DNA from: Paramacrobiotus metropolitanus
Taxonomy: Eukaryota > Tardigrada > Eutardigrada > Parachela > Macrobiotidae
Length of the DNA stretch: 64,000 nucleotides
NCBI RefSeq assembly: GCF_019649055.1
Contig: NW_026570325.1
Coordinates: 310,001-374,000 of the forward strand
Direction: 5' to 3'
Below the pieces are notes generated by a model, which ran no database searches, was not told the DNA's origin, and saw only the letters and a program-made list of their open reading frames with translations. Below are positions 1 to 64,000 of this stretch, one piece after another; position 1 is the first letter of the stretch, and each line of letters begins with the position of its first letter. Made by a program: the position numbers and the translations under genes.

Positions 1-863
1 GTTGTTGAACTGCATCTTGTTGTTGTTTCATCGGACGGGCTCGGATCCGATCGCGGTTACTCGGACGCGCTTTCGCGTCCGAGTACGCTGCCACCTTGCG
101 CGGTTACCCCTATCGGGAGCGGTTGCCGAGCTTGTGCGTGCGTGACATTTAACGTGGCTATGCCCATCACACGTAAGGGATGGACGGTAAAGCTGCGCAG
201 GTGGATGCGGCAGGGTGTAAAACCTGGCAGTAGCACCTGCCAATGGCACTGACAATGGCATGCGATAAAAACTGGATACTCTGGCAACTGGCAAGCGATA
301 AAAGCTGGCAGGTGCCACAAACAATATGGTGGTGGATACAGCCAGGTGCGGATGTCGTAACTGCGCATACCTAACAGCGTGAAAGTGGGAAGTAAAGTAT
401 AACACGTGCAAATTGCTTGATAACAAAGATCATCGCGCCAGGTAATATCCAGAAGTCGAACACGGGTATTATCCAGAAGCCGATACCTGCTGTTTTTGTG
501 TCCTGAATCGCATTGCCGATCTGCCGCATACATGGCATTGTACTAATTTTGTGATTTTACTTAGTTCGTACGTTATACGTACTACCTTTTTGATAATTTA
601 AGTAAACCTTCAGAAATTGCTACTCTACCGGAAATTTAAATAGAAGTGAGCCAAGCACTTACCGGTTAACAGTAGAAGGGTTGAAGAATCCACATTACCA
701 TTAGCTTATCACGATCTGTCGGTGTGTGGGAAAGTGTAGTGCCGTGATAACAAATTATTACGAGTAAATTAAAGCGGCAAACATTATTGCCTTCCTATAC
801 TGGTAACATAATATATCCACAGTAGTAGCCGAAATCTGTCAATAAGCATGAGAGCGAGAGTTA
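1..863. other. Intergenic, no gene recognised
   Basis: I see no convincing exon here. The overlapping ORFs at 28-533 are low in conserved features and include short degenerate repeats built on a 'caactggcaagcgataaa'-like phrase around 230-320. I treat the stretch as non-coding or too decayed to read. Confidence 0.4.
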
Positions 864-1330
864 CTATTCAACTAGATCGCAACCAATAACCTCTCCCTTT
901 TTTGCACACGACGTCAGAGGCGGGCTGACCGCGCTTCGTGCTCTTTGCGAGTTCTTAATGCTGAGCCAGTTCGAGCGCTTTCTCCAAGGTCGTAAAAACC
1001 TTGGTATAAGGTGCTGGCGAGTTGCGTCATTGGCAACACAGTTTAAAAATGTTGATGACATGTTCTTTTCGAGAACATCAGCAGGGAAATTGCAGTTAAT
1101 CGCTCTGCGGCAGAGTTTGTTGGAGAAGTCCAGCAAGGTTCAGCGTCTTGTTGCAGTCGAAAATAATTTGCCAGTTTGACGGTGGCGTTCGTCTTCTTGA
1201 CATGTGCCTGCTCGAGTTTGTTCACAACCTGAGCATTGTCAGGATCGCGGGGCAAACATATCGAAGAGCATTTCCATCGCCTCCACCCTAAGTGCATTAA
1301 GCTGAATGGCCTTCTGTTTGTCCGCATCCA
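864..1330 (-). pseudogene. Degenerate retrotransposon gag fragment
   Basis: Two overlapping minus-strand frames together resemble the Gag protein encoded at 35394-36278. The piece CNFPADVLEKNMSSTF lines up with CKFPAEVVEDNLSAAF of the intact Gag, followed by a related 'CVANDATRQHL' segment matching 'GINNQSTRLYL'. Upstream, in another frame, KLEQAHVKKTNATVKLANYF matches the position where Gag proteins of this type have a 'kL...y.tvTf.aAewadFy' block. The frame changes between the two pieces and no start, zinc knuckle or LTR is visible nearby, so this is a relic. Function inferred only from similarity to the copy in this same window. Confidence 0.55.
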
Positions 1331-1599
1331 TGACCTTTCGCAGGTTAATATAACTGCTCCACGTCAAAGTCGCTGGCTCGAAACGGTGGTTGTAGGAGCA
1401 AGTGCAGATGTAGTGTTGTTTGGCATAACTGCACGTATGAGTAAGAAAATATTCCTTCCCGCCAAAATGTCACCTATTGAGAAACACATATTTATTATTC
1501 AGCACGCCATCCAGAGAACTAACTGATTTGTCGGTCAGAGAGGTAAACATTCATACTCGCTGTTAAGCACGTGTAAGGTCATACGCTTAAGTACATGCC

Positions 1600-3425
1600 G
1601 TCATGCATACCCTAACCGTCGATCCGGAGGCTTTTGCCCCGGAGTCTGTCGAAGCGACGAGAGACCTGTCGGAACTATATTTCCCTCATGTCTAGCTCGA
1701 CGCGGACTAGTTAACGCTGATCCGCTGAAACAATTAGCGGCCGACCGGCCTGGAACCCGAGCTGACAACAGCCCGGCTTACGTTATTGGAGTTGGAGGAA
1801 CATCTCCACATCGGCGGCATGCGATTAAGAGCTGAATGCCGAGTGGAAGCAGAACGAGAAGCCACCTAAGCAGAGAAACGGCCCGCCAATGACGAAGTGC
1901 GGCCTAAAACTGACCCGGCGGTTACACGGCTTCTCCGTTGAAAAGCTGCGACTCCAGTCGGCAGCCGTGGAAAATTACCCCCACCGACGCTAAGTTTAAA
2001 AACCTGATTTGCTCCGGACGTTAGGAGGTCATTAGAGCAAGGCGGACCGGAATCTGGCGATCCACCCGAAACTAAACCTATAATTTTCCAACCCGACCGT
2101 GAATTACATCGCTGGCATGGGGCGGTGCCACCAGACTGGCCCCTCGAATACGTTGGCCAACCTACTTGTGCTTCTCCGCTGCCGAAGTGCTTGGTCTGAA
2201 TAGCTGATAAGAGAACGAAACGGACCACGGAAAGTGTGGGGAGGGCGCAGTCGAATCCAGCCACAGTTACACGGCAACCCACCATCTGGATCACTGAGGC
2301 GGGTTCGCACGTACAGTCATGAGATGTCGCCTCGCGGATAGGCAGCATGATCCGGACAGACCGGACGGAGTTACCTCGGATGAACCAGCTCGAAACGAGA
2401 GACCGCAGCGAAGGGATGAAACGCCGACAGATGTGGTGGCCCCGGCCGCTAGAGCGGATCCACTCGACGCATTTGACCAACCGGTATGGCACGTCAGGCA
2501 GTCTTAGACTAACAGTCCGTCATGGCGCCTCCCGGTCTTTCTGGTAGAGTGCTGCCGAGACCACTCTAACGTCGAATGCACCGACGAATGGTAGTTATCT
2601 TCCGCGCAGCCAGGATTTTGGATGCCGACAGTTGATGGCCCCGATGTACCAGCCGGCTTTCTTGGTAGATGAAGCGATCAATACAATGGGCAGCCGCGTC
2701 GCCTGCACGAGCCGGCACACCGCGAGCGGAAATCAAGGGGGCCATAGGCGGATGAGGCAAATGCTTTTTTGAGAAAAGATTCACAACGCCGCCGACGGTC
2801 GCGCTTTTCCGGTTGGCGGAATTCTACCGAAGCCGCTGACGGAAGCAGAGGAGCCAATAACCATGCCGATGGAGTCAGTTGGACCACCACAAAATATCCG
2901 TCCGAACTGGTTCACCGGCCGGACCCAGGTCGAACTGACCAACTGTATGTCGACATCCGCCTATCGGTATCCCAAAAAGTACGGCCTCGCGCGGAACCGA
3001 CATGCCATGAAACAAATTGTCTCACCGATTAGAAAACAACCGGCTGTGTTTTTACCCGCCTCGGCGGTAAGGCGCTGGCATCGGTACCTGGACCCGACCG
3101 GGAATAACCCGAACGACCCGTCAAAGCAACTGGCCAGCGTGGTGACATGCGCGCCATCGTCGACACAAGGACCAGTGGGTCGGGCTGTGTCAACACCGCA
3201 TTGCACATGTGTCAAGAATGTCAGTACATACAAGCTGGTTTTCATAAAAAGCAATACCGCAATAACATCTATGGGACAAAAAAATAAATATGCCAACCAG
3301 GAAAATCACTTTGGTTAACGTCACAACCACCTCCCCTCTACTGCAGTTGGTCCGCATTGGATGACGTAGATATGCAGAATTGGCATATTTCCCACCCAGG
3401 TTAAGCATATTAAAAAAACTACCAC
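1600..3425. other. GC-rich decayed element, unidentified
   Basis: This stretch is clearly richer in G+C than its surroundings and carries many partly open frames broken by stops. On the + strand around 1755-1860 a piece reads LEPELTTARLTLLELEEHL, which is coiled-coil-like and resembles the arginine/glutamate-rich part of some Gag proteins. Further along I could not recognise protease, reverse transcriptase, RNase H or integrase motifs. The long minus-strand ORF 1866-2492 has no conserved feature that I recognise. Best read as an old retroelement body, possibly linked to the LTR-like block that follows it. Confidence 0.35.
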
Positions 3426-3444
3426 TAGAGTAGTTTATTTTTTA

Positions 3445-3845
3445 ATGGGAAGTCTGAAAAAGTGACGTATTACTCGTACACGTAACGTCGGAACTGTACG
3501 GTCAGCTTGGAATCACCCCGGCAGTAATGTGACGGAGTCACGACATGCGTCATACCGTCAAGGTCAGTCAGCGGTCGATTACATCATGTGAAGTTACCCT
3601 TACGTCACTTCCTGTCATACCGCCGTCATCCTGCACCATTTTTTGTCACCACGGAAGCTCCACCCCCTCCTAGCCGTCCATTCTCATATATAAGGAGGCC
3701 TTTCGACTGCCAGTCAGTCAGTCCGTTCTTCAGCAGCAGCCTAGCTGCTTAGCTATAGAACAGTTGTAGTGGGCAAGCGTTTACGCAATAAAGGTCATGG
3801 TCACACAGGCGTTGCCTAGTCGTTCACCATAGGTGCACATAGGTA
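3445..3845 (+). repeat. LTR-like block with TATA box and poly(A) signal
   Basis: A TATA-type core (catatataagg, about 3690-3700) is followed about 90 bases later by AATAAA (about 3787), with a CAGTCAGTCAGT stretch between them, as in the U3-R-U5 order of a retrotransposon LTR. Several TGACG/CGTCA motifs lie upstream of the TATA box (3470-3610), resembling CRE/ATF-type sites. A second copy and target-site duplication are not visible, so it could be a solo or truncated LTR, or an ordinary promoter without a recognisable gene downstream. Confidence 0.35.
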
Positions 3846-4739
3846 CAGGTCATCGTTGACCTTTTCAGATAGGGCTCATAAGGTGCACTACGGGAGGACT
3901 CAGTTTTGCGACAATAACACGCCAAAAGGAAGCAGTGTGGCTTCGTAAAGTTCGGAACCGGGACAGCGTTGTGATGCCGTCGTACATGTGCGACTTGCTT
4001 CCTTTCAGGAAACAAGTGCGAGATACCATCTTCGCGTTACGGAGCACAATGATGTCGGCGCGCGACTGAGAATAGCAGTGGTGATTGCACTCCAAGACGC
4101 AGATCAACTGCGATTCTGAGTGTGGGGTCGTTAAGTGAGCTCCAGACAGAACTGAGAAGCTGCTAGGACTTCCCGCCAGCCCCCGCTTTCTGGACTGCTC
4201 ACGCCTCGGAGGCTTCAGTTGACATGTCTGACTGGGCGGCCGCTAACACATCCGCTAACACTGAATCTCGGAAGACCGGTTAGTTTCACGCATTCTGCTG
4301 CTGTGCGGTTGCAGTGGTCGGGAGATCGGCGTTGTCACGACTTGAAGGTGGTGGTAATATCTTTGATATTGACCCACCGCTTAAAGCGCACAAAAGCAGC
4401 TGATTGTTGTCAACAGGATAACACAGGCACGCTTCTACCGCAGTTGCCAGGATAGACAGAACACCACACAGAGATCACAGAGGACATAACATTCTCGTGA
4501 TAACAGTGCCACTGCATTACGCCACACTCATTTGCTGCCACTTTTCAATGGAGCCACCCCAGTAGGTTTCCGGGTCGAAATCAGCGATCCCTTAAGTCAG
4601 TTGAGTCTGCGAGTAAGCCAAAGCTAGAAAGGGCGGGAGACCAATCTTCTTACCGTGACTATGTAGACGCAATCGTCGCTTCCGGTTGCACATGGCGTCT
4701 CGGCCCCATGGATAGCTTTTACCAAAACCTTTAGAATAT
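3846..4739. other. Intergenic, no gene recognised
   Basis: Only short ORFs on either strand without conserved motifs or convincing splice signals. Nothing further can be supported. Confidence 0.4.
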
Positions 4740-5257
4740 ACTGGTGGAGGTCAATTACATTTTGGTAACCGCCAACCGGTGCGCGACGCGTAAAGGGGAA
4801 ACGCGTAAAAAATGTGACGTAACAGCGCGTAAGCAAGGGAACAATCTGATTCGTAATCACAAAATCTGGGATTGGTTTTTCAGCTTACTTGTCCGCGTAA
4901 GCGTTGCGCTTCGACCTCGAAGCGCAACCATTACCCAAAACTACGAGTAACTCGTAACTATCCTACACAGATCAACAAAATCTATGTGTGTTTGGATCAA
5001 AAATAAATCCAACGAGCCAGAGTCACTTGCCAAAACTCCTAATTAATTTTTTTGACGTAATACCAGATTTAACACATTACAGCATTAAAAATGAGTTTTC
5101 CGGTTTCACTTCGGTGTTCAGTTTCTTTCTTGCCCCGGAAGCGTACTCGATTTACGTTTGGACGATAATTTTTTCGCTGAGTCATAACTAATTTTTTACG
5201 CGTCTCTCCATTACCCGACGCGCAACGGTTATCCAAATGTAATTGACTTCCACCACT
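4740..5257. mobile_element. MITE-like element with long terminal inverted repeats
   Basis: The left end (ctggtggaggtcaattacat) and the reverse complement of the right end (gtggtggaagtcaattacat) match, and similarity continues inward for about 80 bases, including a shared acgcgtaaaaaat. The element is about 518 bases long with no coding capacity, which is typical of a non-autonomous DNA transposon. An additional perfect hairpin, TTGCGCTTCGA-CC-TCGAAGCGCAA, sits at 4904-4927. The exact ends and target-site duplication are uncertain; TATA/TA-rich sequence borders both sides. Confidence 0.65.
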
Positions 5258-6727
5258 ACTATACGTATTAATCATGAACTCGAATGGCTTCGTTTTGCGC
5301 GTTTTGCCCGCTATCAACAATTCATCGTTTTATATTTAACAGACGTTGCAGGTACTTACATAAAGTGTACTTATATATTTCAACCTTAATGAGTTCCGTT
5401 CGCAAGGTTGCGGCAGAAAATACCCTATTACAATACAAATTAGGGGAAAGGGGACGCATAACCTATCCTATTCTGAACGTTTTGTGAGCAACCGGTGGAT
5501 GTCAAGTCCCAAAACTTTTGCAACTAAAGCACGAATAAGGTAAAAGATTGCTTCCAATGCACAATTGCTCTTTACAAAAAATGCTAATTTTTGTAGTTTT
5601 ATATACATATAACCAATGTGAACATCACCGACGCCATACGAACGCAAGCGTCATTTCCGGTCACGCAAGGCGGTCTCGGAATCCGGAGCAATGAGAAGCT
5701 GGACGTCCCGGCCCTTTTGGCCTCGGCTTATTCAGTGGATAAACTGACTAGCGAGATAGTGGATTTGGACCCGGAAGTGTAATGTTGCGACGCCTCAGAA
5801 GAGTGGCAGCGAACGACCGAAGCCAATTTTCCCCGACTTCCGAAACTCGAAAATTCCAGAAGACGTGGGATGAAACAGCCATCCGAGGCTCGGTGAAGAC
5901 TTTACTGGCGGTAGCCCAGTTCGATATGTCAAGTGAAGCCCGCCTCCGAGGCGTGATACCAAACACAAAGGGGCATGGTTAGAAGCGCTCCATAAAAGCA
6001 AACTGCATAATAATTTAATTTATTGTGCTCGAGCCTATAGGCAATCCCTGATAAATATATTACTAGAAATACTAATGTACACATATGTACACATACACAT
6101 ATGTGCACACAAAGTACGCAGTAGAGGTACATATTACATACAAACGCACAAATTACAATGTACATAAAGAATTAGATCAACTTGAACGCTGAAAAGCCGC
6201 ACAGGCATTATTAGGCAGATTATTAATGCCTGTTCAGTTTGATCAGGGTTTGAACTGAAAGACGTTTGCTCTCTGCAGCACTAATTCTAGCAAATAGGGA
6301 GAGAGGGAGATGAGAGGTCAATAAGGCTGGCGCCTTTCCCTTAAGTCAGCTAAGGATTCGTTAGGTCTCGCTCCTTTGTTCATCACACATTTCCATAGCT
6401 TGTTCAAGCATAAATAGGCGGTTGCTCAATGCAATCTTGACGTCTTCGGCTTATCTGATGCAGTGTACTTAATTAATCGCCTCTACTGCAAATCTGTTTT
6501 GCATTATCCGTGCGTTGCGAAGTGAACATCTGTCTAACAAAACACTGAGTGCATAAACTGAGCAATTTCCCAACTAGCCGCTTTAAGCAATCGCAAATTG
6601 CCGCTATATTTCTGAGGCGTTTAGAAGTAATCAGGGCAATTCAGTTGTCCGTTTGTAACCACGGTGTGTTACAGATTTTGTAAAAGTTTTAATTTGCAAT
6701 CAAGATTCATTTGTTATCGTAAACGTC
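5258..6727. other. Intergenic; GC-rich fragment and ACAT microsatellite
   Basis: The piece at about 5620-5985 is GC-rich like the 1.6-3.4 kb relic and contains a 66-codon ORF (5782-5982) with no recognised motif. A degenerate (ACATAT/GTACAC)n microsatellite lies at about 6065-6165. The last few hundred bases are presumably the promoter and 5' UTR of the gene beginning at 6728; I see no clear TATA box. Confidence 0.4.
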
Positions 6728-9035
6728 ATGAATGCCACATCGCTGTATTTTCGCCAGTTATTTTCGGGTGGACGCGCCGTGAACTACGGCAACACGGTGC
6801 TGGTACAGCGCGACAATGGCCAGTGGTGGCTGGGATACGTCCAGGATATTGATGATGACCATTTCTTCGTCGACTTCGATGCCGCAACAATCAAAGCACA
6901 ATGGATCCATTCAAGCTTTCTCTGGTCGCATCGTTTTCTCTTTAGTGAGGAATTCCGTCAAGGTTCCTCTGTGCACATAGCAGTGCGCGAACAAGATGGT
7001 GGGCCGATGGTTTTCAGAAAGGGTACCATAACCCAAGATAAAATTCATGTATTCTGCGTTGTACACCTGGATGACAAAAATCCTATCGAGACGGGAATGT
7101 CCTCCAAGAGCACCCACATCGTGCTTCGGAAGCATATTGCCGAAAATTTGCCGGTGCCCGGAGATGTTAAGTGTTTGTATGGACAAACTACCGGTTCCGT
7201 GTACAGGAAGCATGTCATCGGCTTTCCCCAAGCTCAACTGTTGCCGAATGTGGATTTCATTCCGATGTTCGTAGCCCGCACATGCCGGTTAACGCTTGGC
7301 CAAGGCGACGGAGATTGTGACGCGACCTGCCAGTTTGACGTATCCATTAGCGGGGAAGGGATAACATTCGACTGTAAAAGCCACCAGGAGACTGGTGGGA
7401 CTTATTTGATTGAAGACGGTTGTCGACTGTTTGCGCGACTGGGATCCGATTCGGTCACATTCATCTGCTGCGAAATGCATATGGACGAACTCAAACGCAG
7501 CCTATTCTGGACCGACGATTCGCTGAAGAATGCCTGCGATAACTACCTCACGGCAAAGCTAACCGCAGAACCTAATACCATGGACACGATTGAGTGGCAA
7601 ATGTCTCAAAGTGGTCAGTATAAAAGGGCTGAGTAAAGAGGCCGTAAATTTTTGCATTTTTTTAAAGTTATGTGATTCTTAATAACTGGGTATAATAATC
7701 CGCAGATGCGGAAGGAATTTCCATCAATAAACTTTCGTACCCCATCCTGGCATGGATACTCTCCTGTCTGGACGCGCATTCCCAGCTGCAGATGAGCAGG
7801 CAAGTTAATAAGTATGGTAGCAAGTAGCATACTTTTCCAGTTCTACTCTCTTATTTTTGTTCCCGTTCCGTGATAAGCCATCCCTGTACTCAAGGGATTT
7901 TGGCACCTAAAACTACATTAGATGCGTACGGCAAGTAAATTTATACGATGAGCAGGATGTGTTACTGAGTAATACTGACTTACTGTTTACTTCCCTTTAG
8001 AGTATGCGCCTTGTGGAGAGCCCTTGTCCACAGACACGTCGATAACCGGCACATTATTATCAATCTCTGTACAACGTGCGGAAAAGCGCCACAGGACCAG
8101 GACTCGTTGGGTGAATATCTTGAATATTCGACTTACAAGCTGGTAACAATGCTGCAGCATTTGGTACGGAAGCATACGCAAACGGTGGCGCTAACGGAAG
8201 ACCGGCATCACGTTCATCATGGAAGTGACTTCAAAGTAAACATGTCAACGATCAAAGAAGTTTTAACAGCAATGGGCGTTCGTCTGCCGGCAATCATCGT
8301 CAAGAACGGCCGCGATGTCCCTGAATTTCCGTCTTTCCTGACCACCGGACGCAGTTCTCGCAACCCTACATGGTTGTCCGAATGGATGGTCGTTTGTCAG
8401 CACCTGATCCTGATTAACTTCACCGCGTCGGCAGCCATCGTCAGATCGGCGCTGGAAGTGCTGTTTCTCGCCCCTGGGTCGGGCTTCCTGCAGTCCGAGA
8501 AAGCGTTTAAGCGGAGGCTTTAACGAGCCGTGTCAGGCTAAACATTCCATTTGTGCGCTTTAACGCTAATGAAACGCCCGCCGAGCAGTGTCGAAACTTT
8601 TTGGCAGCTGCAAACGATCAATGTCCGGCCGTCAGTCTGCAAATTTACGAAAAAGTTGCGGCGATCCATACGCGTTGGGTGCAGACCCTGGATTATCCGG
8701 AAAACTGGGTTGGCATCCGCGGTTTTCTGCGACTGTAAGTAGTACTTGACACAGGATATCAAAATGCTAATTTGTCTCGCAACTTTTTTTCTGTAAGTCT
8801 TACTGGTTCCGTCCTTTTAGTTAAAAAAAAATTTCCGGTTGTAAACAGTTATCAATCTTCTGTTTCGTAATCCAGCTTCTGCTTTTGATGCTTTAATCTC
8901 TGATTTGCCAGGTTCAACTCGCTTCGCGGAGACGCTGATTTACAGCAATGGGGCACGATGGACCTCCGGCAGCTGAACATTGCATCGCTGAGCAACGTGA
9001 CCTTTGCAGCCCTTGATGCATGCTTCAAAGACTGA
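6728..9035 (+). CDS. Three-exon gene of unknown function, one frameshift in exon 2
   Basis: Exon 1 is 6728-7632 (ATG start; donor GTAAAG), exon 2 is 8001-8734 (acceptor CCCTTTAG, donor GTAAGT) and exon 3 is 8912-9035 (acceptor TTTGCCAG, ends TGA). All junction phases fit. The product would be about 587 residues, but exon 2 changes frame near 8511-8523: the first frame ends in TAA at 8521 and the second is closed before about 8508, so one base seems missing. The N-terminal 60 residues (NGQWWLGYVQDIDDDHFFVDFD) look like a small beta-barrel of Tudor/agenet type, by inference. Later cysteine- and histidine-containing parts are not recognised. I recall similar proteins in tardigrades. The frameshift could be a real lesion or an assembly error. 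Confidence 0.7.
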
Positions 9036-9049
9036 AGCCTATGCTAATA

Positions 9050-9112
9050 TTACATATATGTAGTATATACATACATACGTACATATGTAGTATATAGATA
9101 TATATATCTATT
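9050..9112. repeat. TA/ATAC microsatellite
   Basis: Runs of tatatgtag, atacatacatac and atatatat directly downstream of the three-exon gene. A simple-sequence repeat with no coding potential. Confidence 0.7.
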
Positions 9113-9812
9113 CAATACACATGCGCAGATATCCTGATACTTGTACGCGCGATTTGTTTTTCGCCATTTTTATAACAACTTTGTCCAGTATTACAAGCAA
9201 GCCTCTCTTAATCTTTGGTCCCTCAACAAGCGTCCCAAAATGTCCCTTACTCTTTGGCTCCTGTTGTGAGGGTTAACCAGCCAATGGTCATCTGACCGCG
9301 GAGACCAATAGTTAAGTACTGAATTATTGGATTTGTGAAGCAGCTAACGTTTTCGTTGGTAACGCGAAATACTCACGGTTTTCTTTTTGTTCGAAACTAT
9401 GAATGTGGCTTTTATTACACAATTTAATGTCTTGCAACTCTTGTTTATTGTTGAATCGAAATAAATGGTGATGTTAATATGTGTACTCGAACAGACACGG
9501 TAGTAAGCCAGTAAACTAAATGCAGATACAGTATGTTACGAGAGGAGACTGTACAGTGTATATATCGAGAAGAGAGAGTCATCCCGTTTTTCAAGTCGCC
9601 AATCGCCATTAATTTTTCTCGGATTTTGTATCATGATGGTTCCTTGCAGACTGCTGTTGTATGATTGAATGGCTTTAACAGGTGTTGGATCCACTTTCGT
9701 TGTTAGGAAAGTGCCCGATAGACATCGCTCTCATCATGTTTCCAAGTCTGTTGAAATACAGTTCAAGTGTACAATCATCATAATTGCACAGATTTAACGC
9801 GCAGATTTAGAA

Positions 9813-9912
9813 AATGCGAGATTTATCCTACTGCGATATTTAAATGCGAGATTTATCCTACTGCGATATATCCTACTGCGATCCTACTGCGATTTATCCT
9901 ACTGCGATTTAT
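9813..9912. repeat. Short tandem repeat, core TCCTACTGCGAT
   Basis: At least five imperfect copies of tcctactgcgat(att/tta) lie head to tail. They account for the repeated Y-P-T-A-I string in the overlapping 92-codon ORF, which I therefore do not call a gene. Confidence 0.75.
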
Positions 9913-10299
9913 GAACCAACTAAAGTTTCAAGACAACACTGGCGAGCTCCTGTGTCCAGTTGCTATGCACAAAAGCTGTCTTGAGAATTTTGAGAGTACT
10001 AGCCGACGCACATACTGGCGTACGATTTACTGTATATGCGAGTAAATATACTTAATAATTTATTATGTGTTCATCGCAACAACCAGTTCACCTTCACAAC
10101 ATTATGGATAGACGGCGTACATGTGAACGCCCTTTTAGGCCATCGGAATTACAGATATTTTACCATAGGAATTGGTCACAGATATGCTCGATTCTGGAAT
10201 CTTTATTTAATACAAGGTAAGCCTCGCGCTCCGCGCTCGGCAAATGTGTATTGGAAAGGTTAGGCTCGAATTTATGGACTGCTACGAGGTACGACAGTA

Positions 10300-10835
10300 G
10301 TGTTAACGACAGTAGTCGTGGTTGCGGACAGTGGTGGTAGTTCGATCACTCACTCACCTACAGATTTTGCTTAGGGGGCAGTGGTGGTAGCTAGTTCACT
10401 CACTTACTGTATGAGCAATGAGCAAAAAGCAAAATCATGAGCAAAATCTGTAGGCTACAGATTTTGCTCATGATTCGTGGTATCTTGGTTACTTACTCAC
10501 CTATAGATTTTGCTCACGAGACAGTGGTGATAGCCCGGTCCCTCACTCACCTACAGATTTTGCCCACGGGTGCGGTAGCTCGGTCACCTACTCACCTACA
10601 GATTTTGCTGACGGGACAGTGGTGGTAGCTAGTTCACTCACTTATCTAGAGTAGAGATTTTGCTCATGAGTTGTGGTAGCTTGGTCACTCACTCACCTAC
10701 AGATTTTTCTCACTGGACAATCGTGGTAGTTCGGTCACTTTCTCACCTACAGATTTGCTCATAAGTCGTGGTAGCAGGTAGCTAGGTCACTCACTCACCT
10801 ACAGATTTTGCTCACGGGACAGTCACTCACTCATT
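10300..10835. repeat. Degenerate minisatellite with about 60-bp units
   Basis: About nine imperfect units contain 'cactcacctacagattttgctcacgggacagtggtggtagctcggt' in overlapping parts: a cactcac run, ctacagattttgct, and gtggtagc. Unit length varies from roughly 45 to 65 bases. No protein frame runs through it. Confidence 0.75.
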
Positions 10836-11674
10836 ATTATGTTATCGCAAAAATCAAAATAATAGCGTACACTCGGCGTACAGAGCAAACTACATTAATG
10901 CATATTGTCCCAGATCCATGGTTACAGCTGTCCTTACTTCAAAATTAATGTCATTCTTACTTAAATTACAGAGCTCTACGCTATGTTGTTGTCAGGCTTA
11001 GCAAGTACTGTAAGCATTTAAGTAAAACAATACTTTGTCTGGATTATCCCTCAATCTCAGGAAGGCTATTTAAGATAAAAATCTCACCCGTCCCCCACGG
11101 TGGTTGACATTCTAAGTATGTTAAATGTAATGTGCCGTAAATTTTTTCCGCCCCTCACTTCTTGCTATGGTCCTTACGAAATTCCTGGATGACCTCTTAT
11201 TCTAATGGAGAGTCAGGCTTTCCTATATACTTAAAACGACTAAGAGAGTTTTCAAACCTGGCACTTCTAAGGACAATTAAAATTCAGCGTAAATACCTAT
11301 GGAAAATAAGAATCATTTCAAGACTATGCTGGACTTAAACCGACCACGCGTTGATTTATCCATAATAACCCACGAAATTACGCCTTTTGACGGTAAGATT
11401 GTATGAATATATAGATAAAAGAGAAATGTATAATTATGATTTTTTACAAAAGTTGTCCAGTCATATATTACACTGATCAGTTTTCGGTAAATAATACTAA
11501 TTATAGGCACCAAAAATGAATAGGAATGATGTCATGCGTGATGTCATTTCAGTGACGATGTGGACTTATAGTGTTCGTATGTTATGAGCAAAGCGATGGC
11601 AGATATCAATACAAGTATACAGCTGACACTGCCTGACAATGAGCAAATTATTTTGTATAGCTGGACGAACAGAA
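10836..11674. other. Intergenic, AT-rich, no gene recognised
   Basis: No open frame with supporting signals. The 66-codon minus ORF at 11313-11513 is AT-rich and shows no conserved feature. Confidence 0.4.
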
Positions 11675-12190
11675 TCATTTGGCATTGTTCGTTGAGTTCT
11701 TTTCCGGTTTTCTCCTTCGAAACCAGTTTCTTATGAATGTCGGCAGAATCCTAAGCAATCGCTTGCGGAAGCTCTTGCGCTTTTTGGTGGGTTTGATTGG
11801 CTTTGTAAGCTGTGCTGTAGATCCCGCATTTACGTCGTCTTCGCTCTTCTCTTCAGTCCAGTCTTCTTCGGGAATCACCTACACAAACACTAAACTATTT
11901 AACCAAAACTAGGATGTGGCTTTGAGAACACTATCGTCACAAAACCATGCTTCCGATTTCCAGATAAAGGTAATTATTTCTATGAGTGAATTTCGTACCG
12001 ACAACGAGGCGCGTAGTTGACGATCCACGACATCGCTTGGTCGCTTGGCTCGCTTCACATTGGCCCTCGTTGTCGGTGATGGAGTTGCTTCCGCGGCCGG
12101 CTTTTTCTGGCGCTTGCGAATAATTCTAACCGGCGGATTAATCCGGTAGAGATCGTAGCCTGACTTGATAATGGGTGTCATGAAGGCCAT
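11675..12190 (-). CDS. Small basic protein A, two exons, unknown function
   Basis: Exon 1 is 12190-11999 (ATG at 12190) and exon 2 is 11878-11675, separated by a 120-base intron with donor GTACGA and acceptor TTTGTGTAG; both junctions are phase 0. The predicted protein has 131 residues. It begins with P-I-I-K-S-G-Y-D-L-Y-R at residues 6-16, has basic clusters (RKRQKKP; KKRKSFRKRLLR) and an acidic patch EEDWTEEKSEDD, and ends in a strongly basic, amphipathic-looking segment. No domain recognised. The same N-terminal motif occurs at identical positions in the gene at 13103, which supports both predictions. Function unknown; nuclear or nucleic-acid binding would be speculation from charge alone. 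Confidence 0.5.
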
Positions 12191-13102
12191 AATGCTAACG
12201 GACAACAAGGAATGTTCGTGGCAGTTTCGGCTCTATTATCGCCATAAGTTACCACGTTTACCGAGACTCAATTAGGGCAAAAGTCGAACACCTGAAAACA
12301 TTGTCAAATGGAGAAATTAATGTAAAACTCATTGCAACAGCAATCACAACAAAAAGTTAGTAAACATGGCAAAATGCCTTCGGCATCAACTGATTAATTC
12401 AGTGTGAGCTGTGTGTACCGACAAACGGACCCTTTTAGTCATTAAAGTTTGCACCGGAAGTGATTCATTAAAGCAGTCTGCCTAGCTGTGTTTTGCAGTT
12501 GTATAGAAGAGAAAATTAATATGTGAGTGCACCGCACGAAGCATGTTGAATGCAGCGGCTGCAAAGCAGCCGAAAAGTGTTATAGTGAGTGTTTTAATGC
12601 GCCCATGACATCAGTGTGAATCACTACTCTAAGTATTTAAACCGGCTTCCATGAGCCAAAATCAGTTGGCACACGTACACTGTATGATCTGTAAGTTCCC
12701 CATAACGCGCCTTCACCGTGATTCTGCAAGAAAATTTGAAATGATCTCATCTTCAAGTCACCGTGACTTGTGATTTGTTACTGCACTTGAACTATTTCTT
12801 CATTAATGTCGCTCACACTTTTACGCGGCAATCACACGTACAATGGCGAAAAAATGTGCACAACAAAATTGCGAAGGCTCTCTTGTGCGTATTGCTAAAT
12901 CACGACGTACGTTTATTTAAGCTCAACTTCTTTTTCGCTGTATGGACCTTTTTGGTAAGTTTTGAATTCTACGCTTTACTAGCAAACAACTGTAAATTAT
13001 TCCGGTTTGTAAGAAGAAATAATTGTATCTGTGATTACGGACATTGCCGGTTTTCCATGCCAACTGAATTACGTATAAATTTCCCATTGCACAGCTTCCG
13101 AT
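12191..13102. other. Intergenic between two small divergent genes
   Basis: No coding exon recognised. The ORF 12763-13128 is mostly out of frame with the small gene that follows and has no conserved feature. A possible 3' splice site (ttgcacag, ending near 13094) lies just before the ATG at 13103, so a 5' UTR exon may lie in this stretch. Confidence 0.35.
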
Positions 13103-13480
13103 ATGACGTCGAGAATACCCATCATTAAACCGGAGTACGATCTTTTTCGAACCAATATCGGTTCGAGACAATGCAGTGACTGCAATCGGCGTCCGCGTGT
13201 CCAACGCGATAGTTGTTCCAAAGCGGGATCAGCTTCCAAGGTACGTATACAGTCTGTCAGTGTAACTTTTTTGTAAAATATATCAAACTGAAAATACAGT
13301 TTCAACTTCCAGGCGGCGCCGTTTTCGATAATCCGTACTTTATGTAGAGAGTACATAAATCTGTACGAGAACGTGCTTTATTATCAGATAATTTTCAACG
13401 GTTTAACTATTACTTTTTCTTATAGTTATTCGTTATGCCGATACAACTTATACGAAATAAAAACTTTCAATATCAGCTGA
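13103..13480 (+). CDS. Small basic protein B, two exons, paralogue of protein A
   Basis: Exon 1 is 13103-13240 (46 codons, donor GTACGT) and exon 2 is 13313-13480 (55 codons plus TGA, acceptor CAACTTCCAG); the intron is 72 bases and phase 0. Residues P6-I-I-K9 and Y12-D-L-F-R16-x-N18 match protein A at the same positions, and both genes place a phase-0 intron after the basic region. The remainder differs; exon 1 has a CSDCNRRPRVQR stretch. Exon 2 could be read differently, because its protein is AT-rich and not conserved with A. An AATAAA near 13455 overlaps the end of exon 2, a point against the exact 3' end given here. Confidence 0.35.
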
Positions 13481-14308
13481 CTGGTCATTACCAAAATGAG
13501 TAACCGCCAGAATCCGAGTGTGTATCATTATCACGGAATATTTAAGCGCTGCACAAGGTAACGGAACTTGTACTGGAACTTGTGACGTTGTTTTTGGAAC
13601 TTGTAACCGTAGTATGTAATCATTGTTGTTGAACACGAAGGAAACCAATAAAACATTACAAAACACAAAAAGGTAACGTATGAATTACTAAAACTAAATT
13701 GATATACTTCAGGTAGTTAACGACCACTTGGAGGGTGCATGCGGTAGCGACGTCACAATGGTCATCCCAAGCACGAAACGACAACTGCTTGGCAAGCCTG
13801 CAAAAAATTGCAGACGTTTCCGGATGGTACTTCCCAAGAATTTCCGACTGCCCGCTTGTATAAGACGCTGCTTACGCTGCAGAAAATTCTAGGTTTAAAA
13901 GAAGCCCAAAGCATGTAAAATGATGTAATGAATCTAGCTGCCACCGTGCGCAAAAATTTTGTAAAGTCTCGTCACTCTGCATTCATTGTGATTTTGATGG
14001 AATTGTTTTTCTTGTTTTTTTCTGCTTCAGATGCTCGTTAGGTGTAAATACTGCGTGTCTTTTCAATTTAGCACTTCTGAACAATAACACAGCGCGTACA
14101 TTGCAGATTTTTTTGCGTATTACAAAACATTACTTCCGCCACGAACGTTGCACTTGGACACAGACAGCTACCAATCGTAAACGCGACGTGATAAAGTAAA
14201 CTGGAAAATGCAACAGTAATCACCAAGATGATGAAAGATGGCAGTAATAAGACAATTTAAGTACTTTCGGACATTGTGCAAAAGACGTGAGCAATGAACA
14301 CATAAATA
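13481..14308. other. Intergenic, 3' flank of K1
   Basis: Several short ORFs without conserved motifs. Nothing supportable. Confidence 0.4.
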
Positions 14309-16254
14309 TTAGACGTAGTTTCTCCAGTAGTCCGCCACACCACTAGGTAGTTCTTCACCTTTGCGACTTGCGAGATAATGCGCACCTTCCGACTCAGTCA
14401 TCTCCCATTTTTCCGTTGCCATTTTCTGAAGAAGCTCAGCGGCAGTTGCTCGTTCCCGCGGATCAAACTTAAAACAGGCCTCAATGAATTCCTGGGCTTT
14501 AGTCGGTATCCAGTCATAAAATTGAGGCAGCTTTCTGTTGGCGCTGTTGAGGTTATAGAGAATCGCCATTTCCAGCATCATCGGCTTATCTTTTAACCCA
14601 GTGTACAATGGTGGCGCACCGCTTAACAAATGCAGAAAACACATCCAAGACCCCAAATATCACATTTTCTTCCCACGTTGACATCTTCCGCGTAGGAATT
14701 CACGACTTCAGGAGCTGCAAACCGTCCATCGTGTCCTTGCCGAGCACTGACTGCATGCTGCTCAGTGCGGTCCGTTTCTAACTGTCGCATATACTGGAAA
14801 CCTCCGATTTTGATGGTTCCCTTGAAACTGGATTCACTGAAGAGGATAACGCTGCTGTTGATGTTGCGGTGGACAATGCGGTGTCCATGGAGGTACTTAA
14901 GGCCTTGCAGTGCCTCCCGAGTCCACTTAACAATGATGTCCATAGGGAGTCGGTATTCAGCCGCATCTTTGAACGAACCTCCTGAAAAGTCATAATGTTG
15001 TTTTGCATCGGTAGTAAGTACTTATTTTCCTTAAAAATAAAATTAATAGCACAGAGTGTTATCGCAGCAGCGCAGTTACGGTTACGTCTATTAATAAATT
15101 TTTTTCGTTAATAAGTACAATTATTTATTCAGTTAATTGTGCCCGCCATCTGTAGCGTCTTTTGTTGGAAGTACGAGCTGGAGCCATTGCTTCCGACATC
15201 TGCTGTTGTTTACCTGCACAGTGCTCCGAAAAAACCTGTATTTCCATTGGCAAAGCAGAATCAGGGTGCTCGACAAACTGACAGCCAAAATGTTGCACAA
15301 TGTTCTTATTTCCATCTGTAGCAACGCCCGCATCCTGTTGTAATGCCCGCATCCTGTAGACATTAGCCCATTCTTTCGTTTTAACGTCCGTACTGGCTTC
15401 CATAGCCAACGCTTCACCCATTTTTCCAAAAGCTTTTGTCCACAAATCACGCTGCTTCGACAGCGTTTGTTCTCCGGTGGCGTATATCCCAAAGCGCATG
15501 ATATCAACCACCTGCGGTGGACGGTTACCGGGATTCCTGTACACGAGTTCGCCTATTTGATGCGTCAGCAACATATCCTCGCTCCTTAGATACGGATGCT
15601 TTTGCACTTTTGTCACCGTGAACATCTCTTTAAATGGCAACGTTTGCTGATAATAAATCGCATCCATTGCAAAAAGGTCATCTACGGATTTACTCAAATC
15701 CAAAAAAGGATGAAGACGCAGCTGCTCTAAACTCCACCGCTTAGCCGGATCCAACTCCGAGCAGTGACCTAAGAAGTCGTCGCAGGCACACGGTACCGGT
15801 CTGATTAGTTCGATCTTCGGACCTATCACAAGGTTTTTCTGTTGCCCCGCCCCCGCATAGAGTGCCTGTAGTTTTGGAAGCAGCGGCTGCTCCATTTTAA
15901 ACACCTCGACTCCCGAAGCAAAGCGCTTGTGCCGCACGAGCTTCAGCGGCTGATCGATGTTTACGAACCAAATGGTCAAACATCCGAGCGCCCAGGAATC
16001 GGCTTTGCTGGTATTTCCCATGGAATTTGGTATCGCAGTTTCTGCAAAAGCTTCCGGGGGAATATATGCAACATTAAAAGAACCCTCTTTGATCCACTTC
16101 ATCCATAACTTTTGCAGGTCAGCAACTAGGCCGAGCGTTATGTTATCTGCTGATTGGATGTTCTCCGGATAAATTCTTCCATGACCTTGCGGTGTTTGGA
16201 TAACTGCGTTCACGACTGCGCAAAGATCGCGGCGCACGCTCTGTAATTCTTCAT
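14309..16254 (-). CDS. Tandem pseudokinase K1 (subfamily I), frameshifted
   Basis: Two main exons: 16254-15214 (acceptor TTCTGCAG, donor GTAAAC) and 14981-14309 (acceptor CTTTTCAG), intron 232 bases, phase 1 at the hinge Gly. The first exon covers the C-lobe of kinase-like domain 1 (GHGRIYPEN for the catalytic loop, YIPPE for APE, DSWALGCL, DPAKRWSLEQLRLHPFL) and then the N-lobe of domain 2 up to FSEHCAG. The second exon is the C-lobe of domain 2: VHRNINSS (HRN for HRD), IKIGGF (GGF for DFG), AAPE, CDIWGLGC. The N-lobe of domain 1 must lie in upstream exons that I could not place. A one-base deletion relative to K5 at 14636-14641 breaks the frame after DIWGLGCV. Expected to be catalytically dead even if the frame were intact. 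Confidence 0.75.
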
Positions 16255-17478
16255 CTGCAGAAAAAGTGAAAAGAGTTCAGTATGCCGACTTGTTGAAATG
16301 GAAAAGTGATGGATTAAAACAGCGCAGTGTCTTTACACTGACAAGTTACAGAGAAAACGAAAATTATCTACCCGGTGACGTTGTGATGGATAGGCCAAGG
16401 ATGTCCGGCGTACAAATATTCCTTTCGCGGTGGCTCGGCCTGTTCGTCGCAGGTGCCGCACGGAAAATTCCAGCTTACACCTGCGTTGTTTGGGTACTAC
16501 ATTAGGTCTGCTTCGTGTTTACATAACCACATACTGTATGTGCATCACAAGGCACGATATACCGGCATCGAAAAATAAGTACCTGCTGCTCTCAACTGGT
16601 TTCCTTATCAAAAGACAAACCGACAGTACAATGCACACAGACTATCATTAATTTCTGTCGACGTCGATAAGTGAAGAACGTTTAAACATTCCTACGTTGG
16701 TAAAGTACTTACTTCATTAACAGCAGGTGTTGTACAAGCCAAACAGTTGGTACTGCGTTGACAACATCGCCTCAGCAACCGGTATGTACATACATTGTAC
16801 AACCAGTTGCTTATTTGTACGCTTTAAAGCTGTTGCGCTTCCCACGAGCCATATTAAAGCGCTTCGCGGTCATAGTCTCATAGAGCATGCGTTGTGTAAA
16901 TTTGATCACAGTTAATTGCATATATAACTTTACCACAGGCTGCAGGCATATAACTATTTAGGTAGCGGAATTCGTCGTACTTACTGCATAACTGCATGTT
17001 GACTAACGTAGCGTTAGAAATGCTAACATATGACCGATTGCAACATTACTAGTCACAAGGCGAGCCGTTGCAATAGCTTTTCATGAAACGTGGAATGTAC
17101 TTCAACCGATATCTAATTCCTCTGTGTCCGCTAGGAAATTTACAGTTTGAACACTCGCTGATCTCTTTTTTAGATAGTTCTGTACATTTGGCAGATATGC
17201 GCTATTATACAGCGCGTATTTTTCAGTCACAGTGCAGATGCATCCTCGTATAGTCAGCAATCTATTTTCGTATTATAGATATTCCAAAACTGTTGGGAAA
17301 CCAAGGATTTAATTTTGGATTTACATTAACGATATTCAACCAACGGATCAAATTAAAGGATCGTTACTGGTAAAGTCGAACCTGAGTACCTCCGATATAT
17401 AGTGTGCGTTCACGAGTAATTAATTATTTATTGAATTACGGCGAGAAACTATTGTCATTTGCACAAATTATAGAAAAA
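16255..17478. other. Divergent intergenic region between K1 and P1
   Basis: Contains the 5' flanks of K1 (minus) and P1 (plus). No conserved exon recognised, although K1 should have further 5' exons here. The stretch ORF 17404-17478 upstream of the P1 ATG is in frame but AT-rich and I do not include it. Confidence 0.4.
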
Positions 17479-18658
17479 ATGGGTGATGTATTACGGAGCC
17501 AACCTTCTTTGGATATTAAGCTAAAAAGCACAGAACTACAGTATTTGGAATTTAAGCGCTTTGACATAACCGTTAATGAAGATGAAACAAAAGAAAACGC
17601 CCCTAATTACGGTGATCAATCGGTCATACTTGTGGAGGAACCCGAGGAAGAACAGAAGAAGTCTATAACGCTTCGAGACAAACTCACACATTCAGAAGAA
17701 ACGGCAAATCATATTCCGATGTCCGCCTCTATAGTTTCCGCCTTTGAGGGTAATAAGTGCCAAACTGAGTTAATCAAGCAGAAATACAAGCTTGCAGAAA
17801 AGCTTGCTGAAATTTCACCCGATACCAAGAACGTCATGAGGCATTTGCATCCAAAATGTCCCGAGAAAATTGAGGAGCTGATAATTTTTACCGAATATGA
17901 AGGTAACGAGTTTTCAAAATTTATGTTTTTCCCTAAGCGCTACGGTATTGCGGTGCGCAAAAGGCATACAATTTTCCATTACGGAATTTTCAAATAAAGC
18001 ATGTTCTCTTTAAGGTGACCTTTTGCCTTTATCCGCTCTGATAACAACGCGGCAGTTTCGTGTATCGTTGGTTCCCCAATTTACGTGTCAGATTTTAGCC
18101 GGCTTGAGCGTGCTACACAAACACGGTATAATTCATAAGGATATCCGTTGTTCCAACATTTTGGTTCAAAAGCCGGTAAAGGAGGCGACATACACGCTGA
18201 AGATAGCACACTTTGAGAAAGCCTCATTTGACAGTAACAAATCCAGCCTTGGAGAACATGATATTTGTCCAGAAGGTTCATCGCAGTTTTCTTCACCGGA
18301 AATGCAGGAGTTGACTTTCGATATAAAAGATCAATGCAACCGTATCGGAACCGCAACGGATGTATACAGTCTTGGTTGCACCGTTATTGAAATGGTACAG
18401 CGCAGTCCACCACGCTGGATCTACTATAAAGATGGACGGATGATGCAATACAACTTTAAACCGGAACGCACTTTGACTGAGTTTGTTATTAATCTTCATA
18501 CATTATCGATTAACCAAGCCGAACCTGATACCAGCGCTTTAGGAAGCCAAGGAGACGCTGTAAAATTCGTAAAGGCATGTATTGCCAGATTTCCCGACGA
18601 AAGATCTACGTGCGAGGAGCTGCAAAAGCATGCTTTTATTACCAAGCCGGAAATGTAA
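17479..18658 (+). CDS. Single-domain pseudokinase P1
   Basis: Exon 1 is 17479-17902 and exon 2 is 18015-18658; the intron is 112 bases, phase 1, after FTEYEG. Length about 355 residues. Exon 1 encodes a variable acidic N-terminus and a reduced N-lobe; the helix-C-like part is KYKLAEKLAEI and the beta4/beta5 part ends at the hinge IIFTEYEG. I see no VAVK lysine. Exon 2 has IIHKDIRCSN (catalytic-loop Asp and Asn kept), LKIAHFEKA where DFG should be, SSPE for APE, TDVYSLGCTVIEMV and the typical Arg near the end (PDERST). The metal-binding DFG Asp is His, so activity is unlikely by the usual mechanism. The start at 17479 (aaaaaATGG) fits P2, which also begins just before this segment. Confidence 0.8.
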
Positions 18659-19707
18659 TATCTGTGAAGGGAAACCCAAAGGGCGGGTCTCCGTTTCTAA
18701 AGCCAAACTGGTTGCAGTAATCATATCATAAACACCTCTCGAAGCGGCATCACGAACCGTTTTTATTGGCGTGGCCGTGGCATGCAGCAACTTCGTGCCA
18801 TTAACAACCCTACCGAATCATGCTTCGCGTTGAAATTGAGACCATTCAAAGTCTGGCGGGAGGCCGCACACACCTGGGTTCCTACAAAAACCGGGGTACA
18901 AATTTTTCACATCGAATTTCGCATTGGGTTTTCTTGTTTCGACAAACGTTTGGTAAATCTTTTAACATTTTGTTCAATTTTATATTAGAATTAGAATTAT
19001 TTAGAAGATATTCCTGAATTATTTATCCCATTTTCAAATTGTATGATTGTCCTTACCGTTTAGCGTACGTCGAAGACAAACGGCTATTCTGTAACCGTTT
19101 GATGCAAAGGTAGTGATGAAATTATGAATACTGTAGCTCTGTGATTCTGCCGGCTTCGGCTTCCAGTTGTTGATTGTACTATACTGCTGAGAATGATCGA
19201 ATTAAAAAGCATTAATAACGCAGAAACCTGGTTGAAACCAGTTTCTGGGGAACCGTAAACAAAAACATAGCCTTGTGTTGTTAAATAATCAAGACGAAAA
19301 ATGGTTTCTACGTAGTTGTTCGACAATCAAGACAAATTTGGCGCAGTAAGGTGATACTGTCCGTAACAGGAATGCTTTCCGTAACTGAATCGCTCCATGA
19401 TTTTAAGTAAGACACTACTACATTTTCAGCCACTTTAGCGCGGGCCTGGAAGTTGTCGTAGTAAGTAGGCGTTTCTAATTTTTTTCTGAGACGGCCCTTC
19501 TACAAAAAGCATTTCTAATGAAGAAAAAGACGTTGTACAATCTGTAGAAGCGTAAACAATAAAGCGCATTTGGCATTCTCATTAACCACAGTTTTAGAAA
19601 AGCGCAGCTAAGAACAACCTGGTTATTGTTATTGTTACTATGTCCTAACAACAAACTGTTACTAGTCCCATGCTCTTAACGTTTCCAACAAAATATTCGA
19701 AAGAGCG
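18659..19707. other. Convergent intergenic region between P1 and K2
   Basis: 3' flanks of P1 (plus) and K2 (minus). Only short, motif-free ORFs. Confidence 0.4.
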
Positions 19708-21432
19708 TCAACGTCTCCAGTTTTCGGCAACGCCTTCCGGAAGAGGAATTCCGCCACGCGATGTCCGGTAAGCAGCATCATCGATATCAGTGCTCAATAA
19801 TGCGTGTGTATCGAGGTCGGCAGCATACGGTCTCTGTGCCGGATTAAACACCAAGCACTTCATAATGAAGTTCCTTATATTAGATGGAATCCAGGCCGGT
19901 ATTTCCGGCAAAGTTTTCACAGTTTTCAAGTGGTACAGTACGCCCACCTCCAACACGACAGGCTTGTCTTTGGCTCCTATATATAGCGGCGGATGACCGC
20001 TGACCAGATGCAGCGCAATACATCCCAGGCTCCAAGTATCACACTTGCGTCCGGTGTGCAAGTCGTCATCCTTTTCAGTGTCCATCATTTCCGGTGCGAC
20101 AAATCGCCCATCCGATCCGGAACGCACGCTGATTTCGTTCTTTACGGAGGTAACACCTTCCAGTTGTCGCATTAAATGGAAACCGCCAATTTTTACTGCC
20201 CCTTTGAATGGATTCTCGCTGAAAAAGACTATGCTGCTGTTTAAGTTGCGATGAACGATGCCGTGTCCGTGAAGGTATTTGAGACCTTCCAGTACTTCCA
20301 AAATACATTTTACGACCATTTCGACTGGCAAATGATGCACAGCCGCATCTCCTAAATTCCCCCCTGAAAATAACACAAGGATTACGAAAATGGTTACGGT
20401 TTTTGACTAACGATCCATGTATTCTACCTGGACAATGTTCAGTGAATACTTGAAATTCCAATGGGTTTAGCTGGTTTGAGACAAACTGACACCCGAAATG
20501 ATGCACCAAATTCTTCGTCCCTTTTTGCAGCGCCCGTATGGCGTAGTAATCAGCCCGCGCGTCTTTATTGTTTTCCATCGTCAACGCATCCAGGAGTTTG
20601 CCAAAAGCCTTAATCTTCAATCGGCGCTGTTCCTCAACCTCGTTTGCATCCCGACCGAACAGGATAAAACGCCAAATGTCAACATGGCTTGGTTGATGGC
20701 AAGCACCATCCGTCCACTGTATATCCCCTACCTGAACCGTCAGTGCTTGGTCGCTTGGCATAAACGGGTGCGGCCGTATGTTGGTAACCGTGAACATCCC
20801 TTCTATCGGCAACAGCTGCTGATAATGTGCGGCGTCCATGGCGAACAAGTCCGCCAGTGATCGGTTTAAATCGAGAAATGGCAGCTGCCGTAGTTGGGCC
20901 AAACTCCACCGCTTAGCCGGATCCGGTTCCAAGCAGTGCGCTAAGAATTCTTCACATGCGCACGGCACCTCCTTTAGCAGCTGCATTTCCGGACCGACCG
21001 CGAGACCGGACTGACCGGCATCTTTGTAAAATTCTTTGAGCTGCTCTATTGTACCATCATGACGAAGATATTCAGCACGGGAAAAACGGTTTTGCCGCTT
21101 AAGCGTTAACGCTTCATCGCAGTTGATCATTTGGATCGTCAGACATCCCAGCGCCCAACTGTCCACTTTGCTAAGATCCTCGGCTATCGTTGGCAGCGCT
21201 GCGATACCTTCCGGAGGAATATACGCCACGTTGGCGGAGCCTTCGCTGATCCATTTCATCCACAATTCTAACACGTCAGTACGATTGCCCAACACCGCCA
21301 AATCTGGATGATCCTCAAAAACGCCGGAGACGTTATCCCGGAAAATTCCTCCATGACATGGAAAAAATTTTTCCGCGGTATTTAAAACCGTCGACATGTA
21401 ATGCCGAATGCGCTTCAGCTCTTGCTTTGCAC
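19708..21432 (-). CDS. Tandem pseudokinase K2 (subfamily II)
   Basis: Exons 21432-20428 (acceptor ATGGCGCAG, donor GTAGAA) and 20363-19708 (acceptor ATTTTCAG); the intron is only 64 bases, phase 1. Domain 1 C-lobe: CHGGIFRDNV, YIPPEG, DSWALGCLTI, DPAKRWSLAQLRQLPFL. Domain 2: N-lobe through ALTMENNKDARADYYAIRAL and KNLVHHFGCQF to the hinge FTEHCPG, then GLKYLHGHGIVHRNLNSS, VKIGGFHLM, VAPEMM, DTWSLGCIALHL. HRD is HRN and DFG is GGF. It is closest to K6 and K7 (GNLxDAAxxH start, DLHTGRKCDTWS). The N-terminal exon(s) lie upstream of 21432 and are not resolved. Confidence 0.82.
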
Positions 21433-22921
21433 CTGCGCCATAAAACATAGTTCGTGCCAGTAATTCAGTTGCTACAGGCCGTTGAGAAATTCAGATTGTT
21501 TTAGCTATGATATGATTACTATACGGGTTTGCGTGTGTGTCTGTGTAATAGAAACCGGGGCGAGAACTTCATAACATAACGCAACAAATCCTCTATCGTT
21601 CGAAAAATTCTTATAAAGAATTTTTTTAAAAATTCGTTTTTAGAAAAACATGTAAGTAGGCTTGAAAACTTTACAAAATTCTTCCGGAATGGATCTAAAG
21701 GCAACATCTCGAGAAAACGAACTGATGAACGAACTCCCATTTCCCGCACTCTGATGAGAGTTACCATTCTTTTTCCGCCACATTCCCATTCAATGTTTAC
21801 TTCAAAGATATTATGCAGTTTTTTACAATGCAGACATATCGGTGCTTGTAGTAGTTTTCTTACCATAGTTTCCTACAATATCGATCCAACCACTTACTTG
21901 GATTTTGCTCCGACATTGTAATGTTCAACAACTTTTATGACGACCCAAACGTCTGCGTACAAATGCACGCGGTGAATACTGCGAGTGTTGCAAGTCTGCA
22001 TACGTGTTTTAGCGCTCCATTATGCTCACACACATGCGTATACAATGAGGTATACAGTGTAATATAGTCTTGGCTCGCTTTTGCACATTTTCTAAGACAG
22101 ACGCGATTCCTTATCAAAATCAAACAGTCTGTCCAATTACGAACTGATAGAAATTTCCGTCGACCGTGTGATTCATCGGCACCGGCAAAACGGCATAGAG
22201 CAAATAAATGCTACGGGTTGTTCAGTGGATGTGCCTATCTCGATATGCAGGTAAGCTATGACTTATGCATTGTTAACAATGATTTAACACAGTTTCCCGT
22301 TGGTGAGTAAAGCGTCCTTATCGGAGGTGGTTTTAGCGTCTACGTCATTTCCGGTGAGTGCCGATTCATTACTGTACGGTGAAAACAATTTACTAGTGCT
22401 ATTAAAACTATTATGGTCATAATGTCCTTATGATCGAATCGAACGGTATATATATTGATAGCAATTAGCAATCAATAGTGACTGTAATCGCTATGTCGCT
22501 ACATAAACGAAGAAGGAGGGCTTGATTTAGGCCATACAATGCGATCGCCTGATTCGTTTCCTATGGAACCTTCAATACATTTGTGAGTTACTCGACAGTA
22601 ACTCACAAATGTTATTGAATGTTACACTATTCAAACTAATTCACTGCTACCAAAGCACTATGCGGCCAAGATGGCGAAGCACATCTGGTCGAAACCATTC
22701 AAAAAGGAATGTTGCGCCATGAGGGCAAAAAAATAAACAAAAAGCTCATTTGAAATAATTTACAGGATCCGCATTTTAGTCAGCAAAGGCTATAAAGTAC
22801 GTGGCGAATGCTCGATAAATTGGAAATGCATCATTGATGGCGGTGGGAGATCGTAAAACTGGCACATCTTCAGTGCTGACGGGCATGTGCAAAACTGACA
22901 GTGCAACAAACGCCGCCATCG
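21433..22921. other. Intergenic; 5' flank of K2 with conserved upstream block
   Basis: The ORF 21519-21866 (minus) has no kinase motif and is not called. A block at about 22096-22160 (cttatcaaaatcaaacagtc ... gaactgata) and a phrase near 22344 (gtcatttccggtgag) recur upstream of K6 and K7. K2's missing 5' exon should lie in this region. Confidence 0.45.
22096..22160 (-). promoter_or_regulatory. Conserved upstream block of K2 with paired GATA-like motifs
   Basis: Two TGATA/TATCA motifs about 35 bases apart are kept here and upstream of K6 (47786-47860) and K7 (50720-50800), at 470-660 bases from the first resolved exon. It may be a shared enhancer/promoter element or part of an untranslated first exon. 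Conservation is what I see; the regulatory role is inference. Confidence 0.4.
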
Positions 22922-24851
22922 TCAGGGGTAGGTCCTCCAGTATTCCGCAACATCGTTGGGAAGTGGCTTACCTTCACGATTTGCGAGGTACTGGGCAGTA
23001 TCCGGGCGAAATTGTCGAATTAAACCGAAGCTTCCGGTTTCTAATCTCTGAAGGAGCTCAGTAGCGCTTGGCCGTGCCTGCGGATTGAGTTGCAAACAGG
23101 TTTTAATAAATTCTTGGACGTTTGCCGGTATCCACTCGTCAATGCGAGGTAACGCTTTGTTGCTGTGCACGTGATATATTATCGCCATTTCAAACGTTAT
23201 GGGCTTTCCTCTATCGCCAATGTACAGCGGCGGAGCACCGCTCACCAAATGCAGCACAACGCACCCAAAACTCCAAATATCGCACTTTCTTTCCAAGTTT
23301 ACATTTGCAGTATAGAATTCCAAGGTTTCCGGAGCGGCAAACCGCCCATCCTGTCCTTGCTGGGCATTCATTTCGGTTCGGAAATTACGATCCATTTTTC
23401 TATTATTACGGCCTATATGTTGCCACATTATGTAATGAAAACCGCCGATCTTGATGGTCCCTTTAAAACCGGCGGCGCTAAAGAGAATATTGCCGCTGTT
23501 GATGTTGCGATGGACGATGCGGTGTCCGTACAGATACTGTAGACCTTGTAGCACCTCCCTTGTCCACTTAGCGATAATGTCGATGGGCAGTTTGTATTTA
23601 GCCGCTTCTTTCAATGAACCTCCTGAAGACGACAGCACGGTAATTTTATTTTTTCATACCCACCAATCTGGAAAAAGTTTTGCCGGATTACTTTATTTCG
23701 ACAAACCTAAAGTACGGGCTTTATTGAGTCAGTGTATTTAAACCGCATTCACAGTAGTCCTCTAGCATAAATTTATTCTTAACTTGCGTTGGCATCCGTG
23801 TACTGATTCATGCATAATCTCAAATACGTGATTTAAAGACTCACTGCTTTAGATTTCTGACACGACGTACCTGCGCAATGTTCCGTAACAACTAGCATCT
23901 CTTTTGAGAAAACCCAGTTGCTGACCTCAACGCACTTACAGCCCAAGTTCTGTACAACATTTTTGCTTCCCTCTTGCAGTTCTCGAATCCTACAAATACT
24001 AGCCCATTCTTCTTTGTTGGCTTCCATAGTCAATGCATTAACTAATTGCTTCAAAGACGTCCACAAAACACGCTGCCTCTGCTGCTCTCTGTTGACATGG
24101 AATGCAAAGCGCCACATATCCGCTGCCCGCGGCTGACGATGTTCGTATACGAGTTCACCTTGCTGGTGTAGCACCGTGGCATAGGCGATCATTAGGACCG
24201 CGTGACCCCTAGATTCTTTCGGTTCTGAGGCCTCCTTAAAGGACAGTTGATGCTTAAAAAGCGCAGTATCGAGTGCAAAAAGCTCCTCCGTTGATTTGCT
24301 TGGGTCGAGAAAGGGATGAGCGCGCAGCTGTTGGAGACTCCACCGTTTCGCTGGGTCAACCGCCAAACAGCGACCCAAAAAGTCTTCGCAAACGGATGGT
24401 ACCGGTCTAGCAAGCTTGAGTTTTGGCCCAAAAAATAGTTTTTTGTGCTGTCCCACATTCTTATACAATGCCTGCAGTCTCGGTAGCAGCGGTTGCTTCA
24501 AATCAAGCACGTGGGAAACATTTCGCATATGTCGGGAAAGTTCCAGTGGTTGTTCGTTGTCGATAAACCAAATGGTTAAGCATCCCAGAGCCCAGGAATC
24601 GACTTTGCTGGTGTCGCCGGTGGAAGCTGGTAACGCAGCAACACCTTCCGGTGGGATGAAAGCCACATTAGAAGAACTTGCGTTTATCCAATGTGTCCAC
24701 AAATTCAACAAGGGCCGTGAGCTGCCGAGAACAGCTGACTGAAAATTTGGCAAAACTACGTTATCCGGAAATATTCCTCCATGACACCGCTTTGAATGGA
24801 CTGCTGTGACCAAGACGGCGCGAATATCTCGGCGCGTGCTGTAGAAATCAT
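22922..24851 (-). CDS. Tandem pseudokinase K3 (subfamily I)
   Basis: Exons 24851-23871 (donor GTACGT) and 23622-22922 (acceptor GTCTTCAG), intron 248 bases, phase 1. Domain 1 C-lobe: RCHGGIFPDNV, FIPPEG, DSWALGCLTIWF, DPAKRWSLQQLRAHPFL. Domain 2: hinge VVTEHCAG, then GLQYLYGHRIVHRNINSGN, IKIGGFHYI, AAPETL, DIWSFGCVVLHL. Degenerate motifs as in K1. The usual acceptor in front of domain 1 (TTTTTGTAG in K4) reads TTTTCGTGGAAG here, so the splice site is weaker or shifted. Frame stays open further upstream to 25068, leaving the exact 5' boundary uncertain. An upstream hydrophobic exon (25380-25101) is listed separately. Confidence 0.8.
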
Positions 24852-25100
24852 CTTCCACGAAAATAGTCCAAGGATGGGCACGGATTTGGTCCTTGATCGT
24901 AGCATCCAACCCTAGCCGGATTTTTGTTACAGTTACTTTACTGCCTAAAATTTTATAGCCATTGAGCTCCTGGGCAAAACAAATCAGATTACTGGAAAAG
25001 CAAACGTACCGTATGTAGAATGTGCAGGAGTCTAATTGAATTATGCAGTAGTAGTAAAATTTTTGCAAAGGTTCGAATGACTAAAATGAGTCTAAGTTAC

Positions 25101-25380
25101 CTTGAAACATTGTGATGCATTATTTGGAAAAGAGCGCTCGAAACAAAGAAATATCTTCGGACGTTGATGAATATTTGACCAAAGCGCCGAAACCGGATGA
25201 AAAATTCTAGCCTCTCTAAAATTTTCTTTTAATTCTAGTTTTGCTAAGATACGTTGGCTGCAACGCTCAAATATGTAGCTTTGCAGTTTGCTTTTGTAGA
25301 GCATATCACAGGCAAACCCGTGCCGGCACCGATAGCAACAACACTTAAGAACACAGAGTACTTCTTATCAAAGCAACCAA
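25101..25380 (-). pseudogene. Upstream hydrophobic exon of K3, frame disrupted
   Basis: Matches the 31613-31342 exon of K4: both start with an acceptor followed by '..GGTTxxxGATAAGAAGTA' and end CAATGTxxCAAG before a GTAA donor. The 5' half reads VFLSVVAIGAGTGLPV (hydrophobic) in the expected frame, and the 3' half reads ERCSQRILAKLELKENF in a different one. There are two more bases than K4 between the CCTGTGATA and GAGCGTTGCAG landmarks, so K3 carries a frameshift here unless an extra splice corrects it. Confidence 0.5.
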
Positions 25381-26863
25381 CTAATGAAAGCCCACACACA
25401 GATTATTCTACTATGTTACCGTCATTCACGATAATAAGCAACAAACTATGTGGTAACCTACTACCTCGAACATTTCATACACTGGAGTACAAACTGTTGT
25501 TAGCAATGATAGGCGCTGAGAGCATCACACATGAACCGATATCGCTACCTATCGAGTAACCACTGCTTTTGTTTGCCAAACAAAATAATCGTTGCAAGCC
25601 ATATTGTAGCGATAGTATTTGTACTACCGATAAGACCACCCAGTTATGAGTCATCATTCCACCGTGTTGTGAAATTTCTGTCCATTATCAGATGGCGCTG
25701 GCTAAGCGCGCATCGATCATCGACGGAGGAACAAAAGCAACCCGGATGTAGGCTTTAATGCCGAAATCTGACACACACCGCGCTTGCGCGCAAGCCAAAA
25801 ACCAACTGGCCTCTGTAGGCAGCGCAGCTGCGTACAGAGCCATCAAAATGCATGAAGATGCCATCAAAACGCATGAAAATGCCCAGACAGGAAAGAACCC
25901 AAAACCAACCAATGACAGAAGGGCTGAATCATAAGCCCGCCCTGACACCATCTTACCGGCTACTTTTCCACCTCATGATTTTCTAGAACTCAGTCTTGTA
26001 CTCGCTATGACCGCTTGGGATGGACATGTACCGTATTTTTCGAATTTAAGGCCTCCTCCAAAATTGAAACCTCCTCTATCCTATAAGCCTCCCCCCACTT
26101 TACTTCGAAAATTTAGTAGCCTCCTCCGCATTAGAGGCCTCCTTCCATATACATAGCATAGCAATAACGCTGGTTTAAAGGCTTCAAAAATTTAAAAGCC
26201 TCCCCTACAATATAAGCCTCCTCTGCGGTATAAGCCTCACCCCGAACACCTTTGAAAATTTAGAAGCCCAGGGCTTCTAATTCGAAAAATACGGTATCTT
26301 CCCAATCGGGGTCACCTGTATAATTGCGTTTAGTAAGTTAAGAGCGTCCACGACCGCACCATTGCCCAACCTTTCATCCCAACAGCCGCATAATCGTGGT
26401 AAAGGCTGATCGCTACCCCACTAGAACAGCAGCCAAATAGGCGGTTGTTACAATAGACAGATACTGTTATTGTAATAATGTTGTGCAACGACGGGCTGAC
26501 TCTCATCGCTGGTAATGTAAAAATTGAACAGAAATCATTAGGCAATCTTATCTCGGAAGACTTTTGTTGTACTATTAAGAGTTATTAAGTTTTGAGTAAG
26601 GAAAGATGCTACTATTTTCAGATTACCTTATTACAGCATTCCGAGAGATAACGGGGCGTGAACAAAGTAGATAAAAATTAGGGGTGTAATTAACCGTGAA
26701 TTTATTTTAAAATGAAGTTTGATACACTGTGTCAACTGTATAGTCTGAAAATTACTTCTTCGTTATTGGAAAACTATTTTATAGAAAGGAGAAGCGTATG
26801 GCGAATCTTTCGGGAAATTAATTTAAAAAAAGCACACACCAGCAATGTTGGAATAAAACCGTT
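25381..26863. other. Intergenic region with a MITE
   Basis: 5' flank of K3 and upstream flank of the P-type pseudogene. Apart from the MITE at 26031-26294 I see no gene. Confidence 0.4.
26031..26294. mobile_element. 264-bp MITE with CCGTATTTTTCGAATT inverted ends
   Basis: The left end CCGTATTTTTCGAATT is repeated in inverse orientation at the right end (AATTCGAAAAATACGG, 26279-26294) and TA flanks both sides (26029-26030, 26295-26296), consistent with a TA target duplication as in mariner/pogo-like transposons. The interior is made of repeated 'ataagcctcctcc' phrases. Non-coding. Confidence 0.75.
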
Positions 26864-27760
26864 TTGATAAATGCAAAAGAGCCATTGTGGAAGGAGATGC
26901 AAAAGAACTGCGTCCACTGTTTTTTTCAAGCTATAATAGTACGGGACGATGCCGACAAGCAGCGGAAATGGTCAAGAAATCTTATACAAATTACGCATAA
27001 GCAATGTAAGGTCGCCACACGATGTCGGCAAGTATTGGCACCTGATAACTGTAAAACTGAGTTATGGAATATGAACTTGCAGCACAGCTCATTAAAAATA
27101 AATGTCGCTCAGCGCGAGTCAAGTCATCGAGCGCTTTGCCGAATTTTATGAGAAAATACTACGGTGATAATTCTGATCAGCTATGAATGTAAAGCGTTTT
27201 TGATAATAATTATTCAGTTGTGTAAAGTTCCCCGCGGTACGGCGCGTTTAATGCTGTGTAAAAGCTGAAAACAGTCTCATTAAGGTGATTTCATGCCTTT
27301 AACCGTCCTGTTAAAAACACGGCAGTTTCGCAGGCTGCTAGTGTCACCGTTTACAAGGCAGATTGTAGTCTTTTTGCGTGTAATACAGGAACACAACATT
27401 ATTCATATGGATATCCGTTGCTCCAACGTTTTGGTTCGAAAATCGAAGATAAAATGAAAACTAAGATACAGAGCGCACGTCACTTTGAAAAAGCTACTTT
27501 TAGTGGTTCAAAATCGTGCCTGGGACAGTTCGACATTTGTCCCAAATGTTCATCGCAGTTTGCTTCACCGGAAATGCCGCAGCTGGCCTTTGAAACAGTC
27601 GATCACCGCAGTATGCTCGCAGGATCGGCCGATGTGTACAATATCGGCTGCACCGGCATTGACTGTTCAGCGATGCCCGTCACATTTGACCTGATGCAGA
27701 TGATGCAGCACAATTCCAAAACTGAACGCACATTGGTTGAATTTTGCAATTAATCTTGAT
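26864..27760 (+). pseudogene. Decayed P-type pseudokinase (PsiP)
   Basis: A degraded copy of the P1/P2 layout. The exon-2-like part begins at 27285 after CATTAAG and reads DFMPLTVLLKTRQF, then NIIHMDIRCSNVLV (HxD loop with Met), then runs into an in-frame TGA at 27455. The downstream part continues in another frame (27418-27753): ARHFEKATF, SSQFASPEM, ADVYNIGCTG. The exon-1-like part (about 26940-27195) keeps traces such as DNCKTEL and ends VIILISYE before a GTAAAG donor-like site. A stop, a frame change and loss of the C-terminal end show it is not functional. Confidence 0.85.
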
Positions 27761-27888
27761 ACATTACCTGCTAGAAAGCGGAACCTAATACCAGCGCTTC
27801 AGGAAACCAGACATATGGTATAGAGTTCGTGAGCGCATGTCTTACCAGGCTTCGGACCAAAACCCCACCTGCAAGAGGCCCGCGCTCA

Positions 27889-28210
27889 AGCTCTGACTCT
27901 GACTCTGACCGCTCAAAGTCTGACTCTGACTACTCAAAGTCTGACTCTGACTGTCCAAAGTCTGACTCTGACTAAGAAAACTCAAGTAAACCTAAGAAAC
28001 CTGAGAACACCTGAGAAAACCTAAGAAACCTAAGAAACCTAAGAAACCTAAGAAACCTAAGAAACCTAAGAAAACTAAGAAACCTAAGACAAACCTAAGA
28101 AACCTAAGAAACCTTCAGAATCAGAGTCAGACTTTGAGCGGTCAGAGTCAGACTTTGAGTAGTCAGAGTCAGAGTTTGAGTGGTCAGAATCAGAGTCAGA
28201 GTTTGAGCCT
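27889..28210. repeat. Large inverted repeat around a CCTAAGAAA array
   Basis: The left arm (about 27889-27975) is made of TCTGAC repeats with CCGCTCAAAG, CTACTCAAAG and TGTCCAAAG spacers; the right arm (about 28115-28207) is its reverse complement, keeping the spacers in mirrored order. Between the arms lie about a dozen copies of CCTAAGAAA (about 27980-28112). The right arm read on the minus strand gives a Ser-Asp repeat (NSDSDSDHSNSDSDYSKSD), which I treat as a by-product of the repeat. Confidence 0.85.
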
Positions 28211-29046
28211 AGGCCCCTGCAAGAAGCTATAAGGGCGCGCTCCTGTGTAATAATGCAGACGTTCAACAAATGCTGCGGATCTGTATACCCGATGCAGAGC
28301 TCTGTCGTGCTTATACGCTGCGTCTACTTTGAGGTATGTAATGCCGTGCTGGCTCCATTTTGGAAAATTCTACGGGCTTTTCAGTACATTTACCTACCTT
28401 GATACGTCGATAAGCTCTGATTTGCGCTTATTTTGTATCATCGATAAAATGCAGTCCAATTTGCTATTTGCTGAATCATGCGTCTTTATCGGAGGTGGAA
28501 TAACGCTTGCGCCGGTGAGTGCTGTCTCACTGCTGTTCCGAGATATAAATTGTCTCTTGAAAAAGTTAGAGTAGTACTAGCAATAGTAATGCATTAATCG
28601 GGCGAGTTACATGTCAAAAACAGAAAGTGAAGACTTTAATCGCTACAGCGGTTGCGGGTAAAATTTATGTCATATTCTGCAGCGCTCCGTGGAAACTCCA
28701 ATGCAAATCAACGTTGATCCATGTCAAAATTATGACTAGTACGAAAAGCACTACGGCCATGACCAAAAGGCGAAAATCGCATTTGGTTAAAAAAAATGAG
28801 AAGAAAATGTTGCGCCGTGCACGTAAGAAGGGCAAAACAAGAATTTAAAGGAGTCACACGATCGTATATGTATATGTATTGGCATTTATAAGTTAACAAA
28901 GACGGCGCTATTAAAAGCGGCGTGCTCAGTAAATTAAAAACGCTTCACGTATCAGATACGACGATGACAAATGTGATCACTGGCACATCTTCATTACTGC
29001 CATGCTTGGTGAAAACATGACATCAGAGGAACAAACGCGGCCATCA
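28211..29046. other. Intergenic, 3' flank of K4
   Basis: Contains sequence (about 28310-28570) similar to other flanks in the array, for example 'gctccattttg' shared with 32500-32570 and 'ggtgagtgc' phrases. The ORF 28627-28848 ends lysine/arginine-rich but has no recognised motif. No gene called. Confidence 0.4.
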
Positions 29047-31079
29047 TCAAGGGTGGGTTCTCCAATGCTCCGCAACATCCACGGGAAGTGGCTCACCTTT
29101 ACGATTTGCAAGATACTGCGCAGTATCCGGTCGAAATTGTCGAATTATACCAAAGCTTCCGGTTTCTAATTTTTTAAGGAGCTCATTAATACTTGGCCGT
29201 TTCTGTGGATCGAATTGCAAGCAGCTTTTAATGAAGACTTGGACGCTTGTCGGTATCCACTCGTCAATGCAAGGCAATGCGTTTTTGTTGATGTGGAAGT
29301 GGTATTGAATAGCAATTTCCAATGTTATCAGCTTGTTTTTAGGGCCAGTGTAAAGCGGTGGTTCACCGCTGACCAAATGCAGAACAACACACCCCATACT
29401 CCAAATATCGCTCTTCCTGCCCAGTTTCTCATCTGCAATATGGAAGGCAATGCTTTCCGGAGCGGCAAACCGTCCATCCGGTTCCTGTCGGTCTTTCACT
29501 TCTTGTGGTGAACTACAGTGAAAAGGTGAATCTGGGTCCGCTTCATATCGCCGCATGTAATGAAAACCGCCGATCTTGATGGTACCCTTGAAACCGGAGT
29601 CGCTGAAGAGAATATGGCAGCTATTAATGTTGCCATGGACGATGCGGTGTCCGTACAGATACTGTAGACCTTGCAGCACCTCCCTAGTCCACTTAGCGAT
29701 GATCTCGATCGGCAGCTTATATTTAGCTGCTTCTTTAAATGAACCTCCTGAAAACGGACATTATCTCAGTTAAAAATTTTTTAATGCATACCCATCAAAG
29801 TTGACCAAATTTTCCCGGATTGCTGTACTATATTCTCGGCGATGCTGTTAGTGTTACTATACTTTATAGCATATATTTGGCTACGAATCACCATTATTGA
29901 GTCAGTGCAGGTCTACACCAAAATAGTTGCTCTAGTTGTCGCTGACAAATTTATTCTTGAATTGCTTTGGCATCCTTCTATCAATTTTAAGTTGTACAGT
30001 ATTTGTAAATGTTTTGATGGTTCGCTGCTTCAGAATATTGCGACTACCTGCACAGTGTTCCGTAATAAGCAGCATCTCCATTGGGACAGTCGAATTGCTG
30101 GTACCGAAAAACTGACAGCCAAAGTGCTGCACAACATTTTTACTGCCCTCTTGCAGTTCTCGCATTCTGCATATAGTAGCCCATTCTTTCCTCCAGGCTT
30201 CCATCGTCAACGCATTAACCAACTGCCCAAAACAATTCGTCCACAAACTGAATTGCCTCTGCGGTTTTTTCTCTATGTATCCGCAGAACGTAAAGCGCCA
30301 GATATCCACTGGCCGCCTCTGGCTGAGACCTGGATGTTCGTATATGAGTTCACCTCGCTGATGCGATACCATTGCATCGTAGCTGTGAAAAACCGGATGT
30401 TCCCAGACGTTCTTCGAGCCAAACATCTCTTTAAAAGAGCATTCGCTTAGAAAGGACCTCTCTTTGAAAAGCTCAAGATCTAGCGTGAAGAGCTCCTCCG
30501 TCGATTTACTTAAATCCAGGAAGGGATGGTCACGCAGTTGTTGCAGACTCCATCGTTTCGCTGGGTCAAGCTTCAAACATTGTCCCAGAAAGTCCTCACA
30601 GACGGATGGTACCGGTCTACTCGGATTAATTTTTGGACCGATAAGCAGGTCGTTGTGCTGCCCCGCCGTCTTATACAATGCCTGAAGTCTCGGTAGTAAC
30701 GGTTGCTTCAGATGAAAGTTATGAAACACTTCGGCACGGGAAATGTAGCGCATATGTCGGGCGAGTTCCAGCGGTTGGCCGTTGTTGATGAACCAAAGGG
30801 TCAGGCATCCCACCGCCCAGGAATCGGTTTTGCTGTTGTCGCCGGTGGAAAGTGGTAACGCCAGAACACCTTCCGGTGGGATGAAAGCCACATTAGGAGA
30901 ACTTATGTTTATCCACTGTGTCCACAAACTTAACAAGGGCCGTGCCGCCCCGAGAACAGCAGGCTGGAAATTGGGCAAAACTACGCTTGTCGGAAATATT
31001 CCTCCGTGACATGGCTCTGAATGGATTGCAGTGACCAGGACTGCGCGAATATCGCGGCGCATGATGTGAAAATCGTCAT
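29047..31079 (-). CDS. Tandem pseudokinase K4 (subfamily I), HGN catalytic loop
   Basis: Exons 31079-30048 (acceptor TTTTTGTAG, donor GTAGTC) and 29747-29047 (acceptor CGTTTTCAG), intron 300 bases, phase 1. Domain 1 C-lobe: PCHGGIFPTSV, FIPPEG, DSWAVGCLTLWF, DPAKRWSLQQLRDHPFL. Domain 2: FKEMFGSKNVWEHPVF, ALTMEAWRKEWATICRMREL, KNVVQHFGCQF, hinge ITEHCAG; then YLYGHRIVHGNINSCH, where even the catalytic-loop Arg is lost (HGN), IKIGGFHYM, AAPESI, DIWSMGCVVLHL. A longer insert (PDSPFHCSSPQEV) lies in the activation segment. An upstream exon with a hydrophobic segment (31613-31342) is listed separately. Confidence 0.82.
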
Positions 31080-31341
31080 CTACAAAAATAGCTGAGGATC
31101 TGCGCGAGTTTTGTTTTAGTTTGCAACACCAGCCCCAGCGGATAGGGGGAAATTTTTTTTTGCAAATTGCAATCACGGTTTTAAATTTTGTTTGCACTAA
31201 AACTGATAACACCTGAACAGAAAAAAATAAATAGGTTTTTGCAACGCACAACGGCACAAGTTTGTACGTCTATCTGATATCAATCTGAAGTAATAATAGA
31301 ATTTGCGAAAAGGTTCGAATAACTGAATGAGAATAAATTAC

Positions 31342-31613
31342 CTTGTGACATTGATGGACTATTCGAAAAAGGAGTCCGAAACCCAAAAATATCTTCTGAC
31401 GCCGATGGCATTTTTTGCCGAAGCGCAAAATGCGGGTGAAGATTTCTGACGTCTGTAAGGTTTTCGTCGGTGCTGGTTTCGCTAAGATACTTTGCCTGCA
31501 ACGCTCAGACAACTTTGTGTTTGTTTTATGTATATAGCGTATCACAGGCCAACCCATGCCGACGCCGACAGCAACAACAGTTAACAATAGAGAATACTTC
31601 TTATCTGAACCAC
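31342..31613 (-). CDS. Upstream exon of K4 with a probable membrane segment
   Basis: Bounded by acceptor CTCTCGCAG and donor GTAATT, 272 bases, entering with two bases of a split codon and leaving in phase 0. It encodes GSDKKYS, then a hydrophobic run LLLTVVAVGVGMGWPVI, a positively charged segment (RYIHKTNTK) and a basic tail ending IVHQCHK. Hydrophobic-then-basic order suggests a single membrane-spanning helix with the kinase-like part inside the cell. Homologous exons sit upstream of K3 and K5. The exit phase does not fit directly to the exon at 31079, so at least one small exon is missing between them. Confidence 0.45.
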
Positions 31614-33016
31614 CTGCGAGAGCATAAAATGGGATGATTAATTTTACAAACTGCTTCAAACACTTTTACTATATCTCGAGCTTTTCACTACGTTGCAGTA
31701 CAAATTATTTATTTACAGTTGGGCGCTGACATGAGAGCATCGCACATGAACTGATACAGCCAGCCACAGCTCTTCTCTATCGGTACCATAAGCCCCAAGC
31801 GTTATTATCGTTTCAAGCCATAGTGCCTTCTACATACACCATAATATTATACGTGGATCGGTGAATGTAGTAAGCACATGTATTTGAGATCAGAGTTCAA
31901 GTTTGTCACACCTGCCACTTGACGCATGAGTAAGGCAGATGGAAGTTGCTGATTTTGTGAAAGCATTATGTAGTAGTGCGCGCACTCGATAACTGCAGTA
32001 GGTTTCCTACTCATGGTTTTTTTTTACAGTATGATGTACTCTGTATGTGGCTTCCTCCTGGACGAGCCTCCCCAAAGATTTTTATGGACATTTACCAGCG
32101 ACACTATTTAATTATTTTTATTTAATTACTCAAGCTCAAACATCAGGGTAAACAGCCTTTAAAAAATCACTTATTACTCGGCATCAGTTGGCGAATGCGA
32201 CCTATTCACAGTGAACAATTTGTCAAAATTTGTCACTACAGATACAGGCGCCGCTCCCATATTTAATGAATGCTGTTATGGCATATCGGAGCCAATTTAG
32301 ATGTTTAACGTCGGTTTATCGCACATGCATTGTTTTGTTGTTGGATAGTGTTTTTAACAATGATCGGCAACACGAATGTAAGTAACTTAGTAGAAATCAT
32401 TACGAGAAGCTCTTCTCAAGATAAGAGTAACTTATCTGCTTGCGGGTATGTACCATCGGTTCTCTCACGACCTTATTATCCGATCCAGGCGTACAAAATA
32501 TGCTGTGAATCGGTATACCTATGTACAGCACTCAATATAGCCGTATTGGCTCCATTTTGCAGTATGTTCTGACTTACGCACTGCAAAATAGAACTGCATT
32601 CATCAGTAATAATATTACTGATAAGAATACAGTCCTATTTTGCTGACGCAAGGATCTTTATCAGAGAATTAACAGCTGCATTATTTTTAGTGAGTGCAGA
32701 GTCAGTAATGTTCGTGAAAACAAAAAAATATTTTTCAAAATATGTATTATATAGGGATGAAATAATAATGCATTAAGCTGATAGAACGATTAACATGTTG
32801 ATAGCAGCCAGTAACGACTTTAACCGCCGTGCCGCTACTTGAGCGGTGCAAGGGGTCATGATTCAAATACTAGTCTTAAATACTCAAAAACGATAAATGC
32901 AACAGGAATGACAAATCGTAGGTATGAAAGTTGTCAGTACTGGCAGACCTGGATTCAGCACTACCGCACATATTGTGCAAATGACAACAAAGCAAGCAGC
33001 GTAACCGTAATTAGAG
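31614..33016. other. Intergenic between K4 and K5
   Basis: 5' flank of K4 and 3' flank of K5. 31700-31830 is similar to the K3 upstream sequence at 25500-25560 (shared 'gagagcatc(g/a)cacatgaac' phrase). No further exon could be placed. Confidence 0.4.
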
Positions 33017-34799
33017 CTAGTTTCTCCAATGCAGCACAACATCAACAGGAAGTTGCTCGCCCTTACGATTTGCGAGATACACAGGGGTATCCTGCCCCAG
33101 GCTTTCGTTTTCTAAATTTTGAAGAAGCTCGGCAGCGGCTAGTCGTTCCTCCGGATCGAACTTCAAACATGTCCTAACGAATTCCCGGGCCTTGATCGGT
33201 ATCCAGTCGTGAATTTGAGGCAGCTTCTTGTTGGCACTGTTGAGCTGATAAAGAATCGCCATTTCCGTTAACATGGGCTGATCCTTTGCGCCGGTGTATA
33301 ACGGTGGTTCACCGCTTAACAAATGCAGCACCACACATCCAAGGCTCCAGATATCACACTTCCTTCCCACGTTTACATCCCCCGTGTAGGAATTCACAAT
33401 TTCCGGAGCGGCGAACCGTCCGTCCTGTCCGGGCCGGGCGCTTACTTCGTGACATTCAGTGCGGTCCTTTTCCAGTTGCCGCATATACTGAAAGCCTCCG
33501 ATCTTGATGATTCCCTTGAAACCAACTTCGCTGAAGAGGATGATGCTGCTGTTGATATTGCGATGCACGATACGGTGTCCATATAAATACTTGAGACCCT
33601 GCAGAACTTCCCGAGACCACTTAGCAACGATATCGATAGGCAGCGCATATTCAGCTGCATCTTTGAACGAACCTCCTAAAGGAAAGGCCTTTTATGATTA
33701 CCTTTACAAAGCTTGCTTTCCTGTACAACTTTACTTTGTAAACGTTACGAAATGGTTTTAGGGTTCACTGTTTTAGATTTTGGCTGCAACGGACCTGTAC
33801 AATGCTCCGTAACGACATGTATCTCCATTGGGAAAGCCAGGTGTCTTGCTTCGACCAACTGCCGGCCAAAGTGCTGCACAATGTTTTTGCTTCCCTCTTG
33901 CAATCCTCGCCTGCAAATGCTAGCCCATTCTTCCGTGCTGGCTTCCATAGTCAGCGCATTAACCAGCTGGCCAAAAGCCTTCCACCACAAAGCGCGTTTT
34001 TCCTGCAACTCTCTCTCCTCTTTTCCATATAATGCAAAACGCCAGATATCTGCCATCCGCGGCGGACGGTTACCGGGAAGCTTTTGGACGAGTTCACCCT
34101 GCTGATGCGGCAGCCCTGCATCATCGCTCTTTAGCACCGGATGATTCCTCACGTTCCTTAACTCAAACACCTCCTTAAAGGACAGCCTATGTTTAAAAAG
34201 CTCGGCTTCTAATGTGAACAACTCTTCCGTCGATTTAGTCAAATCCAGGAAAGGATGAGCACGCAACTGCTGCAGACTCCATCGTTTCGCCGGGTCCAGC
34301 TCCAAGCAGTGACCCAAAAAGTCCTCACAGACAGATGGAACCGGTCTAATCAGCTTGATCTTTGGGCCGATGACCATGTTCTTATGCTGCCCCGTCGGAG
34401 CATACAGTGCCTGCAGTCTCGGCAGTAGCGGTTGTTCCAGGTGAAACACCTCGACACCGGAGGCATAGCGCATATGCCGGACCAGTTCCAACGGCTGGTC
34501 GATGTTGATGAACCAAATGGTCAGACATCCGAGTGCCCAGGAATCAGCTTTGCTGGTGTCACCGGCTGAAGCTGGTAACGCTGCCACGCCTTCCGGTGGA
34601 ATAAAAGCCACATTACGAGAGCTCGCGCTTATCCACGTTGTCCACAAATTCAACGGGTTGTGTGCAGGTCCGAGAACTGGTGGTCCGAGATCATCCATAG
34701 CAACGTTCTCGGGAAATATTCCTCCATGGCATGGCTCGGACTGTGTAGCCGTCTCCAAGACGTTGCGAGCATCGCGGCGAATGCTTTGGAAGTCGTCAT
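33017..34799 (-). CDS. Tandem pseudokinase K5 (subfamily I), split by a retroelement upstream
   Basis: Exons 34799-33795 (donor GTCCGT) and 33675-33017 (acceptor CCTTTAG), intron 119 bases, phase 1. Domain 1 C-lobe: PCHGGIFPENV, FIPPEG, DSWALGCLTIWF, DPAKRWSLQQLRAHPFL. Domain 2: ALTMEASTEEWASIC, KNIVQHFGRQL, hinge VVTEHCTG, then GLKYLYGHRIVHRNINSS, IKIGGFQYM, AAPEIV, DIWSLGCVVLHL. Unlike all other K genes the first exon is not preceded by AG: the sequence reads TTTTCGTG just before ATGACGAC, so its splice acceptor seems lost. A 1365-bp LTR element separates this exon from the upstream hydrophobic exon at about 36589-36720. The gene may be in decay although the resolved frames are open. Confidence 0.75.
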
Positions 34800-35137
34800 C
34801 ACGAAAACATCACAAGGTTGGAGCGCCCAGTCTGAATGCGTTGACTCAGAGCCATTCGGGCATGGGTAAAGGTTTTTTAATTAAGGCTTGGATTTCTTCG
34901 AACACCAAAAGCACTCTGTGTATCGGTTCAAAGCGAGTCTCGTAACTCTCGTTAGGATTCAGCAAATACTCTTCTCGAGGTGGTGGCTCCTTCGCGAACC
35001 GTATCTGTGGGCGTGCCCTCTTCATACAGTTAGCTTGCTGTGGTTGAGCAACCGTACCAAAGCTACCTTAGATTCGCCTTAAAATCGAGACACGTGCTAA
35101 TGCAGCCCGTGAATCAGTTTTTAGATTATAGGATACG

Positions 35138-35290
35138 TGTGAGATATGCCTCGACCTTGTACAAAGGACGCGCGCTTGTCCCTAGCGACGCTGTCCGTAT
35201 TGTTGCTGACAAACAGTGTCAGCAAAATCAGTTGCTGTTTTGTCGAGTTACGATTCACAATAAAGCGGTACTATTCCCACATATACCACA
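35138..35290 (+). repeat. 5' LTR of the gag-only element
   Basis: 153 bases, TG...CA ends, identical base for base to 36350-36502 as far as I can read. Contains AATAAA at 35259-35264. Confidence 0.93.
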
Positions 35291-35393
35291 ATTGGCGTGA
35301 AGTCCGAACTTGTCAAGGGTAGAGCACTGGATATTACTAGTTTCATAACTATTGCCTTCTCTACCGGCATACGTTTTTGCCATTCTCTGTACA

Positions 35394-36278
35394 ATGTCTA
35401 AAGTTAACCAGGATGATGTGATTTTGATGAAATTCGATCCTGAAGAGGATGAATGGCAGAACTGGAAGGAAAGGTTCAAAAACTTCTTAGAATGGACAGA
35501 AATGCCGAAAGACAAACAACGAGGTCTCCTGTTGAATTCGTTGGGAGTGAAGGCTTTCCAGAAGCTGGTTTCACTGTGCCGGCCGAAACGACCTCGAGAA
35601 TTCGACCTTGACGAATTACTGGTAAAGCTGGATACTGCTTACACGACAGTGACCTTCAGAGCAGCTGAATGGGCCGATTTTTATTCCATGGTGCAAGGTG
35701 ACCTTACGCTGGAGGAATTTGCCGAAAGGTTACGGGATAAAACCACGACCTGTAAATTTCCTGCTGAAGTCGTAGAGGACAACCTGAGTGCGGCATTCAT
35801 CCGTGGCATCAACAACCAATCAACGCGGTTGTACCTACTAACCCACGAACACAAGACGTTCAGTGAGACACTGGATGCCGCAAAGCAGTGCGAGAAAGGC
35901 CTTGAAGATTCCAGAAAGAGTACAAAAGATTCAGGAAATGAATTAGTTGCAAAGATTTCCAAGATGAAGTCCAAAAGAAGCAATGGAAAGATTCAGACCA
36001 AGGTTCAGTCCAAAGGAAAGTTGTCTGCGCCAAATGTCAGCGCCAGTTCCACTGAAGATTCAGAAGATGACAAGCCTCCGAAGCCGAGAGAGAAAGGATC
36101 CTGCGACAGTTGCGGTGGGAAGAATCATGTTCGTGAACGATGTTGGTACAGAAACGCAATCTGCAATAAATGTGGCAGAAAGGGCCACATTGAACGGGCA
36201 TGCAGATCCGGTCAAGAAAATGAACGGGAAAATAAGTATATTTATTCTGATAACCACGAGCCATACGACGTTTTATGA
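35394..36278 (+). CDS. gag: Gag protein with two CCHC zinc knuckles
   Basis: ATG at 35394 gives a 294-residue protein. The first two thirds have the helical capsid-type composition of Gag (WQNWKERFKNFLEW; AAEWADFYSM; LTLEEFAERLRD). A lysine-rich linker is followed by two perfect C-x2-C-x4-H-x4-C knuckles: CDSCGGKNHVRERC and CNKCGRKGHIERAC. The protein would form the particle and bind element RNA. Longer in-frame reading from 35352 uses a non-ATG start and is not needed. The frame is intact and it is the only protein of the element; a decayed relative lies at 864-1330. Confidence 0.93.
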   Translation: MSKVNQDDVILMKFDPEEDEWQNWKERFKNFLEWTEMPKDKQRGLLLNSLGVKAFQKLVSLCRPKRPREFDLDELLVKLDTAYTTVTFRAAEWADFYSMVQGDLTLEEFAERLRDKTTTCKFPAEVVEDNLSAAFIRGINNQSTRLYLLTHEHKTFSETLDAAKQCEKGLEDSRKSTKDSGNELVAKISKMKSKRSNGKIQTKVQSKGKLSAPNVSASSTEDSEDDKPPKPREKGSCDSCGGKNHVRERCWYRNAICNKCGRKGHIERACRSGQENERENKYIYSDNHEPYDVL

Positions 36279-36349
36279 ATTCCTGTTAAGTTTCGTTAAA
36301 GAAGTTCCGAAATTTTTTTTTTCGTTATTTTTTTTTAAAGAAAGGATGA

Positions 36350-36502
36350 TGTGAGATATGCCTCGACCTTGTACAAAGGACGCGCGCTTGTCCCTAGCGA
36401 CGCTGTCCGTATTGTTGCTGACAAACAGTGTCAGCAAAATCAGTTGCTGTTTTGTCGAGTTACGATTCACAATAAAGCGGTACTATTCCCACATATACCA
36501 CA
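36350..36502 (+). repeat. 3' LTR of the gag-only element
   Basis: Identical partner of 35138-35290, preceded by a purine tract and followed by the second ATACG target copy. Confidence 0.93.
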
Positions 36503-36588
36503 ATACGTAATAGTCGTACTGTGTACTGTGTAATGTTGTATGCTTTTGGTTAGGGTCCAGCATAAAGTGCGAATTCAGATACCGGTAC

Positions 36589-36725
36589 CTTGAGACATTG
36601 TGATCGGCTACTAGGAAAAGAACGTCCGGAATCCAGAGCTGAGGTCTTTAGTCGATAAAGTTTGTTTCCACACCCCAAAAGCAGAGTGACCACCTCTAGT
36701 GTTACCGCACCGATAGGAGAAACCA
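36589..36725 (-). other. Upstream exon of K5 (partial), cut off by the LTR element
   Basis: The minus strand reads ...AVTLEVVTLLLGCGNKLYR ... SRSQCLK before the donor GTACCGG at 36588, matching the ends SQCFK (K3) and HQCHK (K4) at the same splice site. A hydrophobic run VVTLLLGCG is in the place of the K4 membrane segment. Its 5' limit is unclear. It lies 1.8 kb from the next K5 exon because of the retroelement insertion. Confidence 0.5.
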
Positions 36726-36956
36726 GTTCATGCAACAAGTTGGGTACGTTAGCCGCTACGCTGATGCAGTTTTAACTGATGCAGCTCAGTTCGTTTTCCA
36801 TAGCGTGTTACGGCGGATTACTGTCGATATGAAGACGATAATTTTAACTGGCGCGCAATTCCTTATCAAAGCAAACATAGAGAACAAGCAAATGGATTGT
36901 TTAAACTTGCTCGCGATATCAAGCGAACAATTTCTGTGATACAGTAATTTATTTCT

Positions 36957-37312
36957 TAGTTCTCCAGTGTGTTGGCGAGCAAAAATAATTTTGCTTTTAA
37001 CCATACTTAGAGCGCCGCAAAGTTAACCGTTGCATGAGTAACAGTTAGTTCTCCAGTGTGTTGGCGAGCAAAAATAATTTTGCTTTTAACCATACTTAGA
37101 GCGCCGCAAAGTTAACCGTTGCATGAGTAACAGTTAGTTCTCCAGTGTGTTGGCGAGCAAAAATAATTTTGCTTTTAACCATACTTAGAGCGCCGCAAAG
37201 TTAACCGTTGCATGAGTAACAGTTAGTTCTCCAGTGTGTTGGCGAGCAAAAATAATTTTGCTTTTAACCATACTTAGAGCGCCGCAAAGTTAACCGTTGC
37301 ATGAGTAACAGT
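36957..37312. repeat. Four perfect 89-bp tandem copies
   Basis: The unit begins tagttctccagtgtgttggc and ends catgagtaacagt. Four copies in a row without a difference that I can see; landmark 'ctccag' recurs at 36962, 37051, 37140 and 37229. No ORF runs through. Exact identity implies very recent expansion or homogenisation, or an assembly effect. Confidence 0.92.
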
Positions 37313-38002
37313 GCTTACGCATTTGACGATACCATCATCGCTTTGGACCTTAGCGTTGTCGTCGTTGTGTACGTATGTATATAATATGAGATCAGGGGTT
37401 AAGTTTGTAATGCATTCCGGACTGCCACATAAATACTGTGAGTAAAGTCAAAAGGAAATTACTTTTACTTTATGAGCATGCGTTGCACGCATTGAGTGCT
37501 TACTACGAGCTGTTACGAATTACCACGTTTTTATACCGTGGTACGGGCGAAAAGGAATGACTGTTTCAAAGCTACCGCGGCAAGCCTTCGCTAAGATTTC
37601 TTGCGAAATAAATCCCGTACCGGAAACTATTTTATTTCTGTTTATAATCTGTTTGACCAAAGCCAGCATATATAACTAAACATCAGTTTATCGCTTGCGC
37701 ACAAATACTTGCGGCGATAGTGTTTTGTAATAAACCCAACCCTTGGTATATAAGTAGTAATTACAACTGCGAATACGCACCTTTATCTCGCAGAATCGTT
37801 TTGAAAAGATTTCAGAGTGGTTGTGGAACAAAAGGATATTGTTTTGGATTTATCTCACATATCCCAGAGATCATTGGCGCGATTACTCGATAACACCAGC
37901 GTGCTTTATTAGCCGTGCAATCGCTGTTTTAAAGTCTACTGCACTTAGAAAACTAGGTATTCACTTATTTTAGCATAGTTTTGAGTTATTTTACAGAGAA
38001 AA
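37313..38002. other. Intergenic, 5' flank of P2
   Basis: No gene seen. A phrase near 37840 ('gttttggatttatctcacat') resembles the P1 upstream sequence near 17310 ('attttggatttacattaac'), so part of the P promoter or 5' UTR may be shared. A ttttacag acceptor-like site ends just before the P2 start codon. Confidence 0.4.
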
Positions 38003-39153
38003 ATGGATGATGCATCGCATGGCGGATCTTCCTTGAAACTTATTTTAAAAAGCGCTGCACAGCAGCGTTTGGCATACAGTCACTATGATATTGTCAACGA
38101 GACCATTGACAAAGAAAATACCAAAAAGAATTGTCCTCAAGGTGAATTTCAAAAGACGATAGTGCTGGACGAAGCGGAAGAGAAGAAAAGGTCTGTTGAG
38201 CTTGCGCATCGTCTTACGCATCCCGAAGTCCAGGATCGTGAAAGAACATCGGCATGCATCATTTCTGCGCTTCCGGCTAAAGACTGCAAAGCCGATGTCC
38301 TGGAAAAGAGACACGCGCTTGCGAAGCTGCTCGTTAAAATTTCGGGAAACACCAAGCAGATCATCAAGCACTTTGCCGCGGAATTACATGATAATGCTAC
38401 CGTGCTAGTGATTTTCACGGAATATGAAGGTAAGCACCTTTTTAATTATTCAGTTTTTTCCAGAACTTAGAAAAAAATGTAATATTTGTTAAAGGTGACT
38501 TCATGCCTTTGTCTGCCATGATAACAACCCGGCGATTCCGTGTATCGCTGGTGCCGCAGTTCACCAGCCAAATTTTAACCGGTTTGAGCGTTATCCACGA
38601 ATACAGCATTATTCACAAGGATATTCGCTGCTCCAACATTTTCGTACAAACGTCGGAGAAAGATGGAAAAATAATATACACGCTGAAGATCGCTCACTTC
38701 GAGAAGTCGTCGTTTGACAGTACGAAATCAAGCAACGGAGAGTACAGCATTTGGCCAGAAGGTTCATCACAATTTGCTTCACCGGAAATGCAGCAGCTCA
38801 CGGTTAATACAGACGACCAACGCACACGAATCGGATCCGCAACGGATGTGTTCAGTTTCGGCTGCACCGTCATTGAAATGGTACAGCGTAGTCCGCCACG
38901 GTGGATCTACTACAGAGACGGACAGATGATGCAGCACAGCTTTAAAGGCGAAAGTAAATTTACCGAATTTGTTAGTAACCTTCATTCATTGTCGGTTCAC
39001 GCAGCGCAACCCGATACCAGCGCTTTTGGCAGTCAATTTAACGCTTTGGCTTTCGTTACCGCATGCATCACCAGGTGTCCGGACAAACGACCCACATGCG
39101 CGCAATTACAAGAGCACGCCCTTATTACAAACTGGAAATGTGAACTGTGCTAG
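38003..39153 (+). CDS. Single-domain pseudokinase P2
   Basis: Exon 1 is 38003-38429 and exon 2 is 38495-39153, intron 65 bases, phase 1 after IFTEYEG. About 361 residues. It matches P1 throughout: acidic variable N-terminus, KRHALAKLLVKISGNTKQIIKHF (helix C to beta4), hinge VIFTEYEG, then GLSVIHEYSIIHKDIRCSN, LKIAHFEKS for DFG, ASPEMQ, TDVFSFGCTVIEMV, PDKRPTCAQLQEHALI. HKD Asp and the Asn are kept while the DFG Asp is His and Gly is Glu. No lysine equivalent to VAVK is visible. A poly(A) signal AATAAA lies at about 39167. Confidence 0.83.
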
Positions 39154-40031
39154 AAAATTTATAAATAATAAAGCCAAAGTCCGTGGAAAACTGGGCATTA
39201 AAAGGCGCTATGGATCGTTTCACATCTGCTTGCTCTTTAAAACTTTTGGTCAGTCTGTCGTCCGTTCCCTTTGTCTCTGTTCTTGCATCTAGACAACTAT
39301 CTAGCTCACACCAAAGCCGAGGCGAGTTTTTGTTATCGTAACCTCTACGCAAAAAGCAGCAATGAGTACGCAGCTTCTATTGTTTCTTGCACTACTGAAA
39401 TGTTGCCAACTTGCCATCGCATTTTGAATATACGGTGTCCACAAGCGTAAAGCTGTTGATCGTTTTGCGGCGGAGTGTTAGGATTTATATTATGATTACT
39501 CATTGTGTACCTATGTGTAACCTAATATCTGATCATATGCACCCAGTACACTGATCCCTAACTGATGATACATACGGGCTAAGTCCTGTGTAAGTGAGTG
39601 TGTTTACCGTACCCTGTGTGGTAATTAAAGCCGTGTCAACAGCATTGATTACTTGAACATCGTGTATCAGTCTAATGAACAATACGACGGGAAGTGTGTT
39701 GGTTCGTTATAGGATACGTGTAGTCAGTACATTATCCAATATATTCTAACACGGAGTAAGACTAAAAGTATATCTTGGCAGTAACTAAAGGCGGCAGCTA
39801 CTAAACTGATGACATTTAACAACCTTTAATACTCAAACCAAAAGAGTTGGCCGTTGCTAATCATAACCAGACAGACTGAATGTTTCCGGTCCTTCCATTT
39901 TCGTCGTAGACAGCCAAGCGGCAACTAACTTTACAACTTTCAAGACAGTTCAGATTACCAGCTTAACATCGGACTCTACGGGAAGCACCACTGAACCACC
40001 TACATAAGTGATTCATAGCATAAGACATTAT
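39154..40031. other. Intergenic, 3' flank of P2
   Basis: No gene recognised. Ends at the TTAT target copy of the 5-kb LTR element. Confidence 0.4.
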
Positions 40032-40426
40032 TGCAATGGCAACTTCTAAGCTGCCCCTAGTGGGTTGGGTTAATCCACCCGTACCACGATAAACGAGGTT
40101 CGATGGTTCGTCGGTAATTACCCAGATCTTAAGTAAATCACAATCTTACGTAACGCGCGAATTCAGGAACATCATCATCAATTTAATCAGAATCAGGGCA
40201 AGGGCAAGGGCAAGGGCAAGAGCAAGAACATGTGGGAAAGTCAACCGTCTGCCGGTCGAGGCAGCGTGAGCACGTCTACTGATTTCACATCCAGAAAAGT
40301 CAGAACATCTCAGAATTCTTCATAACCGATAACATGGATTCACAATTCTACTGAGATAGGCGGTACATCTGTTTCCGATTGAGTTGTTACCAATGACAAT
40401 CTGTAGAACATGATTCTACGGCTACA
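40032..40426 (-). repeat. 3' LTR of the 5-kb element (minus-strand sense)
   Basis: 395 bases with four GGGCAA units near 40200-40225; otherwise identical to 44677-45065. Confidence 0.92.
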
Positions 40427-41364
40427 TCCCTCACAGTGGCGATAAGATATACGTGTCTTATCAAGAGTCAAAGAAAAACGTAACGAAATGAATGAGGAAA
40501 CAGAAAATTAGATTTACTATTAGTAAGCTGCTGATCGTGGGGGATCGAAGGAGGGTTGGTGCTCCGGATGGAAAGTTGCTGCTCCCACGTGTTATTGAGT
40601 TACTTCTTCAACACTTCCGTTTATGTAGTCAAGCGGTGCGGATGGCGGTACTGCTGCAGTTCATCCTGGCTTGGGCGATTCCTCAGTGTTGTCCACGTTG
40701 GTGCTGGGGATGGGATGGCAGAAGGCAGTGCGTCCTGGGATCCCTCACAGTGGACTTTTAGGTGTAGTTAATGTTGCAGTAGCGGCAGCGCTTGTGGGAT
40801 TTACTGATAGTTTCCCTCACAGTTGATGTTGCAATATCGTGAACCCCATGTGCATGGATGATGCAGTAGGTACTTCCGGTGATGATGAGGTTACTATTTA
40901 AACGGTACGACTATGTACTTGTATTCGTAGTTTAATGCGGGGAACTCGAAAGATTTGATATTCTAAGTCGGCAATAGACATTGCGGTCAATTGTGAATAC
41001 TCGTAGGTGTATGCAGTGCGAACTGCAAAATAACGTAAGCAGTGTTAATTCTTAGGTACGATCTTCCCGTCAAGAGTGAAGTTTACTATTAGTTGAATCC
41101 AGTTCGATGGTAGTTAATGTCGGCACGTCGGTTGCATTCAAAACATCCATGCCCGGTGGTTTCCAAGTTACTTTTGCAAACAAAGCTTGCGGTTAATGGA
41201 ACATACTTTTTGCATGTTCGTAGCCGGATGAAACGAAGTGATTATCGGTTTGGCGGTGTGGTGTTCACTCAAGCTTATGTACTCGTATGCATTAGAGGTA
41301 CTTTGTGCTCATCTGCGGCGCACATTATCGAATGTGCTGTTACTCATCAGTGCTGTAGCGCGAG

Positions 41365-41750
41365 GTGACTAACATTGCACTGTTTTACTATTTAGTGCAT
41401 TCTTTGTGTGCTTTGCACTATTTTTACTGTAACAGTGTTATTCTTTGTTATTTACACTGTGTGTACTATATAGTGCATTGTTTAGTACTTTGCACTATTA
41501 ATTATTACTCTACAGTGTTCGTGTTCCTATGCTGTACACTGTGTATTTAATTTTAGCAGTATTGTTCTTTTTGTACTGTGCACTGTGGTACTTCTGTGTA
41601 ATGCCATTCTTTTATAACTCTGCACTACGTTGCTGGTGAATGGCACTTTCGCCATTATTACTGGTAATGGCACTTTCGCCATTCTTACTGATATTGATAT
41701 TTTCACCATGGTTAATGTTTATATGTATTGTATACTGTCATATATAATTA
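41365..41750. repeat. Low-complexity repeats inside the 5-kb element
   Basis: Degenerate repeats of acactgtg/gcactatt phrases followed by two copies of 'atggcactttcgccattatta'. No protein frame is supported. With the rest of 40427-41756 it forms a long non-coding 3' part of the element. Confidence 0.6.
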
Positions 41751-41756
41751 TTGTAT

Positions 41757-42347
41757 TCAAGTTACTGCTGACCGTTGGTTGTCACCTCGACCACAAGTCG
41801 AAGGAGAGCGTGATGCATAAGCGGTCTCCGTTGTAGACAATGCCGGTTTTTTACGCTTCCGTTGCTTTTTATGCTTCCGATTACTTTCTGCAATACTAAT
41901 TCCTTCCACTGTATTTGAAACTTCCCTGGCGCCGTTACTTGCTGTGGCGGCTGAGTTACTGTTATCACCGTTAGTAAGAGGCGTCGTACTTACCATTTTA
42001 CTGCTTATTGTATTGGGCAGAAGGGGATCTGCAGATACTTTGGAAGTTCCAACCTGTGTGGTATCTCCAGAAGACTTGATACCTGTACCGCTTGTGGGTG
42101 ATGTAGTCCGGTTAGGTGCAAGAAAACTGCTGTTCGGCGTGTGCGGTGCTAATAGCGGTTTGTTCATGTCAAACTCTGTTACTGGTAGTTTAGCAGATGT
42201 GGATACTGTATTCGAAGATCTTTTAGGCAGTACTTTACGGTTAACTTCCGGAAAAGGTTTACCATTCATAAAAGCGGTGCCCAACATTATAAAGTTACTT
42301 GGTAAATTGGGCAAAACAAAATGTATGAAAATACTTTTGTGTAGCAA
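41757..42347 (-). pseudogene. Third frame of the 5-kb element, protease end and basic tail
   Basis: The first 30 residues (FVLPNLPSNFIMLGTAFMNG) look like the last strands of a retroviral-type aspartic protease, with LGTAF in the place of the hallmark ILGxDF. It overlaps the preceding frame by about 50 bases and reads in a different frame, so either a frameshift mutation or programmed shifting near the ACACAAAAG at about 42340 would be needed to join them. The remainder is Ser/Thr-rich and ends in a basic stretch (RKHKKQRKRKKP). No known domain in the tail. Confidence 0.5.
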
Positions 42348-43302
42348 ACCGAAATCTGATTACTATTGCATAAGCACCAGCTACTTTGATGTTCTTTCTC
42401 AAAAGTCCAATGTTGATTGCAAAATCAATAACAGTGTTTTGCTGTTTATAAACAGAACCGTTCATTTTTAATTCTTTAACAAGACTTTCACTTATGACAC
42501 TGAAAGTGGAACTGCTGGCTACTTTGGCACTGATTTCTTTTCCGTTTATTTCAATAACAGTGTTTGCCGTATTACTAATAGGGTGAAGGTGTAGACTAAA
42601 TGACAGTTTTTCTTTAGCTGGATACTTTACATCATTGGTAGCAGCACTGGCTGATTCCGAAGAAAACGTAATGTGCGAGATTTTCGGAAATACAATGTCA
42701 TCCTCGTTTACTGTAACGTTGTACAGGCGTAGAAAATCAGCACCCAGAATTACTTTATATTCCTTGTTTGCTATTTTAAAAGATCCACTGTCGGGAATCA
42801 TGAAAAAGCGATGGTAAAATGCTCTACCATTTAACAGAAATTTAGTGGCTACTGCTGGACAGTTACTTAGTATTTCTCCATTGCCGGTGAAGTCAGTTAG
42901 ATCAAGTTTGCTTTTGGTGTTAAAAACTGAAAACGCTAAACCTGAGTCTACTACCGCTGTTTCCGTAATGAAACTATGCTGCTCGTTAGTACTGGCGATG
43001 GTATTAAAATATTTGCTGTTGATGACTGTACTTGTTGATACTTTAAAATGCTGTTCATAACAGTCAGTATTTATTTCGTTATTTTCATTAGGGTCACCAG
43101 CATTTACTAAATATTTCGTAAGAGTGGATGGAGGTTTATAATGTTCACCATACAATGCTTTGTAGTCTTTACCAGCAAATGGCTTCATTCGATTTCCACG
43201 AGGCGTTGACCAAAAGGAAATTTCTTTACCTTTACGATTTATATACGAGTAATATCGGTTAGCAAATAAATACTCGTAATACTCTCGCTGTACACGTTCC
43301 AA
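42295..43302 (-). CDS. Aspartic-protease-like ORF with two protease repeats
   Basis: 335 residues. Residues about 85-200 have the layout of a retroelement protease: TAVVDSGLAFSVF (D-S-G, residues 119-121) and VILGADFL (185-191). A second copy begins at about 247: IEINGKEISAKVASSSTFSVI, where the catalytic D-S/T-G is A-S-S, so it is probably inactive, and its last strands are in the next frame (41757-42347). Retroviral proteases act as homodimers; a tandem arrangement with one dead half resembles cellular pepsins or Ddi1-like layouts only in outline. The first 60 residues (YYEYLFANRYYSYINRKGK) may be the continuation of a zinc-finger region disrupted at 43302. Confidence 0.6.
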   Translation of the reverse strand: MERVQREYYEYLFANRYYSYINRKGKEISFWSTPRGNRMKPFAGKDYKALYGEHYKPPSTLTKYLVNAGDPNENNEINTDCYEQHFKVSTSTVINSKYFNTIASTNEQHSFITETAVVDSGLAFSVFNTKSKLDLTDFTGNGEILSNCPAVATKFLLNGRAFYHRFFMIPDSGSFKIANKEYKVILGADFLRLYNVTVNEDDIVFPKISHITFSSESASAATNDVKYPAKEKLSFSLHLHPISNTANTVIEINGKEISAKVASSSTFSVISESLVKELKMNGSVYKQQNTVIDFAINIGLLRKNIKVAGAYAIVIRFRFATQKYFHTFCFAQFTK

Positions 43303-43817
43303 GATATCTTACGCAATTTTATACAAATGTCGAGGTTTAAAACAACGAATGAAAAGTGCAAACAATGCGGACAAAATAATTTTCCGTTTTCGAATCTATA
43401 GCTGTCAAATACTATTCTTTCTTTAGGAATTTTAAGTTTACTTGCTGCAGTGCGATACTTTTTGTATTTTAAATACTGTGGGTAAGGATTCGCTCTAAAT
43501 TCAGTATGCAGATTGCCGTTGTCATCGATATTGAATGAACTCAAATACTCATAATTACTGCGCTTATTAATACTCCGTATATTTACTATTGCCGGTGGTG
43601 CACTTGGCTGCGAATGTGTTGCATTCGACTCTGCCTGCTCAGTGGCCAGCTGGCTGACCAAGTTTTCATGCCTTACATACTCAGCTTTTGACTCGTTCAG
43701 CTTGTCATATATTTCGGGAATACGCACTTCGTTCCTGCCTCTTCCTGTCTGCGGAAGAGAATTACTGTCTGCATCCTGTGCTGACTTGAGCACAGGCCGT
43801 GGTTTCTTACGCGGCAT
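43239..43817 (-). CDS. First ORF of the 5-kb element with CPHC motif
   Basis: ATG at 43817; 192 residues as an open frame. The middle part (NIDDNGNLHTEFRANPYPQY) is not recognised. FCPHC near residue 148 looks like the start of a zinc finger, but the matching histidines appear in another frame (RHLYKI), just before the next ORF, which would need one frame change and one stop removed. I infer an originally continuous Gag-like or Gag-protease protein now broken near 43300-43380. Confidence 0.5.
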   Translation of the reverse strand: MPRKKPRPVLKSAQDADSNSLPQTGRGRNEVRIPEIYDKLNESKAEYVRHENLVSQLATEQAESNATHSQPSAPPAIVNIRSINKRSNYEYLSSFNIDDNGNLHTEFRANPYPQYLKYKKYRTAASKLKIPKERIVFDSYRFENGKLFCPHCLHFSFVVLNLDICIKLRKISWNVYSESITSIYLLTDITRI

Positions 43818-44676
43818 GAGCGACGCGGTGAGTGTCCTCTGACTATCGCTCGGAACTACGCATATCTGTCTGTATACTGTTCTGGTCTACGCTGTATGCT
43901 GGTTCTGGTCTACGCTACGCTAGCAGCGGACAACAGGTCATCTATGTCCAGAGAGAAACACTTTGTAGTAACAGGACAAGGGAGAGACTGTGGATACTGT
44001 ATAGACCTAGCTGGGAAACTCTTGGAGCGAAGCGGTTAATGGCTCTGAAGAATGCAAACTGTTCAGTCTGATCTCTATGAACGACCAAGAAAATTCTGCT
44101 GCTAATGTTTTCCGAGCGCTTTTGCTATGTACGAAGTTAATGTAGGTCAAGCTCCTTATAGCATAGCACTCCAAATTATATTTCAGCACAAAAACAAACT
44201 TCCGTTAGATTTACTATTTTTGCAACTCTTTCCCATGTAAATTATGACAAAACAATCGGTAAATCAGTTGTAAATTTACTTTATTGCGAAGTGTTAATTT
44301 TATCTCCTCAAAAAGGCAGTCAGGATAATAAAGTTCAAAGTGAGTTTATGAGTATTTATCAAAATTCAGTTATTATTAACTCACTTAAATTACTGGACAG
44401 TCTGCAGCGTTATCCGGTCGTTAAGCTTCTGGCACGTTGGTCCAGGAGGAAAGATGCCGGTTGGGTGCTGTCAATGGTTGTTGCTGCGCAGAAACCGGTT
44501 GTGTGTTGTTCAGGATAGGAGCCGGTTATGGCGGTGGAAGTGTAGTTGGCAAGGGGGAAAAGAGTACTGTTAGCAAACCACAACGGGATGGAAAAAGTGT
44601 TGCTAGTTTCAGCGGATCCGGAAAGGGCGTTTGATGGAATGCACTGGGTTAGATGGTAGGACACCCAGGAGCGCCA

Positions 44677-45065
44677 TGCAATGGCAACTTCTAAGCTGCC
44701 CCTAGTGGGTTGGGTTAATCCACCCGTACCACGATAAACGAGGTTCGATGGTTCGTCGGTAATTACCCAGATCTTAAGTAAATCACAATCTTACGTAACG
44801 CGCGAATTCAGGAACATCATCATCAATTTAATCAGAATCAGGGCAAGGGCAAGGGCAAGAGCAAGAACATGTGGGAAAGTCAACCGTCTGCCGGTCGAGG
44901 CAGCGTGAGCACGTCTACTGATTTCACATCCAGAAAAGTCAGAACATCTCAGAATTCTTCATAACCGATAACATGGATTCACAATTCTACTGAGATAGGC
45001 GGTACATCTGTTTCCGATTGAGTTGTTACCAATGACAATCTGTAGAACATGATTCTACGGCTACA
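44677..45065 (-). repeat. 5' LTR of the 5-kb element (minus-strand sense)
   Basis: 389 bases with three GGGCAA units. The adjacent inner sequence read on the minus strand starts TGGCGCTCCTGGG directly at the LTR edge, as expected for a tRNA primer-binding site. Confidence 0.92.
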
Positions 45066-45454
45066 TTATCATCACAATCCATAGACAAACCGTAGATCAA
45101 GAAATCATCAAATACTTTTAAGTGCTAGAACACTCCGTAACCACCTTCAGCTTGTTGCTGCCTTCTAATTGGCTACTTATGATGCTTCATACTGGAATTA
45201 CGCGATCACTGGGAATGTATGGCTAAACTTACAACCAACAGACCTACTACAGGTGACGACGGACACTAATCCGATCTTCGCAATGTGAACAAGATATTGT
45301 TCATTAAAGCAAGAGACCTACACTGTCTGCAATATGTGAACACAAAACGCTTGCAGAAAATTTCCAGAAAATTCGACGATGTTTAAAAAAACACTATGAA
45401 AATGAACAACAAATGAAATTAGTTTCACCGCCTCACAAAAAACTCAGTAACAGC
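45066..45454. other. Intergenic, 3' flank of K6
   Basis: Starts with the second TTAT target copy of the LTR element. Nothing else recognised. Confidence 0.45.
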
Positions 45455-47261
45455 CTACTGCCTCCAGTATTCTGCAACGCCTTCCGGAAGAGGATTTCCG
45501 CCGCGTGATGCTTCATACACAGGGTAACCAATATTGAATACTCCGCTTGTATCAAGTATGGCGGCATATGGCCGGTTTGCGGGATTAAACTGCAAACATT
45601 CTTCAACGAAACTCCGTACACTGCATGGTATCCAGTCCGGAATTTCCGGCAAGATTTGGTTGCTCTTCAGGTGGTATAGCACAGCCATTTCCAACTCGAT
45701 AGGCTTACCTTTGGCTCCTTTATACAGCGGTGGCTGACCACTGGCCAGATGCAGCGCAATGCACCCTAGGCTCCATGTATCACACTTGCGTCCGGTGTGC
45801 AGGTCGTGCTCCTTTTGAGCGTCCATCATTTCCGGGGCGACAAAACGCCCATCATCTCCGCGACGAACACTAATCCCGTTCAGGACGGACGCGTCACCTT
45901 TCAGCTCCACATGTCGCATCAAATGGAAGCCGCCAATTTTTACGGTGCCTCTGAATGGATACTCGGAGAAAAAGACAAGGCAGCTGTTTAAATTGCGATG
46001 GACGATGCCGTGTCCGTGAAGGTATTTAAGACCTTCCAATACCTCCGAAATCCACCTCCCAGTCAAATCAATTGGTATATGATACTTCGCAGCGTCGTTG
46101 AAGTTCCCTCCTAAAAAAACATTTACCAATTTATGGGACACTTTGCTTGTAGTTGGTTGATTTTTCATGACGCATGCCTATCACCTGGACAGTGCTCCGT
46201 AAATACTTGAAATTCCATTGGGAAGGACTGATGTGCTAAAAACTGGCATCCGAAATGATGCACCACATTCTTGATCCCCTTTTGTAGAGCCCGTATGCCG
46301 TAGTAGACAGCACGCTTTTTGGTTTGAGCATCGGTATCATTTTCCATGGTCAACACGTCCTCGAGTTTGCCAAACGCATTAATCTTCACTCGACGCGCTT
46401 CTTCTACTTGCTTCGCATCCCGACCAAATATCACGTAACGCCAAATCTCGACGTTCTTCTCTGGATGATGGCCGCCGTCAGTCCACTGAAGATCCCCAAC
46501 CTGAACCGTCAGTGTTGGGTCGCTTCCCATAAACGGGTGCGGTCTTCTGTTGGTAACGATGAACTTTCCTTCGACCGGCTGCAACAGCTGATAATGTGTG
46601 GCATCCAGTGCAAACAATTCAGTGAGCGAAAGATTCAGATTGAGAAACGGCAGCTGGCTTAATTCATGAAGACCCCATCGTTTCGATGGATCCGGTTCCA
46701 TGCAGTGAGCCAGAAATTCTTCACAAGCGCATGGTACTGGGTGTAGCAATGCCATTTCCGGACCGACAGCAAGACCGGCTTGACCGGCATCTTTGTATAA
46801 GTCTTGGAGCTGCTGTAGCGTGGCACAATCACCAAGATATTCAGGTTTAGAAAAACGATTTTGCCGTTTAAGCTTTAGTGGCGCATCACAATTAATCAGT
46901 TGGATTGCCAAGCATCCCAGCGCCCAACTGTCCACTTTGCTGAGATCATCGATTAACGCGGGCAGTGCGACGATACCTTCGGGTGGAATATACGCGATAT
47001 TGTCGGAGCTCTCGTTTATCCATTTCGTCCACAGTTCACAGACGTTTTTACGATCGCCCAACACCGCACAATCTTGATCTTTTATCCATTGCATCAATCG
47101 TTCGGCGTCAGTTTTAAAATTGGGATTATCCTCAAAAACGCCGGAGACGTTATCCCGGAATATTCCTCCGTGACATGGCGGAGATTCCGTCATCACCTCC
47201 ATAGCGGTGCTTAGCACGGTGAAAATGTAATGTCGAATGATTTCCAGTTCTTCCTGCACAC
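45455..47261 (-). CDS. Tandem pseudokinase K6 (subfamily II)
   Basis: Exons 47261-46185 (acceptor CTAATGTAG, donor GTGATA) and 46110-45455 (acceptor TTTTTAG), intron 74 bases, phase 1. Domain 1 C-lobe: VQEELEIIRHYIF, PCHGGIFRDNV, an extra loop around KTDAERLMQWIKDQ, YIPPEG, DSWALGCLAIQL, DPSKRWGLHELSQLPFL. Domain 2: N-lobe with KNVVHHFGCQF and hinge FTEHCPG; C-lobe YLHGHGIVHRNLNSCL, VKIGGFHLM, VAPEMM, DTWSLGCIALHL. HRN and GGF replace HRD and DFG. The same insert is present in K7 and absent from K2, so K6 and K7 are nearest relatives. 5' exon(s) not resolved. Confidence 0.83.
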
Positions 47262-48416
47262 CTACATTAGAAGGCCATGAAAGACAGTTTGTACTTTGTA
47301 CTAGAAACCCCACACGTTGGCAATACTTACCTTACCAGGTTACAAAAGTAAAAAAAAGCAATGTCTTAAAAAATCTACAAACAATTTCTTTAAATTTTTA
47401 TAATGTACTGTTAATTTTTTCATTAAATCCCAAATTTGTCGTAAAGGTATTAATGCTTTGAGTCTTCTTTTTTTACATGTGCGCGAGCAAAACCATTTAC
47501 ATATCTTTCATGACAAAATCAGCATTTATTACCGTCCTAATTAATTAGCATATGTACTTACTCTGATCATGTTGTGCCATATTGATACGTGTATCCAAAC
47601 GACTGTGCCAAAGATTTTATATTGTACAAACTCTACTGCATGAAGTACCGTATCACCTGATTTACCTTAAACCGCACTGCCGTAGCCAACCTGTGCCAAC
47701 CAAGCGCCGTTTAGCCCGTTAATGTGCCGAGTGAGTGTTATATTGGCTCTGTACTTTTGCGGTTCTACGGCATAATAAATTCTGCGAAGACAGACACGAG
47801 TCGTTATCAAAAGCAAGCAGCCCGTCCTAATTGCAGACTGATAAAAATTTTCATCGGCAGGAAAACGATGGTATTACGCATCAGCGCGCCAAACGGTAAA
47901 AGAACACTACGAACTATCTATTTTCAGTGCATTGACTTCCATGTGCCGGTAAATTCCGGCCCGCTGCATTAGAGTCCTACCTAGATGATTCATGCGTCTT
48001 GTTATCAAAAGTGGTTTTAACGCCTGCGTCATTTCCGTTTTGTCTTGACTTATATTGCGCAGCGCCCGGCACCTGGTGGCATAATATTATGTGCATGACT
48101 TTGTTTTATACTCGTTCGTAAGTAGTATGGAAGCGTTATTCAATTCACACTATTTCAAACCTAGACGCAAACCTCAGTTAGCTTTGTATATTACGTTAAA
48201 TCGCTCTTTAAATGCTTAAAGCAGTTTTTTTCAAAACCAGACGACACATTTTTTAAAAAATGCTAATAAAATACTTGAACAAATTTTATCAGCGTCAAAA
48301 GGTTAACTAGCAAAAAGTACGTTGTCGTGCATTGACAGACCGGAGCGAGAATTAAGCAAAATTGCCGTATAGGTCTGCACAAGATTAGTACATTGCGGAA
48401 AAAAATTAATTAGCGT
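47262..48416. other. Intergenic; 5' flank of K6 with conserved block
   Basis: Holds the K6 copy of the conserved upstream block (47786-47860: tcgttatcaaaagcaagcag ... gactgataa) and 'cgcctgcgtcatttccg' near 48022. The ORF 47724-47972 runs through this block and is not called as a gene. Confidence 0.45.
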
Positions 48417-50251
48417 TCACTGCCTCCAATATTCAACAACGCCTTCCGGGAGAGAAGTACCGCCGCGCGCTGATTTGTACACAGGGTCATCAATATTAAC
48501 ACACAATAATCCGCTCGTATCAAGTTCAGCTGCATATGGCCGGTCGGTCGGATTAAACTGTAAACACGTAATAACGAAGTCTCGCATTTGATGTGGTATC
48601 CAATTAGGAATTTCTGGTAGGGTTTTGTTGCTCTGCAAGTGATAGAGCACAGCCATTTCCAGCTCAATGGGCTTGTCTCTGGCTCCTTTATACAATGGCG
48701 GTTGACCACTGGCCAGATGCAGAGCAATACAACCAAAACTCCAGGTATCACACTTTCGACCGGTGTGCAGGTCGCTCTCCTTTTGGGTGTCCAACATTTC
48801 TGGTGCGACAAATCGCCCATCTTCGCCGGGACGGGCGCTAATTCCGTTCTTCTGGGAGGTATCACCTTCCAGTACCACCTGGCGCATTAAATGGAAACCG
48901 CCAATTTTAAGGAAGCCTTTGAATGGGTTCTCGGTGAAGAAAATTAGGCTGCTGTTTAAATTGCGGTGCACGAGTCCGTGTCCATGGAGATACTTGAGGC
49001 CTTCCAGGATTTCCAAAATCCACTTCCCGATGACATCAACCGGTATATGATAAAGCGCAGCATCCCTCAAGTTTCCACCTAAAATTTACATTGTTATGTT
49101 ACTGCAGAAAAACGAACTCATTCTTAAATTCCATAGAGATATTTTTTAAGTTTTTAAATGAGTACGGTTTCGCTGCTCACCTGAACAGTGCTCCGTGAAA
49201 ACTTGGAATTCATTTGGAAGGGACGGATGTGAATAGAACTGGCATCCAAAATGATGCACTACATTCTTGGTGCCCTGTTGTAACGCTCGTATACCGCAAT
49301 AATCAGCCCTCGCGTTTGAACGAGCTTCTGCACTACTGTCCATCATGGTCAATACGTTCACCAATTTGCCGAATGCCTTAATTTTTCCTTGCCGCGATTC
49401 CTCAATCGCGGCCGCGTCGCCAAAGAGCACGAAGCGCCAAATATCAACATTTTTCTGCTCAATGCGGCCACTGTCAAGCCATTGAATAACCCCAACCTGA
49501 ACCGTCATTGCTGGGTCGCTTTTCATAAAAGGGTGAGGTCGAGTATTGGTAATACTGTATTTGCCTTCAATCGGTAAAAGCTGCTGATAGTCGGCATCAA
49601 GCGCAAACAAGTCCGACAGTGAACGCTTTAAATCGAGGAATGGAAGCCTCAGCAGGTCGGCTAAATCCCACCGGTTAAGCGGATCTGGTGTCAAGCAGCG
49701 CGCTAAAAATTCTTCGCATGCAACCGGCACAGGTTTAATCAAGTGCATTTCCGGACCGACCACTAATCCGGGTTCACCAGCACCTGCGTAAAACTCCTTT
49801 AACTGTTGCAACGTGCCACCATTGCGGAGATGGTCACTCTTGCCGAAACGATTTTGCCGCTTGAGTCCCAATGGTACATCACAGTTGATCAGGTCGATCG
49901 CCAGGCATCCCAACGCCCAGCTATCAACTTTTTCGAGATTGCCAGCTAACTTCGGCAGCGCTGCGATACCTTCCGGAGGAATGTACGCGACGCTAGAGGA
50001 GCCCTCGTTAATCCATTTCATCCATAATTCTAAAACGTTTTTCCGATCGCCCAATTTCGCGGAATCTTGATCCTTTATCCACTTTTTCCACAGTACGGTC
50101 ATAGGTTGCGAACCATCATCATCAAAAACGCCAAAGACGTTTCCACGGAAAATTCCACCATGACATGGCGGAAATTTTTCTGTCACCGTGAGCGCTGCGG
50201 TCAGTATCGTGAAAATGTAATGTCGAATGATTTCCAGTTCTTCTTGCACAC
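48417..50251 (-). CDS. Tandem pseudokinase K7 (subfamily II)
   Basis: Exons 50251-49181 (acceptor TTTTGTAG, donor GTGAGC) and 49078-48417 (acceptor AATTTTAG), intron 102 bases, phase 1. Domain 1 C-lobe: PCHGGIFRGNV, insert with VLWKKWIKDQD, YIPPEG, DSWALGCLAIDL, DPLNRWDLADLLRLPFL. Domain 2: KNVVHHFGCQF, FTEHCSG, then YLHGHGLVHRNLNSSL, LKIGGFHLM, VAPEML, DTWSFGCIALHL. Motif losses as in K2 and K6. The exon after the acceptor (GTGTGCAAGAAGAACTGG) is almost identical in K6. 5' exon(s) not resolved. Confidence 0.83.
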
Positions 50252-51385
50252 CTACAAAACATCTGGTTTCGTTCGGAGATTCAAAACGTGAGTTAGAGTT
50301 TTATAAAAACAAACCGAAAAGCATAAGAAAGGAAACAAAACCTTTAATAACCGCTAATAAAAAATGGCAAAAATCTAATAATACCGAAATCGATTCTAAA
50401 ATGAAGACTGAGGTCAGCTTGCATGTCTGGAAGAGACATCCGAAGCAGCCTCAACTGCCAAAATTTATTGCCATATTCATCCAGCCGCTTACCCGGATTT
50501 TGATCGGCCATTCTTGGCACCCGAATAATGTTTTTCGAGGAAAGGAAACGCTTTGGGCAAGTACCGACTGTATGTGCTAGTATTACCTATCCGCGATTGC
50601 CCAACCGGAAAGCACCATGCATGCCCTTAACAGTACAAATGCAGCGCAGCGTATGAAATTATGAATGCATGCTTGATGCTTCGTACTTCTGCGGTTCTAC
50701 CTACATAATTCGTGCAACACAGGCAGGCGCGAGGATTGCTTATCAAAAGCAAATAGTCTGTGCTAGTTACAAACTGATAACAGTTTTCATCGACAGGCAG
50801 CCATGGCATTATATGCACATCAACCTGGTAAACGCACTAGTGCAAACACACACTGGAAACATACCCGCAAACACATACGTTATTATGTCGGTAAATTTAT
50901 CTAACGTCAAAGCACAGTCCTGTGTTGGTGATTCATGCGTCTGGTCAAACGCCTGCGTCATTTCCGGTGAGCGCTGATTCAGCGCTGCGTCACAAAAACG
51001 GTGTTACGTGTACCGTAATGATACACTATGCGGTGCAGACGCTTTACGTGATTCTAACAGTTACAGTAATAACAATCAAAATTGTTGTACCGCTAGGTTT
51101 ACGTTCAGTTAAGTCAATGTTTTTGCCAAATTGCCCTAATTTGTAATCTTTGGGAGTTGCTGTTGATCTCTAAGTTTTCATGTCAGGCTGCCTTAACCTT
51201 TTTTATACAGCGAAACAATCAAAGTAACTCTAGTTACTTGGCAGTTGGCATTAACCAGTTCAACGGCATGCTTTTATTATTCACCATTATTAGATTCATG
51301 TGCTGTACTAACATAAAAAGGAACGCTGTAAATTTTTTTTTGTGGTGCAATCAGACAGAATGTTGTATAAAAAATAAAAAGTACA
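50252..51385. other. Intergenic; 5' flank of K7 with conserved block
   Basis: Contains the K7 copy of the upstream block (50720-50800: gcttatcaaaagcaaatagtc ... aaactgataa) and 'cgcctgcgtcatttccggtgag' near 50950. No gene; the ORFs here are not conserved. Confidence 0.45.
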
Positions 51386-54300
51386 TTATTTTAAAATAAA
51401 AGTCAAATCTTCCCATGACAGACACCTACGAGGTTTGGGGAACTCAACGTTCCAAAAAAAGATGTCGACCGGTATCGTAGATATCACTGACGGTTTTAAT
51501 TTGGCGTATTTATGGTAATACACGGCGATAACGTAGGTTAGAATGGCATTAGGGAGCCTCCACGTTGTTTTCTGAATTTCCCCAACTGTTGAATCTTCCG
51601 CTCTCGTAAGGGTATGATATTCAAGTGACTTGATCAGATTTGGCAACTCTGTTTCCGTTGTGCATCCTCTTCCTTGCAGCAACTGCAATAAGACTTACGA
51701 TTATTACCATTTTTTGCATAAACTGCAAACAATACCTGCTGTGAAGTGCGCTTCTTTTTACATTAAATAAAAAATTCTAATTTTGTGCCGGCTGCTCGAC
51801 TGACACAATTCGATGCTACAGAGTACGTACGCATTAAAGAGAAATAACAGCCACAAATGATGTAGGCACCACAGTGACCACACAACGTCGAGATTCTATT
51901 GCAATAACTTACGTCTGGGTTGCGAAGGACTTTCTCCATGATTCTGTAGTACACAACCAGCCAGTGAGGATAGCAGTCAGGTTTTGTGAGCCCCGGAATT
52001 CCCTTGCTTTCTTCTTCAACGGCCTTGAGGATGAAAGTCGGCAGTGCTTCCAGGTCGGCCAGTAAGCGCAGTTGTTCGCTGGTATTTATGCGCGAACTAA
52101 GAGAAATGGAAGTAATTATTTGCTAGCATTTAAGTGATGATGAAGAGATCTTTTTACTTTGCTCCTCCATTGATATGGGCGAAAAGTTCCTGTCGGGCTT
52201 TAACGTAAAATGGCTTCTCCAGTGTAAAATAATGGTTATCCTTGGCGAGCACCGAATTAACCCTTTTAGACGATATTGGTTGGTTACCAATAACCAAGTA
52301 TCCAAGCTCCGCGAGACGTGAACAAAGTGCCTCCGATGTCTCATCGTTTCCGAGGTTGAAATCGATCTCCACATCCTGGTTCTGTTGGGGATTTTGAGTG
52401 GGTATGCCAGTACTCTTGCCAGTACTCGGATCATACTTTTTGAGAACGTTACCCACTGGCGACAATTTGCTGAGTGTTGCTTGGTTTCCGCTAAAAGGGC
52501 ACCCGCGAAAGTCTTTACTCTCGAAATCTCGGGAAACCTCCTTAAAGCCACCCAGTATGAGGAGTAAGGTCAAGTTGAAAATGTCCACATCTTCGTAGCA
52601 CTTTAGCATGAGTGCGTCAATAAAACTTGGCGCCGTGCATGTCTCGGTAACTCTGGGTTTTTGAGCACAGGTTGGATCGTTTTGGTCCCAGGAAATCAAA
52701 CCAATGGCTTTGTGATCTAGAGTAATAAGAGTGTGAGACAAATAATTCATTCGTGTGCAGTATGGTAAAAGCCAAAAATTCCACTCTTTGCGGCGCGTGC
52801 TTTTATTTCATACACAGGTATCTCAACAGCAGTATTAAATTTTGAAACTAATGCTTACGAATGCATGTGAGAATCTCTTCTGGCAATGTCTGATTGCGAA
52901 ACTCTTTCAGGTACTCCGTAATGGCTGCCGTCACCAGCACGGCATTGACATGCCGGTAGAAATGTTTGGGCAACATCGGCCAAATCAGTTCGGCTTCCGC
53001 ATCTGATTTCTTCCATTTTTCTGACTGTTTTTTGGGTAGTTCGCTGGCATCCACCACGACACAAATCCGGCTGTCTTGAAGGTTGACAGCACGTAGATGG
53101 CTAGGATCTGCTGGATTTCCCTAACACATAATATATTGATGACTCAGTTCTACAAATGCACTGGAAGCGCATATACAATGATTTTCGTTACTTGAACGAG
53201 AAGGATATCGGGAAATTCCTTTAAGGTGGGCCATTCTTTGGCTAAACAATCGCGTTCGGCCAGAATAACGACTACCGGCGGGTTGATATGAACGGCTCGC
53301 AGCGGCTTAACGAAGTTGACCAGTCCAATGGGGGCGGGGTCTCGGTCGGAGACAACGCAAATAACGATATGCTGCTCCAGCTTGGACGGCAGCGCGTTTT
53401 CGAGTTCGTGCGGCAGCTGAGTAAGCATGATGAGCGCACCAGCGATATGATTATTCTTTTATACTTATTTTCCTATATTTACCGTATTTTAGCAAATGAC
53501 TTACCTTAACCGAAGTTTCGGCTTTGGCTAGCTGGTAGCGCCAGTACTGTCCAGTGCTGTCACAAGCAATATTTTGGGCGCCGCATTCTTCCACACTATA
53601 AATAATATCATATTATCACCGTGTCAGAAATAGTTGCTACAGTAGGACCATTTTGTCCTTATGCTGTTTGAAAATTTACTTTTACTAGTAGAATTCGTTG
53701 CAACTCTTAAAAACTTGTATACCATTCAGTATCCGTGCTCAAGGCAATTCGAATCCGTCTTCTAGCATCTCTGTCATCTTGTACGGGATTATTGGGTTGG
53801 ACTATTGCGTTCTGTCCGGCACGTGCTAACGAAGCTTTTCCATTTTGCATCATTGCCCACCTGCGCGCAGTACTATTCAGCTCGCTGTTCGATGCATTGG
53901 TAATGAGGAAACATTTGGCGCCCGGTTGCAGAAAAAGATGCTTCTGAGGATACAGATGATATTCACCGTCTTGTAGTACGGCAAACAATGTGCCCTGGCG
54001 TTCAAACGTCCGCTACGATAAACAAAATCAAGTCATCTCTGACAACTGCACCGGCAACGATTAACCAAAAATGCAGGAAAACACAGTACGCCGTTACCCG
54101 TGCATCAGCATAGGTCAAGTTTCCGGTAATAGTACGACCAGGCGCCGCCGTCGCATTCAACGGTGCAAGGGCCGGTTCAGCAGGTGCGATCACAATTAAT
54201 GCCACCTCTTCACGGGGTTGCGCCGCAATTGGGCTTCCACGTCTTCTGTTGTTGCGTGCAGAATTAGACTCCACGTTAACAACTGACTCTGCTTGATTGA

Positions 54301-56883
54301 CAGCCGGTGCCGTTGAAGTGGAAGATCCGGCGCGCATGTCATTATTGGGTGTGTTCGCAGGGGCTGCAACTGCCGTTGGTACCGGCAAGGTAACTGCTTT
54401 CACAGTGGGACCTTTCTCTTCGCCAAACCACTGATTGATCAGCTGAGGAAACCCGGGTGCAAAGTAGCGCTGCGCCAAAAGGGCAAACTGGAATTCTGCT
54501 GTGCAGATTATTTGATCGGCCTGCTGCTTGGTCGCTGGATCGCTTTTGTCGCGCCAAAATGGAATATGGTAAAATTTTTCCTGAGGAAAGCTTTAATTTG
54601 CACTTAGCCAGTTTTCGTATTCGTGAATAACTAAAAACTGCCTTACAATCTACGTTAATGTTGTAGATATTGAATCGTAGCAGATTCTTTCTCGTTGTAG
54701 AAATATCAGTTTTACCTTGTTTTCAAACATAAGAATTTTGACAATCACCCTCGTGTTGCGGTGGCGTTGCTTCATTTTATTGACCCGCAGGAAATTGCAG
54801 TGGTCTTCTTCGGCAAAATTAGACGCGTTTTCGTTGGCGAAAAACAGGGCACACTGACAATTATCGAAAACTTGATTCTTTAGATCATCGTTCTCAAAAA
54901 GCGAACCGGAAATAACGCTCAGTCTGTCTTTGTGCTTTCCAGCTACCGTGTGCATTTCTTCGACGGCAGCATCGTTAGTGGTGGGACTATAAAAAACGTC
55001 CTTTAGAAGTTTTTGTAGGCAAACTCCACAAGTACAGGTATCACTTACTCCACAAGTACAACGATTTTTTCTTTAGGATTGGTCGAACGAAACCTCTCCG
55101 CAAACTTCTCCACAGCGTCAGAGTTGACCGAACCAAGCAGTAAAATAAACCTGAAAGGTCAATTTGTACGTAACTTTATACAACAGGCGGAAACCGAAAG
55201 CCCTTTACTTGGTGTCCTTTCTGGTATAAACTGCGCTGAAAGAATGTATGCGCAATATTTTCGGCAGTTGCTTGAACATTTCCGGTATAATTTGTGCCAA
55301 GAAAATCTGCAAGGTTTTTTTGCGTATGGATGGCATTTCAAAGCACAGCTTTATTTACATGATCATGCGGAAAACGTCAGCCTACGCACCAGAGTAACCG
55401 CCTGGGCAACGTAAACCGAAATTCTGCCTATTGTGGTTTCCAGCTGCCCTGATGTTAAATCTAGGAACACAAGCTTGCCGTATAGAAACGCCACTAGTTT
55501 TCCGTACGTTAGATCTTTCGGCGTTGTGTAGGTTGATAACCAAGGATCACCCAGTGTTTCCACCTGCGAAAACATTAATGCAGCGAGGAAGGTTATACCC
55601 GCCCAAATGGGAAAACGGTTTGAAAAACCATACCAGTTGGACCCAGGCAGTTAGGCTTAGAAACGAGCATACAATCCAGGTTATTCGGCGCATGACCGTG
55701 CCTGCGGCGATTGGTAGTTTCCGGAAGATGCGAATGATCTCGTCGCATAACCAGGTAAAACAAAAAATTCGTAAAAACTGTAGACCTAGAACCATAATAT
55801 TGTATTAGTTTTTCCCAGAACTTGATAACCGAATTGTCAACATACTGGTCGCTGTAACGTTCCAGTACGACAGCGGTTCGATGGGCCAGCGAGCAATAAT
55901 GATTATTTCGTAATATAAGAGCGGTATATTGGCGACACTAGCGAAGCATTCCCAGTCGCGAATGGCGCTCCATATTCGTTCTGCGAGGCATGTCGGTTCT
56001 TTGCAACAACCTTCTTCCTTTTTTCCATTTTCGTGACTTTCTACGGCAGTGGTGGAAGTAATTCCGCACGGTCTGTAATTCACCTACAAACGTATAATTC
56101 GGACCCAATTCATTGCAGTTTTGTCACAGTTAGAACAGAACTGAGGTTCTTGTGCTCACTAGGTTTAAGAACAGCAGCAGCAAAAGCGCAGCGTTAATTG
56201 AGACATCATCTTCAATCCAGAATCTAGTGCCGGGCAGCGTTTTGTAGTACCATCCCTGAGACAGTTTCCTTTAAAAAGCAGTAGGTAGTTAGTTAATCCA
56301 AGTAGGCAAAATTATTTATCAAATATTAAGCATGTAGCAAAATTTAGAAGCTATCTTACACAAAGTCACTTCCGAAATATGGTTGGAAAAAGTTGAAGTA
56401 GAGCGAGGTGAAACTCAGCACGAAAACAGCCAGTCCTCGCCAGTCAATTTGCTTGAGTGTTGTCCGCAGGAAAGATCCGATGCTGTTGAGTAATGCCATG
56501 CACCCATACCGACACACCAGCGAGACCAAACACTGACCGATGCCGATTACGAACAAAGCCACAAATATTCCAACCGAGGCGGTGTACGAGGTCCATGGCA
56601 AACAGGATAGCGCATTGACTCTACCGCAACACCGATATCATTGCAACTGTTTTGTGGAAAACTGCTATCTGCACGATTTTTTTTATGAGATTCTGATTTG
56701 TTGTGTGCGCAGTTTTTTCTGCCGCCACTAGCCAACTTACGCCGATGCGTTTTCCGGTTGAACCAGACGGCAGAGTCCATACGTTGCAAGCTGACTGAAA
56801 GCAGCGATAGGAGGAGATACACTAGCTGCAACGGAGGCATTGGCCGCGTAGGACTGATTTGCCAATGGCAGCGATCCATTCAT
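51386..56883 (-). CDS. Slo/BK-type potassium-channel homologue with a non-canonical pore
   Basis: Seventeen exons, all joined in phase: 56883-56741, 56620-56360, 56268-56160, 56083-55846, 55785-55634, 55563-55390, 55306-55209, 55150-55049, 54986-54716, 54580-54098, 54012-53723, 53595-53505, 53416-53192, 53120-52859, 52716-52158, 52096-51913, 51682-51386; 1312 residues. The glycosylation-prone N-terminus is followed by S0 (YTASVGIFVALFVIGIGQCL), S1-S4, LVETLGDPW, P-loop and S6 (IFLAQIIPEMF). RCK1 has CALFFANENASNFAEEDHCNFLR; RCK2 has HIVICVVSDRDPAPIGLVNF and AKEWPTLKEFPDILLV, as in Slo1. The filter position of TVGYGD reads FLDLTS, S4 reads LQFLRIFCF, and the calcium bowl is reduced to DQNDP. 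Membrane channel by family; K+ selectivity, voltage and Ca2+ sensing are doubtful. The C-terminal two exons have no Slo1 counterpart I know. Confidence 0.88.
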
Positions 56884-57813
56884 TTTATTCGAGTTCGGAT
56901 GTTGCACGTTTCAGTCCACTTGAAAATTAGCATCTGTTGCAATGATTGCAGTTTATATCAGCGGAATCTGCTCAGTTTTCCAAATTTACCCGCCACAGTC
57001 GTTTTCAGACGCTCTGATCGGCTGCTAACAAACAGTTAAAAACCAATCTTCCTTTTTTTAAAAAAAAACGCATTCAGTACGAAGCTTTTCCGGGAACTTT
57101 TACTTGCGGCATGCACAGAAATATGGAAAGATAAGTGTTCATTCCGCATCACCTGTACAAAGCGTACTTATCAAATTGCCATTGTTGACATAGTCCTGCG
57201 GTAAACAGTAAAAGCGATAACGGCTTCGTGCCGTTCTTTGTGCAAACTAACCCGCAGACCTTGAAATGTGTAATTAGCCGTGAGAACTACCAGTGTCGGA
57301 ATTATTCCTAGGCCAACTTGTTACAATGCCGGTGTGTACGCACTAAGCATTTGCTATTCACACGCTTTGGCCTGCAGGAAGTTGTTCTAAACCGGAAACC
57401 GATACTTGCAATCTTTTTCTGCGATCAGCTTAACAGCGAAGTCGATAACTAACGGAATGCGTGTGTGCATAGTGTAGATAACACTGCACCGGTACTTTCT
57501 GCATTACAATGCGCTGCATGAAACACGTTCTAAAAATCAGTATACGGTACAGTAATGCATTTGATACTCGAACTAATGGTATCAGTAATGCATTTGATAC
57601 TTCGTCGAACGTAACGCGGAATGAGCTGTATGTACTGCAAACGTATGGTTTTGAACCTTTTTGAACTGCTCAGTAATATCCAACTATGCTACAAAATAAA
57701 AGCTTTTTATGGCTGTTAAAATTATTACTCTTGTTGTTCACATGTAACTGTCTGTTAACGATGGCATGCATTGTGTTGGTATAAAAACAAGGTGAAATTT
57801 ATCAGAGCGAGCA
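56884..57813. other. Divergent intergenic region between the Slo homologue and P3
   Basis: Shared upstream region of two head-to-head genes. I see no coding exon and no sure TATA box; a short direct repeat 'agtaatgcatttgatac' occurs at about 57552 and 57585. Confidence 0.45.
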
Positions 57814-60800
57814 ATGGCCGAAATTTATGCTGGAGATTTCCAGCACAAGCGTAGCATGGGAAGCTCCATTACGTATCAAGTCGCGCTTTTTAAAGATGAA
57901 GGGCCAAGTAGCCCAACGAGAGCCGGTGAGGATGACATTCCGTTATGTGGAAAGCCAGCGGATGCGTACTTCGAAGTTTCCGGGTTTGGAAGATTTGCGA
58001 AAATGACACCGTTGCCCACCACAGCCGAACTCACGATAGTACCATCGCTGCGGGCCGATGCAAAAAACGAAATGGACGAATTAAGAAAGCTGCTGAAACC
58101 ATTGGTGAATGCATCGATGGACGAAAACAAATATGTCCAGAAGTATTACGGCGTTAGTTGCAAATGGGGGACGTCGGGACTACCTAGTGCATGCTACATT
58201 TTGACAGAGTGGTGCGAAGGTAAACTGATTCGAAACAGAAACACAACACATATTTGGTCGATAGTATAGTTTGGAATGCCTAGTTGCTTACCCTAACTGT
58301 TTCTCTGTGAAACGGTACTGCTCGTGCAAACGCATTAGATATGCACGCTGCCTGTGAGTTCTCTTCCCGTGCACGAACTCTGTAGTGCAGCTTGTGCGAT
58401 GCTAAAACAGTACGTTGTTAATGCATGGTAAGCACGATTCCCCAAAATAACATAGACCGTTCGTATGTGCATTTGCAGGCACACATGTTGCGCGCCGGTT
58501 GTTGCACACTGCGGTTTTAATTATGGGTTACTGTATCCGGTATTTAAATAACCTCAACTGGTAAAAGCTGAAAACCGTTCTCTTCAAGGAGACCGCTACT
58601 CGTAGGTTTGCCCTTGGACGAAGTTATGGTGAAGTTAGGTCAAAGGCCTACAGACTACGCTATTGTACGATGCGCAGCACAGGTACTGGAGGGTCTGCAA
58701 TTTCTTCACGACAACCAGATAATTCATCAGGATATCAAAGGAGCCAACATTATCGTATCATCCAGCGGCAAAACTTTGAAGATCACCGGCCTGACCAGAG
58801 CCAAGCACTTTACAGGGTCCTGCACACCTCCACGATATATCGAAAGCGCAACCGGCACGGTACCGTTTGCCTCACCGGAAATGGTAGCACTTTCGGTCTC
58901 CACGTCGAACCACGCAACACACGTCGGCCGAAAGACCGATATCTGGAGTCTAGGTTGTGTTATGGTACAAATGTTGAATCAAGGCCAACCTCCTCGTTTA
59001 ACTGATGGCGACTACGAAAGAAAGGACGCAAAGTCTCCACATCCATCGAATTTTAAAGAAATTCATCGTCTCTTTCTGATGGGATGCCGACCACACTTTA
59101 CACTGAAAAATGACAGCATACTTAAGCCAATTCTTGGTGGATGTCTAGCTATGGATCCGGATAGACGACTGCTTACTCGACAGTTAATCAGCCTTATTCA
59201 TGATTTGTACTATTTTCTCTTTTGCAAAATTACACCTGTTCGACAGCAGACTGAAATGCAGAGGTTTAGAGTGGAACGCTACAACCTTCTGCGGATACCC
59301 GAAGAACCAACTCCAGCGGAACCTGCAGAGCCGAATAGCCTAATACCAAGGTTTTTTGGAAATGACGACAATGTCGATGAACGGCTTAAAAATATGACGC
59401 TTCCTGAAATGGTCACAAAGAGCGTCCAACCCGATTGGGTTTCGATTATATCGCCGGTTAGGGACGATGATGCTCAGCAACAAACATTACTGGAAAACAA
59501 GCACAAGGTGTTTGAGCTGCTTATCAAATTTGCGTCGCAGACAAAATATATTATACACCACTATGCGGTAAAACCGGAGAATCCAACAACCGAACTGCGA
59601 GTCTTCACAGTAGTTGAAGGTAAGCCGGTTGTCTGGAGACTGGAGTGATAAATATAATTAGAAAATCTCCATTGTACGACAGTACAGAGTATAATGGAGA
59701 TTTCGCAGGCCGTTGGGCTCTGCGAAAGTAAAAAAATCGTAAGGTATCGCGGTTGTGAAAACCTCAGGGAGTATTGCAGGCAGCTTGCGGCAATAAAATT
59801 ATACCTTTGAATACCGTAATTCGTGCGATTCGCGCGCATTTCCTTTATGATGGCTTGCACTCCTATAGAAAGCGCTTCCACTCTCAGTTAATGGTTTTTA
59901 TTTTACCAAAGAATCCAGCTTAAAATTTTAAACGTAGAAAATCTGAGACTTCCGGCGTTCGTAACGATAAACAACCGCCCGGTGAAGCAGCTCGACGCGG
60001 TTTTTTCTAGCAAACTTTCCAGAATTCCCATTCTTTCTGATTTTCTTTTCTTTACGAAAAGAAGTTTTCCTGCACTACGTTCGTCAAACATATCAAAATA
60101 ATATTAAAGATTTTATGTGTACACAAATGTCGTTGTTTGGAAGCAAACTGATGCGAAATCAGCTGATCTGCTTTCGCGCTAACAGGAATTTAATATACAA
60201 CGTAAATCAAACGGAAAAAAGCGCGAGTGTTAACAAATAATAAGTCGATAAGTATAGCTCAGCGGGTAAAGCATTACATACCCTGATTTTGGTTGCAGAC
60301 ACCTACATGCTTTTATCTACCAGGATCACGCTGCGCATATTTCAACGTGAAATGATTTCTGGTTTCACTGGTCAGATACTAGAAGGGCTTGCGTTCCTAC
60401 ACCAAAACGGGATTATTCACAAAGATATCCGCTGCTGCAACATCTACGTGGACAGAGATATCGTGAAAATTGCTCATTTTGAGAAAGCAGCGTTCCACCA
60501 CAAGGACTCAATGTTGGGCACGTCCATAACGTATCCGGAAGGCTCGTCACAATTTGCTTCGAAGGAAATGCAGGAGCTTCTGGCTTTTGATGGCAGTAGG
60601 AGGGCAGGTCCGGTGGGACCGGCTACGGATGTGTTCAGTTTGGGTTGCACGGTGCTGGAAATGTATGCACGAAAGGCACCGGCATGGGTGTATGATAATG
60701 CGGATAAAACATCGGAAAAGTATAAGTTTCTGTCAGGCGACCGCACGGAAGGAGAGTTTGTTCGGCATCTTTATGAACTGTGGCAGCGCCAGGCCATGCC

Positions 60801-60951
60801 GGATGTCAGCGGTATTATACCAGAAGCAGCCGAGAAAGCACGAGACTTTGTTCATGCATGTTTCATGCCATCTAGCGATCGATCACCATGTGACCTGTTA
60901 AAGTTGCACCCGTTCATCCGTCCTCCGTTGCCAAGCCAATGGATATCGTAA
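57814..60951 (+). CDS. Tandem pseudokinase P3, complete, 690 residues
   Basis: Three exons in phase: 57814-58219, 58606-59619, 60299-60951, both introns phase 1 (386 and 679 bases). Domain 1: N-lobe without a VAVK lysine (FEVSGFGRFAKM, then AELTIVPSL), hinge YILTEWCEG, catalytic loop IIHQDIKGANI, LKITGLTRA for DFG, FASPEMV, DIWSLGCVMVQML. Domain 2: HKVFELLIKFAS, YIIHHYAV, then GLAFLHQNGIIHKDIRCCN, VKIAHFEKA for DFG, FASKEMQ for APE, TDVFSLGCTVLEM. The loop HQDIKGANI is closest to MAP3K/STE11 kinases (HRDIKGxN). ATG at 57814 follows AGCGAGCA and begins a continuous exon. Two kinase domains with an intron at the same hinge position in each. Probably a scaffold or regulator. Confidence 0.88.
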
Positions 60952-61622
60952 TTATTTTGGCTGTTTTGTATATGTATCATATCGGCCTTAACTTTCCTTG
61001 AAACCGATAGCATTCGAGACGGTTAACCTGCCCTTCATTTTACGATGAACGATGGTGCCTCCCGATTCCATTTGCCAATAATGTCAATTGCCAGTTTGTG
61101 TCCACGACTCTTCATGACGGCGGCATAATACGTTAAGCATAATGATTACCCTATTTACAGAGTACCATCCATTTTCAGTTGAATTAATTTGTTTTCCCGC
61201 TACATACCGCGGTAATAGCGACTGTTTTTCAGTGTGCGCAGGGTTTTTTAACACTAGAGCCGTTACAGGGTTCGCTTGACCTACCCTATGAATATAAAAA
61301 TTTGCTTTGTGCTGATGCACAACTTCGTGTCTGCTTCGGTTGCCACGGTAGTATGCCGTCATACTGAGCTCGCATTTCAATGACAAAGCTGTGCAATAAT
61401 GCGCACTGATGCTTTTATACTGTATGAGGTTTCTTCATCTCTGTTGCTTACGTAGATATTTCTGCTTTCCGACAACATTTCACTGACAGATTATGATGAT
61501 AGACGACATTGTGCAATAAACTAGAAAATGCCACAGGCAATCACACTGGTAACGAAAGCTGTCAGCACTGGCATACCGTAATTGGCGTTGTGCAAATGAA
61601 GTGAGCAATGCAGGCGCCATAA
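60952..61622. other. Convergent intergenic region between P3 and K8
   Basis: 3' flanks of P3 (plus) and K8 (minus). The minus ORF 61084-61386 has no recognised motif. Confidence 0.4.
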
Positions 61623-63538
61623 TCAAGAGTAATTCCCCCAGTACTCCGCAGTTTCAACAGGAAGTGGTTCACCACCGCGATTTGCGAGATACTCGGCGGT
61701 ATCCGGTTCGCTTGTCCCAAGGCATCCGGTTTGTAAGTTGTGAAGAAGCTCAGTAACGCCCGGCCGTTTATCCGAATCGAACTGCAGACAGGTTTTAATA
61801 AAATCCTGGACATTCGACGGTATCCAGGCATGAATCAGAGGCAGTTTCTTGACGGCGCTGTTAAGATGATAGAGAATCGCCATTTCCAGTATCATGGGCA
61901 GATTTTTTGCGCCTGTATACAGCGGTGGAGCGCCGGTAGCTAGCTGCAATACCACACACCCCACACTCCAAATATCACACTTCCTACCCACGTGGAGGTC
62001 CTCTTTATCAGAACTAACCATTTCCGGTGCTGCAAATCGTGCATCCTGTCCTTGCCGGGCACTTACTTCGTGTTTTGCAGTAATATCCGCTTCCAGTTGC
62101 CGCATATATTGGAAGCCGCCGATTTTAATGGCTCCTTTAAATCCGGCTTCGCTAAAGAAGATGACACCCCCGCTAATGTTGCGATGTGCGATGCGGTGCG
62201 CATGAAGATACCCAAGTCCTTGAAGCAATTCGTGTACGAATTTGGCGAGGATATGAAGAGTCAGTTTATAGGCAGCCACGGCCTTGAAAGTGCCTCCTAC
62301 GAATCGCATGTCATTCCTTAGTTTGACTAACATTCGGGTAAAATATTAATCATCCCAACCGATCAGCCCATAAGGAAAATTTAATATTTAACAGCATCAA
62401 GGCTGCGTAAGCACTACCGTTGACAATATTATTAGCAACGGTAGAGCATCGTGATATATGTATCCGTACATTGGAAAACTAGGCACCTCCGTTTAACAGT
62501 TTTCGGTAACTGCCGTACCTGGACAATGCTCTGTATAAACCTTCAATTCCATCGGCAACTTCTCGCATTGTGGCAATACAATTTCACATCCAAAATGCTT
62601 GACAATGTTTTTGTTCCCTTCTTGCAGTGCGCGTATTTTGTAAACCGCTGCCCATTTCCGTGTTTGCTCATGTGTACTGCCATCCATAGACTGGGCATCA
62701 ATCAGCTTACCAAAGGCTTTTATCCACAAATCATGCTCCGTCTTCATGGCTTTCGGCTCCGTGCTTCGTGTATTAAAGCACCAGATATCTACAGGTTTCA
62801 CCTCGCGGTGAGGGCCATCGCGGTATTGCATGTCGCCTAGTTGATGGAGTAAATGCAAATCATCGCTCTGCAGAAACGGATGCTTGCGCGTATTCGTTAC
62901 GATAATCGACTCGTTAAAGGACAATGTCTGGGGGTAATACGTTGCATCGATGTTAGACAACTCCGCTAATGAAATATCAAGATTGAGAAAGGGATGCTCG
63001 CTGAGTCGTTCTAAACTCCAGCGCTTTGCTGGATCCAGCTCCAGGCAGCGGCCCAAAAAGTCCTCACATGCGCAAGGAATTATTCCCACCAGATCCATTT
63101 CCGGACCAACAACGAGCCCCTTTTCCTTACCTGCATCTTTATATAACGCCTGCAGTTCCGGCAATAGTGATTTTTTCAGTTTCAAGTACTGGGCACCGCG
63201 CTTGAACCGCCAGTCCCGCAGTAGTATCAGGGGCTGACCAAAGTTGATCAGCTGAATGGCCAAGCAGCCGAGCGCCCACACATCGGCTTTACTGGTGTCG
63301 CCGGCTGATGCTGGTAAGGCTGCAACGCCTTCCGGTGGGATGTAAGCTACATTGGATGATCCGCCGTCGGTCCATGTCATCCACAGAGCTAGCGGGGTCT
63401 TCGCTTCGCCGAGAGTAGCTGTTAAATTCGTGGAAAAGCTGACATTGTCCCAGAAGACTCCTCCGTGGCATGGCGACTTTTCTTTGACAACTTTCAGTAC
63501 ACTGCAAAGCTGCTGCCGGGTGGTTTGCAGCGGGTCCT
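61623..63538 (-). CDS. Tandem pseudokinase K8 (subfamily I, most divergent)
   Basis: Exons 63538-62519 (acceptor GGTTGCAG, donor GTACGG) and 62296-61623 (acceptor ATTCGTAG), intron 222 bases, phase 1. Domain 1 C-lobe: PCHGGVFWDNV, YIPPEG, DVWALGCLAIQL, DPAKRWSLERLSEHPFL. Domain 2: AQSMDGSTHEQTRKWAAVY, KNIVKHFGCEI, hinge YTEHCPG; then YLHAHRIAHRNISGGV, IKIGGFQYM, AAPEMV, DIWSVGCVVLQL. Catalytic Asp is Asn and DFG is GGF. The sequence in front of the acceptor is also open (to 63572), as in K3 and K4. 5' exon(s) lie to the right and may be beyond the window. Confidence 0.82.
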
Positions 63539-64000
63539 CTGCAACCAAATAATTTTCTGAACGGTTGGGCAAAATTCAGAGAAACTTATTCAGGTACCTC
63601 CTTTTTGACCATAAGTACGTCTGACTGATGCAATAAGAGCTAAAGATAATTGAGAGAATACATAAATTACTAATGTATAACTTCAACCTCCAGTTTGCAA
63701 ATGCTACAGAATAATATTACGGAGACGATGCGTTAACACCACCCTGTATCGCTAATCGATACATTCAGAACAAGATTTGTGGCTGTTCTAAATCGATGAC
63801 GAAACATATGCGCGCAATAAAAAGGTACTGAGGTAAGGTAAATCACCTTCTGTCATCGTGATTCACCGCTTAATGATTCCAACAGGATGTCAACATACTG
63901 GGAAGCGAGATCAAGAAGCAGTGATAATTTGCAGTCTGTTACCCGCTGCAGCTGACGGCAGAAACCGGTAGTTCTATCAGTGGAACATGAAAACAGCCAG
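63539..64000. other. 5' flank of K8, no exon resolved
   Basis: A small candidate exon could lie between an ATCTTTAG acceptor and a GTACCT donor on the minus strand (about 63597-63640), but it is too short to support. Otherwise nothing recognised. Confidence 0.3.

Follow-up and report, generated by a model that had tools for sequence, protein, structure and literature searches.

Comparisons across the genome of the tardigrade Paramacrobiotus metropolitanus show that at least 13 of its Slo1-like genes keep Slo similarity and channel layout while carrying a conserved, non-canonical P-loop. One of them lies in the window (the 64,000-nucleotide stretch of DNA analysed here), where the original prediction had placed a Slo/BK channel homologue whose K+ selectivity filter is replaced; we have high confidence that this gene encodes a conserved Slo homologue in which the filter has been replaced. 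Few motifs in biology are as strongly conserved as the TVGYG filter. Here 13 genes of a single animal show its replacement and not simple damage, with one form of the new loop (the B form) present in another tardigrade. Judged from sequence, the replacement is the mark of a conserved family rather than of one odd gene, and this filterless group is Slo by descent and architecture and lacks the selectivity filter of a K+ channel. Its members fall into two subfamilies, A, which includes the window gene, and B.

The literature that we searched, from whose scope many subscription papers fell outside, yielded no description of tardigrade Slo filters or of filterless Slo proteins. One report ties a Ca-activated K+ channel, duplicated in two tardigrades, to anhydrobiosis signalling (PMC5531438), and the filterless genes therefore bear on tardigrade physiology.

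The Slo gene of the window

As predicted, all 17 exons of the gene join in phase, and the joined translation matches the NCBI protein LOC129597455 (P0001, 'uncharacterized protein') with 100% identity over its full length. The layout below was placed largely by alignment to C183, a canonical Slo1 of the same genome; the AF2 helices are those of a low-confidence model of the paralogue P0002.

51386..56883, minus strand: filter-replaced Slo gene of subfamily A, 17 exons, 1312 aa, in-phase GT-AG introns throughout (LOC129597455)
56360..56620, minus strand: exon 2, S0 (PWTSYTASVGIFVALFVIGIGQCLVSL) and S1 (RGLAVFVLSFTSLYFNFF); alignment to C183, helices in the P0002 AF2 model
56160..56268, minus strand: exon 3, S2 (DDVSINAALLLLLFLNL); alignment to C183, P0002 AF2 helix
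55846..56083, minus strand: exon 4, S3 preceded by an enlarged S2-S3 linker; alignment to C183, P0002 AF2 helix
55634..55785, minus strand: exon 5, S4 (LQFLRIFCFTWLCDEIIRIF) and S5; alignment to C183 and BK
55390..55563, minus strand: exon 6, S5 end, GDPW turret, pore helix, replaced filter and first half of S6; translation and alignments
55450..55488, minus strand: conserved P-loop core FLYGKLVFLDLTS; column counts over the filterless sequences
55450..55467, minus strand: FLDLTS, where the K+ filter TVGYGD would stand; aligned without gaps to Aplysia BK and C183 Slo1
55209..55306, minus strand: exon 7, remaining half of S6 (IFLAQIIPEMFKQL) with the linker that leads to RCK1; alignment to C183
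54098..55150, minus strand: exons 8-10, RCK1 as far as ...LINQWF, with a long linker; alignment to BK RCK1
51386..53416, minus strand: exons 13-17, RCK2 and C-terminal part; Pfam, BK match and translation

Several kinds of comparison bear out the assignment to the Slo/BK group. Pfam finds Slo-like_RCK (PF22614, 4.9e-27) in two stretches of the window protein, with a match in RCK2 at residues 817-921, and every one of the 29 PDB sequences that it matches with an E of 0.001 or less belongs to the Slo family, Aplysia BK being the best (7.7e-36); the KCNU1 gating ring (1.6e-24) and KCNT1 (0.0002) are among them, both below the best Slo1 entries. Alignment to C183 (TMSTVGYGD) places S0-S6, S5-P-S6 and RCK1 in the window protein, and RCK2 was placed through the Pfam and BK matches. 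The BK_channel_a domain (PF03493) scores 18.6 bits in the window protein against a cut-off of 26.8. Within A it rises above the cut-off in one exon of C295 (28.7 bits), and for the seven A proteins found Slo-like_RCK is the sole Pfam listing; within B it is over the cut-off at all five loci and is also listed for the B proteins P0010 and P0011. Single-chain AF2 models of P0002 (subfamily A, 71% identical to the window protein; weak, with a pLDDT of 51) and of P0010 (pLDDT 61) were matched by Foldseek to Slo1 (903 aligned columns, 2.4e-24) and to Aplysia Slo1 (8.9e-26), respectively. With low TM-scores (about 0.3) and a large rmsd, these matches lean on local and sequence similarity, and the models were used for topology only; they predict pore helix, loop and S6 in that order.

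FLDLTS lies at 55467-55450, exactly where the original prediction had put the replaced filter. The translation of exon 6 runs VETLGDPW...LTYGKLVAFLYGKLVFLDLTSGQLETTIGR, with GT-AG borders and phase 0 at either side; of the predicted exon start LVETLGDPW, only the leading L has to be given up, as it belongs to the last codon of exon 5. The part from LTY to IGR is 30 residues long and aligns without a gap to both C183 and Aplysia BK, in agreement with the predicted equal length. The further claim that nothing had been deleted stands for S5-S6 and fails elsewhere, where the S2-S3 linker is longer, RCK1 shows small gaps and there is no acidic Ca-bowl run. An alternative splice restoring TVGYG had been named as a possible objection; reading 57000-51380 in all three frames of the minus strand gave no G-Y/F/L-G in contiguous, unsplit codon runs, and the NCBI protein is identical to the joined exons.

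Two other readings of the pore region and its surroundings were set aside. Exon 4 might seem to skip from S1 to S4, as though S2-S3 were missing, but alignments with paralogues and the canonical gene show a complete S0-S6. That the YG of FLYG might be a displaced GYG is unlikely, because the gap-free P-loop length and the flanks fix the register and because the AF2 models set this YG within the pore helix.

The sensor sites of the window gene are partly lost (residue numbers are those of human Slo1). S4 retains one of three Arg, with the R210 position kept and Cys at the R213 position; the D153 place holds Asp, and the places of R167 and D186 are lost. P0010 and P0011 likewise have one S4 Arg, with Asn at the R213 place, and keep D153, R167 and D186, the countercharges of the voltage sensor. 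As for Ca2+ sites, the window gene has Asn at the Asp367 place of RCK1 and a non-acidic stretch (TEYLKEFRNQTLPEEILTC, by inspection of the translation) at the bowl place of RCK2. The RCK1 Asp is retained at 5/5 B loci, and of two B genes read through the RCK2 bowl, C11b is acidic (FLDEEDTDLPGTEFY) and C120 non-acidic. Three subfamily A proteins, P0003, P0004 and P0005 (LOC129597459, LOC129597460 and LOC129601900), are longer by ~320 to 440 residues where the RCK2 Ca bowl would lie.

Among known channels, the window gene is most like Slo1/BK (KCNMA1, slowpoke), with which it shares S0-S6, two RCK domains, the GDPW turret, the length of the P-loop and its best sequence matches. It differs from Slo1/BK in lacking TVGYGD, two of the three S4 Arg, the Ca-bowl run and the RCK1 Asp, as well as the Gly pair of the S6 hinge. 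Slo2 (KCNT) and Slo3 (KCNU1), of the same RCK-ring superfamily, are also matched by the window protein; unlike the window gene, they have an intact K+ filter.

Filterless Slo genes and the conservation of their loop

A search of the P. metropolitanus assembly (169.8 Mb, 533 contigs) gave 68 Slo RCK domain matches and 25 BK_channel_a matches, which we grouped by hand into 30 loci plus that of the window gene; C183 and C107b might each be two. About 31 Slo-like loci are thus present in this one tardigrade genome (on C11, C14, C107, C105 and other contigs), a few of them as an RCK2 match only; most animals have few Slo genes. P-loops were read by tblastn and a splice-aware aligner, or from NCBI proteins where present, and could be read at 27 of the 31 loci, the exceptions being C107b, C18, C84 and C323. 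Twelve are canonical (TVGYGD, in one case TVGFGD), two aberrant and 13 replaced. Some of the splice-aligned models contain wrong exons, among them C11c after S6, C14b, C120 at S3-S4, and C105a and C105b near the RCK1 linker.

Subfamily A comprises eight genes (the window gene, C46, three on C105, C295, C103 and C283) with a FLYGKLVFLDVTS-like loop, and subfamily B five (C120, C14b and three on C11) with a YLYGRVTLLDLSG-like loop. In place of TMSTVGYGD, the replaced P-loops have the consensus [FY][LIV]YG[KR]xxx[LIV]D[LV]x[SGT]. Tyr11, Gly12, Lys/Arg13 and Asp18 (of 30 columns) are retained in all 14 filterless sequences, a count to which C14b, known from its loop only, contributes its 30 loop letters. 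An S6 motif, [VI]YxxQ, is common to A and B and is not found in the canonical C183; loop and S6 look as if they had changed together. The two aberrant loci have altered filters, TMSTIGGSE at C3 and TMATIGSPD at C14d (C14:1303000-1306600), and both are otherwise open over S3-RCK1. One genome thereby offers a natural series on a single scaffold (TVGYGD; TIGGSE and TIGSPD; TLLDLSG; VFLDVTS), which lets one ask what else the S5-P-S6 fold can do and makes it testable whether a Slo gating ring still moves a pore that does not select K+.

The B loop is also found outside P. metropolitanus. A search with it returned two proteins within the length limits, P0010 (C11a of P. metropolitanus) and P0011, which is RvY_11543-3 of Ramazzottius varieornatus (loop FLYLYGRVTLLDLSG); P0011 and C11c are identical at 13 of 13 core positions and have an identity of 0.66 over the rest. 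Protein searches with A queries, which need shared 5-letter words, gave among the matches listed the A members of P. metropolitanus and two canonical Slo-like proteins, and no A orthologue from another species.

For trees, we included the splice models of C11c and C120, used the NCBI proteins P0003 and P0004 for C105a and C105b, and left out C14b, C107a (too short) and C45 (read later). In a maximum-likelihood tree of 27 rows from which the P-loop columns were omitted, A and B form a single clade (100/96) adjoining C3 + C14d (91/91), with B alone at 82/82. When the whole S5-S6 region was omitted, B still grouped with R. varieornatus (96/99) and A held together on a long branch (100/100), but the union of A and B was lost (55% of bootstraps; AU p 0.43, unrejected), as was the sister place of C14d + C3, which pair together in both trees. 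A common origin of A and B is thus suggested by the pore columns (loop and S6 motifs), and we grade it only as likely, since the clade disappears without them. Because the grouping of B with the R. varieornatus protein survives the loss of S5-S6, the B loop is most likely older than the split between Paramacrobiotus and Ramazzottius.

Selection was gauged by dN/dS, a check proposed with the original prediction. Comparison of the window gene with C46 over 348 codons (S3 to RCK1) gives a dN of 0.095-0.105 and a dS, near saturation, of 1.26-3.7 (NG86, YN00). The corresponding values are 0.079-0.083 and 0.59-0.82 for C105a against C105b, whose models, like that of C11c, were used despite wrong exons, and 0.053-0.057 and 0.55-0.66 for a pair with canonical filters, C325 and C22; several more distant pairs had saturated or undefined dS. 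The values for the window gene and C46 are of the order seen in the canonical-filter pair. Across the core (13 codons), these two genes show seven synonymous changes and no replacement.

The core is also better kept than its surroundings. Mean pairwise identity in the core is 0.83 within A (rest 0.58) and 0.79 within B (rest 0.54, without C14b, which is absent from the identity comparison), and 0.39 between A and B (rest 0.23); between nine canonical loci and B it is 0.04 (rest 0.32). The canonical genes have a core identity of 0.74 among themselves, against 0.36 for the rest, so the replaced loop is kept about as strongly as a working filter. Ranked by conservation among 13-column windows, the core comes 4th of 292 in A and 18th of 277 in B. 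Such tight conservation argues that the loop does a job, as a jobless loop would be expected to drift, and the replacement bears signs of selection, not decay.

These data weigh on the possibility that the filterless genes are pseudogenes or assembly artefacts, having lost the filter through relaxed selection in decaying copies. Some copies may indeed be partial, as the four loci without a readable P-loop (C107b, C18, C84 and C323) would allow; the RCK2 matches of C84 and C323 include stops, which carry little weight because matches elsewhere, including at C183, show stops as well. Against this stand the 17 open, in-phase exons, the low dN/dS, the synonymous-only core changes relative to C46 and the recurrence of the same kind of loop in paralogues (7/7 of the other A genes) and in another tardigrade. 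We therefore strongly disfavour decay, regarding it as extremely improbable, in keeping with the earlier statement that this is not simple decay. For the window gene, an isolated mutant, misassembly or pseudogene was rejected on the gene model, the NCBI identity, the loop columns kept in all filterless sequences, the R. varieornatus loop and dN/dS. Its nearest relatives, as placed by the tree without P-loop columns, are the seven other A genes with this kind of loop.

Possible roles of the filterless proteins

Selectivity for K+ needs the TVGYG carbonyl ladder with its two glycines. Because ladder and glycines are missing from the filter-replaced Slo proteins, a K+-selective pore in them is very unlikely, and their function is probably something else than potassium transport. 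Pore-loop channels without GYG have precedents, by analogy only, in CNG channels and in the side-chain filters of TRPV5/6 and bacterial NaV/CaV. In the ungapped alignment the invariant loop Asp takes the position of the first filter Gly, a place near the TIID of TRPV6 and the acidic locus of NaVAb/CaVAb. Unlike these precedents, the filterless proteins show no second pore helix in the AF2 models and have an extra conserved Lys/Arg.

Our preferred reading, held tentatively and with silent subunits next in order, is a remodelled, side-chain-lined pore or plug under the control of the gating ring. The proteins would form a Slo-type tetramer whose re-entrant loop makes a side-chain-lined constriction. 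Four invariant Asp would form a ring there, Lys/Arg would sit where the pore helix ends, and the gating ring would set the state of this constriction. Both a side-chain-lined pore and a salt-bridged plug would fit the loop. In four B sequences, S6 has Lys/Arg (GK, SK, AR, GR) preceding AIP or TIP, and the S6 Glu place in B is taken by Gln or Arg; these residues, together with the loop Lys/Arg, seem ill suited to an open cation pore, and the Lys/Arg-Asp pair could lock the loop shut. Bolder, and in our judgement unlikely, is a new tardigrade channel type in which the carbonyl filter has been swapped for a four-Asp side-chain filter (TLLDLSG or VFLDVTS) to give a cation pore driven by the gating ring, perhaps permeable to Ca2+ or Na+; the TIGGSE and TIGSPD filters would then be possible half-way forms. 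As for the input, the gating ring may still respond to Ca2+ in some B members, given BK_channel_a and the RCK1 Asp at all five loci and the acidic bowl of C11b (not C120), and that of the window gene, its Ca2+ sites lost, presumably answers to something else.

The filterless proteins could instead be silent modulatory subunits, non-conducting themselves, that join canonical Slo and alter its gating, trafficking or number in the manner of the silent Kv subunits (Kv5, 6, 8 and 9), an analogy only. Without GYG, a P-loop would be expected not to conduct, and in K+ channels mutants of GYG act as dominant negatives. Possible partners exist in the 12 TVG(Y/F)GD loci of the same genome, and P0010 aligns with Slo1 over S0-S6 and RCK1, B genes also retaining BK_channel_a. 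The A proteins, however, are only about 21% identical to nine canonical loci outside the P-loop, which makes their co-assembly with canonical Slo doubtful; this role is accordingly more plausible for B than for A. Tight conservation, moreover, would not be required of a dead loop, whereas the core ranks with the best-kept windows. The silent Kv subunits, for their part, have GYG, and their silence has other causes. Overall, we consider silent subunits a possible explanation, though a less probable one than a gated constriction.

A third option is that the membrane part is a mere anchor and the RCK ring a tethered sensor or scaffold that signals through binding partners. The losses in the window gene (R213 position, RCK1 Asp and Ca-bowl run) would suit such a role, as would the insertions of P0003-P0005 at the Ca-bowl place, since parts of this kind evolve freely while the fold is seemingly kept. 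Tethering leaves unexplained why the loop core and the S6 [VI]YxxQ motif are conserved above the rest, and it appears improbable to us.

Neighbouring ORFs in the window

An array of eight related ORFs, 36-65% identical, extends to both sides of the Slo gene.

15125-16276, 20075-21490, 23833-25080, 29932-31269, 33745-34809, 46165-47331, 49146-50300 and 62493-63575, minus strand: kinase-like ORF array

Members of this array weakly match the protein kinase domain over its C-terminal part (8/10 long ORFs scanned), and no such array was seen at 57 short loci (3-10 kb, many overlapping) around other Slo genes. Adjoining the Slo gene, a plus-strand ORF at 58572-59648 shows weak similarity to the array (21-28% identity).
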